Below, piece after piece: positions 1-59,736 of a stretch of 59,736 bases of DNA. Under the pieces are notes generated by a model, which was given only the letters and a program-made list of their open reading frames with translations, did not search any database and was not told where the DNA came from. Both the position numbers and the translations under genes were made by a program. Source of the DNA: Nitrosomonas sp. (lineage in GTDB: Bacteria; Pseudomonadota; Gammaproteobacteria; Burkholderiales; Nitrosomonadaceae); NCBI GenBank assembly GCA_017879645.1, contig JAAEXZ010000006.1, positions 1 through 59,736 of the forward strand, given 5' to 3'. Within the stretch, counting starts at the first letter, position 1. Each line of letters starts with the position of its first letter.

Positions 1-1077
1 AAGGTGGTCGATGCTTCGACGACAGACTCCGCATCCTCGTCATCAGTTGCTTTGTTTGATCGCCTGAATGTTGCAAAAATGAATCTTCTCGATTTGCAAC
101 AATTGATTCAGCAAAGAAGGGATTACAAAAACGAACTTTTTTCCGATGCCAATTCAAAATTGAATTTTGATCCCAAGTTATCCGACATTCCAATCTGTAA
201 TTCCCTGGCTGAGGTGGATTCCGGATTGTGCAGAATTTCCGAGACACAATATCGGGACATGAAAGTGGTCAAAGAATCGCTGTTCAATAAAAATGAGTAC
301 AAGATCAAGGTTGCAAGACTGCCCCAGATCAAACGAAAAATCATTGTGCTTTTTGGTATTGATAACTACAACGATCACACAATTCCGGTGTTAAATAATG
401 CGATTTACGATGCCGAAGTGATCGGCGAGTTGTTCAATACCAAACTGGGTTATGACGTGCGTATCGTCAGGAATGCCACCAAGGCTGATTTTATTCGGAC
501 ATTCAATCAACTATCTCTGGAATTGGAAGCCGATGACAGCGTTGTCATTTACTACGCTGGGCATGGATACAAGAATGAAAAAACGGGTAACGGATTCTGG
601 ATACCGTCCGATGCCTCAGCAAAAGACCCCGGCAGTTGGATATCCAATACCAATATTTCTGAGATGCTTGGTAATATTTATTCAAAACAGGTTGTTATGA
701 TTTCTGATAGTTGTTATTCCGGTTTTTTTACCAAGGAGCAAAAAATTAAAACGAGCAATCTTGCTATTCAACCGGACGAGATTCTTGTCAAGCGTTCCGT
801 AGTCGTCATGTCATCCGGAAGCGACGAGCCTGTCGCTGACGATGGAAGAGGAGGACATTCCATTTTTGCCTGGTCCTTGATGCAGGCGTTGGACAATATC
901 GATAACTGGAAAGCGGGTGCAAATATTTTTGAACAAATCCAGAACGATGTTTTCAAGAGATTTCCACAGAAACCTCAGTATGGAGCGATTATTTCTGCCG
1001 GACACCAGGAAGGGGGAGATTATTTGTTTGAATTCAGACAGCTTGAAAAAAATGCTCACTCTGAAATGAAGCATTGA
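1..1077 (+). CDS. Caspase-like (peptidase C14 family) protein, 5' end outside window
   Basis: The frame is open to the left edge, and the first in-frame start (GTG at 4) has no visible ribosome site, so the gene probably begins before the window. About 110 residues of unrecognised N-terminal sequence precede a caspase fold. That fold starts with KRKIIVLFGIDNY and has the histidine motif YYAGHG (His about 187 counting from the GTG) and the cysteine motif DSCYSG (Cys about 237). These are the catalytic dyad of peptidase family C14 (caspases, metacaspases, bacterial orthocaspases), so an active cysteine protease is likely. No membrane segment is seen in the visible part. An OmpA-domain gene follows 151 bases later on the same strand. 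The substrate is unknown. Confidence 0.85.
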   Translation, partial: KVVDASTTDSASSSSVALFDRLNVAKMNLLDLQQLIQQRRDYKNELFSDANSKLNFDPKLSDIPICNSLAEVDSGLCRISETQYRDMKVVKESLFNKNEYKIKVARLPQIKRKIIVLFGIDNYNDHTIPVLNNAIYDAEVIGELFNTKLGYDVRIVRNATKADFIRTFNQLSLELEADDSVVIYYAGHGYKNEKTGNGFWIPSDASAKDPGSWISNTNISEMLGNIYSKQVVMISDSCYSGFFTKEQKIKTSNLAIQPDEILVKRSVVVMSSGSDEPVADDGRGGHSIFAWSLMQALDNIDNWKAGANIFEQIQNDVFKRFPQKPQYGAIISAGHQEGGDYLFEFRQLEKNAHSEMKH

Positions 1078-1228
1078 AATGCCGAAACCCAATAATCACT
1101 TCTTGTTCCAACCGTTTAGTCATGAATCGTGGAGATTGTTTTCACGCTGTATGGCAAAATCCTGCTTTTTTTAATCTGGGTGAAGTATATTGTACGAACC
1201 AAAACAAGTTTAACTGGAGAAATCTGCC

Positions 1229-1771
1229 ATGAAATTTATCTGTAATACCATCATCTTGGTTTCCGCAGTAGCGATCATGCATCACGCTAGTGCCCAAGAA
1301 AACAGATTGTTGCAAGAGAGCGAGATTTCCGAAGCAGTAGTGATCGATGCACTCGCTCCGGAAAAAAGCAGTCGCACACGATCATTCATACCCCTGGATG
1401 AGGAGCGGGATGCAAAAATGTCTCCGGCCCCCAGTGCTTCCATGTTGATTACATTCAATACCAACTCCGCAGAACTGACACATGGGGCCAAAGAAGCCTT
1501 GGACAAGATAGGAAGGGCATTGAATATGGATAAACTTGCCGAATTCAGTTTTACCATTGAAGGGCATGCCGATCTGAGTGGTACGTATCAATTCAATCAG
1601 CACTTATCCAAAGCACGGGCTGATACAGTCAAGAACTATCTGATAAATTGGCATCATATTGAACCACGCCGGTTAAGTGCAATAGGTAAAGGATATACCG
1701 AATTAATCAACAAGCATAACCCACTGGCTCCTGAGAATCGTCGGGTCAAACTGGTGCGAAACGAAAAATAA
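1229..1771 (+). CDS. OmpA-family peptidoglycan-binding protein
   Basis: This is a 180-residue protein with an N-terminal signal peptide (MKFICN then a hydrophobic stretch, predicted cleavage after HASA near residue 22). It has a C-terminal OmpA-like domain from about residue 75, with the typical GHADLSGT motif followed by N..LS..RA..V..YL and a closing ENRRVKL. Such domains bind the diaminopimelate of peptidoglycan non-covalently from the periplasm. There is no lipobox and no beta-barrel, so it should be a soluble periplasmic protein. A GGAGA ribosome site lies just upstream of the ATG. It follows the caspase-like gene on the same strand and may share its transcript. The linker at residues 24-70 is unrecognised. 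Confidence 0.85.
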   Translation: MKFICNTIILVSAVAIMHHASAQENRLLQESEISEAVVIDALAPEKSSRTRSFIPLDEERDAKMSPAPSASMLITFNTNSAELTHGAKEALDKIGRALNMDKLAEFSFTIEGHADLSGTYQFNQHLSKARADTVKNYLINWHHIEPRRLSAIGKGYTELINKHNPLAPENRRVKLVRNEK

Positions 1772-1884
1772 TAATTGGTTTGAAAATACTAACTAGCCTC
1801 ATGGCAATTTAGTAGAGTGAAACCATAGCGTTTTGGAAGATAAGATTGGTATTTTTGTAATTTTTATCTAAATACGTTCAGCTT

Positions 1885-3165
1885 TCAAAGGCTACGTGCT
1901 ATGACTTTGTTGCCGCCGGCCAGCTGTGCCTGTTGAATGGCCTCTGTGGTGGCTCGGCACAATTCAGGAAGTTCTTCTGCCAGATCAGGTTGTATTTCTG
2001 CCACACCAAAACTGGCTGTGATATCGTATCCGGCCGGTTTTAGCTTCTCAATGGATTGGCGTATCTTTTCTGCGATCGAAAACGCATTGGTGATATTGCA
2101 ATGCGACAATAAAATGACAAAATCTTCTTCCTGATAGCGTGCAGACACATCTTCTTTCCGAACCGAGCCAGTCAGCAGGGCTGCAACAGCTTTCATTATC
2201 TGGTCCCCGATGGTCGAATCCCGTTTTTTAATGGTCAACAACTGATCGATGTTGATTTTGATCAGGCTGTAGGGGATGCTGTGGCGCGCAGCCTCGCGAA
2301 ATCGTGCAGATGCTGTTTCATTGATGAAAAAGCGATTATACAATCCGGTCAGCGGGTCTCTGAGTGCCGATTCCTGCAGACAACTTTGTTCCGTCACAGC
2401 CTTATCCAGAAGCTTCTTGCTGGTAATCAGATTATTGACCCGTACGAGTAATTCTTCTTCTACCAGAGGCTTGGTGATGTAATCGTTTGCACCCAAACGC
2501 AATAATTCCACTTTGTGTGTCGTGTCGTTGAGCACGGAAAATACGAGCAATGGAATATATTTTTTACTGTTATCCTCGGATTGGCGCAAGGCCTTGATCA
2601 TGCCTTGACCATGCAGCTTGCCTTTGAGCAGAATGTCCGCTAGCACGAGATCATAGTTGATCTGCTGAAATGCAATGATACCTTCTTCCCCATTTGCATA
2701 ATGATCAACGGTATAGCCGGCTTCCCGGAGTATATCGGTCGTGGTAGCGGTCGTCGCTGAATTTTCCTCGATATACAAGATACGCCCAGAATATTTAAAG
2801 TTGTTTTTCTTTTTGGAAAAATGAGCGGTATAGCTGGTGATCTTGTTTAATTCGTGTTTTGCAAATATTTCTGTAATGCCTGCTGATACCGCTTCATCCA
2901 GTAACTTTTTATCTTCGTTGGATGTCACCATAACCAGCGGAATTTGCTTGGTGCGAGCATCAGCACGCAATTGTGATGAAAATTTTGGTGCATCCATGTC
3001 CTGCAGGTGCATGGCGATGAAGATCAGGTCAAATGACTGTTGTTCGAGTAACTTCAATGCTTCGGCGCCAGTCGATACCTGCCGGGTTCCAAGACCGCCG
3101 GAGGCAATGGCTGACGAAAGGAGCTTTTGATAAGTTCTTGAAGGTTCGACAATGAGTCCTTCCAT
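1885..3165 (-). CDS. Response regulator with two receivers and a degenerate GGDEF domain
   Basis: This 426-residue protein has receiver 1 (about 1-118), receiver 2 (about 127-245) and a GGDEF-fold domain (about 265-420), as in PleD-type proteins. Receiver 1 lacks the phospho-acceptor: the usual aspartate position reads FIAM, with Ala at 51. Receiver 2 keeps it (LADILL, Asp177) and the conserved lysine (ITKP, Lys232). The GGDEF domain starts normally with DPLTGLYNR, but the signature reads QEEDF (345-349), replacing both glycines and swapping D and E. Diguanylate cyclase activity is therefore doubtful, and a c-di-GMP- or GTP-sensing or purely structural role is possible. The start codon has only a weak ribosome site (AGGA). 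It is convergent with the OmpA-family gene. Confidence 0.85.
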   Translation of the reverse strand: MEGLIVEPSRTYQKLLSSAIASGGLGTRQVSTGAEALKLLEQQSFDLIFIAMHLQDMDAPKFSSQLRADARTKQIPLVMVTSNEDKKLLDEAVSAGITEIFAKHELNKITSYTAHFSKKKNNFKYSGRILYIEENSATTATTTDILREAGYTVDHYANGEEGIIAFQQINYDLVLADILLKGKLHGQGMIKALRQSEDNSKKYIPLLVFSVLNDTTHKVELLRLGANDYITKPLVEEELLVRVNNLITSKKLLDKAVTEQSCLQESALRDPLTGLYNRFFINETASARFREAARHSIPYSLIKINIDQLLTIKKRDSTIGDQIMKAVAALLTGSVRKEDVSARYQEEDFVILLSHCNITNAFSIAEKIRQSIEKLKPAGYDITASFGVAEIQPDLAEELPELCRATTEAIQQAQLAGGNKVIARSL

Positions 3166-3349
3166 GTTTTGGCATTCCTGTCAATATACAAAAAGATGAT
3201 TGCAGTTTGTAAAATCAATATCGGAATAGTATTAGCGACATAACACGAAGAATTTTTAGTCTTTTCTTGTGGTGGTGATTGCAAAGGGCATGAAATCACA
3301 TGGTCTGCTTGGTTAAACAACGCTTTGATCAAACGAGATCGCGACGAAA

Positions 3350-4168
3350 TTATCCTGAATGTCGCGGAGATTTGATGAACAGCGACAAACTGAACAATGT
3401 GGCGCTGAACAGTACCACAGTAGAGCCTGAAGCAATATCCAGAATATAGCTCATGTACATACCGGTGATACCGGTTATCGCACCAACACCCATCGAGTAG
3501 ATTATCATCCTGCTGAAGCTGTCCGTCAGCATCCGGGCCGTCATGGCTGGTGCGATCAAGGTGGCGGCAACCATGGTGACGCCGATGACATTTAGCGAAG
3601 CAATGATGGTCAGGGTCAGCAACAATGAAAACAGCAACTGTACAGATTCGGTGTGAATACCGAATATCTGCGCCGCTTCGGAATCAAACGTGGCAAACAG
3701 TAGGGATCGATAGGTGAAAAACAGGGTGATCAGTGTCATGAGTGTGACAAATCCGATCATGATCAAGTCCTGGTCCGTGATACCCAGTATGTTGCCAAAC
3801 AAGGTTGCTTCGAAATTCTGTTTGAAATTGCGTAACTTGTTGATGATGGCCACACCCAGTGCGAAAATAGCCGTAGTAACGATGCCGATTGCAGCATCCA
3901 GTTTGATTTTCTGATTATGGGTGATTTTGTGGATGATCAGGATAGCCAGTAAACCCATTGCACACGCACCGACATAGAAATCAAGATTTAGCGCAAAGCC
4001 GATAACCGCGCCGCCCACGGCAGCATGCGACAATCCATGACCCACATAACTCATGCCACGCAAAACGACATAAACGCCCACCAAACCACTCGAGATGCCG
4101 ATCAGGAAAGCGGCCAGCAAACCGCGACGAAAAAATTCATAGTGCAGCGGCTCAAGCAAGAATTCCAT
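3350..4168 (-). CDS. Metal ABC transporter permease (ABC-3/ZnuB-like family)
   Basis: This is the 272-residue integral membrane subunit of a TroCD/ZnuB/MntB-type importer, with repeated hydrophobic segments and the family motif GLVGVYVVLRGMSYVGHGLSHAAVGG near the N-terminus. Such permeases work as dimers in the cytoplasmic membrane and pass a divalent metal delivered by the periplasmic binding protein. The ATG overlaps the stop codon of the ATPase gene by one base (TGATG), so translation is probably coupled. It is the last gene of the SBP-ATPase-permease operon. Sequence places it in the Zn/Mn/Fe importer family. The operator upstream of the operon (5972-6000) suggests nickel as the controlling metal, but specificity cannot be read from the permease. 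Confidence 0.9.
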   Translation of the reverse strand: MEFLLEPLHYEFFRRGLLAAFLIGISSGLVGVYVVLRGMSYVGHGLSHAAVGGAVIGFALNLDFYVGACAMGLLAILIIHKITHNQKIKLDAAIGIVTTAIFALGVAIINKLRNFKQNFEATLFGNILGITDQDLIMIGFVTLMTLITLFFTYRSLLFATFDSEAAQIFGIHTESVQLLFSLLLTLTIIASLNVIGVTMVAATLIAPAMTARMLTDSFSRMIIYSMGVGAITGITGMYMSYILDIASGSTVVLFSATLFSLSLFIKSPRHSG

Positions 4169-4989
4169 CAATGATGATGAATGCGGTCAAAATGTAACGG
4201 ATGGCTGTTGGCCACCAGCAGTCGCCCTTTGTGCTTGACGATGGTGATGCTGCCACCGTAAGTCAGGGACAGGATTTCGTTGGTAAAGACGTCATGTGGA
4301 CGCCCCTGAGCCACGATGCCGCGATTGAAACAAATCACCCAAGGCAGATGAGAAGCAACGGCATTCAGATCGTGTGTTGTTAGCACCACGGTGGTTCCAG
4401 CGCGATGGATATCCGCCAAGAGATGCAGCACATCGTGCTGTGTCTTGATGTCAATGCCGGATGTCGGTTCATCCAGAATCAACAATCTGGGATTACTGAT
4501 AAGCGCACGTGCCAGAAAGGTACGTTGACGTTGTCCGCCTGAAATTTCACCGATGTGCTGTCGCAAACAATCCTCCACACCCAGACGATGAGCAAGATCA
4601 TGAATCGCCTGCCTTTCGGTTTTACTGAGCCAAGGCCAGATTCGTCCATTGGTGTACAGCCCCATCATGATGACTTCCTCGACTGTTACCGGAAAATGCC
4701 AATCGATACTTTCCAGTTGGGGAACATAGCCAATCGTGCCTGAGGGTAGTGCATTGATCGCATGACCGTTGATTTGCACACAGCCAGTGAGTACCGGTTG
4801 CATGCCCAGAATGGTTTTTAGCAGCGTCGTTTTGCCACTTGCAGTGGGTCCAATGATACCTATCATCCCACCTGCAGGAATCTGCAGCGATAGCTCCGAG
4901 AAAAGCACATGATTATCATACCCTGTTGCTACATTGTGCAGCAGGATGGCGGAATGCTGTTCTGTGTCAGAAAGGTATGTTACTGACAT
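4168..4989 (-). CDS. Metal ABC transporter ATP-binding protein
   Basis: This is the cytoplasmic ATPase of the metal importer, about 273 residues. Walker A reads GPTASGKTT (a variant of GPNGAGKST), the signature is ISGGQRQR, Walker B is LLILDEPTSGID, and the switch histidine follows in TTHD. I chose the ATG at 4989 (MSVTYL). A GTG at 5019 in the same frame would add ten residues, and neither has a strong ribosome site. The start lies inside the end of the binding-protein gene (23-base overlap), indicating coupled expression. The C-terminus is histidine-rich (HPLHFDRIHHH, five His in eleven residues), which is not a standard ATPase feature and might bind metal, though this is inference. Confidence 0.9.
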   Translation of the reverse strand: MSVTYLSDTEQHSAILLHNVATGYDNHVLFSELSLQIPAGGMIGIIGPTASGKTTLLKTILGMQPVLTGCVQINGHAINALPSGTIGYVPQLESIDWHFPVTVEEVIMMGLYTNGRIWPWLSKTERQAIHDLAHRLGVEDCLRQHIGEISGGQRQRTFLARALISNPRLLILDEPTSGIDIKTQHDVLHLLADIHRAGTTVVLTTHDLNAVASHLPWVICFNRGIVAQGRPHDVFTNEILSLTYGGSITIVKHKGRLLVANSHPLHFDRIHHH

Positions 4990-5941
4990 CGACTTGTGAC
5001 ATGCAGTTGGATTGACCACCCAGTGCTGTTGTCATGGTGGCGATGTTGGTAACCATCATGCCGATAAAAGAATTCTGTGGTGGCTGTGGCAATTCATCGT
5101 CGGACAGTTGATCGATGAATTTGACTTGGGCCTCGCGGGCGATTTGTTCCATGATCTTGCTCGGAAACACTTCGGAGCCAAAAATGGCCGGTACACCGGC
5201 AGCTTTGATCTGCTTGATGAGACCGATGACTTCCTGAGGGCTAGGTTCGGAAAAATCGGCAGGCTGTACCGCGGCGATGACTGTCATGCCATACCGGGGG
5301 GCAAAATAGGCGAAAGAGTCGTGGTACGTGACGAGCTTGCGGTTATTCTCCGGAATGGTTGCAACACAGCTAAAGATTGCCTGATCCAGTTTCTGCAATT
5401 TGCTCAGATAGGTGGCAGCATTCATGTCATATGATGACTGGTGAGCAGGATCGAGCGCGATCAGATTTTCCCTGATGATTTCCACATAGCGCATCACCAA
5501 TTCGATATTCAGCCACAGATGTGGGTTTGGATGCCCGTGTTCACGTGGGAAACTGAAGTCATACTGCCACTCCTCTCGTTTCAATGTCAGATTGCCCAGT
5601 TGTAGCACGGGTGCGCTGTTTTTTCGTACTTTCTCGGCCAGCTTGATGATGGGGAGTTCGAGATCGAGTCCATTGACCACGATCAGGTCCGCAGACTGCA
5701 AAGTTTTGGCATCCGAAGGTACGGGATCGAAGGTATGGGAATCAGCTCCATCGGGAACGATGCCGGTCACCTGAATATGCGAGCCGGCAATGTTTCTGAC
5801 CATATTGGTGATTGGAGATACCGAAGTGACGACGACGGGCTTGAGGCGTTCCTGAGAATTGGCTGCAAACGCAAGCTGGGTGAAAAGAAGTGCAGACAAG
5901 CACAGGGCAAGCTGAGTGCACCAGTCGACCGGAATTTTCAT
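4967..5941 (-). CDS. Metal ABC transporter substrate-binding protein (TroA/ZnuA family)
   Basis: This is a 324-residue periplasmic binding protein. The ATG at 5941 is preceded by a good AGGGAGA site and begins a signal peptide ending near AFA (about residue 26). The open frame continues upstream without a better start. Family metal ligands are visible in context: the His of DSHTFDP, the His of NPHLWLN, the His of TYHDSF, and an acidic residue in FGSEVF. The long His-rich loop typical of many ZnuA proteins is absent, leaving only PREHGHPNPH. It is the first gene of the importer operon, 30 bases from the NikR-like operator and divergent from a TonB receptor. Zinc or manganese would be the default family substrate; nickel is inferred from context. 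Confidence 0.88.
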   Translation of the reverse strand: MKIPVDWCTQLALCLSALLFTQLAFAANSQERLKPVVVTSVSPITNMVRNIAGSHIQVTGIVPDGADSHTFDPVPSDAKTLQSADLIVVNGLDLELPIIKLAEKVRKNSAPVLQLGNLTLKREEWQYDFSFPREHGHPNPHLWLNIELVMRYVEIIRENLIALDPAHQSSYDMNAATYLSKLQKLDQAIFSCVATIPENNRKLVTYHDSFAYFAPRYGMTVIAAVQPADFSEPSPQEVIGLIKQIKAAGVPAIFGSEVFPSKIMEQIAREAQVKFIDQLSDDELPQPPQNSFIGMMVTNIATMTTALGGQSNCMSQVDVSNIPF

Positions 5942-5971
5942 CACATGATTCTCCCTGGTTGATATCAATGC

Positions 5972-6000
5972 TGTATGAAAAAAAATTAATCTATCATACA
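5972..6000. promoter_or_regulatory. Putative NikR operator (perfect 7-bp inverted repeat)
   Basis: The sequence TGTATGA (5972-5978), a 15-base AT-rich spacer and TCATACA (5994-6000) form a perfect inverted repeat. The E. coli NikR operator is GTATGA-N16-TCATAC, so all twelve half-site bases match and only the spacer is one base shorter. It lies in the divergent intergenic region, 30 bases from the binding-protein start and 67 bases from the TonB receptor start, where it could control both promoters. A nikR gene is the second gene of the TonB transcript, about 2.2 kb away, which fits autoregulation. No other copy with both half-sites was noticed in the window. Confidence 0.75.
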
Positions 6001-6067
6001 TTTTGCTTTAGGATGGCAAATTCATGCAGCTTGATTGATTCAAACACGTGCGTTTGGGAGAGTGAAC

Positions 6068-8134
6068 GTGAAAAAGGTGACTGAATTAATTGTAGAAATA
6101 CAGCGTTTCATGCTGGGAGGTATTACGGTGATACCTTTCATGGTTAACGCTGCGGGTGTGCCGACATTACGGGAAGTGACGGTGCGTCCCAATTCCAGAG
6201 AGTTGATCGGAGTGGCCAATTCGGCCAGCGAAGGTACGGTGCTCAAGCAGCAACTGGATGCACGCACGGTCTATCGTCCGGGTGAATTACTAGAAACCGT
6301 GCCGGGACTGATCGTCACCCAGCACAGCGGTGAAGGCAAGGCCAATCAGTATTTTCTACGCGGCTTCAATCTGGATCACGGTACTGATTTCCGTATCAGT
6401 GTCGATGGCATGCTGGTTAATCAGCGTTCGCATGGACATGGCCAGGGCTGGGCTGATACCAATTTCCTCATACCGGAACTGGTGGCCAGTGCGCAATATC
6501 TGAAAGGACCCTATTACGCCGGTCAGGGCGATTTTGCTTCAGCCGGTGCAGTCAATCTTGGTTATATCGATAAACTACCCAAAGGAATGGCCAGTTATGG
6601 TATCGGTGAACAGGGCTTCATGCGTGGACTGGTAGTCAAATCACACGATGCAGGCAGTGGTACGCTGCTGTACGCTTTGGAGTTGTTGACCAAGGATGGG
6701 CCGTGGGTAAAGCATGAGGATTTCAAGAAGTTCAATGCGGTGCTGCGGTATAGCCAGCGCAGTGAATCGACGCAATTCAATGTTACCGCAATGGGTTACG
6801 GTGGACGCTGGAACGCTACCGATCAGATTCCACGACGTGGCGTGGCAAGCGGTTATGTATCACGACTGGGTGCCATCGATCCTAGCGATGGCGGTGAATC
6901 GCATCGCTTCAGTCTGTCAGGCGCATTGCAACATTACACCCGTCTGGGTACGACGCGCATCAATCTGTATACCTTGCATACCAATCTGGCGCTGTTTTCC
7001 AATTTCACCTATTTTCTTGACGACCCGGTTAATGGGGACCAGTTTTCCCAGACGGATAAACGCTTTCAGTCTGCGCTGAATATTAGCCATATCTGGGATC
7101 ACAAGCTTGCTGGTATCGATACTGAAAACGAGATCGGCGTGCAGGTTCAGAATGACGTGATCGATAACGGATTACTGAGTACCCGGCAACGCCAGACTTT
7201 GTCAATCACGCGTCGGGATCACATCAACCAGAACAGTATCGGTCTCTATTTCCAGAACAGCACGCAGTGGTTGCCCAAATTTCGCAGTGTCGCCGGCGTG
7301 CGTTCGGATTTTTACTGGTTCGATGTCCATAGCCGACAAGATGAGAACTCGGGGCAGCGCTATGACAGTATGACCAATCCCAAGCTCAGCCTGATTTTTG
7401 GACCCTGGCAGCAGACCGAGTTCTATTTCAATTATGGAGGCGGATTTCACAGCAACGATGCACGTGGTACGACCACGACCATCGATCCGAAAACGGGTGG
7501 GCCGGTGAATCCGGTCAATCCTCTGGTACGATCGACGGGTTACGAGGTTGGGGTACGCACAGCCATCATGCCAGGATTGCAGGCTTCTTTTGCTGCTTTC
7601 CGGCTGGATATGGATTCTGAATTGCTGTTTGTTGGCGATGCTGGGACAACTGTGGCCAGCCGGCCAAGCCGTCGCGAGGGATTCGAAGTGTCCACATTTT
7701 ATATGCCGACCGACTGGCTGACCATCGATCTGGATTATGCGCTGGCGCGGGCACGATTTACCGATCCGGATCTCTCCGGGCAACACATCCCGGGTGCGAT
7801 CCAGGGGGTGGGCAAGCTGGCTGTGGCGATCGACAACCTGGGTCCCTTCTGGGGCAGCCTGCAATGGCGCTATTTCGGTAAACGTTCACTGATCGAGGAT
7901 AATAGCGTGCAATCCAGACCGACGGTGACATTGAATGGTCAAATTGGTTACCGGATCAGCAAGAATGTGAGAATCCTGGTGCAGGGGTTCAATCTACTGA
8001 ATACGCACGCCCACGCCATCGATTATTATTATGCATCGCGGCTCCCAGGTGAAGCGACTGCCGGAGTCAGTGATATCCACTTTCATCCGGTTGAAAGCCG
8101 CTCGCTACGTGTCAATTTTATAGCAAATTTTTAG
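6068..8134 (+). CDS. TonB-dependent outer membrane receptor, probable metal (nickel) uptake
   Basis: This receptor of about 688 residues has an N-terminal signal-like segment, a plug domain (LETVPGLIV, FLRGFNLDHGTDF, VDGMLVN) and a beta-barrel ending in aromatic Phe (FIANF). GTG at 6068 is chosen because GGGAGAG lies five bases upstream and it gives a KK-plus-hydrophobic leader. A TTG at 6035 and a GTG at 6062 are alternatives. Histidine clusters occur in the plug (RSHGHGQGW) and near the C-terminus (THAHAIDYYY, DIHFHP), consistent with a metal cargo. The gene is divergent from a metal ABC importer across a NikR-like operator and is followed by nikR, so outer-membrane nickel import is the favoured inference. 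Zinc or a metallophore are alternatives. Confidence 0.85.
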   Translation: MKKVTELIVEIQRFMLGGITVIPFMVNAAGVPTLREVTVRPNSRELIGVANSASEGTVLKQQLDARTVYRPGELLETVPGLIVTQHSGEGKANQYFLRGFNLDHGTDFRISVDGMLVNQRSHGHGQGWADTNFLIPELVASAQYLKGPYYAGQGDFASAGAVNLGYIDKLPKGMASYGIGEQGFMRGLVVKSHDAGSGTLLYALELLTKDGPWVKHEDFKKFNAVLRYSQRSESTQFNVTAMGYGGRWNATDQIPRRGVASGYVSRLGAIDPSDGGESHRFSLSGALQHYTRLGTTRINLYTLHTNLALFSNFTYFLDDPVNGDQFSQTDKRFQSALNISHIWDHKLAGIDTENEIGVQVQNDVIDNGLLSTRQRQTLSITRRDHINQNSIGLYFQNSTQWLPKFRSVAGVRSDFYWFDVHSRQDENSGQRYDSMTNPKLSLIFGPWQQTEFYFNYGGGFHSNDARGTTTTIDPKTGGPVNPVNPLVRSTGYEVGVRTAIMPGLQASFAAFRLDMDSELLFVGDAGTTVASRPSRREGFEVSTFYMPTDWLTIDLDYALARARFTDPDLSGQHIPGAIQGVGKLAVAIDNLGPFWGSLQWRYFGKRSLIEDNSVQSRPTVTLNGQIGYRISKNVRILVQGFNLLNTHAHAIDYYYASRLPGEATAGVSDIHFHPVESRSLRVNFIANF

Positions 8135-8228
8135 CTGGATGGATAAGCGGTTTCTCAGTCAATATAACGGAGTAGCCTGCCCTGGATGGGCTGCTTTTCA
8201 ATGAAACGAATGATTGCGAGGAGTGATG

Positions 8229-8690
8229 ATGGAACGATTTACGATTTCGATGGATGATCAGCTTTTTGAACAGTTCGATACGGTTGCACAGGCTCGTGGT
8301 TACGTCAATCGCTCGGAAGCGATCCGGGATCTGGTGCGTGAATACCTGGAAAATGCGCGCTTGCAAAAGGATAACAAGGGGTATTGCATCGCAACACTCA
8401 GCTATATTTTTAATCATCATGAACGCGATCTGGCCAGCCAGGTTACATCGGCTCACCATCATCATCATGATCTGACCTTATCGAGCATGCATGTGCACAT
8501 GGATCATGACAATTGCCTGGAAGTAGTGATACTGCGCGGCACGGTGCAGGATGTCAGGAAGTTTGCCAATCAGGTCATCGCCACCAATGGTGTGCGTCAT
8601 GGCAAGCTGCATATCGTGCCGATCGATCTGGTGCAGGAATCCCATGCACACTCATCCGTACCGCATATCCATGGTACACCAATGACTTGA
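8229..8690 (+). CDS. nikR: Nickel-responsive transcriptional regulator NikR
   Basis: This 153-residue protein has a ribbon-helix-helix DNA-binding domain (residues 1-45, RFTISMDDQL...YVNRSEAIRDLVREYL) followed by the ACT-like nickel domain. The high-affinity site is conserved: His77, the MHVHMDHDNC segment giving His88 and His90, and Cys96 correspond to E. coli His76, His87, His89 and Cys95. The ATG at 8229 is chosen because GAGGAG lies five bases upstream; ATG 8226 and TTG 8214 are worse. There is a run of five His at 76-80 and a His-rich C-terminal tail (SHAHSS, HIHG) beyond the usual end. With nickel bound it should repress uptake genes through the 5972-6000 site. Its stop is five bases from that of the convergent urea transporter. 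Confidence 0.93.
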   Translation: MERFTISMDDQLFEQFDTVAQARGYVNRSEAIRDLVREYLENARLQKDNKGYCIATLSYIFNHHERDLASQVTSAHHHHHDLTLSSMHVHMDHDNCLEVVILRGTVQDVRKFANQVIATNGVRHGKLHIVPIDLVQESHAHSSVPHIHGTPMT

Positions 8691-8695
8691 CCGAG

Positions 8696-9676
8696 TTAAC
8701 TCCAGTACCGGGATCGGCTGGCGGCGAACAGAAACATCCACATGACCAGAACGAATGGAAAGGTCAGTGTCGGTAAACCGATGGGGGTCAGGAAGCTGGC
8801 CAATCCCGCCTGGCAAATGATGGTCAGGACACCTGCCAGCAGTGCCAGCAGCGCGCTTCCCATGGTGGGTTTCAGAAATACCCAGCCCACGGCCATCATG
8901 GTCAGAACCGGATTGAAAGCGTACAGACCCATTTCGATCAGCGTCCGATCTGCTCCCAGACAAACCGGAACGACCACACCCACGATCGCACCTACCAGTG
9001 CCATGATTGCACCGCGCATCGAGGTGATGGCAATACCCAGCAGAAAGAGCAAGCCGACGATTACGCTGTCGGCAAACATGACTTCACTGACACCCTTGCA
9101 GATGGCGGTGTACCAAACTGTCAGCGTGTCAGTGGTAGAAATGGCAAACCAGCTATCGGCAGATGCAGCGGATGCAGCAGAAATGGCCATCGGTACGCCT
9201 GCTGCCGGTAAAACCGGTCCGCGTGCCAAACCGTCAAACGCATAGACTGCCACCAGGAACATCCAGCACGTCAAGACAAATGGCGAAGTCGATGCCGGAA
9301 TATTGTAAGGCTGCAAAATACGCATCAGGGCAGCCAGCACAACCGTGGATAAAATGGATGCCAGCACGACATACAGCCACAATTGCGGTGTGTTTTCCAG
9401 AAACAGAAACAGGCAGGGACCGACCAGAGTGCCATTGAATCCATAGAGTCCGGCATCGATATCGTCTTCCGACATCCCCAACAGGTAAGCCGCCACAGTA
9501 CTGCTGATAACGCCGACGGTGGCAGCCAGTCCAGCGGTCACGCCACCGACGTAGAGTGCAATCAGAAAAACCAGGCCAGTTACCGCGTTGCAGCAGAAAA
9601 ATACCTGTCCGACACCGCGCAGAATGATGCGCAAAGGCCGTGGAATTGCTTTATCAATGGTTAATGACCAATCCAT
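8696..9676 (-). CDS. Urea transporter (UT family)
   Basis: This is a 326-residue inner membrane protein with about ten hydrophobic segments in two homologous halves, as in UT/Yut channels. Each half carries the family signature: GLYGFNGTLVG in the first and GLYAFNPVLT in the second, plus paired NIPASTSPFVLTCWMF and GLPTLTFPFVLVMWMF segments lining the urea pore. It is the last gene of the urease operon, 86 bases after ureG, and would supply urea to the cytoplasmic enzyme. Its stop is five bases from the stop of nikR on the other strand, and no terminator is visible between them, so antisense read-through is possible. Confidence 0.94.
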   Translation of the reverse strand: MDWSLTIDKAIPRPLRIILRGVGQVFFCCNAVTGLVFLIALYVGGVTAGLAATVGVISSTVAAYLLGMSEDDIDAGLYGFNGTLVGPCLFLFLENTPQLWLYVVLASILSTVVLAALMRILQPYNIPASTSPFVLTCWMFLVAVYAFDGLARGPVLPAAGVPMAISAASAASADSWFAISTTDTLTVWYTAICKGVSEVMFADSVIVGLLFLLGIAITSMRGAIMALVGAIVGVVVPVCLGADRTLIEMGLYAFNPVLTMMAVGWVFLKPTMGSALLALLAGVLTIICQAGLASFLTPIGLPTLTFPFVLVMWMFLFAASRSRYWS

Positions 9677-9762
9677 GATGTCACTCCTAACGTTGTATAA
9701 ATAAGCAGCCGACTATTACCCGGAAATTACCGAGGCTGGATTTGCGCACGGGGTGCGCAGGA

Positions 9763-10395
9763 TCAGGCGCGCTGCTTCACTTCTTCCAATAGTCCCTGCT
9801 TGACGATGAAATCGACAATCTGGTCGACACCTTCGCCGGTATGCATGTTGGTAAAGACGAATGGACGTTCACCGCGCATTTTTCGGGCATCACGCTCCAT
9901 AATTTCGAGGCTGGCACCGACATGGGGAGCCAGATCGGTCTTGTTGATGACGAGCAGTGCCGAGCGGGTGATACCGGGCCCACCCTTGCGCGGAATTTTT
10001 TCACCAGCAGCGACATCGATGACATAAATGGTCAAATCCGATAACTCCGGACTGAATGTGGAAGCCAGGTTATCTCCACCGGATTCCACCAGAATCAAGT
10101 CGAGATTGGGGAAATCCGCAGTCATGCGGGCAATGGCCTCGAGATTGATCGAAGCATCCTCGCGAATGGCCGTGTGCGGACATCCGCCGGTTTCCACGCC
10201 CATCAGGCGTTCGGGCGGCAGGGCATTGGCGCGCAATAGGATTTCCATGTCTTCCTTGGTATAGATGTCGTTGGTGATGACCGCCATTTCATAGCGGTCG
10301 CGCATGCGTTTACTCAGGGCTTCGCACAGGGCGGTCTTGCCGGAGCCAACCGGACCACCGATACCGACGCGCAAAGGATTGGGCTGTGTTTTCAT
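9763..10395 (-). CDS. ureG: Urease accessory GTPase UreG
   Basis: This 210-residue SIMIBI-class GTPase delivers nickel to urease within the UreDFG complex. It has a P-loop GPVGSGKT (about 14-21), a metal-site CPH motif in [14 protein letters not shown], an IVESGGDNL-type switch region and the guanine-specificity motif NKTD. The ATG at 10395 has GAGGAA upstream; the frame stays open to 10503 but that extension is not conserved. It follows ureF by 19 bases. There is no His-rich N-terminus as in plant UreG, which fits the presence of a separate His-tailed UreE. Confidence 0.97.
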
Positions 10396-10414
10396 GTTTT
10401 GTGATTCCTCAAAA

Positions 10415-11092
10415 TTATGACCGGTAAATTCGACTGTATTGTGTTTCGTGTTGTATCGATAGCAAAGTGAGTCCCGGTGCCCAGTTGGATAATTCGTCAT
10501 CATCGAGTTGCTGAGCGTGCTCCGCCGCCTGCACGATGGCTGCGTGCAGGGAAAGCAGCAGGGCCTGACCCGAAACCTGACCCAAGGGCACCGATTTCAC
10601 ACAGACCAGAACCTGGTTTTCCACCAACGAGAACAGCATCCCCAACATCGCTTCCTGATGCGGAATGCCTAGTGCCTGGGCAGCACAGGCATAGGCAGTG
10701 GGCAGGGGAACGATTTCCAGATCAGCTATCAGCGTGTGCAGGCCAGAATCGGCAATATGCAAATCGGCGATCAACTTGCTCAGTGAATACCCCATCTGGA
10801 TGGTTTCGGCGCGAAATTCCGCCGTGTCACGTGCCGCAATGAAACTTTCAGTCCAAAAACGGATGGCTTCTCCGTCCTGTTCGGCAAATGCCTTTAACAG
10901 CCGCCACAGTATTGGAGCCTCGAAATCCGAGACGATCTGCAGCGACTCGGTAATCCAGTTCCGAGCCGTGCTTTCATTCGTTACGATACCTTGTTCGATT
11001 GCGGATTCCAGACCCTGTGAATACGTGTAGGCACCAATCGGCAGGGACGGGCTGGCCAGTTGCAATATCCTGAGGAGTAGGGCAGCTTGCAA
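10415..11092 (-). CDS. ureF: Urease accessory protein UreF (TTG start)
   Basis: This 225-residue UreF gates UreG GTPase action during nickel insertion into apo-urease. Conserved family sequence begins with [24 protein letters not shown]. The open frame runs up to 11269 across the 3' end of ureE, but its only ATGs lie deep inside ureE. A TTG at 11092 lies six bases after a GGAGAC ribosome site and gives a normal-length protein, with 13 bases separating it from the ureE stop. I therefore annotate the TTG as the start. The body is all-helical in the family. It sits between ureE and ureG. Confidence 0.93.
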
Positions 11093-11105
11093 GGTGTGTC
11101 TCCGG

Positions 11106-11630
11106 CTATTGTGAATCGGAAGGTCGATGGATTTTTTGCCGTGCGGGTATCGGAGCCAGCGGTCCGTGTGCATGGTAGTGTCCATCGCCATGATGATGGT
11201 GACCGCCGCTGCTGCCATAGGCACCGGCTTCCGGTTCGAATGGCGCTGTTTCTTCGGTAATGGTTGCACCCAGCCCCTGCAGCATTTGCTTCAGAACAGC
11301 ATCCTGATGAATCCGCAAGAATCCGTCTCCCACCTGAGTTTGCGTATGCCGGTTACCCAGATGAAAGGCGCAGCGCAGCAGGTCGTGTGGCGAATGGCAG
11401 GTAATCCGGTAAGTGGGTTCAGCGGCAGCAACAATCTGTACTACCCGTCCATCTTCACTCTGTAGCAAATCATGATGTCGCAGCACGGTGCCCCTTGCGG
11501 TGAAAATGGCCACTTCTTCGCCGCAGGCCAGTGTTGTCCGCAGCCGGCTGTTTTCGCGCATTTCATAAGGCAGAACGAGTTGCGCAGAAATGTTGTCGCT
11601 ATGATCGATTTTATTATTGAGTGTCAGCAT
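11106..11630 (-). CDS. ureE: Urease nickel metallochaperone UreE
   Basis: This 174-residue protein has an N-terminal peptide-binding domain (about 1-80, with LTLNNKIDH and RTTLACGEEVAIF) and a metal-binding domain (about 80-150, YRITCHSPHDLLRCAFHLGNRH). The conserved His of LGNRH is the dimer-interface nickel ligand in the family. The C-terminus is strongly His-rich (GGHHHHGDGHYHAHG), as in the nickel-storing UreE of Klebsiella. It hands Ni2+ to UreG. It lies 109 bases after ureC. Confidence 0.96.
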   Translation of the reverse strand: MLTLNNKIDHSDNISAQLVLPYEMRENSRLRTTLACGEEVAIFTARGTVLRHHDLLQSEDGRVVQIVAAAEPTYRITCHSPHDLLRCAFHLGNRHTQTQVGDGFLRIHQDAVLKQMLQGLGATITEETAPFEPEAGAYGSSGGHHHHGDGHYHAHGPLAPIPARQKIHRPSDSQ

Positions 11631-11739
11631 GATTCAAAAACCATTCAAAATGAAAGTCAATGATCACAGCAGCAAATCACTGTGACCGCTTTTCCAGCAA
11701 AAAACTTGTCCCACACCGGACCTGTCCTGCATCGCTATA

Positions 11740-13446
11740 CTAGAACAGGAAATAGCGCTGTGCCATGGGCAACACATTGGCCGGTGTACAGGTCAGCAAC
11801 TCGCCATCGGCACGTACTTCATACGTCTCGGGATCGACTTCCATTTTTGGTGTGGCGCTATTATGGATCATGTCCTTTTTACGTAGGTTGCGCGTGTTTT
11901 TGACGGCGATCAAATCCTTGTCGAGACGCAGTTGGTCGATCAGACCGGCATTGATCGCGGCTTGCGATGCAAAGGTGAAACACGAAGTCTTGATGCCGCC
12001 CCCATAGCCTCCGAACATGTAGCGGTAGTGTACCGGCTGCGGTGTCGGAATGGATGCATTCGGATCGCCCATCAGGGATGCGGCGATCATGCCGCCCTTC
12101 AGGATCATCGATGGCTTGACGCCAAAGAAAGCCGGACGCCACAGTACCAGATCGGCATACTTACCGACTTCTACCGAACCGATTGCATGCGCAATACCGT
12201 GCGTGATGGATGGGTTGATCGTGTATTTGGCAACATAGCGTTTGACCCGAAAATTGTCGTTACGAGCGCTGTCTTCCCGTAACGCACCCCGCTGTGTCTT
12301 CATTTTGTGTGCTGTCTGCCATGTTCGCAACACCACTTCACCGATTCGTCCCATGGCCTGGGAATCGGAAGACATCATCGAAATGGCGCCGATATCATGC
12401 AGAATATCTTCTGCAGCGATGGTTTCCTTGCGAATGCGGGATTCGGCAAAGGCCAGATCTTCGGCGATATTGGCATGCAGGTGATGGCAGACCATCAGCA
12501 TGTCCAGATGCTCGTCGAGCGTGTTGACCGTATAAGGACGAGTGGGATTGGTGGAAGAAGGGAGCACGTTATCCTGCCCTACTACGGCAATGATGTCAGG
12601 GGCATGCCCGCCACCCGCACCTTCGGTATGAAAAGTATGAATGGTGCGATCCTTCATGGCAGCGATGGTGTTTTCCAGATAGCCACCTTCATTGATGGTG
12701 TCGGTATGGATGGCAACCTGCACATCGTACTTGTCGGCCACGGTCAGACAGTTATCGATTGCGGCGTAGGTCGTTCCCCAGTCCTCGTGCAATTTGAGTC
12801 CACAGGCACCGGCCAGAACCTGTTCTTCCAGCGGCATTGGCAGGCTGGTATTACCCTTGCCGAAGAATCCGGTATTCATGACCAGCCCGTCGGACGCCCT
12901 GAGCATCGAGTGAATATGCCACGGTCCTGGTGTACAGGTGGTTGCCGCGGTGCCCACAGCCGGACCGGTGCCACCACCCAGCATCGTGGTGATGCCGTTC
13001 ATCATGGCATCCTCGGCTTGTTGCGGAGAAATGAAGTGAATGTGGGTGTCGACGCCACCAGCCGTGACAATCAGATTCTCACCGGCGATGATCTCGGTTG
13101 CCGAGCCAATCGCCATGGTGACGTTGGGCTGGATATCCGGATTACCCGCTTTGCCAATATTGGCGATGCGGCCATTCTTGATGCCGATGTCAGCCTTGAC
13201 GATACCCCAGTGATCGACAATCACGGCATTGGTGATGACCGTGTCCATGACATCGGCATGATTGCGCTGCGATTGGCCCATGCCATCACGGATGACCTTG
13301 CCGCCACCAAATTTGACTTCTTCACCATACGTCGTGAAGTCCTTCTCGATTTCAATGAAAAGCTCGGTGTCAGCCAGCCGGACTCGGTCACCGGTTGTTG
13401 GGCCCATCATTTCAGCGTAGGTTTGACGGGAAATTTTTACGCTCAT
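11740..13446 (-). CDS. ureC: Urease alpha subunit UreC
   Basis: This 568-residue catalytic subunit hydrolyses urea to ammonia and carbamate. All dinuclear nickel ligands are present: His135 and His137 (THIHF), carbamylated Lys218 (GLKLHEDWG), His247 (IHTDT), His273 (FHTEGAGGG) and Asp361 (SSDSQAMG). The flap region contains Cys320 and His321 (MVCHHL). Length and start ([20 protein letters not shown]) match the family, with a CAGGAGA site upstream. In an ammonia oxidiser the product ammonia would be the energy substrate and the CO2 would feed carbon fixation. A 447-codon frame on the opposite strand is an antisense shadow. Confidence 0.98.
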
Positions 13447-13479
13447 TGTTATTCTCCTGAAAAAGATTTGCGGAATCGG

Positions 13480-13800
13480 CTATCGCAGCTTGCCCATCAC
13501 TTTCTGGTTGAATCCGTACACGATCCGGTCACCAGCCAGTTCGACCAGTTCGATCGTGCGCTCCTGCCCCGGCTCGAAGCGGATGGCTGTTCCGGCCATG
13601 ATGTTCAGGCGCATGCCATAGGCAGCCTCGCGGTCAAATTGCATGGCTGAATTGACTTCGTAGAAATGAAAATGCGATCCGATTTGAATGGGGCGGTCTC
13701 CACTATTGGAAACAGTCAGGGTTTTGGTTTTGCGCCCAACATTGAGCTCGATTTCACCCGGTTCGGTCATTACCTGTCCCGGAATCATGGATGTGGTCAT
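13480..13800 (-). CDS. ureB: Urease beta subunit UreB
   Basis: This 106-residue structural subunit of urease contains the usual [15 protein letters not shown] and FEPGQ..T.EL segments. The ATG at 13800 has AGGAGAT seven bases upstream and starts MTTSMIPG. The open frame extends to 13866 but would run into ureA. It follows ureA by 25 bases and precedes ureC by 33 bases, giving the separate gamma-beta-alpha gene arrangement common in proteobacteria. Confidence 0.97.
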
Positions 13801-13825
13801 GGTGATCTCCTGTGTCTGGATTGTG

Positions 13826-14128
13826 CTAGATGATGGGATTGTGAACGGTAACCAGCTTGGTGCCATCTGGAAAAGTGGCTTCCACCTGTATGTCGGGAAT
13901 CATTTCAGGCACACCTTCCATGACATCCGCACGGGACAGCACTTTCTGGCCGGCAGCCATCAGTTCCGCAACCGTGCGGCCATCCCGTGCACCTTCCAGC
14001 ACAGCACAGGTAATCAGTGCAACCGCTTCCGGATAATTCAGACGCAAGCCGCGAGCCTTGCGGCGCTCGGCCAGCAATCCGGCGGTGAAGATTTGTAATT
14101 TGTCTTTTTCTCGTGGTGTCAGATCCAT
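13826..14128 (-). CDS. ureA: Urease gamma subunit UreA
   Basis: This 100-residue gamma subunit has exactly the family length and begins [14 protein letters not shown]. It contains [14 protein letters not shown] and ends VTVHNPII. The ATG at 14128 has GGAGA upstream. The upstream open extension to 14269 overlaps the end of ureD and is not conserved. It forms the (UreABC)3 core with UreB and UreC. It lies 74 bases after ureD. Confidence 0.97.
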
Positions 14129-14202
14129 GGTTTTTTCTCCTCGGTAGAATCGTATTCTTAAATAAACGCTGAAAAATGACTGTGCTTGATCATGCGGGGT
14201 GA

Positions 14203-15168
14203 TCAGGTGTTCCACATACGTGGCGTTGTTGCTGCACAACCCATGAATTCCGGTCGCAGCAGGCTCCATACCTGCAGCATGGCCTGCCGGGCCGCTTCGC
14301 TGGACTGTCCCAGATAACGGGCGACGATGACGGATTTCATCTGCGACAGACCGATATGTCCGTTGCTCAGTTCGATTGCCTTGATCGCCTCGCGCACCTC
14401 ATCGATACGGGCGGGAATGATGGCTCTACCAGTCATGATCAGTGTGGCGCATACGGTATTGCCCGCGAGCGACAAAGGTCCTTTCATGGCAAAACTCTGT
14501 CCTTGCAGTCGAATCTGTTCCAGCCAGATCAGCTTGTCGTCTCGCCTGATGCGGGTACGTTGCCTGATCTGTCCGTTATTGAATGTTTCTCCAGATGCGG
14601 TGCGACCAAAACACAGAATTTCACAGCCGACATAAATGGCATTGCCTTGCAGATTGACCTCATGGTCGATACCGACATCCGCATGATTGAAAAAAATGGT
14701 TTCCTGCGGCAACCACTCCAGTGCACCACTGGAATCGATGTGGATACTGACTTTTTGCCGCGCCGTGTACCCTTTGGATTTGTACCATTTTGTCGCACCC
14801 GGTGTGGTAATTTGCACTTTGGCCTCTGGACCGATACGTGTGCTGATTTCCATTTGGTCACCACTGACGATGCCACCGGGAGGATGAATGATGACCGTAT
14901 GACAGATCTCGGAGCCTTCGGGATAAAGTGGTTTTTGTACCAGTAGTGGACCAATATGCTCTCTTTCTACCAGCCGGGTGACCTTGTCAACTGCGGCAAA
15001 ACGAAGTTTTAGCCTGGCATGCAGCGGCTGGTGATCCGGCAAGGTAACCACCGTTGCAGATGCAGCCTGCCTGGAATGGGACAGCGAAGTGGCGTGCTGC
15101 GGATGTGGCGATTCCGTGGGGAATTCGGTTTGCCGTTTGGTGTTGTCCGGGATTTTTACCAATGTCAT
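14203..15168 (-). CDS. ureD: Urease accessory protein UreD
   Basis: This 321-residue UreD (UreH) is the scaffold that binds apo-urease and conducts nickel from UreG. Family features include [13 protein letters not shown], the [10 protein letters not shown] motif, [11 protein letters not shown] and [11 protein letters not shown]. The annotated start gives an N-terminal extension of about 45 residues before the conserved region, longer than usual, and its ribosome site is weak. No convincing internal ATG exists before the conserved part, so a non-ATG internal start is possible. It begins only 24 bases after the porin stop, so the porin and the urease genes are probably one transcript. Confidence 0.94.
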
Positions 15169-15192
15169 AGCAGTAAGTCGGTTTGGTCTGAA

Positions 15193-16479
15193 TCAAATTT
15201 GCAACTGGAAGGAGATCTTGAATACATCGGCGGTCTGACCGGTAACACCGGGAGCGTAGTTCAGTCCCTTCATGAGCAGATCGCCATGCTGGTAGTAGGC
15301 CGAAATGCGGGCATTGAACCCGTCGATGATATAGTTCACACCGGCTTCGATTTCTTCCCGGTTACTGCTGTGGTTAGGTTGTACGCTGGTGAAGCGGCCG
15401 TAGGGCTGGAACTGGCCAATGCCGATTTTGTGCGGAATCAGGTAAAGACCGGAAACAGTCCAAGACTTACCGTCGAACATGCAGAAACAGTCCTTGTCAT
15501 TGAATGCGGCTACTGAATAGTTGGCATAAAACTGTTTGTACTCGCCATTTGCCGTGAACACGCCCCAATTGTTCGGGAGCACTTTTTCAAACAGCGCATC
15601 ACCGACAAAACCCAGAAAATCGCTGCGATGTGCGAAGGATCCCGCACCATTTTTCTGGTAAGTCATGCCGAATGCCAGCGCCAGAATGTCACCGGCCTTG
15701 CCGTAATAGGTTCCGGAAGTGTAATAACCGGGGTTTTTCTCGGGATTGAGAAAATTGTAAGTGACCCGCGCGGCTGTCAATACCGTACCGCCGGGATTGG
15801 GTCCCGCGATTTTGGACGATTCCAGGCCCCGGTAAATTCCCATTGCGTATCCCAGTGTTCCAGGGATGATTTTGGGTTCCAGGCTACCCCAGAAGGTAAA
15901 TCCGTCGTCACGACCATAGCGCCCGGCACCACCATCACCGAATTTGGTGCTGAAATCCTGTGAAAAGAAGGGTGTCTTGAAGCCATCGTGCGTGGCGTGA
16001 TAGAAGGGACCATTCAATTCCCCCCGTTCCGTGGGTGCGAGCATTCGTCCTCCCCACAGATTGAAATAGCGGTTATATTCGAATTTCGCAATGGCATCGA
16101 GAATGTTGTACGACATCCGCGGGTTGTCGCCAGAATTGGTGTTGTTGCAAAAAAAGCATTCGGTATTGACTTCGAATTTGAAATACTCGTTGAATTGCCC
16201 GTTGAGATAAATACGGGCATTGTCATTGCTATAGTGTCCACCGTTCAGATTTCCATTGGGATTTTCTGTCCATACTCCGGTACCACGATAACCGGCGCCA
16301 AGCTTGATCCATCTGTGTTCGCTGGACTGTACCTTGAGTTTGTCCGAAAGCGGTTTCATGGAAACATCGTAAGCATGGACTTGCAGCGCCATCAGCAGAA
16401 AGCAGAGCAGGATAATGATGCTCAGAATGGATCGAGTTTGTTCGGGTTTAACCTGTAGGATGATTGCGCTCGCCTGCAT
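15193..16479 (-). CDS. Outer membrane porin heading the urease operon, candidate urea channel
   Basis: This protein of about 428 residues has a signal peptide (start ATG 16479 with GAGGCAG upstream; hydrophobic core IIILLCFLLMAL, cleavage near VHA). The mature sequence is rich in Gly, Tyr, Phe and alternating beta-strand patterns, ending in FQLQI as expected for an outer membrane barrel. Four Cys appear as CFFC and CFC-like pairs (TECFFCNN, KDCFCMF), which is uncommon in porins. ATG 16515 is an alternative start. Position as the first gene before ureD suggests a urea or short amide channel, comparable in role to the FmdC porin of methylotrophs. That is inference from context; the sequence itself only supports a porin. 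Confidence 0.8.
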   Translation of the reverse strand: MQASAIILQVKPEQTRSILSIIILLCFLLMALQVHAYDVSMKPLSDKLKVQSSEHRWIKLGAGYRGTGVWTENPNGNLNGGHYSNDNARIYLNGQFNEYFKFEVNTECFFCNNTNSGDNPRMSYNILDAIAKFEYNRYFNLWGGRMLAPTERGELNGPFYHATHDGFKTPFFSQDFSTKFGDGGAGRYGRDDGFTFWGSLEPKIIPGTLGYAMGIYRGLESSKIAGPNPGGTVLTAARVTYNFLNPEKNPGYYTSGTYYGKAGDILALAFGMTYQKNGAGSFAHRSDFLGFVGDALFEKVLPNNWGVFTANGEYKQFYANYSVAAFNDKDCFCMFDGKSWTVSGLYLIPHKIGIGQFQPYGRFTSVQPNHSSNREEIEAGVNYIIDGFNARISAYYQHGDLLMKGLNYAPGVTGQTADVFKISFQLQI

Positions 16480-16813
16480 AAATCTGCCTCTATGAAGATT
16501 GACCAGTGACACCATGGATTCATCAGCTTTTGCAGCGCATTCTAGAACAAAAAATCGTGAGTGCAGGTGTTGTAATATTTTTTGTGTTTTTTGTATGAAA
16601 CAGAAGCGAGTTTGTGCTGTTTGAAATGATACTGCGCAGTCGACGATTGTTATCTAACTGGCAGAATTGCCATGCGAAAAGGTCATTTTAATCAAAAATT
16701 GTTTGTTTCCCTGTTAACAGGTAAACTTCTGCTGAATTCCTGTTCATCATGCGATCAAGTTATGATGGTCGAACGGAAATTCAAATTTTAAACTGAACAG
16801 AGGAGTTTTTCTG
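16480..16813. other. Divergent intergenic region (urease operon / exosortase-associated gene)
   Basis: This 334-base region has no gene and should hold promoters for both the leftward porin-urease operon and the rightward small gene. It contains one NikR-like half-site (GTATGA at 16593-16598) without a partner at the right spacing, and a short inverted repeat CATCAT-N11-ATGATG at 16745-16767. No convincing sigma-70 pair was identified. Confidence 0.5.
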
Positions 16814-17185
16814 ATGCGAAGAATGGTTGTTAAATTATCTCTACTGCTGTCACTGACGGTCATGGCATCAACACAGGTGACCGCACAAACTGTCGCACAA
16901 ACAGCATCAACCGACAGTTATTTCAGCAGCGCCAGTGAAAAACTGGTGAGCGGTGCGGCCAATGCAGTGACGGGATGGATGGAATTACCTAAGAATATTA
17001 TCCTGACTTCACAAAAAGAAGGACCAGTTTACGGTGCGACAATAGGGCTTGGAATGGGTGTCATGCACTCGGTGGGGCGTAGCCTCGTGGGCGTGCTGGA
17101 TGCAGCTACGTTCTTCATACCGACCAAGCCTTCGGTCAATCCACCCTATGTTTGGCAAGATTTCTCAAGAGAATCATCCTATTGA
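16814..17185 (+). CDS. Exosortase system-associated small protein (TIGR04073-like)
   Basis: This is a 123-residue exported protein with a signal peptide (LSLLLSLTVMAS, cleavage near VTA/QT about residue 24). The mature part contains KLVSGAANAVTGWMELPKNI, a glycine-rich hydrophobic stretch (YGATIGLGMGVMHSVGRSLVGVLDA) and a proline-rich end. The pattern of K-L--G--N--TGW-E-PK followed by a glycine zipper matches the TIGR04073 family, found in genomes with exosortase/PEP-CTERM systems. Its function is unknown. CAGAGGAG precedes the ATG, and a strong terminator follows. Confidence 0.7.
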   Translation: MRRMVVKLSLLLSLTVMASTQVTAQTVAQTASTDSYFSSASEKLVSGAANAVTGWMELPKNIILTSQKEGPVYGATIGLGMGVMHSVGRSLVGVLDAATFFIPTKPSVNPPYVWQDFSRESSY

Positions 17186-17223
17186 TCATTCAAGGATGGT
17201 GATCTGAATAATGGGTTCACCAC

Positions 17224-17257
17224 AAAAAAGCCGCATGATCGTTCATGCGGCTTTTTT
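17224..17257. terminator. Bidirectional intrinsic terminator
   Basis: A perfect 15-bp stem (AAAAAAGCCGCATGA / TCATGCGGCTTTTTT) with a four-base TCGT loop has A and T tracts on both sides. It lies between the convergent small exported gene and htpX and can end transcription from both. Confidence 0.93.
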
Positions 17258-17274
17258 AATGGGTTTCAGAAATG

Positions 17275-18159
17275 TCAATGCATCGATTCCAGTGCGGCGA
17301 TTCGTTCCGACAAAGGAGGGTGTGACATGAACAGGCTCTGGATCCCCGAGCCGATTTTGCCCGAAATCCCAAACGCCGCCATCTGGTCAGGCAAGTGCGC
17401 TTGTTCACTGTTCATTTGCAAGCGTCGCAAGGCGGCAATCATTTTTTGTTTGCCAGCCAGACTGGCACCGCCCGCATCCGCACGGAATTCACGCTGGCGG
17501 CTGAACCACATGACGATGATGCTGGCCAGTATGCCTAACACGATCTCGGCGATGATATTGGTAATCCAGAAAGCAGGGCCATGTCCTTCCTCATTTTTAA
17601 AGATGACGCGATCAACGGTGTGACCGATCACACGAGACAGGAAAATGACGAAAGTATTGACCACACCCTGGATCAATGCCAGCGTAACCATGTCGCCATT
17701 GGCAATGTGGCTGACTTCGTGAGCCAGGACAGCTTCCGCTTCATCCTGACTCATTGCGTGCAGCAACCCCGTACTGACCGCTACCAGTGCATCGTTCCGG
17801 GACATACCCGTTGCAAAGGCGTTGACGTCGGGGGCATCGTATATGGCTACTTCCGGCATGCCGATCCCGGCAGCCTTGGCCTGGCGCTGTACGGTTGACA
17901 CCAACCAGTGTTCTTGCGCATTACGCGGCATCTCGATGACCTGCGCCCCCGTAAAACGCTTGGCAGTCCATTTCGACATCATCAGGGACAGCAAGGAACC
18001 GCCAAAACCGAATACTGCTGCAAAAATCAGCAGGGAATTGATGTTGAGTCCAGTATTCTGTGCATCGAGAATTTTCTCTACGCCCAGCAAACGTAAAGTG
18101 ATGCTCAATACCAGGACAATAGCCAGGTTAGTGGCCAAAAAAAGTAGAATTCTTTTCAT
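17275..18159 (-). CDS. htpX: Membrane zinc metalloprotease HtpX
   Basis: This 294-residue M48-family protease degrades misfolded inner membrane proteins. Two N-terminal transmembrane segments (about 5-25 and 38-58) precede the catalytic motif HEVSH (in [13 protein letters not shown]), with two more membrane segments in the middle ([11 protein letters not shown] and [10 protein letters not shown]). The third zinc ligand lies in the FRADAGGA region. Length and start ([16 protein letters not shown]) are typical. It is a single gene with the 17224-17257 terminator immediately downstream. Confidence 0.96.
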
Positions 18160-18400
18160 GCGTCGATTACTCCACAGTGTTTAACAAATTTTTGGTTTTT
18201 GGGAAGTTATAGGTATATAGGTTCCGGAAATCATTTTTCAAGTCGGTACATCGGTTCTTGTGCGTTGTTTTAGATTGATACCACAAAACATGCCAATGAA
18301 TTGTGAATGACGTGGATATGATATTGCTTTAACCGGCAAGTTCCAGAGACAGAGTTTTGGGGTTGTGCATGGATGGAGTAAACCAGCGCTACACAATGGA

Positions 18401-18702
18401 TCAGTTGGTTGCTGAGGAGGGATGGGATGATGGGGTTTTGATGATCTGGAAGAGCACTTCGTTTTGCTTGGTCATGCCGAGATCGCTACGTGCACGCTCC
18501 TCGATAGCCTCAAACCCTTGTTTCAGGTCATTGACCTCGGCTTCGAGCTTGTCATTACGTTCCTGTAATGTGTTGTTGTTTTCCCGTGCCGAGGTGACTT
18601 CCTGTTCTGTTTGCCAGACCTTGCCCCAGCTTGCTTTGCCGAGCCACAATGGATATTGCAGCAATACAATCAGTGCAAGCAGAAGGATGGTCAGAAATTT
18701 CA

Positions 18703-18703
<1 letters not shown>
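18401..18703 (-). CDS. ftsB: Cell division protein FtsB
   Basis: This 100-residue bitopic membrane protein has a short cytoplasmic end, one transmembrane helix (about 4-21), a predicted periplasmic coiled coil (about 35-75, ENNNTLQERNDKLEAEVNDLK) and the family segment EERARSDLGM followed by E.LFQI. It forms the FtsQLB divisome complex. Its ATG overlaps the enolase stop by one base (TAATG), the usual eno-ftsB coupling in proteobacteria. Confidence 0.94.
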
Positions 18704-20022
<1,319 letters not shown>

Positions 20023-20107
20023 TTATTATTGATAATCTGGTTCAATTCATTGAATGATCGGATCGTTCTTGGAATTTTGCTGCTCAGTCAATCCGGTGTC
20101 ATGACAA

Positions 20108-21802
<1,695 letters not shown>

Positions 21803-21878
21803 CTAGAAAGATCTAGCGAAAAAACGACTGTTTTTGTATTACATTTGATTTGTGGGGACAATCCTATCCGCAATTATA

Positions 21879-22763
21879 TCAATGAATTTCTGCAAGCAGT
21901 GTACCGAGTATATGCTCGGCCTGCTGGCGGTAACTGCTTCCAAAAAGATTCAAGTGATTCAGGATGTGATACAGATTATAGATCAACTTGCGCACATTAT
22001 AACCCGAATCCAGGGGATATTCATGTTGGTATGCAGAATAAAAATCACTGGAAAAACCACCGAAAAGCTCGGTCATGGCAATGTCCGTTTCACGGTCGCC
22101 ATAGTATACGGCTGGATCGAATAGAACGGGTTTACCACCATTATCAAAGGCATGATTCCCGCTCCAGAGATCACCGTGCAGCAGTGACGGCCGAGGCGTA
22201 GCTCCGGCAAGAAATGAATCCAGATTGACGAGCAGTTGTTCGCCCAGTTTTTGCAATTTGCCAAGATGACCGTTTTTTCCGGCCAGATCGAGCTGATATC
22301 CCAAGCGATATGTGCGCCAGAAGTCTGTCCAGTTGGTTGTATACGTGTTGATTTGTGGTGTCTGGCCGATGGTATTGTGCCGGTTCCAGCCGAATTGTGG
22401 CGCTGTTACGCGATGCATGGCGGCTAGTTGAACGCCCAGTTTGGATGAGCTGGCCGGGCGACCTGAACGCAGATGCAAATATTCGAGCACCAGCCATGCT
22501 GACTTCTTATCGTGCCCATAACAGATGGGCAGTGGCACCCGGATCGTTTGGGTACGATGGATTTCCATCAATCCATCAGCTTCGGCTTCAAACATGGCGA
22601 TGCCATCGGGTACGTTCAGTTTAACAAAATACCGCTGCTGGCCATCGGTGATCCATACGGTTTCATTGATGCAGCCGCCACCAACTGCATGGGCTTCCCG
22701 GATGATGAAAGGGTTGCCGGTTGTCGCACTGATTTGGTCACCGATAGCTGGCCAGGAATTCAT
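21879..22763 (-). CDS. Fructosamine/ketosamine-3-kinase family protein
   Basis: This is a 294-residue protein kinase-like fold enzyme. It has GGGCINETVWI near the N-terminus, the ATP-lysine region YFVKLN, the catalytic loop LLHGDLWSGNH and the metal motif FDPAVYYGDRETDIAM, all characteristic of the FN3K family that phosphorylates sugar adducts on proteins (protein deglycation). The exact substrate is unknown for bacterial members. It follows argH by 28 bases and precedes pyrG, probably in one transcript. The ribosome site is weak. Confidence 0.9.
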   Translation of the reverse strand: MNSWPAIGDQISATTGNPFIIREAHAVGGGCINETVWITDGQQRYFVKLNVPDGIAMFEAEADGLMEIHRTQTIRVPLPICYGHDKKSAWLVLEYLHLRSGRPASSSKLGVQLAAMHRVTAPQFGWNRHNTIGQTPQINTYTTNWTDFWRTYRLGYQLDLAGKNGHLGKLQKLGEQLLVNLDSFLAGATPRPSLLHGDLWSGNHAFDNGGKPVLFDPAVYYGDRETDIAMTELFGGFSSDFYSAYQHEYPLDSGYNVRKLIYNLYHILNHLNLFGSSYRQQAEHILGTLLAEIH

Positions 22764-22791
22764 CGAAAAGGAAATGATCGTGTGAAATGTG

Positions 22792-24180
22792 TCAGGGGTT
22801 GGCCAACCACATTCTGGCCCTCTGAATGGCTGCCTGAACCTGTTCCGGTGCAGTACCTCCTGTGTGATTGCGGCTCAGCATCGAACCTTCCAGTGTCAGG
22901 AAGTCAAAGATATCGGAAGCGACCTCAGCGGAGAATTGTTGCAGGTCATACAAGTCCAGTTCACTGAGCTCGCATTGCTTGTGTTCAGCATGCTGTACGG
23001 TCTTCGCCACGATCTCGTGCGCATCGCGAAAAGGAATGCCTTTTTTGACCAAATAATCGGCCAGATCGGTTGCCGTGGCATGTCCGTGCAAAGCCGAGCG
23101 CCGCATGTTCTGTGCATTGACCTGAATGCCGGACAGCATGTCTGTGTATATGCGCAAGGTGTCAATAACGGTATCCACGGTATCAAAAAGTGGTTCCTTG
23201 TCTTCCTGGTTATCCTTGTTATACGCCAGAGGTTGTGCTTTCATCAGCGTCAGCAGTGCGATCAGATGACCATTGACACGCCCGGTTTTGCCACGTACCA
23301 GCTCGGGCACATCGGGATTTTTTTTCTGTGGCATGATGGATGAGCCGGTACAGAACCGATCAGCCAGTTGTATGAAACCAAAAGCAGGTGTCATCCACAA
23401 AATGAGTTCTTCCGACAAACGTGACAAATGCGTCATGATCAGTGCCGCACAGGCGTTGAACTCGATGGCAAAGTCACGATCGGAAACCGCATCCAGGGAG
23501 TTTTCGCATACCCCATCAAAGCCCAGCAGACGTGCAACGTATTCGCGGTCGATCGGATAGCTGGTTCCCGCCAGGGCGGCTGCACCCAGTGGCAATTGAT
23601 TGGTACGCATCCTGCAATCCCGCAGGCGACCAATGTCGCGCTTCAGCATCTCAAAATAGGCCATCAGGTGATGTGCGAATGAAACTGGTTGCGCGACTTG
23701 TAAATGCGTAAAACCCGGCATGATGGTGTGAATATGTTGTTGTGCCAGATCGAGCAGAGCACCTTGCATGGTCTGGATCAAACCGATAATTTCATCGATG
23801 GCGGTACGCAGAAACAGCCGGATGTCGGTTGCGACCTGATCGTTGCGGGATCGTCCGGTGTGCAGTCGTTTGCCGGCATCACCAACCAGCGAGGTCAGTC
23901 GCTTTTCAATATTCAGATGCACATCCTCGAGATCAAGCGACCAGACAAATTCATTGTTTTGGATTTCTTCGCGAATTTGGCCCAGTCCTTGCTCGATTGC
24001 GGTCAGATCGTCGTGACTGATAATGCCCTGTGTTGCAAGCATGTTTGCATGAGCCAGCGATCCTTGTATATCGAACTGAGCAAGTCGCTGATCAAATTCC
24101 ACCGATGCAGTGTAACGTTTGACTAGTTCGGAAACCGGTTCGTTAAATCGTCCCGACCAGGTTTTATTGTTTTCGTTCAA
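22792..24180 (-). CDS. argH: Argininosuccinate lyase
   Basis: This 462-residue enzyme of the fumarase/aspartase superfamily catalyses the last step of arginine synthesis, releasing fumarate. It begins [11 protein letters not shown] and carries the superfamily signature [12 protein letters not shown], with [12 protein letters not shown] and the catalytic His region TAGFTHLQ-like ([12 protein letters not shown]). Length is normal. It is the first gene of a leftward group with the fructosamine-kinase-family gene. Confidence 0.97.
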
Positions 24181-24552
24181 AAGGAAACTCTCCCTAATGG
24201 CAAGGATTGCGAATATCGATCCAGATCCGTTTCACTTCATTCAGAATATTTCGAGGACGGTGAAAAAACAGGTGGATCGGATTCAATGTTAAAAAAACAC
24301 TTATTATAAAACATAATGCAAGCGAGATAATTTTTGCTATCATCGCCTGTGCAGTCGATTGTGGTTATCGCTTCGCAGAGTTTTAAGCATTCCATGTTTG
24401 AAAACTGAACAGCACTGTCCGGCCATCTGGCCGGAAATCCAAGTAATCGGGCAACAGTCAAGACTACTCTTGCAGTACACAATACTTTTCCTAAGAGCGG
24501 GATTAGTAGATAATTCGCAATTTCCCCTATCACCCATAACAAGGAGCTATCC
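24181..24552. other. Divergent intergenic region without genes
   Basis: This 372-base AT-rich region separates argH from a rightward unknown gene. It contains a near-palindrome ATTAT-aaaac-ATAAT around 24303-24317 and several A/T runs, consistent with promoters on both strands. No RNA gene or conserved element was recognised. Confidence 0.4.
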
Positions 24553-25152
24553 ATGACGGATCAAAACAAGCAATCCCAGGCCAATACTTTGTTTACGATT
24601 TTAAGCGAGAAGTTCGAACCACTGGCCAAAATTCCCAATATGCAGTTACCGATCTGGTATGCCGGTGTTTTTATTGGGATCATCGTTGTCTTATTTGCTT
24701 GGAAGATGATAGCCGTAAGTAAAGTTGAATCCGACATGGCGAAAAAACTGGATGGCGAACGTGCATTAATCACGCAACAGGCCCGCGAATATGCCGACAA
24801 GCAATACATGCGCGAGGAAGAACGTTTCGGACAGGTGCTTTCCTGGGCTGTGCGCGGTGAGCTGATTCGTCACAACCTCGATCAGATCGATCAGTATATG
24901 AACGAGATCGTCAGAATGAAGGATACCGAACGGGTCGTACTGATTGGTGAAGAGGGTCAATTACTGCTTTCCACGGACAAACGCCTGGAAGAAACCAAGG
25001 GTACGGAAATATTCCCTAAAGAAATTCTGAATTTGCAGAAAATTACAGTCAAATCGGATGTGGATGGCCGGAAATTACTCGTCGTTCCAGTCATGGGGTT
25101 GAACAAGAAGATTGCTACCCTTGTCGTCAGCTACAAATTGTCCAAGCTGTAA
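24553..25152 (+). CDS. Membrane-anchored protein of unknown function
   Basis: I do not recognise this 199-residue protein. It has a cytoplasmic N-terminus of about 33 residues, one transmembrane helix (about 34-55, LPIWYAGVFIGIIVVLFAW), a charged, probably coiled-coil stretch (57-95) and a C-terminal alpha/beta region (100-199). The latter has the pattern ERVVLIGEEGQLLLSTDKRL and a closing VSYKL that resembles extracytoplasmic sensor folds (PAS/Cache-like), but no signalling domain follows. AAGGAG precedes the ATG. It is isolated between argH and murA and is followed by hairpins. Confidence 0.7.
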   Translation: MTDQNKQSQANTLFTILSEKFEPLAKIPNMQLPIWYAGVFIGIIVVLFAWKMIAVSKVESDMAKKLDGERALITQQAREYADKQYMREEERFGQVLSWAVRGELIRHNLDQIDQYMNEIVRMKDTERVVLIGEEGQLLLSTDKRLEETKGTEIFPKEILNLQKITVKSDVDGRKLLVVPVMGLNKKIATLVVSYKLSKL

Positions 25153-25166
25153 GAGTCGCACAGATC

Positions 25167-25189
25167 GATCGTCCGGCTTCCGGACGATC
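25167..25189 (+). terminator. Hairpin after the unknown membrane gene
   Basis: A perfect 10-bp stem (GATCGTCCGG / CCGGACGATC) with a CTT loop starts 15 bases after the stop codon and is followed by a weak T-rich stretch (ATTCTTATAAA). It is a likely intrinsic terminator, although the T tract is poor. Confidence 0.6.
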
Positions 25190-25198
25190 ATTCTTATA

Positions 25199-25226
25199 AA
25201 TGGCCTTCGAATAGTCGAAGGCCATT
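25199..25226. terminator. Hairpin between convergent unknown gene and murA
   Basis: A perfect 12-bp stem (AATGGCCTTCGA / TCGAAGGCCATT) with an ATAG loop abuts the murA stop codon. A short T run follows on the plus strand. It probably serves as the murA terminator and as a second terminator for the plus-strand gene. Confidence 0.7.
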
Positions 25227-25227
25227 T

Positions 25228-26508
<1,281 letters not shown>

Positions 26509-26632
26509 TTAAAATACTATCCTGTTGGTATGCGACAATGCACATCGCAGCAGTCAGTGATAGTGCATTTGAAGCTGATCGCGATTGCCAAATATAACAA
26601 AAATTTTCGAATTCATTACACCAGGAGTCAAA

Positions 26633-27022
26633 ATGACAAAACAGATCATCCACACTGCCGACGCACCTCAAGCTATTGGGACCTATTCCCAGGCCATTCG
26701 TGTCAAGGGTGGAGATACGGTTTATTTATCCGGTCAGATCGGATTAAATCCGGCTTCCATGCAAATGGCAGAGGGTATTGAAGGCCAGATCCAGCAGGTT
26801 TTTGCGAATCTGAAAGCCGTGGCGGTAGCCAGCGGCGGCAGCTTGAATGATGTGGTCAAGCTGAATATCTTTCTGACCGACTTGGATCATTTTGCCCTGG
26901 TCAACGATATCATGGCCACACACTTTTCACAGCCCTATCCGGCACGGGCCGCCATTGGTGTCAAAGCGCTGCCAAGGGGTGCATTGGTGGAAATGGATGC
27001 CGTGATGGTCGTTCAGGGATAA
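26633..27022 (+). CDS. ridA: RidA family enamine/imine deaminase
   Basis: This 129-residue protein of the YjgF/YER057c/UK114 family hydrolyses reactive 2-aminoacrylate-type enamines. It contains [23 protein letters not shown] and the catalytic Arg in [25 protein letters not shown]. The ATG at 26633 has AGGAG six bases upstream; the open frame upstream to 26585 is not conserved. recG starts 28 bases downstream, so the two may be co-transcribed. Confidence 0.95.
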
Positions 27023-27050
27023 TTACCCAGTTCAGGTTTTTCACGCAGGT

Positions 27051-29087
27051 ATGAATGTCAGCCCGGTAATCCGGGAAAAATTGTTACGATTGGGTATCCA
27101 GACCGAACTGGACTTGCTGTTGCACTTGCCGATCCGGTACGAAGATGAAACGCATTTGTTTGCGATCACCGACGCCCTTTCCGGTCAAACTGTTCAGGTC
27201 GAAGGTATCATCACCCGCAATGAAGTCATCCTGCAGCCTCGCCGGCAGTGGGTGTGCCAGGTTGAGGACAGCAGCGGTGCTTTGAACATGCGCTTTGTGC
27301 ATTTTTATGCCAGTCAGATCAAGACCTTTGCTGTTGGGCAGCGTGTTCGATTACTGGGTGAGATTCGTCAGGGATATTGGGGGACCGAAATGGTACATCC
27401 GCAATGCCGCCTGGTCAGTCAGGGCGATGCACTGGCTGAAACCTTGACACCTGTCTATCCCACGACATCTGGCTTATCCCAGAAAGCCTTGCGTAAACTG
27501 ATTGCACAATTGCTACAGGATGCGCAGTATAGCTCTCAACTTAGTGAGACCTTGCCCAATGATTTGATTCACCAATATCAGTTGTTTCCTTTCAAACAAA
27601 GTATTCAGTACCTGCACCTTCCACCACCCGATGCACCGATGCAGGCGCTGCTAGAACGTACCCATCCAGCATGGCGACGCATCAAGTTCGACGAATTGCT
27701 GGCGCAGCAATTGTCGATGCGTTTGCATTACCGGCAACGCCGCAGTCGTGTTGCCCCGGTTCTGGCCGCACGACAAATGCTGACCGCGAAACTGCTTGAT
27801 CAACTGGGCTTTCAATTGACGGCGGCGCAGATCAGGGTCAATGCCGAGATCAGCCGCGATCTGGCGAATCCGCATCCGATGCAACGTCTGCTGCAGGGCG
27901 ATGTCGGTAGCGGCAAAACCATCGTGGCTGCACTGGCGGCCCTGCAAGCCATCGAGAATGGCTTTCAGGCGGCTATCATGGCACCGACTGAAATCCTTGC
28001 TGAACAGCATTTTGAAAAACTATCGACCTGGTTTGCAGCGCTATCGATACGGGTGGTCTGGCTGTCGGGAAGTCAAAAGAAAAAACAGCGGCAAGCGGTC
28101 CTAGATGAAATGGTGTTGGGTGCGGCGCAACTGGTGGTTGGTACACATGCCCTGTTTCAGGGGCAAGTGAGATTTCAGCAATTGGGGCTGGTGATCATCG
28201 ATGAGCAGCACCGTTTTGGCGTGCATCAGCGCCTGGCGTTGCGCATGAAAGGCGAATCGGAATGCGTGCCACACCAGTTGATGATGAGCGCCACGCCCAT
28301 TCCACGTACCTTGTCGATGAGTTATTTTGCCGATCTGGATGTCTCGGTGATCGACGCGCTACCGCCGGGCAGATCGCCGGTTGTAACCAAGCTGGTCGCC
28401 GATACCCGCAGGGACGAAGTGATTGTGCGTATTCAGCAAGCCTGTGAGCAAGGCAAACAGGTGTACTGGGTGTGTCCGCTGATCGAGGAATCGGAGACGC
28501 TGCAACTGCAAACCGCTGTAGAAACCCATCAAAATCTGCAAGCCGTATTCGGAGAGCTCTCGGTTGGTCTGGTGCATGGGCGCTTGTCTGCACAAGAGAA
28601 AGCCGATGTGATGACGGCGTTCAAACAGGGCCAGATCCAGTTGCTGGTGGCGACGACCGTCATCGAGGTGGGTGTCGATGTACCGAATGCTTCGTTGATG
28701 ATCATCGAAAATGCCGAGCGCATGGGGTTGTCGCAATTGCATCAATTGCGGGGTAGGGTGGGGCGTGGTTCTGAAGCCAGTGTATGTATTCTGCTGTTTC
28801 AGCAACCTTTGTCGAAGATTGCGCGCCAGCGTCTCAAAATCATTTTTGAGCACAGTGATGGTTTCGAAATTGCCCGGCAGGATTTGCACTTGCGCGGCCC
28901 CGGGGAATTTCTGGGCGCCCGGCAAAGCGGCGTGCCCATGCTGCGCTTTGCCGATATCGAGCAGGATGACGAGTTGCTTGCCGCGGCCCAGGCTGTCGCA
29001 GGAGAGATGCTCGATCATTATCCACAGTTGGCACAGCGTCATGTTGATCGCTGGCTGGGAAGCAAACTGGAATATTTACGGGTATGA
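27051..29087 (+). CDS. recG: ATP-dependent DNA helicase RecG
   Basis: This 678-residue branched-DNA helicase remodels stalled forks. An N-terminal wedge/OB domain (about 1-230) is followed by superfamily 2 helicase motifs: Walker A GDVGSGKTIVA, motif II DEQHRFG, motif III MSATPIPRT, and motif VI QLRGRVGRG. The C-terminal segment contains FEIARQDLHLRGPGEFLG. Length is within the family range. It is followed by a 132-base gap and ubiC. Confidence 0.97.
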   Translation: MNVSPVIREKLLRLGIQTELDLLLHLPIRYEDETHLFAITDALSGQTVQVEGIITRNEVILQPRRQWVCQVEDSSGALNMRFVHFYASQIKTFAVGQRVRLLGEIRQGYWGTEMVHPQCRLVSQGDALAETLTPVYPTTSGLSQKALRKLIAQLLQDAQYSSQLSETLPNDLIHQYQLFPFKQSIQYLHLPPPDAPMQALLERTHPAWRRIKFDELLAQQLSMRLHYRQRRSRVAPVLAARQMLTAKLLDQLGFQLTAAQIRVNAEISRDLANPHPMQRLLQGDVGSGKTIVAALAALQAIENGFQAAIMAPTEILAEQHFEKLSTWFAALSIRVVWLSGSQKKKQRQAVLDEMVLGAAQLVVGTHALFQGQVRFQQLGLVIIDEQHRFGVHQRLALRMKGESECVPHQLMMSATPIPRTLSMSYFADLDVSVIDALPPGRSPVVTKLVADTRRDEVIVRIQQACEQGKQVYWVCPLIEESETLQLQTAVETHQNLQAVFGELSVGLVHGRLSAQEKADVMTAFKQGQIQLLVATTVIEVGVDVPNASLMIIENAERMGLSQLHQLRGRVGRGSEASVCILLFQQPLSKIARQRLKIIFEHSDGFEIARQDLHLRGPGEFLGARQSGVPMLRFADIEQDDELLAAAQAVAGEMLDHYPQLAQRHVDRWLGSKLEYLRV

Positions 29088-29219
29088 GAATGGAACGGTG
29101 TATGGGTGCCGCCCGAATTGAAGACTACGGTATAATCCGGCAGATTCAATCGTAGAGTTATTCGGTATGAACAGGCAAATCTTCCGCGGTATCCAATTTA
29201 ATCTGATTATGATTTTACA

Positions 29220-29762
29220 ATGAACCAGGCGCACCCACTGGCTTGGCACTCTGCCTTGTCATCCGTTTCGTACCGACAGCGCGTGTGGTTGCAGGATCGC
29301 GGTTCATTGACCCGCAGAATACAGGACCGATGTGCGCATTTCCGGGTTCAACGGGTGTTTCAGTCGCTCAGTCGCGTCTACGAGGATGAATCCATGATGA
29401 TGGAGTTGCGCGCCAACGAGCTGGCACTGGTACGGGAAGTGTTCTTGTATTGCGGCGAGATACCCGTGGTATTTGCCCATTCCGTAGTGGCGCACAAAAA
29501 TCTGCGCGGCGCCTGGAGAGGATTGAGCGGTCTTGGAAACAAGTCGCTGGGAACAGTATTGTTCACCAACCCCAGAATCCAGCGCACGCCACTGGAATTC
29601 AAGAAAGTGGGAGACGGACATTGTCTGTTCGATCGTGCCTGCGCCCGTTTGTCGATGAAACCGAAGCACCTGTGGGCACGCCGATCTCTGTTCACGTTAC
29701 ATGGTCAGTCAATCCTTGTGACCGAAGTTTTTTTACCAGCTATTCTGGATTTACCACTATGA
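29220..29762 (+). CDS. ubiC: Chorismate pyruvate-lyase
   Basis: This 180-residue enzyme forms 4-hydroxybenzoate from chorismate, the first step of ubiquinone synthesis. Family features are VREVFLYCG, the AHSVV motif, NLRGAWRGLSGLGNKSLG and a C-terminal ARRSLFTLHGQ..LVTEVFLP. Its stop codon overlaps the ubiA start (ATGA). A TATAAT box lies at 29131-29136, but without a clear -35. The start at 29220 lacks a strong ribosome site. Confidence 0.9.
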   Translation: MNQAHPLAWHSALSSVSYRQRVWLQDRGSLTRRIQDRCAHFRVQRVFQSLSRVYEDESMMMELRANELALVREVFLYCGEIPVVFAHSVVAHKNLRGAWRGLSGLGNKSLGTVLFTNPRIQRTPLEFKKVGDGHCLFDRACARLSMKPKHLWARRSLFTLHGQSILVTEVFLPAILDLPL

Positions 29763-30628
29763 GTTTTACCCAAAGAATACATACTTACGCCCAATTGATG
29801 CGTCTCGATAAACCCATAGGCATTTTGCTGCTGCTGTGGCCGATGCTGTGGGGACTATGGTTTGCTGCTCGTGGGATACCGGATTGGTCTATTCTGGTCA
29901 TTTTTGTTCTGGGTACCATACTGATGCGATCGGCGGGTTGTGTGATCAACGATTATGCGGATCGCGAAATCGATCCCCGTGTCGAACGTACCCGGCAACG
30001 ACCCATGGCAACCGGACGTGTACACCCGAAAGAAGCACTGCTGCTTGCGGCAGGATTGAGCCTGCTGGCATTTATCCTGATCCTGCCACTGAATCAGTTG
30101 ACCATCATGCTGTCGGTGCCGGCGCTTTTTCTGGCTGCATCCTATCCCTTTACTAAACGGTTCTTTGCTATGCCGCAGGCGTATCTGGGCATTGCTTTCA
30201 GTTTTGGTATTCCCATGGCCTTTGCGGCACAAACCGACAGTCTGCCAAGCATTGTCTGGGTACTCATGCTGGCTAATCTGTTCTGGGTCGTGGCCTATGA
30301 TACGGCGTATGCAATGGTCGACAAACCGGATGATCTGAAGATCGGCATCAAGACTTCGGCGATCACGTTCGGTCGGTATGATGTGCTGGGCGTCATGGTC
30401 TGTCATGCCTGCTTCCTCATGCTGATGGCCGTCATCGGACAATGGCAACAGATGCATCTGGCTTATTACGCAGGTCTGATTGCAGCAACTGGGCTGATCG
30501 GCTATCAGTTTGCATTGATCCGCGATCATGAACGGGCGTTGTGTTTCAAGGCGTTCCTGCATAACAACTGGGTGGGGATGGTTGTATTTGCGGGTATTGC
30601 GCTGGATTTTCTCATTTTCCCTCAGTGA
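29759..30628 (+). CDS. ubiA: 4-hydroxybenzoate octaprenyltransferase
   Basis: This 289-residue inner membrane prenyltransferase attaches the polyprenyl tail to 4-hydroxybenzoate. It has eight to nine hydrophobic segments and the two Asp-rich motifs: NDYADREIDPRVERT (residues about 60-74) and DKPDDLKIGIKT. The true start is ATG 29759 overlapping the ubiC TGA, which signals coupled translation; a longer open frame from 29450 overlaps ubiC and is spurious. Confidence 0.96.
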   Translation: MSFTQRIHTYAQLMRLDKPIGILLLLWPMLWGLWFAARGIPDWSILVIFVLGTILMRSAGCVINDYADREIDPRVERTRQRPMATGRVHPKEALLLAAGLSLLAFILILPLNQLTIMLSVPALFLAASYPFTKRFFAMPQAYLGIAFSFGIPMAFAAQTDSLPSIVWVLMLANLFWVVAYDTAYAMVDKPDDLKIGIKTSAITFGRYDVLGVMVCHACFLMLMAVIGQWQQMHLAYYAGLIAATGLIGYQFALIRDHERALCFKAFLHNNWVGMVVFAGIALDFLIFPQ

Positions 30629-30636
30629 AGGTCTGA

Positions 30637-32103
30637 ATGATGCAATACAAGGATTTACGCGATTTCATTGCACAGCTCGAAGCGATGGGCGAACTCAAAC
30701 GCATCCGGATGGAAGTCGATCCGGTGCTGGAAATGACCGAAATCTGCGATCGTATTTTGAAACAACAAGGTCCGGCGGTTTTATTCGAGCATCCGAAGGG
30801 ACATGACATGCCGGTGCTGGGTAATCTGTTTGGAACGCCGCAGCGTGTTGCATTGGGAATGGGACAACAGTCTGTCGAAGCATTGCGTGAGGTCGGCCGG
30901 TTACTGGCTTATCTGAAAGAACCCGATCCCCCAAAGGGCCTCAAGGATGCGTGGGACAAGTTGCCCGTGCTGAAACAGGTTCTGAACATGGCGCCCAAGG
31001 AACTGAGCAGCGCACCCTGTCAGGAAATCGTTTGGGAAGGCAATGATGTCGATTTGAGCCGCATCCCAATCCAGACTTGCTGGCCGGGCGATGTAGCGCC
31101 TTTGATTACCTGGGGACTGACCGTCACGCGCGGACCGAACAAGACCCGGCAGAATCTGGGCATATACCGGCAACAGGTTATCGCACGCAACAAGGTCATC
31201 ATGCGCTGGCTAGCTCATCGCGGTGGAGCGCTGGACTTCCGGGAATTCGGCCTGCTGCATCCGGGAAAGTCCTACCCATTGGCTGTAGCCTTGGGTGCCG
31301 ATCCGGCAACGATCCTGGGAGCGGTTACCCCAGTACCGGATTCTTTGAGCGAATATCAGTTTGCAGGTCTGCTGCGTGGTGCCAAGACCGAAGTGGTGAA
31401 GTGTATCGGCAATGATCTGCAAGTTCCGGCAAGCGCGGAAATCGTGCTCGAAGGTGCCATTCATGCGGGAGAAACGGCACTGGAAGGTCCCTATGGCGAC
31501 CATACTGGCTACTACAATGAGCAGGAAGTTTTTCCAGTGTTTACCATCGATCGCATCACCATGCGACGCAATCCGATTTACCATTCCACTTATACTGGCA
31601 AGCCGCCGGATGAACCGGCGATACTGGGTGTGGCACTGAATGAAGTGTTCGTGCCTCTGCTGCAGAAGCAGTTTCCTGAAATCGTCGATTTCTATTTGCC
31701 TCCCGAGGGATGCTCCTATCGCATGGCGGTTGTCAGCATGAAAAAACAGTATGCTGGCCATAGCAAACGTGTCATGTTCGGAATCTGGAGTTTTCTCCGC
31801 CAGTTCATGTATACCAAGTTCATCATTGTCACCGATGACGATATCAACGTGCGTGACTGGAAGGAAGTCATCTGGGCCATTACCACCCGGGTCGATCCGG
31901 TGCGCGACACACTTCTGGTTGAGCATACGCCAATTGATTATCTCGATTTTGCCAGCCCGGTTTCCGGACTAGGTGGCAAGATGGGGCTGGATGCAACCAA
32001 CAAATTCCCGGGTGAAACCACTCGGGAGTGGGGCAAGCCGATCAGCATGGACGCAGCAATCCAGCAACGGGTGGATGCGATGTGGCAGGATCTGGGAATC
32101 TGA
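30637..32103 (+). CDS. ubiD: 4-hydroxy-3-polyprenylbenzoate decarboxylase UbiD
   Basis: This 488-residue prenyl-FMN-dependent decarboxylase of ubiquinone synthesis begins [20 protein letters not shown]. It contains [45 protein letters not shown] and [12 protein letters not shown], all characteristic of UbiD. It starts eight bases after ubiA, completing a ubiC-ubiA-ubiD operon. Its partner flavin prenyltransferase gene (ubiX) is not in the window. Confidence 0.97.
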
Positions 32104-32122
32104 CTCGTTAGATCATTTGAAC

Positions 32123-32468
32123 ATGCGTGAAATCGGACTCACCATCAGCATGCTGATATTGAGCAATGTGTCCATGACTTTTACCTGGTATGCGCATTTG
32201 AAGGAGCTGGGCCATAAGCCCTGGATGATCGCTGCGCTGATCAGTTGGGGAATTGCTTGTTTCGAATACCTGCCGCAGGTGCCGGCGAACCGGATCGGCT
32301 ATACGGTTTTATCGGTTGCACAACTCAAGATTCTGCAGGAAGTCATTACCCTGACCCGTTTTTATTCCCTTTGCGCTGCTGTATCTGAAGGAACCGCTAA
32401 AACTGGATTATTTGTAGGCGGTTTTATGCATGGTGGCTGCGGTTTATTTTATTTTCCGGGCGCAGTAA
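32123..32468 (+). pseudogene. Decayed DUF486 (DMT-like) membrane protein gene
   Basis: The first 75 or so residues match the DUF486 family (LSNVSMTFTWYAHLK, SWGIACFEYLPQVPANRIG, AQLKILQEVITLT). The frame is then lost at the CCC run at 32355-32357. Reading the other frame from there restores VFIPFALLYLKEPLKLDYL, but a TAG at 32415-32417 stands where family members have Trp, before AVLCMVAAVYFIFRAQ and a TAA at 32466-32468. One extra base plus one nonsense change therefore break the gene. The first frame runs on without homology to 32494. A single sequencing error could not explain both changes. It lies between ubiD and convergent truB. Confidence 0.8.
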
Positions 32469-32494
32469 CAGGTGAGGTTGCCGTTTGCGAGTAA

Positions 32495-33460
32495 CTATTC
32501 TGTAAGCTGCTGGACCAACAGGCGTTTTGCCATGATGGTCTGCTGGTCGGTTATTTTTCCTAACCCAATGAATTGCTGCGGGTGACGATACAGGCGTATG
32601 AAACTTTCAGCTGGCAGGGCAGTAGTGGTGGTGTCAGGACACGGTATGATTTGACCCTGGCTAATCCGTGATGCCGCAGACTCATCGAGATGTACCGGGG
32701 GAAATTGCTCCAGAAGATGATCAACGGGCAATAGCAGGCTCTTGAGATCCTGTGCTGATAGTGTTTTCAGGTTTGCCAGAGATTGTGCCTGCGACAGATC
32801 GTAACGATCTACTTCAGTGCGTCGCAATTGTGTCAGGTAAGCGCCCCCCACACCGAGTGCTTTACCAATGTCCTCAGCCAATGTCCGGATATAGGTGCCT
32901 GTACTGCAGCGAATTTTCAATTGCAGTGTGTCGGTCTGAAATGCTTGAATCTGCAAGTCATAGATGGTGACAGTGCGGGTAGGGCGATCAATCGTCTTGC
33001 CTTGACGCGCATAGACATACAGAGGTTTACCTTGATATTTCAGGGCACTGTGCATCGGTGGTGTTTGTGTGATCGCACCCAGGAATTGTTTGAGTATGTG
33101 TTCACAATATTGCCAATCCGGTTGCACATTGCCCGTATCCAGTCGGGTAATTTCTCCTTCACTATCTCCAGTTGTGCTGGTATAGCCCAGCTTCAGCGTG
33201 GCTTCATAGCTTTTGTTGGCACCCAGCATCACCGATGAAAACTTGGTGGCTTCTCCCAAACACAAGGGCAGCAATCCACTGGCCATCGGATCAAGTGTAC
33301 CGGTATGACCGCATCGGGTGGCTGTGAAAAGATGTTTGGTGATTTGCACGGCTTTGTTGGATGAAATGCCTTGTGGCTTGTCCAGCAATAAAATACCGCT
33401 GATGTTTTGTTTCTTGGACCTGGACTGGATTAGAGAATGTGAAGTAGAGCTGCCATGCAT
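32495..33460 (-). CDS. truB: tRNA pseudouridine(55) synthase
   Basis: This 321-residue enzyme makes pseudouridine 55 in the T loop of tRNAs. The catalytic aspartate is in GHTGTLDPMASG, preceded by ISGILLLDKPQGISSN, with the C-terminal PUA-like region. About 18 polar residues precede the conserved start. It is the last gene of the rimP-nusA-infB-rbfA-truB operon; the ATG follows the rbfA stop by three bases. Confidence 0.97.
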   Translation of the reverse strand: MHGSSTSHSLIQSRSKKQNISGILLLDKPQGISSNKAVQITKHLFTATRCGHTGTLDPMASGLLPLCLGEATKFSSVMLGANKSYEATLKLGYTSTTGDSEGEITRLDTGNVQPDWQYCEHILKQFLGAITQTPPMHSALKYQGKPLYVYARQGKTIDRPTRTVTIYDLQIQAFQTDTLQLKIRCSTGTYIRTLAEDIGKALGVGGAYLTQLRRTEVDRYDLSQAQSLANLKTLSAQDLKSLLLPVDHLLEQFPPVHLDESAASRISQGQIIPCPDTTTTALPAESFIRLYRHPQQFIGLGKITDQQTIMAKRLLVQQLTE

Positions 33461-33463
33461 GAC

Positions 33464-33847
33464 TCAATGATCAGAATCGGGGTGGTGAGTCAGTTTGTCC
33501 TGCGCAATCGCATCTTCAATGAGTTTGGACAGATGTGCGCCACGCTCGATCGATTCGTCGTAAACGAATTGCAGTTGCGGCGTAACCCGCAATTTCATGC
33601 GGTGTGATAGATTGGAACGCAGAAAGCCTTTGGCATGCTCCAATCCGTTTTCAACCAGAAAACGGTCATTCGAATTGGCCAGCGTGGTATAAAAGACCTT
33701 GGCAAAACTGTAATCGCGAGCCACTTCAACGGCTGTAATGGTAACGTGACCCACTCTGGGATCCTTGATTTCATGCTGCAGGAGATCAGCCAATTCCCGT
33801 TGAATCTGGTCCGCGATGCGAAGTGTGCGAGAGAAGTTTTTAGGCAT
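33464..33847 (-). CDS. rbfA: 30S ribosome-binding factor A
   Basis: This 127-residue KH-fold factor is needed for 16S rRNA maturation and cold adaptation. It starts MPKNFSRTLRIADQIQRELADLLQHEIKDPRVG, has the family VEVARDYSFAKVFYT strand, and ends in a His-rich tail (THHPDSDH). It follows infB by 27 bases. Confidence 0.96.
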   Translation of the reverse strand: MPKNFSRTLRIADQIQRELADLLQHEIKDPRVGHVTITAVEVARDYSFAKVFYTTLANSNDRFLVENGLEHAKGFLRSNLSHRMKLRVTPQLQFVYDESIERGAHLSKLIEDAIAQDKLTHHPDSDH

Positions 33848-33874
33848 GAGATCGACCAGTATCTGAGTATGAAG

Positions 33875-36526
33875 TTACAGGAATCGGGCTGTTTCCACGA
33901 TTTCATATACTTCCAGTTGATCGCCAACTTGCACGTCGTTGAAATTTTTCAATGACAATCCACATTCGAACCCTTCCCGAACTTCCTTGACGTCATCCTT
34001 GAATCGCTTCAAGGAATCCAGTTCGCAGCTGTGAATCACCAAGCCATCGCGCAATACCCGAATGGAAGAATTTCGTTTTACGATGCCATCAAGGACATAA
34101 CAGCCAGCCACGGTACCCACCTTGGGAATTCGGTAAATTTCACGTACGTCGATCAAGCCGGTGATATTCTCCTTGCGTTCGGGTGACATTAAACCGGATA
34201 ACGCAGCCTTGATTTCATCTACGGCTTCATAAATGATGTTGTAGTAACGCACCTCGACACCCGTTGACGCGATCAATTTGCGTGCCCCTGCATCCGCGCG
34301 AACATTGAAGCCGAGCACTACGGCTTTGGAAGCCAGTGACAGATTGATGTCTGATTCGATGATCGCGCCTACGCCGCTGTGAATGATGTTGACCTTGACT
34401 TCGTCAGTGGAGAGTTTTTGCAGCGCATAAGCCAACGCTTCACAAGATCCCTGAACGTCAGCCTTGATAATCAGGGAAAGAATCTTGACATCTTCCTGCT
34501 GATCAAAAACATTTTCGAGTTTGGCCGCTTGCTGTTTGGCCAGTTTGACATCGCGATACTTGCCTTGTCGGAACAAGGCGATTTCGCGGGCTTTGCGTTC
34601 ATCATCGAGCACAAAAACTGTCTCACCGGCTTCCGGTACTTCGGATAACCCTTGAATCTCAACCGGGATGGATGTGCCGGCCTGCTTGATATTTTTGCCA
34701 TTTTCATCGTTCATGGCGCGTACCTTGCCAAATACCGCGCCGGCAAGCAGCACATCGCCGCGTTTCAGCATGCCGGACTGCACCAGAATGGTTGCGACCG
34801 GACCGCGACCCTTATCCAGGCGCGACTCGATGACCACACCTTTGGTTGGGTGATCCGGTGCGGTGAGTTCAAGCACCTCTGCTTGCAACAGGATACTTTC
34901 AAGCAAGGAATCAATACCTTGCCCCGTTTTTGCCGATACCTGCACAAACATGGTGTCGCCACCCCAGTCTTCGGGAACCACCTGATGTGCAATCAATTCG
35001 TGTCGTATGCGCTCGATATTGGCTTCGGGCTTATCGATTTTATTGACGGCTACAATAATGGGGATCTTGGCTGCCTTGGCATGATGGATTGCTTCGATTG
35101 TCTGTGGCATGACACCATCATCAGCCGCAACAACCAGTACCACGATATCGGTGATTCTGGTACCGCGAGCCCGCATGGCTGTAAAAGCCTCATGACCAGG
35201 AGTATCCAGGAATGTGATCATGCCGTGATCGGTTTCAACATGATAGGCGCCGATATGCTGCGTAATACCGCCGGCTTCACCTCCAGCGACGCGAGTTCGG
35301 CGAATATAATCCAGCAAGGATGTCTTACCATGATCGACGTGTCCCATGACTGTAACCACCGGTGCGCGCGGAACCAATTCTGCTTCAGCACCTGCCGCTT
35401 CGTTATCGGCAAGTAACGCTTCCGGGTTGTCGATTTCAGCATATTTGGCGATATGCCCCATTTCCTCGACAACGATCATGGCCGTGTCCTGATCGAGCAT
35501 TTGGTTGATCGTCACCATGCTGCCCATTTTCATCAGTACTTTGATGGCATCGGCAGCCTTGACCGACATTTTTTGTGCCAATGCACCGACCGATATGGTT
35601 TCAGGAATGGTAATTTCCCGCACGATAGGCTCTGTCGGTGCTGAGAAACCATGTAAATTCTGCTCTTCCTGATGTGCAGGCTTATTATGTTTTTCGCGAC
35701 GGGATGTACGCCACCCTTGCGAATTGGAAAGATCGCCATGTGTCTTGACACCACGCTTTTTGGTACTCTCATCCTTCCAGATGACTTGCTGTTTTACCTG
35801 TTTCTTTTTCTTATCGGATTTGTCTTCCGGTTTTGCAGCGGGCTTATGTAATGTGCCTTCTCCCAGGTTCGGAGAAGCATCGGTTTGGTTTTTGGTTTTG
35901 GTTTCCGCAACGGTCTCTGTGGATGACGATGATGAAGCAGGTTGCAGGCCCGCTTTGCCCGTTACAGGTACTGCTGAAACTGCTTTTTCAGGTGCTTCAG
36001 TTTTAGAAGAATCCAGATCTTCTTTTTTTGAAGTCTCGGTCTGCTCAAGATTCTTGCGCGCTCTTTTTTGTCGCAGCTCTTCGGTTTGACGAGCGATCAG
36101 TTCGGCCTGTTTCCGGGCTTCTTCATTGCGAATTGCAATTTGCGCGTCGTCTATGATCGAAGCTTTGGCTGGAGTAGGTGGCATCTCCTGTGTTTTTTGT
36201 TCAGTGGAGTCGGGTTCGGATTCATTCGCCAAAGGTTTGGTGAAAACACGTTTCTTCCTGACTTCCACCTGAATGGTTCGGGCACGCCCCGAACTATCAG
36301 CTTTGCGGATTTCTGATGTCTGACGCCGGGTAAGCGTTACTTTACTTTTATTGTCAGCGGCACCATGGGTTTTTCTGAGATATTCCAATAATTGGGCTTT
36401 ATCCTGCTCGGTCAGATTGTCTTCCACCAAGATTTTTTTCACGCCGGCAGCCTGAAGCTGTTCCAGCAAAACAGCCGGCAACAGACCCAGTTCATTAGCA
36501 AATTGTGCAACACTCATTTGTGCCAT
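33875..36526 (-). CDS. infB: Translation initiation factor IF-2
   Basis: This 883-residue GTPase places initiator tRNA on the ribosome. The N-terminus ([24 protein letters not shown]) and a long charged, low-complexity linker (about 90-300) precede the G domain. G1 is [10 protein letters not shown]3 is DTPGHEAF and G4 is NKIDKP. Domains II to IV follow, with the C2 tRNA-binding region ending EIVETARFL. The linker is rich in Lys, Glu, Ser and Thr as usual for the family. Confidence 0.98.
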
Positions 36527-36592
36527 TTATAACCTTTCAACAATCAAAACACCAAACAGCCCTACAATCATTATCAACCGCCTAAAGACTTA

Positions 36593-38065
36593 TTAGTCAA
36601 ACCAAGGTTCGCGAGCCTTCATTATCAATCGATTGGCACGTTCTACGTCGATCCCTGTCATCTCGACCAGATCATCGGTGGCCAGATCAGCCAGATCCGA
36701 TTGCGTATTGATACCCTTAGCGGCTAATTCGCGAACGATGTCGATATCCATACCTTCCAGAGCCAGCAGACCTTCTGCAACATGCTCCACTTTTTCTTCC
36801 TTGGCAATGGCATCGGTCAAAAGAACATTTCTAGCTCGGTTCCGTATTTCGGTCACGGTATCTTCATCCAGCGATTCGATGTCGAGCATCTCATTGATGG
36901 GAACATAGGCTACTTCCTCGAGCGTGGAAAAACCCTCTTGCACCAGGATTTCAGCGATCTCTTCGTCCACATCCAGTTTGTTCATGAAAAGCTGGAAAAG
37001 CTGTGAAGTTTCCTTTTCATGCTTGACCTTGGATTCCTCCACAGTCATGATGTTAAGGGCCCAGCCTGTTAATTCAGAAGCCAGTCGAACATTCTGTCCA
37101 CCGCGGCCTATGGCTTGTGCCAGGTTTTCATCATCAACCACGATATCCATGCTATGCCTTTCTTCATCCACCATGATGCTGCTGATTTCAGCAGGAGCCA
37201 GGGCATTAATGATGAAAGTTGCAGGATCATCCGACCATAGCACGATATCTACACGTTCGCCAGCTAATTCACTGATAACCGATTGAACTCGGGAGCCGCG
37301 CATGCCTACACAGGTTCCAATGGGATCGATTCGCTGATCATTGGATTTTACAGCAATCTTGGCGCGAGAACCCGGATCCCTGGCAGCAACCTTGATTTCC
37401 AGCAAGCCCTCTTCAATTTCCGGAACTTCCAGTTCAAATAATTTCATCAAGAAATCGGGTGAAATACGAGACAGCTTGAGTTGAGGGCCTCTGGAAGAGC
37501 GGTCAACCTTGTAGAGATAGGCACGAACACGGTCACCGACACGCAGGTTTTCCTTGGGAATCATCTGGTCACGAGGCAATTCGGCCTCAATTTTGCCTGA
37601 TTCGATAATGGCATTGCCGCGCTCGATCCGTTTGATGGTTCCGGTTACCAAGAAATCACCACGATCAAGAAAGTCATTGAGCGTTTGTTCACGTTCGGCA
37701 TCTCTGATTTTCTGGAAAATAACCTGTTTAGCAGCTTGCGCACCGATTCGACCAAATTCAATGGATTCCAGCGGTTCTTCGATATATTCACCGACCTGGG
37801 CTTGTGCATGTGTTGTCACCGCGTCACTGAGTGCAATTTGACGGACCGAATCCTCGACCGCTTCGTCATCCACTACCAGCCAACGCCGGAAAGACTGATA
37901 AGCGCCTGTTACCCTATCAATCGTCACATACAAATCAATATCTTCTTGAAAGCGTTTTTTGGTGGCAGAGGCCAGTGCAAGCTCAAGTGCCGTAAAAACG
38001 ATTTCTTTTTCCACAGCTTTTTCACGTGCCAGTGCATCAACCAAAAGTAAAATTTCGCGGCTCAT
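36593..38065 (-). CDS. nusA: Transcription termination/antitermination protein NusA
   Basis: This 490-residue RNA polymerase factor has an N-terminal domain (about 1-130), an S1 domain (about 135-200, [20 protein letters not shown]), two KH domains ([24 protein letters not shown] and [18 protein letters not shown]) and two C-terminal acidic repeats ending EPWFD. GGAGG precedes the ATG. It follows rimP by 25 bases, the near-universal rimP-nusA-infB order. Confidence 0.98.
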
Positions 38066-38090
38066 AGTCCTCCAGTCACTTTTTCAAAAT

Positions 38091-38519
38091 CTATAATTTT
38101 GGAACCAGACGAGCTCTTCCAAGATTACTTAATTCAAAGTCTAACAACTTATCTTCGATTTCGATTTTTATTATGCCATTATCGATACCGTGCAACACGC
38201 CAACAAAATTTCTTTGCCCTTGAACCGGAATCCGCAGTTTCAATTTGATGGTTTCTCCTTTGAAACGTTGAAAATCGGCTGCTTTTCTCAGAGGTCTGTC
38301 CAGACCCGGTGATGATACTTCCAATCGTCCATAATCAATGTTTTCGACTGCAAACAGTCGACTCAGGTGGTTACTGATGGTTACGCAGTCATCAATATCG
38401 ATGCCACCCACTTTATCAACAAAAATCCGGAGTAATCTGTTGCGGGCCTGTTGCTCAATTTCAACCAACTCATAACCCATGCCTTCGAGAGTGGATTCGA
38501 TCAATTGTTCCAGTGTCAT
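38091..38519 (-). CDS. rimP: Ribosome maturation factor RimP
   Basis: This 142-residue factor helps mature the 30S subunit. It begins [22 protein letters not shown] and contains [37 protein letters not shown] and a C-terminal SH3-like domain. The ATG at 38519 has GGAG only two bases upstream, which is unusually close; the frame is open to 38582 without conserved sequence. A terminator-like hairpin lies in the leader 12 to 38 bases upstream of the start. Confidence 0.95.
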
Positions 38520-38530
38520 AGCTCCGCCAC

Positions 38531-38557
38531 AAATAAAAAATGGGCTACAAAGCCCAT
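38531..38557 (-). terminator. Intrinsic terminator/attenuator in the rimP leader
   Basis: On the minus strand the leader reads ATGGGCT-TTGT-AGCCCAT followed by TTTTTATTT: a perfect 7-bp GC-containing stem with a U tract, directly before the rimP ribosome site. No gene lies immediately upstream in this direction, so it is more likely a premature terminator (attenuator) of the rimP-nusA-infB operon than the end of another transcript. The rest of the gap up to acs (38558-38819) is AT-rich and holds no recognisable gene or tRNA. Confidence 0.65.
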
Positions 38558-38819
38558 CACTCCAACGCGAGCATTTTAACAAAAGTTTATAAAATATAAA
38601 ACATCAAGTTGATCAGAGATTGAATGTTCTTTTTATAATAATATGATTGTTAAATGTTTTTATAAATTTATTGATTGCGTACGGCGAACTGTATTTCGGA
38701 TTCCTTCATAACATCAACTGATAAACTGTGACTGTCTACTCTGATCGCAATGATACAATCACTGCGCAAATCTGAAATCAACTACTGCACTTGTACGTTT
38801 GTTTGGAGAAAAAAACGAT

Positions 38820-40790
38820 ATGACTACCATAGAATCGGTATTGAATGAAACGAGGGTATTCCAGCCATCGTCAGATTTTTCTCAAAGAGCCAATATACCT
38901 GATATCAAAACATATCAAGTTTTATGTAAGGAAGCGGAACAAGACTATTTGGGTTTCTGGGCAAAACAGGCACGAAATCACATTATTTGGCATCAGCCCT
39001 TTACCAGTATTCTTGACAATCATGAACCACCTTTTTACAAATGGTTCAGTGATGGCGTATTGAACGTCTCCTACAATTGCCTTGACAGGCACTTATCAAC
39101 ACAAGCCGATAAAGTTGCCATCATCTTCGAGTCGGATTCGGGTGAAGTTACCAAAACAACTTATGAAGAACTGCATCGGCAAGTTTGTCAATTCGCGAAT
39201 GCTCTGAAAAATCAGAATATCACAAAGGGCGACCGGGTCATTATCTATATGCCAATGCGAACGGAGGCTGTTGTTGCAATGCAGGCCTGTGCTCGGATTG
39301 GAGCTATTCATTCTGTGGTTTTTGGTGGTTTTTCAGCCAAGAGCCTGCATGAGCGCATTGTCGATGCCGGCGCTGTTGCGATTATCACTGCGGATGAGCA
39401 GGTTAGAGGGAGTAAACACAATCCGCTTAAAGACACTGTCGATCAGGCTTTGAATATGGGGGATACTGATTCGGTTAAGCATGTCATTGTTTACCGGAGA
39501 ACGGGTGCCGCAGTGTCTTTCAATTCGGATCGCGATGTCTGGTGGCATGAGATTGTCCAACAGCAGAGCGTGGATTGTGAACCTGAATGGGTGAGTTCGG
39601 AGCATCCGCTGTTTACCTTGTATACATCCGGATCCACTGGAAAACCCAAGGGAGTGCAGCATTCCAGTGGTGGTTATCTACTTGGCGCCAAGCTAAGTAT
39701 GCAATGGATTTTTGATTATCATTCGTCGGATATATTTTGGTGCACGGCTGATGTGGGTTGGATTACCGGCCATAGCTATGTTGCTTATGGGCCGCTTGCC
39801 ATGGGGGCAACGCAAGTCATTTTTGAGGGAATTCCAACTTATCCTACACCGGGTCGTTTCTGGGAAATCATACAAAAACACCGGGTAACGACATTTTATA
39901 CAGCGCCCACGGCAATTCGTTCGTTAATCAAATTAGGAGCGGATTTACCTGCACGGTATGATTTGTCATCCCTGCGATTATTGGGATCGGTTGGTGAACC
40001 CATCAATCCCGAAGCCTGGATGTGGTTTTACGAAAAAGTAGGTCAATCGCGATGTCCCATTGTGGATACCTGGTGGCAAACCGAAACCGGTTCGCACATG
40101 ATTGCTCCGATACCAGGTGCATTTCCGCTCAAACCTGGTTCATGCACCATGCCATTACCTGGAATAGTTGCAGCCATTGTCGACGAGGCCGGTCATGATG
40201 TTGAGCAGGGTAAGGGTGGTTTTCTGGTGATCAAAAAGCCTTTCCCATCTCAGCTCAGAACGCTCTGGGGCGATCCTGATCGTTTCCGCAATACCTATTT
40301 CCCAAAGGATATCGGAAATGGCCAGTATTATCTTGCTGGAGATTCCGCATACCGGGACAAGGATGGGTATTTCTGGATCATGGGGCGGATCGATGATGTA
40401 CTGAATGTGTCTGGACATCGTTTGGGTACAATGGAAATCGAATCGGCACTGGTGGCTCATCCAAGTGTGGCAGAAGCCGCAGTAGTGGGCAAACCTCATG
40501 CCATCAAAGGAGAAGCTGTGGTTGCATTTGTGGTACTCAAAGGAGCCTATCCAACAGGAGATACCGTGACCGAAATGATCAATCTGTTGCGTGACTGGGT
40601 GGCAAAAGAAATTGGCCCTATTGCCAAACCGGAAGAGATTCGTTTCGGAGAAAATTTGCCCAAAACGCGATCTGGTAAAATCATGCGACGATTGCTCCGT
40701 ACTCTTGCCAGAGGCGAAGAGATTACTCAAGACATTTCGACTCTGGAAAATCCGGCCGTACTGGAACAGCTCAAGAAAAACGCAGGCTGA
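38820..40790 (+). CDS. acs: Acetyl-CoA synthetase
   Basis: This 656-residue AMP-forming ligase makes acetyl-CoA from acetate. Motifs are [11 protein letters not shown] (P-loop), [34 protein letters not shown], and the regulatory acetylation lysine in [10 protein letters not shown] near the C-terminus. The ATG at 38820 follows TTGGAGAA; a TTG at 38799 in frame is less likely. It is followed 16 bases later by a metallo-beta-lactamase fold gene. Confidence 0.97.
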
Positions 40791-40806
40791 TTTAGAATAA
40801 ACCCAT

Positions 40807-41799
40807 ATGTTGATTAACGAATTTGAAGCCATGACCATTTCACTTGTTACTGATTATGAACACGGTATCAGTGCCATTGATGCACAATTTCATCGCCCCA
40901 AGCGCGCAGCCATACATTTGCTGGTAGAAAACGGCAGGGCAGCGTTGATTGATACTGGTACCAATTCTTCCATTCCAGGTGTTCTGGACGCACTGCAGCA
41001 AAAAAACATTGCTGTGGACGATGTGGTTTATGTCATCCTGACCCATATCCATCTCGATCACGCTGGTGGTGCGAGTGAATGTATGCGTGTTTTTCCCAAT
41101 GCCAAGCTGGTCGTGCATCCACGTGGAGCAGGTCACATGATCAATCCAGCGAGACTGGTAGCGGGGGCAATGGAAGTTTACGGAGAGACCGAATTCCGGC
41201 GTGTTTATGGAGAAATCGGTCCAATAGATTCGCAACGGATTATCGAAGCGACCGATGAAAGCCTGATTGACTTGAATGGCCGTACTTTGCTTTTTCTGGA
41301 TACGCCAGGACATGCGCGACATCATAATTGTATCTACGATGAGCGCAGTCAGTCTTTTTTTACCGGAGATACATTCGGTGTATCGTATCGGGAATTTGAT
41401 GTGAATGGAATGGAGTTTGTGTTTCCAACAACGACCCCGGTTCAGTTTGACCCCGATGCAGCACATCACTCGGTGGACCGCATCATGCGATATCAACCGC
41501 GCTATGCTTTTCTTACACATTACAGCCGTATCGATCATTTATCCCATCATGCAAAGGTAATGCATGAACTGATTGATGCACATGTTGACATTGCACTCAG
41601 TGCAAAAGCCAGCAACACCGATCGGCAGGCTTTTATTTCTAGCGCTCTAAGAGCGTTATTCAAACAAAAACTGGTGGATCAAGGTTGTCAGTTAGCAGCA
41701 GTGGAAGTTGATAACTTGTTGAAATCCGACATCCAGTTGAATACGCTGGGTTTAATGCACTGGCTGGATCATCCTACGGAACGATTCAAACGCATCTGA
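40807..41799 (+). CDS. Metallo-beta-lactamase fold hydrolase
   Basis: This 330-residue protein has the MBL metal motif THIHLDHAGG (about residues 78-87), further metal residues in DTPGHARHH and FFTGDTFG, and a C-terminal His in FLTHYSR. A helical C-terminal part of about 100 residues follows the MBL core. It could act as a hydroxyacylglutathione-hydrolase-like or lactonase-like enzyme, but the substrate cannot be named. An ATG at 40831 is an alternative start. It probably shares a transcript with acs and is convergent with the GGDEF-EAL gene. Confidence 0.88.
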   Translation: MLINEFEAMTISLVTDYEHGISAIDAQFHRPKRAAIHLLVENGRAALIDTGTNSSIPGVLDALQQKNIAVDDVVYVILTHIHLDHAGGASECMRVFPNAKLVVHPRGAGHMINPARLVAGAMEVYGETEFRRVYGEIGPIDSQRIIEATDESLIDLNGRTLLFLDTPGHARHHNCIYDERSQSFFTGDTFGVSYREFDVNGMEFVFPTTTPVQFDPDAAHHSVDRIMRYQPRYAFLTHYSRIDHLSHHAKVMHELIDAHVDIALSAKASNTDRQAFISSALRALFKQKLVDQGCQLAAVEVDNLLKSDIQLNTLGLMHWLDHPTERFKRI

Positions 41800-41818
41800 T
41801 ATAAACTTACAAGCGGAC

Positions 41819-43576
41819 CTAGATGTTTTCGCATAACTTCTTCAATAAAAAAGCTTCTGCTTGATCACCTGGAAGCGGCCGGCTGAGGTAATAACCCTGT
41901 ACTTCGTTGCAACACTTGTTTTTGAGAAAATCCAGTTGCGTATTAGTTTCAACTCCCTCAGCAGTAACTTTCATTTTCATGCTACCTGCCATCGCAATGA
42001 TGGCCGCTGCAATGGCACCGTTATCGGTGTTTTGTTCGAGATTCCGAACAAAAGCTTGGTCGATCTTCAGTCGATCAATCGGAAAATTCATTAGTCTGCT
42101 TAAACTGGAGTATCCCGTTCCAAAATCATCAATAGCCAGCTGCACTCCAACTTTCTTCAACTGTTCAAGAATATTGATTACTAGATCGACATCGTTGATC
42201 AGCGCGCTCTCGGTAAGCTCCAGTTCAAGTACTTGCGGCTTCAGTTTTGTTTCGGCCAGAATGGCACCAACCAGTGCAGGGAAGCCACGGTGCAGCAACT
42301 GTACGGCAGAAACATTGACGGCAATACGTTCGAGGGGTATTCCACGACTGCACCATGCCTGAGCCTGAATGCAAGCCTGGCGTAAAACCCATTCACCGAT
42401 ATGAATGATTAATCCAGTTTCCTCGGCCAAGGGGATGAACTCGGCTGGGGATATTGAGCCCAGTTCCTTGTTATGCCATCGCAATAAGACTTCCATGCCG
42501 TTGAAACAGGCTTTGTCCACATCAAGCTGTGGTTGATAGTGCAATTCAAATTCCTGCCGTTCTATAGCTTTGCGCAAATGATTTTCCATGGTGAGTTTAC
42601 GCACTGCCATCTCCATCATGTAGCTGGAAAAATAACAATACATATTGCCACCATTGCGTTTGGCGTAATACATGGCCAAATCCGCATTTTTTAATAAGTC
42701 TTCTGCTGTATTACCATCATCCGGGTAAATGGCAATACCTATACTGGTTGTGGTAGCGAGTTCATGCTCTCCAAATGTAAGGGGTTGAGCCAAATTGACA
42801 CGTATGCGCTCAGCTACGATCGCGGCATCCTCGTTCCGCTCGATCAGTGATAATAATGCGGTAAATTCATCCCCTCCCAAACGTGCCAGTGCAATATCAT
42901 TTGGACTCACTGCTGTTTGTACGACGGCATCGCTGACACGGATGCTTTTTCGTAAACGTTCGCTGGTGGCCTGGAGCACGAGATCGCCTAAATGATGACC
43001 TAACGTGTCGTTGATGCGTTTAAAACCATCCAGATCAAGAAACAACACGCCGAGTTTCAGATTCTTACGCTGCGCCAAGCCAATCATTTGTTGCAGGTTT
43101 TCCTGAAAAAAATGGCGATTCGGCAATTCAGTGAGGTCATCGAAATAAGCCATGTGATGCAAGCGCTGCTCGCTTTGCAGGAGTTGTTGTGTGGTGTAGC
43201 TTCCTTTCAACATATATCTAACCCGATGACTCAGCAACGGAATGTTGATCGGTTTGGTGATAAAGTCTGTTGCACCGACTTCATAGGCACGATTGATGGA
43301 TTCAAGATCTTCCAGTCCTGTCATCATCAAAATCGGAATATGGCGACCTTCCGGCAAGTTTCTCAGTTCTGTACAAGTGGCATAACCGTCCATTCCCACT
43401 GGCATCATGACATCCAATAAAATGGCATCGATCTTGTTTTCCTTGAACATATGCAGACCTTCTTCCCCGCTTGCCGCTTCGACGGTATTCAAACCCGCTG
43501 CCTGTAGCGTTTTACTAACCACTAACCGGATCAAAGGATCATCATCAATAATTATGACGGTGGATTTCTGTGACAT
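41819..43576 (-). CDS. Response regulator with receiver, GGDEF and EAL domains
   Basis: This 585-residue cytoplasmic protein has a receiver (1-120; phospho-acceptor Asp55, Lys108), GGDEF (about 145-320; intact GGDEF at 234-238, no RxxD inhibitory site five residues upstream) and EAL (about 330-580; signature reads EVLLRW, with intact DDFGTGYSS and AEGVET). It could both make and degrade c-di-GMP. The ATG at 43576 is one base after the stop of the hybrid kinase and has AGGAAG upstream, so the kinase is its likely phosphodonor. It is the last gene of the receptor-signalling cluster. Confidence 0.93.
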   Translation of the reverse strand: MSQKSTVIIIDDDPLIRLVVSKTLQAAGLNTVEAASGEEGLHMFKENKIDAILLDVMMPVGMDGYATCTELRNLPEGRHIPILMMTGLEDLESINRAYEVGATDFITKPINIPLLSHRVRYMLKGSYTTQQLLQSEQRLHHMAYFDDLTELPNRHFFQENLQQMIGLAQRKNLKLGVLFLDLDGFKRINDTLGHHLGDLVLQATSERLRKSIRVSDAVVQTAVSPNDIALARLGGDEFTALLSLIERNEDAAIVAERIRVNLAQPLTFGEHELATTTSIGIAIYPDDGNTAEDLLKNADLAMYYAKRNGGNMYCYFSSYMMEMAVRKLTMENHLRKAIERQEFELHYQPQLDVDKACFNGMEVLLRWHNKELGSISPAEFIPLAEETGLIIHIGEWVLRQACIQAQAWCSRGIPLERIAVNVSAVQLLHRGFPALVGAILAETKLKPQVLELELTESALINDVDLVINILEQLKKVGVQLAIDDFGTGYSSLSRLMNFPIDRLKIDQAFVRNLEQNTDNGAIAAAIIAMAGSMKMKVTAEGVETNTQLDFLKNKCCNEVQGYYLSRPLPGDQAEAFLLKKLCENI

Positions 43577-43577
43577 A

Positions 43578-46364
43578 TCAGTTGCTTCCTGTGTTGGCGG
43601 CAGAATCAAGATAGGATTTTAGAGCCGTACAAGTTTGGTCAAATTGCTTTTGTATGGCTTTCAGGGCTTGTCCCGTCTTGTCATAATTCTGGTTCCGGGC
43701 TTCGTTTTCTACTGCACGGCAAAGCTCGGCCAAACTGTATGCTCCCACCTGACTGCTGCTCGACTTGAGCGTGTGCGAAACCATGCGAATGGTCTTGGAA
43801 TCGCCCGTACCCCAGGCTTGCTCGAGAGATTGCAATAGTTTATTAGAATTATCCAGATAGGTTTTGATGACCTGGGTTAGCAATTCGTCACCATAATCGG
43901 CTTGCAGTGCTCGGATGGAAACCAAAGCATCAGGATCGATTGCAGACTCGGAACGATTTTCTTTTTCAAACATGTCATGTGTACATTCGTTATGAGAGTG
44001 ACTTAACCAATTTTGAAGCATCTGATACAAATCTTTTCCCTTTATGGGCTTGGTAAGATAGTCATTCATTCCAGCTTCCAGGCACCTTTCCCGATCACCC
44101 TCGATTGCGTTTGCAGTCAATGCGATAATCGGGAAATCAGGGAGCAGTCCTGTTTTCTGAAGTTGCCTGATTTCACCCGTAGCTTTATAGCCATCCATCT
44201 CTGGCATCATGCAGTCCATCAAAACAAGATCATATGTGTTATGTCTCACCGCTTCAATTGCTTCCAGGCCATTTTGTGCAACTTCAACGGTGCAGCCAAA
44301 GTTTCGCAACATTCCAAGGGCAACTTCCTGGTTTACGGGATTATCTTCGGCCAATAGCAAATGTGCTTTCAATTGTGGATAAGCAGAAGATTTTGAGTCG
44401 CTCGGCATTTTGGGTTCCGGTGAGGATACATCGGTTACATTGGCGCCCGCAGCCAAAGCCTGTACAAAACATTGATAGAGCTCGACTTTACGAATAGGTT
44501 TCGTCATATAAACAACAAACCCGGCTTTCTTGGCTTCTGCTGCTTCACCTTTGTAATGTGTAGAAGTCAACATGATCAGTGGTATTTTGCCCCAGATAGA
44601 ATCGGCTTTTATTTTCTGTCCGAGTTCCAGTCCATTCATATTGGCCATTTTCATGTCAATCAGGGCGAGATCGAATGGTTTACCCATTGCACTGGCATCT
44701 TTTAATTTCTCTAGTGCTTTAAGGCCACTGGAAACAGCGCTGACCTGCATACCCCATGATTGGGCATAGGTACGCAAAATATCGCGGCTGGTATGATTAT
44801 CTTCTACAATTAGAAGCCTGATAGCGTTCAGGGCTGAAACTTCTATAGTGGAACTGGCTAATTCCGAACTGTTGACAGGCGTCAATGGCAGGGAAAAAGT
44901 GAAAGTTGCACCTTGTCCAAGATGACTGCTGACATTGATTTCATGACCACCCATCAATTCAACCAGTTGTTTGCAGATGGCTAAACCCAGACCTGTACCG
45001 CCGTATTTTCGCGTTGTTGAACCATCCGCTTGCGTAAATGCCTGAAATAATCTCGGCAAAATATTTTCACTAATACCGATACCGGTATCCCTTACACTGA
45101 ACTGAATCCAATCCGAATGAGGGTGGGTATCTTTGGAGGCATTCTGGTTCAGATTGATGTCCACCACGACTTCACCTTGCTCGGTAAATTTGATGGCATT
45201 TCCGACCAGATTACCGAGAATCTGCCGGATTCGTGTTGGATCGCCTGTTACCCATTCTGGCACGCCGGGCGCTATCCGGTAATTCAATTCGAGATGTTTG
45301 CTGTGCGCGCGTTCCGAAAATAACTCGATGACATCTTCAATGGATTTGTGAAGATTGAAATTGATATGTTCCAATTCGAAGCGTCCGGCTTCTATTTTGG
45401 AGAAATCCAGAATGTCGTTAATAATCGACAAGAGTGATTCGCCGGAGTTATGCAGTATGTTGATGAGATGCAACTGTTTTGCATTTAACTGCGTATCGAG
45501 CAGTAACTCGGCCATTCCCAGAACCCCATTCATCGGGGTACGAATTTCATGACTCATGGCGGCGAGGAATTGCGATTTGGCAATGTTGGCAGCTTCTGCC
45601 ACTTCCTTGGCTTGGCGCAATTCAATGGTGCGCTCCTCGATTTTTTTCTCTAGATCGGCATGATATTGCACTAACTCGTGGTCTCTGAGTTGAATTTGCT
45701 CGAGCATATTGTTAAATGCATCGACAAGTGTGCCAACTTCATCATTTTCATCATGTTTTGAAACGCGTAGTGTATATTCTGCTGACTGGGTTACTTTTTG
45801 CACGGTAACCGATAGGTCGAGAATAGGTTGGACAGCTTTTGAAGCCATACGGCGTGCCATGAAAGTGGCCACCAGCAGCGTTGCCAGTACTGCCAAGGCA
45901 GAAATGACCAAACTCCATCCCAGTTGTGCCCACATGCCGCCTAATGCATAGCGGACTTCAAGATTACCGACATGCTCTTCGCTTACGATGACAGGCTGGG
46001 TGATCTGTATGCCTTGAAAAGGAAACCATGATGGAAGCCATACTTGTTTCTCGCTATTAAAATGGGCGATTTCCTGACCATCCAGCGTAGTTAACGATGC
46101 TTTAATAATCGCGGGAATCTTGCGGAGTGAATTCAGCGTTTCCTGCGCACTCTTGTTGTCGAGAAAAGCCAGTGATGCCTGTGAATTACTAGCGGTCACG
46201 CGAGCCAATCCGGCCAATTGCTCTTTGGCTGTATTCAGAGAATTCCGGACTTCATTGGCTGTAATCAGGACAAAAACCAGTAGCATCGAACTGGCTAGGC
46301 TGATAAAAATGATCAATAGCAGCTTGCTGGCTATCGAGCGGTTCTTATTGGATGGAGTAATCAT
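43578..46364 (-). CDS. Hybrid sensor histidine kinase with HPt domain (BarA-like architecture)
   Basis: This is a 928-residue membrane kinase. TM1 (about 13-36) and TM2 (about 147-170) flank a periplasmic CHASE8-like sensor of about 110 residues. HAMP (about 171-225), HisKA (His272 in [11 protein letters not shown]) and HATPase (about 375-495, GGTGLGLAI) follow. Then come receiver 1 (Asp570), receiver 2 (Asp717) and an HPt domain (His864 in SHTLKSSS). All phosphorelay residues are present. It lies 40 bases after a YfiR-family gene and one base before the receiver-GGDEF-EAL gene, so a relay from the envelope to c-di-GMP is likely. Confidence 0.94.
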
Positions 46365-46404
46365 TGCCTGATTTTTGCGTTAATCGTTTTAAATTGAAAC
46401 AAGA

Positions 46405-46956
46405 TCATCGACCTCGAACATCACGTGCAATTTGCAGCAATTGCGCGTTTAATTTCAGCCCAACATGTTTGACTTTTTCCAGATTGACTTCAAAATTTAG
46501 GTTTTTACCGTCATTAATAAGAGATACCATGCCGCCCATGTCAAGAAATCCATTGATATTACTGACGATCAATATCGGCTGATTGCCTATAATCTTGAGC
46601 CACTGACGGACTTGCTCAATATTCTCCTCGCGTGGCAAGAACAACAATTGGCAATCATCAAGCGGCTCATTGATGCTTGTACGTTTGATGCGCACCGGTT
46701 TGCTTTGCGCAGCACGACCGTTGATCGCATCCAGTTCTTCAAAAGGCGAGCTTTTGGTTGAGCATAACGTAATATGATCCGTAACGATACCCTGCGGCCA
46801 CTCGGTAAACTTCATGAAATTATAGAGAAAAGCAGCCGTTAATGTCTGTTCGCTTGCTGCCGGTGCGGCTGAGGCGATTGGAGCGGTGAGGGTAGAAATA
46901 CCTCCGAGGCAACTGATTAACAGGTATATACGAATCATGGAAGTTAGGCGTTTCAT
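46405..46956 (-). CDS. YfiR-family (DUF4154) periplasmic protein, copy 1
   Basis: This 183-residue protein has a signal peptide (MKRLTSMIRIYLLISC, cleavage near ASA about residue 30). The DUF4154 domain follows, with EQTLTAAFLYNFMKFTEWP, VSNINGFLDMGGM and a C-terminal LLQIARDVRGR. Cys65 and Cys102 could form a disulfide. In Pseudomonas YfiR is the periplasmic repressor of the cyclase YfiN. Here no YfiN is adjacent, but a hybrid kinase follows 40 bases downstream. The start is one base after the stop of the broken TonB receptor. It pairs with an equal-length paralogue at 55384-55935. Confidence 0.9.
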   Translation of the reverse strand: MKRLTSMIRIYLLISCLGGISTLTAPIASAAPAASEQTLTAAFLYNFMKFTEWPQGIVTDHITLCSTKSSPFEELDAINGRAAQSKPVRIKRTSINEPLDDCQLLFLPREENIEQVRQWLKIIGNQPILIVSNINGFLDMGGMVSLINDGKNLNFEVNLEKVKHVGLKLNAQLLQIARDVRGR

Positions 46957-46957
46957 G

Positions 46958-49007
46958 TTAAAAGCCCCGTTCCAGTCGAAAACGTACAGTCCGTCCATCC
47001 ATGCGGATCGTATCCTGAATATGTTCACTTCCTCCAATCATTTTGGGATGCTGATCCAGAACATTATATGTGTCGATAGAAGGCTGGAAGCCAAAAAAGG
47101 GTTTTGCAGCGGTAATATTGATATTAAAAGATAATATGCCGGAGCTGCTTCACCGCTTAATGTGCGGCGCTTGTCGATAAATATTTCTTCAAGTCTCAAG
47201 CGCATGCGATCGTTGAATAAAGGCTCAGTATAGTGCAACTTGACGAGATTCCGTGGCGAATTGATGGCATGAACCCAGTTGTTGCCCGATGCTTCGTCCC
47301 GCATGTCGGTCTGGTTATAAGTCCAGCTCAGCTTGATCAACCGGTCATTGTCCCAATGCTTTTCGCCCTGTAATTCAAAACCCAAGCTTTGGGGTGCACC
47401 TGTATTGACAAATTGCGCTGTACTTGGATCTTGAACCAGAAGTTTTTTTAAGTCATTGAAGAATACCGTGCCCAGGAAACGGACACCGTGAATAGGATAC
47501 CATTCGGCGATGGCTTCGTAACTTTTGATCAATTCTTCACGATTATTGGGATTGCTGGCATTGGCATTCAATAATACATAATCCCATTCATAAATATTGG
47601 GAGCGCGGAACACCGAACCATACAGCAGTTTTGTCGTCAGGGTCGATGTGGCATGCCATATCAGACCTACACGCGGGTTAAACTGCAAGTGATCGATCAA
47701 ATGATGATGATCCAGACGTAATCCCACATTGAACAATACCGTATCGATCAAGTGGTATTCGTCCTGGATATAGGCGCCAACCCGAACACCGTGGTTATTA
47801 CTGTCGTTATACAAATAGTAAGGACTGATGTCGTAGTTGATCATCTGCTGACGTTGATCGTACTGAAAATCGACACCTGCAACCCATTTGTGATCCTTGA
47901 ACTGGGTGCCAGTCAGTTTGAATTCTCCACCCCACCAGCGAGTTGCGGCGACATCCTTGTTGATGACACGCAAGAATTGAAATTTCTCTGCGTTGAGATC
48001 GTAAGCTTCGATCGTATGATAATCATACCAGTGATGGAACCCGCGCATCTGCAACCCCAGATTGGCATTGATCCGCGTGTTGTACTCCAGATCCGTATAA
48101 ATCTGCCGGTCTACCGTATAAAAATCCTTGTCGTTGAAGATGGCTCCAAATGGAGCCGTCGGTGCACGGCGGAAACGATTGGCATACCCAGCACTGAGGG
48201 TAAAACCACGATAATTCAATCGACTAAACAAGCGGCTACTGCGTTCCTGGTCCATGTTATGGGCAATGCCATTGTTGAATTCCGAGAATTCAGGGAAAAA
48301 TAACGTATCATTGCCATGACTCAAAAACTGAGACGCATTCAGCAAGAAATCCGCACCGTTTTTCCATTGTTTGCCATACGTAAAACGCCCTTGGTACATG
48401 CCCAGACTTCCGGTTTCACCCGTCAGTCTGAGTCCGTTAATATCCTGCCTCTGCTTGGTAATTACGTTGATTATCCTTAGCACTGCATTGGCACCGCATA
48501 CCGATGATCCCGAACCTGGAATGTACCCGATACGATCGATAATGTTCGTGTCGAGCATAAATTCATTACTGATAAATCCTTGATTAAAAACAGCATCGTT
48601 CATGCGGCGATCGTTGGTCATGATCAGCACGCGTGAAATGTAATCAGCGGTGCGACCAAATCCGCGTACGCCCAAATAGGTATAATTGCGATCATCACGA
48701 ACGTACAGGTCGCGCATGGCGCTGAGGGCTCGGCCAGCGTGCGCCAGCCAAAGCTGCGGATGTTTTCTGTGGTCAGGACTTCCACAGCAGAAGGGGCTTC
48801 GGAGGATTTTTGCGTGAATCGGGATGCGGTTTGCACTTCAACATTAACCAACTGTGTCAGCGGTAAATCAAATAACTCATCGTTCTTTTGTGTGCGAACG
48901 GTCAACGGGAATAAAACCAGTGCGAGCAATGACCACTTCCGAAGCTCTAATGTCGAATTGCTATTCGAAACTTTCAATGCGTCATCCGATAAACGCACAA
49001 TAGTCAT
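46958..49007 (-). pseudogene. Frameshifted TonB-dependent receptor (different subfamily)
   Basis: The N-terminal part (MTIVRLSDD..., then LTQLVNVEVQTASRFTQKSSEAPS and RSFGWRTLAE) is read from 49007. The frame is lost at about 48726-48731, where one base is missing in the GGG/C run; the next frame continues ALSAMRDLYVRDDRNYTYLGVRGF for about 550 residues. A second one-base loss in the A run at 47126-47129 shifts the frame again. Restoring it gives NINITAAKPFFGF and a proper receptor C-terminus, RLERGF, with TAA at 46958-46960. The conserved plug motif reads SSVCGANAVLRIINVITK, with Cys and Arg at normally Trp/Tyr and Gly positions. The gene is clearly decayed. Confidence 0.88.
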
Positions 49008-49008
49008 T

Positions 49009-51114
49009 TTAAAAACGCCATGACACACCACCATAAATTCCTTGCGGAATGACAGTCGGTATCGTCGGAATGGTATCGGGTACAAACTCCCTATGGTGTT
49101 GGCTGAACAAGTTCTGACCGACAACGAACAACTCGGTGTTGGGTTTGATCTTGTAGAGCAATTTGGCATCCATCGTCACGTAACCAGGAATGTTGTAAAA
49201 CGTGATTGGGCTGACATAGCGCAACCACAGATTCAACTGCAGTTTTTCTGAGAAATCGTAATTCGAGCGTAGGGAAAAGCGATGGTGCGGGCTGATTTTG
49301 TCCGCGCCGCCTGTGGTTGGATCGAATTCCTGCAGCAGGTCATTGGAACGCATATGCATTTTCAGAAAACTGTAACTGCCCTGCAAACGCCAGTTATGGC
49401 GCGGCTTCCAGTCCACCGAGGTTTCGAATCCGTAGGTCAGTGCCGAGGCGTTATTGTTCAACGTGAGCGGGGCAATGAAACGCAACGGCACACCTGTTCC
49501 CGGTACGAGATTACCCAAATTGATATCACGCAACTGATCAAAGTCATTGATGAATCCGGTCATGTCGATGGATGCTTGCGAAGTCAATTGCCGGCGGTAA
49601 CCCAGTTCGTAAGCGATCATCTTTTCCGATTTGAATTGGCTCGTGCCGTGTACTTGCGACGTAATGGCAAACGGTATGCTGGAAAATCTGGGCAAATCGT
49701 TGATCAATCCAGTATTTAAGAGGAAATCGTTTTCCGAGCGAGATGGGGTTCTGACCGCACGTGATACGGCTGCCCAGATCGAATTCTCCGAGTTGGGTGT
49801 CCACATGAGACGTGCATTGGGCTGGATTTCCCAACCTGTGAAGTCGTTGTGCTCGAACCGGCTACCCACGGTGAATACCAGCCGATCAGGAATCAGCGTG
49901 ACATCGTCGCGGACAAACGTACTGATCAGGTGATTGGTTTGTGCCTGTGGCGAAAATGTCACAAACGGGTTGTTCCAGACTTTGTTGTGATACAAGCGGT
50001 AGTTGCTGCCCCAGGTGATGCTGTGCCGATCAAACAACGGAAAGCGATGTTGAAAATCGACATCGAAACTTTCCGAATCGGAACTGGCAATCGGAAACAG
50101 CAGGAAGCGATTCCGATCATAGTAGGTTTGCAGCATGATGGCGGATTGTTCCGAGTAGGTGCGATCCCAGCGAAAGCGGATATTGCCGCCTTCCTGATGG
50201 CCGCGCAAATTGCGCTGTAAATTCGATGCAAGACTCAGCCCATCCCGATCCAGTGCATTGCCGTCGAAGTTCAGGAACATGTCGCCTTGCAGGGTAAATT
50301 GATCGATCCCGCGAAGATGGTCTACTCTAAAACCACCTCGGGCGGAATGCCATTGATCGTTTGTGCTTTCACCGATTAACGATTGCGTGTGATCCCGTGT
50401 AAATCCTTTCGCATAAACCCGAAACGGCGTTTCGGCATTGATGCGGCCACCATAGCGACCGCTGACAAAGCCGCGTTCAAAACTGCCACCGCCAGCGGTC
50501 AACAATGAACCCTGCGTGTCGGCGGCTTTCTTGGTGATGATATTGATCACGCCATCGACCGCATTCGACCCCCACACCGAGGCTGCGGGTCCGCGAATGA
50601 CTTCTATACGCTCGATGTCCTCCATCAACGTATCCTGCTGTTCCCACAGCACGCCTGAGAACAAGGGAGAATAAACGCTGCGTCCGTCCATCAGCACTTG
50701 CAGCTTATTGGCATACAGACCATTGAAACCGCGTATGCTGACAGCCCACTTGTCCGTGCTGGAACGTTCGACCTGCACGCCTGGAGCCATTCTAAGGGCA
50801 TCCGGGATATTCGTTGCACCTGAACGCCTGATGTCATCCTGAGTAATGACAAAAACTGCGGAAGCCACTTCGGTCAGTTTTTGTGAGCGTCGCGATACCG
50901 AGGTGACTTCGACTTTCATCAGCTCCTCAATGGTCAAATCCAATAAAGGACCGCTTTCACGTGTGCCGGCAGCGTGACTGATATATGAAGAAAATGAAAG
51001 TGTTGCTATGGCCATGAATTTCCAGCCTGCCTGCAAGATCAAGCCGGAATGCTTACGCACAGCACTTGCATTTAAGCGATTAAGTTTTGATAAGGCGTTA
51101 ATTCTTCTAACCAC
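49009..51114 (-). CDS. TonB-dependent receptor, tandem copy A
   Basis: This is an outer membrane receptor of about 701 residues. After the leader come LLDLTIEELMKVEVTSVSRRSQ, a plug (ITQDDIRRSG, IRGFNGLYANKLQVLMDGRSVYSP, VIRGPAASVWGSNAVDGVINIITKK) and a barrel ending GVSWRF. The annotated start is a GTG without a clear ribosome site; an internal start nearer the hydrophobic leader (FMAIATLSFSSYISHA) is possible. The plug is almost identical to copy B over about 150 residues, whereas the barrels differ more. Ligand unknown. The stop is one base before the ATG of the downstream pseudogene. Confidence 0.9.
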   Translation of the reverse strand: MVRRINALSKLNRLNASAVRKHSGLILQAGWKFMAIATLSFSSYISHAAGTRESGPLLDLTIEELMKVEVTSVSRRSQKLTEVASAVFVITQDDIRRSGATNIPDALRMAPGVQVERSSTDKWAVSIRGFNGLYANKLQVLMDGRSVYSPLFSGVLWEQQDTLMEDIERIEVIRGPAASVWGSNAVDGVINIITKKAADTQGSLLTAGGGSFERGFVSGRYGGRINAETPFRVYAKGFTRDHTQSLIGESTNDQWHSARGGFRVDHLRGIDQFTLQGDMFLNFDGNALDRDGLSLASNLQRNLRGHQEGGNIRFRWDRTYSEQSAIMLQTYYDRNRFLLFPIASSDSESFDVDFQHRFPLFDRHSITWGSNYRLYHNKVWNNPFVTFSPQAQTNHLISTFVRDDVTLIPDRLVFTVGSRFEHNDFTGWEIQPNARLMWTPNSENSIWAAVSRAVRTPSRSENDFLLNTGLINDLPRFSSIPFAITSQVHGTSQFKSEKMIAYELGYRRQLTSQASIDMTGFINDFDQLRDINLGNLVPGTGVPLRFIAPLTLNNNASALTYGFETSVDWKPRHNWRLQGSYSFLKMHMRSNDLLQEFDPTTGGADKISPHHRFSLRSNYDFSEKLQLNLWLRYVSPITFYNIPGYVTMDAKLLYKIKPNTELFVVGQNLFSQHHREFVPDTIPTIPTVIPQGIYGGVSWRF

Positions 51115-51236
51115 CGAAGTGTCTTAAATTAGATTTACATATGCCCAATCATAAATTGCCCCGATGCTGACTAATGGATTGATTAAAATATTTTTTGGGG
51201 CGTTATTTGAGCTCTTGCTTTATTGATCTTGCTGGG

Positions 51237-53276
51237 TCAAAAGCGCCATTGCACACCGACATAAACACCCCGTGGGATCGTGGCAGCAGTGGTGGGAATC
51301 GTATCGGAAACAAATTCTCTGTGATTCTGACTGAACAGGTTTTGTCCTACGATAAAAATCTCTGTATTTTTTAGGGGTTTATACAACAGCTTGGCATCCA
51401 TCGTTACATAATTCGAGATGTTGTAAAACGGAATGGCGTCGACATAGCGCAACCAAAGATTCAGTTGCAGTTTTTCGGAGAAATCGTAATTGGATCGTAG
51501 TGATAAGCGGTGCTGAGGACTGATTTTATCGGCACCACCGGTAGTGGGGTCGCTACGTTGCAGAAGGACATTGGAAGTGACGTGCATGTCCAGGAAGCTG
51601 TAACTGCCTTGCAGGCGCCAATTGTGGCGAGGTTTCCAGTCGATTGAGGTTTCAAAACCATAAGTGAATGCCGTTGCCCGATTATTCATTAATACCGGTG
51701 CGATAAGCTGCCGAGGCAATCCAGTGGTCAGTGTGAACGCACCGAGACTGAGATCCCTCAACTGATCGTAATCGTTAATGAAGCCTGTCATATCGATGGA
51801 GGCTTGCTGAGATAACTGACGCCGGTAGCCGATTTCATAAGCAAGCAATTTTTCTGAATCGAATTGAGACGATGTCTGCAATACGGATGTCACAGAAAAG
51901 GGGAGTGCAGACAAGCCGGGAATGCCTCGGAGTTCACCGGTATTGAGTGTTAAATCGTTTTCTCCGCGCGATGGCGTTCTCACAGCACGGGAGACAGCAG
52001 CCCAGAAGGAATGCTCGTTATTCGGTGTCCACATTAGTCGGGCATTGGGTTGTATCTCCCAACCGGTAAAATCGTTATGCTCGAAACGACTACCCAGGGT
52101 CATCGACAGTTGCTCCGGTATCAGAATAATGTCATCGCGAATGAACGTGCTGATCAGATGATTGGTGCGTGTACGCGGCGAAAACTGCATGAATGGAGTA
52201 TCAAATACAGTGTTGTGATACAGGCGATAATTGCTCCCCCATGTCACATTATGCCGGTCATACAAGGGAAATCGATGCTGAAAATCGATATCGAAACTTT
52301 CTGCGTCAATGACACCGATTGGCATCAGATGCGTACGGATGCGATCATAATAGCTTTGCAGCATGATCGAGGATTGCTCCGAAAAAGTTCGATCCCAGCG
52401 AAAGCGAATATTGCCGCCTTCCTGATGTCCCCGTAGCCCCGCATTGAGGTTTGGAGCTAGGCTGAGTCCAGCACTATTGAGAGTATTGCCGTCGGCCATA
52501 TAGAACACGTCACCCTGCAAGGTGAATTGATCGATCCCGCGCTGATGATCGATGCGAAAGCCGCCACGTGCGGAACGCCATTGGTCGTTGACACTATCGC
52601 CCGTCAGGGATTGGGTATGATCTCGACTGAATCCCTTGGCGTAAATCCGAAAAGGCGTATCTTCATTGATTCTGGCGCCATAACGAGCACCAGCAAACCC
52701 TTGCTCGAAACTACCGCCCCCGGCAGTCAGTAACGTACCTTGAGTATCCGCGGCTTTCTTGGTAATGATATTGATGACGCCATTGACAGCGTTGGATCCC
52801 CATACCGAGGCAGCCGGTCCACGGATCACTTCGATACGATCGATATCTTCCATCATCGTATCCTGTTGCTCCCAGAGTACGCCCGAAAAAATCGGCGAGT
52901 AAACGCTGCGCCCGTCCATCAGCACTTGCAGTTTATTGGCATACAAGCCATTGAAACCGCGTATGCTGACCGCCCATTTGTCAGTGCTGACGCGCTCGAC
53001 CTGAACACCAGGCGCCATGCGCAATGCATCGGGAATGTTCGTGGCGCCCGAACGGCGAATGTCATCCTGCGTGATGACGAATACGGCGGAGGCAACTTCA
53101 GTGAGTTTTTGTGACCGCCGGGATACCGATGTGACCTCGACACGCATCAATTCCTCGATGGACATATCCAGCAGCGTGTTGTTGGCACGCAGTGTGGTGG
53201 CATTAACCCAAATTGGGTAATAGTGCACAATACCTACAACCAAAAAGATCCATAACCTCCGTATCCGGGTGCGCAT
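51237..53276 (-). CDS. TonB-dependent receptor, tandem copy B
   Basis: This is an outer membrane receptor of about 679 residues. The leader begins MRTRIRRLWIFLVVGIV and is followed by LLDMSIEELMRVEVTSVSRRSQ. The plug has IRGFNGLYANKLQVLMDGRSVYSP and the barrel ends GVQWRF. ATG 53276 is chosen, 17 bases after the stop of copy C; an ATG at 53306 lies inside copy C and is unlikely. A 122-base gap with no gene separates it from copy A. Ligand unknown. Confidence 0.9.
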   Translation of the reverse strand: MRTRIRRLWIFLVVGIVHYYPIWVNATTLRANNTLLDMSIEELMRVEVTSVSRRSQKLTEVASAVFVITQDDIRRSGATNIPDALRMAPGVQVERVSTDKWAVSIRGFNGLYANKLQVLMDGRSVYSPIFSGVLWEQQDTMMEDIDRIEVIRGPAASVWGSNAVNGVINIITKKAADTQGTLLTAGGGSFEQGFAGARYGARINEDTPFRIYAKGFSRDHTQSLTGDSVNDQWRSARGGFRIDHQRGIDQFTLQGDVFYMADGNTLNSAGLSLAPNLNAGLRGHQEGGNIRFRWDRTFSEQSSIMLQSYYDRIRTHLMPIGVIDAESFDIDFQHRFPLYDRHNVTWGSNYRLYHNTVFDTPFMQFSPRTRTNHLISTFIRDDIILIPEQLSMTLGSRFEHNDFTGWEIQPNARLMWTPNNEHSFWAAVSRAVRTPSRGENDLTLNTGELRGIPGLSALPFSVTSVLQTSSQFDSEKLLAYEIGYRRQLSQQASIDMTGFINDYDQLRDLSLGAFTLTTGLPRQLIAPVLMNNRATAFTYGFETSIDWKPRHNWRLQGSYSFLDMHVTSNVLLQRSDPTTGGADKISPQHRLSLRSNYDFSEKLQLNLWLRYVDAIPFYNISNYVTMDAKLLYKPLKNTEIFIVGQNLFSQNHREFVSDTIPTTAATIPRGVYVGVQWRF

Positions 53277-53293
53277 GTTATCTTTGACAGTGT

Positions 53294-55387
53294 TTAAAAG
53301 CGCCATTGCACACCGCCATAGACGCCGCGAGGAATCTGTACGGGTATGGATGGAACGAAATCGCCCACCGATTCCTGATGGAATTGACTGAACAAGTTTT
53401 GCCCCACCACGAACAGCTCCGTATTTCTATAAGGCTTATATATCAGCTTACTATCCATCGTGACATAGTCGGGGATATGATAAAACGGGATGGAGCTGGT
53501 ATAGCGCAACCACATATTGAGTTGCAATTTATCCGAGAAATCGTAATTGGAACGGAAAGAAACTTGGTGATTTGGATTGGATTTGCCAGCGCCTGCGGTG
53601 GAGGCATCGAAATCCCTGGTCAATGGATTGGAGGAATTGACATCCAGTTGGATGAAACTGTAGCTACCTTGCAGGCGCCATTTTTCAGTAGGTTTCCAGT
53701 CCATGGCAACTTCAACCCCGTAGGTAAGGGCAGAAGCACCATTATTCGTAGTAACGGTGGCCACGAGATGTCTGGGCAGCCCTGTTCCCAGCGTAATTCC
53801 ACCTAAGCTAAAATCGCGTAGCTGACTATAATCGTTGATAAATGCGGCGATGTCGATCGATGCACGCGGTGTCAGCAGTCGCCGATAACCTAATTCATAA
53901 GCCAGCAATTTCTCGGATTTGAAGCCGGACTGTCCGGTGAAAGCAGCCTGAATCGGAAAAGGAAGCGCAGACAGTCCCGGGATACTGGTTAACTGTAACG
54001 CTTTAAGAAATGCATCTTCTTCGGCGCGGGAAGGCGTGCGGACTGCGCGTGATACGGCTGCCCATACCGAGTTCTCCGCATTGGGGGTCCACATCAGGCG
54101 GGCATTGGGCTGAATTTCCAGTCCGGTGAAATCGTTGCGATCCAAACGTGTTCCCAGAGTGAGAGACAGGCGCTCCGGTATCAAGGTGATTTCATCGCGT
54201 ATGAATCCGCTGAAAACATTGTTAGTTCTCGAGGGCGGGTTCATTCGGATGAGGTCGGTCTCGGTCACATGAGTATGGTACATGCGATAATTTGCACCCC
54301 AAGTTACATCATGGCGATTGAAGAGAGGCAAGCGATGCTGGAAGTCGATATCGAAACTTTCGGTATCAAAATCAATGGCCGATCCCGCTTTATGCTTTAA
54401 TTTGTCGAAATAAGTTTGCAACATGATCGACGACCGCTCCGACAGCGTGCGGTCCCAGCGGAACCGGATATTGCCACCTTCATTCGATCCTCGGATACCA
54501 CTCGGACTGAGTGATGGCAAACTGAGTTTAGACGGATCGATCGTATCGCCGATGAAATTCGAGAAAAAATCACCCTGTAGTGTGAACTGGTCGATACCGC
54601 GAGCATGATCGATGCGAAATCCACCGCGAGCCGAGTGCCATTCATCGTTGTTGCTGCTACCTGCTAACGAAGTCGTACTGTCGCGGGTGAATCCCTTAGC
54701 GTAAATTCGAAAGGGAGTTTCTTCATTGATTTTGCTGCCGTAGCGCGCGCCAACGAATCCATGTTCAAAATTGCCGCCGCCGGCGGTCAGCAGGGTGCCT
54801 TGTGTTTCCGCTGCTTTTTTGGTGATGATATTGATGACGCCATTCACCGAATTGATGCCCCACACCGTAGCGGCAGGGCCCCGGATGACTTCGATGCGGT
54901 CGATATCCTCGATCATCGTATCCTGCTGATCCCACATCGTGCCGGACATGATCGGGTTATAAACGCTGCGACCGTCCATCAACACTTGCAGTTTGTTAGC
55001 AAACCGGCCATTGAATCCCCGGATACTGACGGACCAGCGATCCGTGCCGACTCTTTCGACTTGCACTCCAGGCGCCATCCTCAGTGCATCGGGAATATTC
55101 GTGACTCCGGAACGTTTGATGTCGTCCTGGGTGATGACAAAAATGGCCGAGGGCACATCGGTCAGCTTCTGCGCACGCCGGGACGCCGAGGTGACTTCAA
55201 CTTTCATTAACTCCTCGATTGGCAGATCCAGTAGGGCATTGTCGGCGCGCATGCCGCTGGCTGTGGCCGTAGAGACTAACGTAGCGAATGACAACAGAGC
55301 CAACCCGGCATGAAGCGTATTCCATTCTTGTGAGAAAAACCGGATAGTTCGCCACCATCTGAAGTCTTGTTTTCTAGTTAGCTTCAT
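53294..55387 (-). CDS. TonB-dependent receptor, tandem copy C
   Basis: This 697-residue outer membrane receptor has a leader ending near TATA (LLSFATLVSTATASG), then LLDLPIEELMKVEVTSASRRAQ, the plug (IRGFNGRFANKLQVLMDGRSVYNP, VWGINSVNGVINIITKK) and a barrel ending GVQWRF. Its ATG overlaps the TGA of the YfiR-family gene (ATGA), with GAGG upstream, so YfiR copy 2 and this receptor are translationally coupled. Its plug is closer to that of receptor D (FNGRFANK, SVYNP) than to A and B (FNGLYANK, SVYSP). Ligand unknown. Confidence 0.92.
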   Translation of the reverse strand: MKLTRKQDFRWWRTIRFFSQEWNTLHAGLALLSFATLVSTATASGMRADNALLDLPIEELMKVEVTSASRRAQKLTDVPSAIFVITQDDIKRSGVTNIPDALRMAPGVQVERVGTDRWSVSIRGFNGRFANKLQVLMDGRSVYNPIMSGTMWDQQDTMIEDIDRIEVIRGPAATVWGINSVNGVINIITKKAAETQGTLLTAGGGNFEHGFVGARYGSKINEETPFRIYAKGFTRDSTTSLAGSSNNDEWHSARGGFRIDHARGIDQFTLQGDFFSNFIGDTIDPSKLSLPSLSPSGIRGSNEGGNIRFRWDRTLSERSSIMLQTYFDKLKHKAGSAIDFDTESFDIDFQHRLPLFNRHDVTWGANYRMYHTHVTETDLIRMNPPSRTNNVFSGFIRDEITLIPERLSLTLGTRLDRNDFTGLEIQPNARLMWTPNAENSVWAAVSRAVRTPSRAEEDAFLKALQLTSIPGLSALPFPIQAAFTGQSGFKSEKLLAYELGYRRLLTPRASIDIAAFINDYSQLRDFSLGGITLGTGLPRHLVATVTTNNGASALTYGVEVAMDWKPTEKWRLQGSYSFIQLDVNSSNPLTRDFDASTAGAGKSNPNHQVSFRSNYDFSDKLQLNMWLRYTSSIPFYHIPDYVTMDSKLIYKPYRNTELFVVGQNLFSQFHQESVGDFVPSIPVQIPRGVYGGVQWRF

Positions 55388-55935
55388 CGTCCTCTGACCT
55401 CCCGTGCGATTTGCAGCAATTGTGCACTCAGTTTGAGTGACGATTGCCGCACCATATCCAGATTGACCGAGAAATGCAGGTTCTTGCCGTCGTTGTTCAA
55501 AACGAGCATTCCACCCATGTCGAGAAATCCGTTGATATTGCTGACTACCAGAACCGGTTTGGTATTGACGGTTTTGAGCCAGTCACGAATACGTTCTGCA
55601 CCTTCTTCTTGTGGCAGGTACAGTAATTGGCAATCCTGCGTACTATCACCCAATTGCAGGCGTTTGATCTTTACCGGTTTACCTTGCGCCGGGCGACCGC
55701 CAATCGCATTCAATTCCTCAAATGCGGGATGTTTGCTGGTGCAAAGCGTTAACTCCGCACCAAGACTATTTTCCGGCCATTCGGTAAATTTAAGGAAGTT
55801 GAAAAGAAACGCGGCAATCAGGGTTTGCTCGCTGGCAGCCGAAGCAGCCATGGCCGGCGTAGTAGGACCAAAAGATGTAATACTTACGAGCAGGTAGAAA
55901 AGTAGGGCGCGCAGCACGATCTTTATGCGCTTCAT
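55384..55935 (-). CDS. YfiR-family (DUF4154) periplasmic protein, copy 2
   Basis: This is a 183-residue protein of the same length and layout as copy 1 at 46405. A signal peptide (MKRIKIVLRALLFYLLVS) is followed by EQTLIAAFLFNFLKFTEWPE, VVSNINGFLDMGGM and LLQIAREVRGR. Two Cys in the mature part (LTLCTSK and DCQLLYLP) match those of copy 1. GGAG lies eight bases before the ATG at 55935. The stop overlaps the start of receptor C. A periplasmic signalling role between receptor and kinase is inferred from the family and the context. Confidence 0.9.
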   Translation of the reverse strand: MKRIKIVLRALLFYLLVSITSFGPTTPAMAASAASEQTLIAAFLFNFLKFTEWPENSLGAELTLCTSKHPAFEELNAIGGRPAQGKPVKIKRLQLGDSTQDCQLLYLPQEEGAERIRDWLKTVNTKPVLVVSNINGFLDMGGMLVLNNDGKNLHFSVNLDMVRQSSLKLSAQLLQIAREVRGR

Positions 55936-55975
55936 GATCGAAACTCCGTTACCGGGAAAGACAGATAGCTGCACT

Positions 55976-56025
55976 GCTGCAAGGCTACGCAGGCTGGCGT
56001 AACTATGTAACCTGCGTATTGCAGC
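55976..56025 (-). other. Long intercistronic hairpin between receptor D and YfiR copy 2
   Basis: GCTGCAA (55976-55982) pairs with TTGCAGC (56019-56025), and ACGCAGG (55987-55993) pairs with CCTGCGT (56011-56017), giving about 14 base pairs with a small asymmetric bulge and a 17-base loop. No U tract follows on the transcribed strand, so a terminator is unlikely. An RNA stability or processing element that sets different levels of the two genes is possible. Confidence 0.5.
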
Positions 56026-56081
56026 GTGCAATCCTGATCAGTTTTATATGTACTTTTCATGTACTCCCGGGTTTGACTTCT

Positions 56082-58133
56082 TTAAAAGCGCCACTGTGCA
56101 CCGGCATAGACCCCCCGCGGAACTTGCGTTGCCATGGAAGGAATGAAATCGGATACGAATTCACGGTGGTTCTGGCTAAACAGATTTTGACCTACGACAA
56201 ATAGCTCGACGTTCTTGAACGGCTTGTAGGTCAGCTTGCCATCCATCGTGACGTAATCCTGAATGTCGTATAAGCTGATATCGCTGACGTAGCGGAGCCA
56301 TAGATTGAGCTGCAGTCGCTCAGAAAAATCGTAGTGCGAGCGCACCGAAACCTGATGCTGCGGCGTAACCTTCCCGGCACTGCCCACCGAAGCATCCGAG
56401 AGCTTGAAAAAAGGATTGGAATCGGTATGGATCTGGATAAAACTGTAATTGCCCTGTAACCGCCATTTTTCAAGCGGACGCCAATCGGCCGATACTTCCA
56501 CGCCGTAAGTGTATCCGCTGGCCTGATTGTTGATCTGCACCGGCAGTGTCAGATGTACAGGAAAAGTAGTCTGGAGTGTCAGGGCGTGCGCAGACAAATC
56601 GCGCAATTGACTGTAGTCATTGAAGAACCCGGTCAGATCGATAGAAGCTTGTTGTGACCACTGATACCGATAGCCCAATTCATAAGCCAGTAATTTTTCC
56701 GATGTGAAGTGGTTATTGCCGGCGAGTTGCACCAGCAATGGAAAAGGTAGTAGTGCCGTGGTTCCAGGTAACGAATTGAGCGTACGGGTATTTAGCAGGA
56801 CATCGTTCTCGGCACGCGAGGGTGTGCGCACGGCACGGGAGATGGCAGCCCAGACCGAATGCTTCTGATCCGGAGTCCACATCAACCGTGAATTGGGTTG
56901 GACTTCCAGACCGCTAAAATCGTTGTGATCCACACGTACACCCAGAGTCAGTTTCAAACGATCCGGCAGCAGGGCGATTTCATCGCGTGCATAACCACTG
57001 ATCAGGTGATTGGTTTGTTGGCGCGGGTTCAGTGAAATGAGCTCGGAATCGAAGACCTTATTGTGATACAGACGATAATTTGTTCCCCAGGTTATGTCAT
57101 GACGATCGAACAATGGGAAACGGTGCTGGAAGTCAATATCGAAGCTTTCCGCGCGAAATTGCGCTGCAGTCAACTGCCGGTAATCGACCCGATCATAGTA
57201 GGTTTGCAACATGATCGAAGATTGGTCGGAAAAGGTGCGATCCCAGCGCATGCGAATGTTGCCGCCTTCGATATGCCCCCGAGTAGCTTCCATCTGGATC
57301 AGAGGGGCGCTTAACTGGGTCTTGTCTAGCGTATCGCCGATTGAATTGTAGAATAGGTCACCCTGAGCGGTAAACTGATCGTTGCCACGCTGATGGTCGA
57401 CTCGAAAACCACCCCGGGCGCTGTGCCAGGCATCGTCAACTGAATGGCCTGAAAGCGACGACATGTTAGCACGCGAAAAGCCCTTGGCATAAATGCGAAA
57501 TGGCGTGTTTTCACTGAATTTTCCACCGTAACGTGCACCTGCAAAGGCATGCTCAAAACTGCCGCCGCCGGCTGTCAGCAGGGTACCCTGGGTGTCGGCT
57601 GCTTTCTTGGTGATGATGTTAATGACGCCATTGACTGCATTTGCTCCCCATAATGCTGCGCTGGGTCCCCGAATGACTTCGATACGATCGATATCTTCCA
57701 GCAGCGTATCCTGTTGCTCCCATTGCACGCCGGCAAACAATGGGTTATAGACACTGCGACCGTCCATGAGCACTTGGAGCTTGTTGGCAAAACGTCCATT
57801 GAAACCGCGTATGTTGATAGCCCATTTGTCGGTTCCGATGCGTGTCACTTCAACACCCGGAGCCATGCGTAAAGCTTCGGGGATGCTCGTGACACCGGAG
57901 CGTTTGATGTCATCTTGCGTAATGACAAACACAGCGAATGGCGTTTCGGATAGTTTCTGCGAGCGGCGTGAGGCCGTGATGACTTCGACTTTCATCAGTT
58001 CTTCGATTGAAAGATCCAGAAGCGCAGGGGTTGCGCGCATATCGGCAGCAATCGCTATATTCGCATGACAGTAGACTGTGATCATCATCAATACATAGCC
58101 AAATTTTAAGATCAAGTCATTGCTCAAAGTCAT
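56082..58133 (-). CDS. TonB-dependent receptor, copy D (first gene of the cluster)
   Basis: This 683-residue outer membrane receptor has a leader (MTLSNDLILKFGYVLMMITVY, cleavage near IAIAA), then LLDLSIEELMKVEVITASRRSQ, the plug (IRGFNGRFANKLQVLMDGRSVYNP, LWGANAVNGVINIITKK) and a barrel ending GAQWRF. ATG 58133 is chosen over a TTG at 58139; AGGCAA lies about eight bases upstream. It is the most upstream gene of the same-strand block and divergent from a small lipoprotein gene, so the main promoter should lie in 58134-58407. Ligand unknown. Confidence 0.92.
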   Translation of the reverse strand: MTLSNDLILKFGYVLMMITVYCHANIAIAADMRATPALLDLSIEELMKVEVITASRRSQKLSETPFAVFVITQDDIKRSGVTSIPEALRMAPGVEVTRIGTDKWAINIRGFNGRFANKLQVLMDGRSVYNPLFAGVQWEQQDTLLEDIDRIEVIRGPSAALWGANAVNGVINIITKKAADTQGTLLTAGGGSFEHAFAGARYGGKFSENTPFRIYAKGFSRANMSSLSGHSVDDAWHSARGGFRVDHQRGNDQFTAQGDLFYNSIGDTLDKTQLSAPLIQMEATRGHIEGGNIRMRWDRTFSDQSSIMLQTYYDRVDYRQLTAAQFRAESFDIDFQHRFPLFDRHDITWGTNYRLYHNKVFDSELISLNPRQQTNHLISGYARDEIALLPDRLKLTLGVRVDHNDFSGLEVQPNSRLMWTPDQKHSVWAAISRAVRTPSRAENDVLLNTRTLNSLPGTTALLPFPLLVQLAGNNHFTSEKLLAYELGYRYQWSQQASIDLTGFFNDYSQLRDLSAHALTLQTTFPVHLTLPVQINNQASGYTYGVEVSADWRPLEKWRLQGNYSFIQIHTDSNPFFKLSDASVGSAGKVTPQHQVSVRSHYDFSERLQLNLWLRYVSDISLYDIQDYVTMDGKLTYKPFKNVELFVVGQNLFSQNHREFVSDFIPSMATQVPRGVYAGAQWRF

Positions 58134-58407
58134 AAACAATTTGCCTGTGGTATGTCGGCCACAGCTTACTCACTTTTCCGGATATTGTGAATTTTCACCT
58201 TATTTTTCATTGGCTAACAATGATAATCTGTTGTAATGACCGCTAATTTGCGAATTAAAGGGTATTAAATTGCTTTATTCCGAATTGCCGGATCGTGAAA
58301 ATGATGTCAATAGACTTTTTGCAATGCTGCTATTACTTGTTAAACTGGCCGCTCCGGTGATTACGAGCGTAATCATCATTTTTCTTTATAACTTGGTGCT
58401 TCCGATA

Positions 58408-58632
58408 ATGAAATTACTTGCTTTGGGTGTTGTTGTTTTGGCTGTTTTTCTGACTGGATGTGTCACAGAACCGGTGGTGGGAGTACCCGTTGCACCCGTG
58501 ATACCTGCTGGTGTCACTTATGTTGCACCTACTTATGTGCGTCCGGGACCGGGGTATCTATGGAGTTATCATGTTGATTATGGCTGGGGCTGGCACCATC
58601 CCAACAGGGGGTGGCATCGGGGTTGGAGATAG
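58408..58632 (+). CDS. Small Trp/His/Gly-rich lipoprotein
   Basis: This 74-residue protein has a lipoprotein signal (MKLLALGVVVLAVFLTGC, lipidated Cys at 18). The mature part is Val/Pro-rich (VVGVPVAPVIPAG), followed by an aromatic tail YGWGWHHPNRGWHRGWR. The open frame begins at 58270, but the lipobox makes ATG 58408 the likely start. Function is unknown; similar short YxWGW-type lipoproteins are common in betaproteobacteria. Confidence 0.7.
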   Translation: MKLLALGVVVLAVFLTGCVTEPVVGVPVAPVIPAGVTYVAPTYVRPGPGYLWSYHVDYGWGWHHPNRGWHRGWR

Positions 58633-59452
58633 CTTCGTCAGCAGAAACTACCATGTTCAGCACATACCAACCATCAATACCATCTTGCCGACAATATTGG
58701 CGCTGATTATTCCGATTAAAGTACCGATTAGAGACATGGTTAACACGCGCTTGGAATACCCAAGGTATCGCGAGCTTCAACCTTGCGAATATCACTATAA
58801 CAGCTTTGAATCGGTAGCGCATGCATAGTGGGATCATAAGCGGCATGACAAGATCGAGCGACATGCAAGCTACACGATTCGACGCATAAAAGCGGATATA
58901 TTCATAACCCCATGAATGAAATTACCACAACTCAGGCTAGTAGCTACTTGTGCAATGACTGTCCGTTATTTTGTTTCTTAGCGGTTCTCTGACGAGTCTA
59001 TACCGTCCGCTATGCGAAAGCGGGAGTCATATTATCCTCTTAAACCCAGAAAAATAGAGAGTGTAACTTTCCTGTTTTTGAAATTTACCCATTTTTAGAA
59101 AAGTACCTCCCTTAATTGCGCAACGATACGTAATTGAATACGTCAGAAATCCTTCCCTTGAAAATAAGGGGTTTTAATCTTGCCCTTAACTATTATCCAA
59201 TTCAGCCTCAACGGCCTTGGCGATCTCTACACATTCGATACCGTGAAGTAAAAGCCAGTGCGAAACACCAGAAGGGAGGGCCGATATAAACGCACTGGAG
59301 GAAGCCAGTCACCAAAAAATGGAAAATGATGACTGAGAGGGTACAGTTCCAATAACGATTGAATCGACTTTGCGTTGACACATTGCCTGAAGATGGGGGT
59401 CACACAATCTTCGTAAACGCTTTGGCAGGTTGTCAGAGTTTCTTGAATCGAT
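58633..59452. other. Gene-poor stretch
   Basis: About 820 bases follow in which no reading frame has a recognisable product, ribosome site or homology to known families. The short frames at 58511-58828 (plus) and 59227-59481 (minus) look random. The sequence is AT-rich and probably consists of decayed or non-coding DNA next to an insertion sequence. Confidence 0.5.
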
Positions 59453-59736
59453 TCGGAGAAGCAACTAGAGCGTGTGGACAATTAGCAAGCAAACAGTTGG
59501 TGTAACAGCGAAGGATAACAGGCTATTTGTTGAAGCTGTTTTGTACCGTTACCGTGCTGGGATACCATGGCGTGATCTGCCGGAGCGTTTTGGAGATTGG
59601 AACAACATAGCCCGTCGTCATTGCTGCTGGTCGGAAAGCGGCGTATGGGAAAGGGTTTTCACGTATTTGGCCGAAGATGCTGATAATGAGTATGCGATGA
59701 TTGATAGTACAATCATTCGTGCTCATCAGCATGCTG
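59453..59736 (+). mobile_element. IS5-type transposase, N-terminus broken, 3' end outside window
   Basis: From 59496 the frame reads VGVTAKDNRLFVEAVLYRYRAG, then IPWRDLPERFGDW, GVWERVF and finally MIDSTIIRAHQHA, which contains the first catalytic Asp of the IS5-family DDE transposases. The expected N-terminal part is present only as SEKQLERVDN in another frame (59453-59482), followed by a TAG; about one or two indels are needed to join the pieces. No ATG precedes the conserved part in frame. The copy is probably non-functional, but the rest lies beyond the right edge. No inverted repeat end was identified with confidence. Confidence 0.75.

Follow-up and report, generated by a model that had tools for sequence, protein, structure and literature searches.

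TonB-dependent receptors in the place of YfiB: a probable trans-envelope route to c-di-GMP in an ammonia oxidiser

The stretch of contig JAAEXZ010000006.1 of Nitrosomonas sp. analysed here (59,736 nucleotides; hereafter, the window) contains, on the minus strand at positions 41819-58139, nine genes in one order and on one strand, as identified by ORF reading and strong Pfam matches. In the direction of transcription, these encode TonB-dependent receptor (TBDR) 1 (56082-58139), the periplasmic YfiR/HmsC-like protein YfiR2 (55384-56031), TBDR 2 (53294-55387), TBDR 3 (51237-53306), TBDR 4 (49009-51114), the decayed TBDR 5 (46958-49007), a second YfiR/HmsC-like protein, YfiR1 (46405-47037), a CHASE8 hybrid histidine kinase (43578-46364) and a REC-GGDEF-EAL output protein (41819-43609; likely ATG at 43576, one base past the kinase stop). 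The gene order and domains agree with the first-pass annotation, as does its description of overlaps or short gaps at most junctions: with the likeliest starts, these measure about 146, -4, -13 to +17, 122, 1, 1, 40 and 1 bases, so that two of the eight exceed 100 bases and most of the others are tight. The gene 3' of the run is convergent (40807-41799, plus strand). Consensus promoters and terminators across the run showed no clear excess over shuffled sequence, an Rfam scan gave no match inside the module and a single match elsewhere in the window, and no relatives of the module were found in the viral contigs searched. Several relatives also have a REC-GGDEF-EAL gene 3' of the kinase gene, and in one (L071) the two are fused.

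All four intact TBDRs were recognised with Pfam (plug and barrel in TBDR 1) and share 62-75% mutual identity, TBDR 4 being 75% identical to TBDR 3. Under the NCBIfam model NF053590 (cut-off 645 bits), TBDR 1, a member of the TOL_0244 family, and TBDR 3 score above the cut-off (645.1 and 648.6 bits), TBDRs 2 and 4 score below it (614.1 and 641.4 bits), and the main ORF of TBDR 5 reaches 58 bits. The fifth receptor, which belongs to a different subfamily (~35% identity to YfiR-linked receptors of other genera), is broken, as initially described: its pieces (ORFs 48624-49169 and 47038-48717, with the last ~50 codons in another frame) are spread over three frames and thus imply at least two frameshifts. 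The WGxNA stretch of the plug is kept in the four intact receptors, and its Trp is replaced by Cys in TBDR 5. A sequencing slip alone is disfavoured by the two separate frame changes and the altered conserved plug residue; an assembly error could still be involved. In this genome, 6 of the 13 Plug matches above the cut-off fall within its two YfiR clusters. A Pfam search detected no STN signalling domain in any receptor of the module, and neither FecR nor a sigma factor was detected among the ten ORFs scanned.

Both YfiR proteins match DUF4154 (YfiR1, 1.9e-36, likely ATG at 46956; YfiR2, 1.4e-36, likely ATG at 55935) and score below the cut-off of the NCBIfam model NF053591 (98.9 bits for YfiR1 and 103.7 bits for YfiR2; cut-off 125). 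YfiR1 is similar in sequence to Pseudomonas aeruginosa YfiR (structure 4zhu, phmmer 1.8e-7), and its AlphaFold model (pLDDT 92) matches the same fold (4yn9, Foldseek 3.5e-9). Also retained are two Cys residues whose aligned counterparts in P. aeruginosa YfiR, C71 and C110, are described as a redox-responsive pair. The C145-C152 pair, F151 and P178 of the P. aeruginosa protein are missing from the window proteins. Each of these four residues is present in all ten OmpA-linked YfiR rows versus 2, 0, 0 and 1 of the 82 TBDR-linked rows for C145, C152, F151 and P178, respectively, in a comparison that, like the tree described below, leaves out L229-L231 and rows of fewer than 100 residues. Most of the residues typical of YfiB-linked YfiR are absent from the TBDR-linked set.

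The kinase has the architecture CHASE8-HAMP-HisKA-HATPase-REC-REC-HPT, and its periplasmic CHASE8 region (45927-46265) carries the motif ASLAF, aligned to AAVVF of DgcN/YfiN. The Pfam CHASE8 score is 50.6 bits (115.7 bits for Escherichia coli DgcN; cut-off 27), and the score under the NCBIfam model NF053592 is 132 bits, below the cut-off of 194. The modelled domain (pLDDT 89.7) is PAS/Cache-like, with the LapD-type output domain 4u64 as best match; a sequence search for a solved structure of the window domain found none. The cyclase YfiN/DgcN has CHASE8 as its periplasmic domain too. The partner of YfiR is therefore of the familiar kind, and the departure lies in the output alone. The original claim that a hybrid kinase stands here instead of YfiN is thus right for the output but not for the kind of partner. 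All 52 kinase-type CHASE8 domains of the YfiR-paired group have the Phe of AAVVF, as do all 22 others of that group (cyclase-type, or cut at contig ends); it also occurs in 21 of 24 CHASE8 domains not called beside YfiR and is therefore not specific to the pairing (L158, L163 and L193, which were assigned manually to the paired group, are counted in both).

The association between YfiR and CHASE8 extends well beyond this locus. Among 249 genomes drawn evenly from Pseudomonadota, 54 encode both, 6 CHASE8 only and 1 YfiR only. The gene immediately 5' of CHASE8 encodes YfiR at 63 of the 76 places scoring at least 27 bits and at none of the 42 weaker ones (three of which were still marked by the search tool as over the cut-off). 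The nearest relatives, L073 and L074, have no YfiR directly before the kinase, and 24 of the 45 YfiR rows in the genus and order sample have a TBDR but no adjacent CHASE8 gene, so that some YfiR proteins may work without a kinase. When 161 YfiR-CHASE8 pairs were reduced to 143 by an 85% identity filter, the distance-matrix correlation was 0.615 for YfiR-CHASE8, compared with 0.244 for CHASE8-HATPase and 0.217 for YfiR-HATPase; CHASE8 thus tracks YfiR much more closely than it tracks the kinase domain of the same protein. Covariance above 4 standard deviations was found for 20 YfiR-CHASE8 residue pairs, whereas 12 re-pairings gave 0-4 each and YfiR-HATPase gave 3 (23 versus 10 in a joint run), in an alignment of low depth in which shared ancestry may still contribute to the signal. 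In the top three pairs, YfiR positions 174, 182 and 184 (by P. aeruginosa numbering) are coupled with columns of CHASE8 that follow the AAVVF Phe, a region that genetic mapping has pointed to in YfiN-YfiR (PMC3375315); the strongest rests on the 31 of 143 rows with residues other than Leu-Ala, and pairs two and three (5.8 and 5.6) are barely above the highest re-pairing (5.6).

The most salient feature of these loci is that TBDRs sit where YfiB normally does, and that the YfiR tree divides YfiB-linked from TBDR-linked members. Among 68 Pseudomonadota YfiR rows, the outer-membrane neighbour is a TBDR in 47, OmpA in 9, none in 12 (including some loci at contig ends) and both in 0. The outputs are cyclases in 9 and kinases in 0 cases beside OmpA versus 3 cyclases and 33 kinases beside TBDRs (L163 was taken as cyclase-linked in the Fisher test, from its locus listing). 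The YfiR genes fall into two sets: those near OmpA/YfiB form a single clade and have cyclase outputs, and those near TBDRs form a far wider group and have mostly kinase outputs. On the YfiR tree, from which two fusions were also dropped, there is one neighbour change among the labelled rows (three for OmpA if the unlabelled rows are taken as a group), and the 12 YfiB-type rows together form one clade; ten of these carry the OmpA label, E. coli among them, and the other two, L193 and L226, were assigned by hand after their sequences were viewed and have no OmpA in view beside them. A same-strand TBDR adjoins 28 of 40 YfiR genes in Acidobacteriota (none in range for 7, contig ends included) and 20 of 22 in Thermodesulfobacteriota, where the 1.5 kb flanks leave any OmpA further downstream outside the view; both samples were drawn evenly from their phylum, but with the centre genomes, which came from the TBDR-biased set described next, counted in. 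TBDR-YfiR gene sets also occur in ten named phyla (best 80 of 315 relatives), in a set collected with an alignment of TBDR-linked YfiR and hence biased towards it. Domains in relatives were called with profiles built from window and relative sequences on mechanically predicted ORFs, and the sample rows are not independent, many coming from few genera. Two complete genomes of the genus carry 11 YfiR genes, of which 9 lie within 3.5 kb of a same-strand TBDR, versus 0.7-1.4% of random places; TBDRs do not stand beside YfiR by chance. The signalling neighbourhood is therefore conserved in relatives and in other phyla alike, so that the lack of conservation elsewhere, which the first-pass annotation named as a refutation, does not apply. 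Co-variation with the receptor is modest and not YfiR-specific (N=74: YfiR-barrel 0.41, partial 0.13; CHASE8-barrel 0.36, partial 0.16; YfiR-plug partial -0.03).

The closest characterised system is YfiBNR/TpbB of P. aeruginosa (yfiR-dgcN-yfiB in E. coli), which shares with the module a periplasmic YfiR adjoining an inner-membrane CHASE8 protein, the YfiR fold, the AAVVF Phe and HAMP on the CHASE8 protein. The neighbour in the module is, however, a TBDR rather than OmpA/YfiB (no OmpA-like YfiB was found among the module genes, and the sole OmpA call of the window is distant, at 1229-1771 on the plus strand), and the output is a hybrid kinase with REC-GGDEF-EAL, whereas YfiN carries GGDEF on the same protein. 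The first-pass annotation was correct in pairing YfiR with a hybrid kinase, but such pairing is neither new nor peculiar to this locus: Malone et al. reported in silico in 2012 systems, for example, in Thauera sp. MZ1T, in which YfiR is paired with a hybrid kinase bearing a YfiN-like sensor domain; most of these lack yfiB, and two YfiR can even accompany a single kinase (PMC3375315). The word 'TonB' does not appear in the main text of that paper, and its section 12 names no outer-membrane partner for these systems. In the samples examined here, YfiR with a kinase output is the commoner arrangement. Nor has the gene triad gone unnoticed: the NCBIfam models NF053590, NF053591 and NF053592 describe the TOL_0244 receptor, the YfiR-like TOL_0243 and a 'sensor histidine kinase, YfiR-like protein-associated', the same kinds of genes. 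Two of the four intact receptors exceed the first cut-off; unlike the triad as modelled, the module has YfiR proteins and a kinase below the respective cut-offs, tandem receptors, two YfiR and a c-di-GMP output. Our literature search found no paper on a TBDR-YfiR link. TonB-receptor signalling is known from FecA-FecR-FecI, which employs an STN domain on the receptor, FecR and a sigma factor. The module similarly includes TonB receptors proposed to signal across the envelope, but no STN, FecR or sigma factor was detected among the ten ORFs scanned, and YfiR-CHASE8 would be the adaptor instead; the receptors were rejected as FecA-type transducers for want of STN.

Given the observed gene content, conservation, domain identities, retained motifs and YfiR-CHASE8 co-variation, the reading we favour, at somewhat better than even confidence, is a Yfi-type trans-envelope module in which TBDRs occupy YfiB's place in the outer membrane and a hybrid kinase that of YfiN's output. 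At rest, YfiR would bind CHASE8 in the periplasm and lock the kinase in one state; both the direct binding and its sign are putative. Occupancy of a receptor, or the solute that it imports, would then remove or alter YfiR, and the signal would pass through HAMP to the kinase, along a His, Asp, Asp, His phosphorelay and to the receiver of the presumed REC-GGDEF-EAL partner, which would make or degrade c-di-GMP. The four intact receptors may feed several related ligands into one core, the fifth, different one, adjoining YfiR1, being in decay. The suggestion that receptors signal to c-di-GMP thus survives as the best reading, with a putative TBDR-YfiR step.

The receptors might instead only import a solute, with a solute-binding YfiR, bound or free, controlling the kinase in the absence of any receptor-YfiR contact. 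The YfiR1 model does resemble single-domain substrate-binding proteins of Rhodothermus marinus (TM ~0.6, E-values of 1e-5 to 4e-5 for the best three), and P. aeruginosa YfiR is reported to bind vitamin B6 and L-Trp, though weakly, where YfiB binds (PMC4887326); the weak receptor-YfiR co-variation and the lack of most YfiB-type residues in TBDR-linked YfiR also fit. However, the affinities reported are of ten-millimolar order (PMC4887326), the YfiR profile has no sequence match to the R. marinus proteins, and the regularity with which TBDRs adjoin YfiR makes some coupling likely. We consider such a relay unlikely.

Alternatively, the kinase and its output could regulate the receptor genes in an uptake feedback, the signal entering elsewhere (redox, cell wall) and the receptors being targets, not inputs. 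Receptors and kinase do share one gene run, many two-component systems adjoin their targets, and the redox-responsive Cys pair is kept in YfiR. Against this, the output is a c-di-GMP protein rather than a DNA-binding regulator, and receptor, YfiR and kinase form a core that is constant across phyla while the output varies (best 80 of 315 relatives), which makes pure expression control quite improbable. Even the lack of any functional link, that is, separate uptake and c-di-GMP genes merely travelling together, could be argued for, given that the module is known here from genes and sequence and that additional TBDR-YfiR pairs occur without a kinase. But the recurrence of the adjacency in ten named phyla (best 80 of 315 relatives), the 9 of 11 observed against ~1% expected in the two complete genomes, the exclusive split of outer-membrane partners and the YfiR-CHASE8 co-variation render this very hard to believe.

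More broadly, and tentatively, since we hold it somewhat below an even chance, TBDR-YfiR-CHASE8 could represent a general class of trans-envelope signalling in many phyla, distinct from FecA-FecR and possibly the older form of Yfi, with YfiB (OmpA) a later partner of one cyclase-linked branch and YfiR a standard adaptor that joins interchangeable sensors in the outer membrane to equally interchangeable outputs in the cytoplasm. YfiR-family repressors are known mainly from the control of biofilms via YfiB and YfiN. Should most of the family respond to nutrient receptors instead, uptake at the outer membrane would feed directly into phosphorelays and c-di-GMP in many bacteria, and many receptors whose ligand is unknown could gain a role in signalling. 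The prediction is that YfiR binds the CHASE8 kinase and that the matching receptor relieves or sets that binding. In this ammonia oxidiser, nutrient receptors of the outer membrane probably steer an inner-membrane switch and the level of c-di-GMP via a small go-between protein and, speculatively, attachment of ammonia oxidisers could be tied to the supply of metals or other nutrients.

The gene cluster linking receptors, YfiR, a hybrid kinase and c-di-GMP turnover that the first-pass annotation reported is indeed present, and comprises nine minus-strand genes (41819-58139). In transcription order, these encode the TonB-dependent receptor (TBDR) TBDR1 (56082-58139), the DUF4154 periplasmic protein YfiR2 (55384-56031), TBDR2 (53294-55387), TBDR3 (51237-53306), TBDR4 (49009-51114), the decayed TBDR5 (46958-49007), YfiR1 (46405-47037), a hybrid kinase with a periplasmic CHASE8 domain (43578-46364), and a REC-GGDEF-EAL protein (41819-43609). 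Their translations show the residues of the phosphorelay, a GGDEF motif and the catalytic residues usual for an EAL domain, although EAL itself is replaced by EVL. The four intact receptors share 62-75% identity. The main ORF of TBDR5 is unlike these four but resembles, at about 35%, receptors directly before YfiR elsewhere (loci L225 and L247); because it resembles the YfiR-linked receptors of other lineages, a different receptor is apparently being lost beside YfiR1, the tandem family having grown meanwhile. Outside the module, the window encodes another TBDR (6035-8134, plus strand) and a REC-REC-GGDEF protein (1885-3165, minus strand).

The module is an instance of a widespread, conserved arrangement. 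Among 249 evenly drawn Pseudomonadota genomes, CHASE8 was detected in 60, YfiR in 55, and both in 54. A same-strand YfiR gene lies directly upstream of 63 of the 76 CHASE8 places scoring at least 27 bits, compared with 0 of 42 weaker places, which served as an internal control. When 68 Pseudomonadota YfiR rows were scored for an outer-membrane neighbor, with the window's own genus counted separately, 47 had a same-strand TBDR within 3.5 kb, 9 had OmpA, 12 had neither, and none had both. All nine OmpA-linked rows have a cyclase output (locus L163 judged by eye), whereas of the 47 TBDR-linked rows 33 have a kinase output, 3 have a GGDEF protein, 3 are cut or unclear, and 8 have no adjacent CHASE8 (cyclase/kinase, 9/0 versus 3/33; Fisher test, p = 2.5e-7). 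The pairing of YfiR with a hybrid kinase instead of YfiN, initially considered unusual, is the more frequent arrangement across the genomes sampled.

The association extends beyond Pseudomonadota. In 79 loci from the best 80 of 315 relatives, a set biased by its query toward TBDR-linked YfiR, 66 have a same-strand TBDR beside YfiR, in ten named phyla (two by barrel fragments only), and none has OmpA; 4 of the remaining 13 have a divergent TBDR. Two samples drawn by family, independently of that query, gave similar pictures. In 149 Acidobacteriota genomes, 40 of 44 listed YfiR places were examined (two of the four omitted were below the cut-off), with a same-strand TBDR at 28, a divergent one at 5, and neither at 7; in 148 Thermodesulfobacteriota genomes, 20 of 22 places have a TBDR and 2 have neither. 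OmpA was called at 0 of these 62 places. Chance does not account for such neighbors: of the YfiR genes in two complete genomes of the genus, 5 of 7 in one and 4 of 4 in the other lie within range of a same-strand TBDR, as against 1.4% and 0.7% of random places.

Among 41 relatives, the source genome included (25 in its genus), CHASE8 exceeded the cut-off in 16, all of which also carry DUF4154, itself present in 17. The order TBDR, YfiR, CHASE8 kinase, REC-GGDEF-EAL and/or REC-GGDEF is often seen. Variants include a 1638-residue fusion of the CHASE8 hybrid kinase with a receiver and GGDEF-EAL, adjoined by YfiR and TBDR (L071:3799-8715, minus strand); CHASE8-GGDEF(-EAL) proteins adjoining YfiR (L076, L077, L093); and, in two genomes of the genus, a single YfiR (DUF4154)-HisKA-HATPase-REC protein (L078:5042-7636, minus strand; L079:7482-10016, plus strand) with no Pfam CHASE8 match. 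In L073 and L074, the nearest relatives by YfiR, the kinase follows a TBDR, and YfiR lies further upstream. In three loci (L229, L230, L231), a protein next to a histidine kinase that has no CHASE8 call matches DUF4154 over only the latter portion of the model.

The source genome (186 contigs) carries two ammonia monooxygenase (AMO)-family genes and so belongs to an ammonia oxidizer, one that is probably Nitrosomonas-like. Its contig 169 contains a second TBDR-YfiR-CHASE8 kinase cluster (L058:7672-15112), with an HDOD/REC/GGDEF protein as a neighbor, so that both CHASE8 genes of this genome have YfiR directly upstream; 6 of its 13 Plug matches over the cut-off fall in the two clusters (one being the decayed receptor). 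Elsewhere in the window, an Rfam 5_ureB_sRNA match (131 bits; 13008-13294, plus strand) is antisense to the urease alpha-subunit gene, and conserved coding sequence alone may account for its score; an ORF of 440 residues (15193-16515, minus strand), immediately upstream of the gene for UreD, has no Pfam match at E 0.001.

The two YfiR classes differ in sequence (P. aeruginosa numbering). C145, C152, F151, P178 and D167 are all present in 10 of 10 OmpA-linked rows, but occur in 2, 0, 0, 1 and 7, respectively, of 82 TBDR-linked rows. G148 (10/10 and 75/82), F162 (10/10 and 72/82), N165 (9/10 and 68/82) and L181 (10/10 and 77/82) are common to both. According to the relevant passages of three papers (PMC4887326, PMC4655355, PMC3375315), P178 lines the YfiB pocket, the C145-C152 bond reportedly holds the region that binds YfiB, and the proposed YfiN site has F162 as its central Phe. 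The split is not clean, because that YfiN site also includes F151, and L181 is part of the pocket for YfiB. Two hand-added rows match the OmpA-linked pattern, one F151 excepted. In the unrooted YfiR tree, the OmpA-linked rows fall into a single clade together with two unlabeled ones (SH-aLRT 100); one change suffices for the neighbor label.

Across 143 kinase-type pairs, the distance correlation of YfiR with CHASE8 is 0.615 (0.594 given HATPase), versus 0.217 for YfiR-HATPase and 0.244 for CHASE8-HATPase, although CHASE8 and HATPase belong to the same protein. Mean-field covariance yielded 20 YfiR-CHASE8 pairs above 4 sd, whereas 12 re-pairings produced 0-4 each and YfiR-HATPase produced 3. 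When the three blocks were run jointly, there were 23 for YfiR-CHASE8 versus 10. The three strongest pairs connect YfiR C-terminal positions 174, 182 and 184 with CHASE8 columns 6, 9 and 25 after the Phe of AAVVF, the YfiN/DgcN motif, in agreement with the genetic YfiN-YfiR map, although the covariance has little depth and still contains shared ancestry, and pairs two and three score scarcely above the best re-pairing. For the receptor, the signal is weaker (N = 74): the barrel correlates at 0.41 with YfiR, 0.36 with CHASE8 and 0.20 with HATPase, and the partial values are 0.13, 0.16 and 0.02, respectively, with -0.03 for YfiR-plug.

YfiR1 gave a confident model (pLDDT 92) that matches the YfiR of P. 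aeruginosa. Its fold (46405-46860) is also similar to that of Rhodothermus marinus single-domain substrate-binding proteins (5z6v, 6k1x, 8wgl), with no sequence match to them. The CHASE8 model (pLDDT 90) is PAS/Cache-like, and its sole structural match below 1e-3 is a LapD-type output domain (4u64). LapD has a periplasmic binding partner, the protease LapG, and PMC3375315 draws this parallel as well.

Parts of this picture have precedents. As described in passages of Malone et al. 2012 (PMC3375315), many divergent YfiR partners, mostly without yfiB, carry GGDEF-EAL, HPT or kinase outputs, and one hybrid kinase occurs with two YfiR; the word TonB is absent from the main text. The triad is also known to curators, as NCBIfam 20.0 contains consecutive models for a TOL_0244 receptor, a YfiR-like protein (TOL_0243) and a kinase associated with YfiR. 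In the portions available to our literature search, papers mentioning YfiR together with TBDRs, or with hybrid histidine kinases, treat them apart; subscription journals were thinly covered, and a report elsewhere is possible. The step from receptor to YfiR, and any effect on c-di-GMP, are a proposal from the genes. What appears to be new here is the consistent receptor partner of YfiR and its mutual exclusion with YfiB, the confinement of YfiB-linked YfiR to a single clade, and the finding that YfiR co-varies with CHASE8 rather than with the kinase core.
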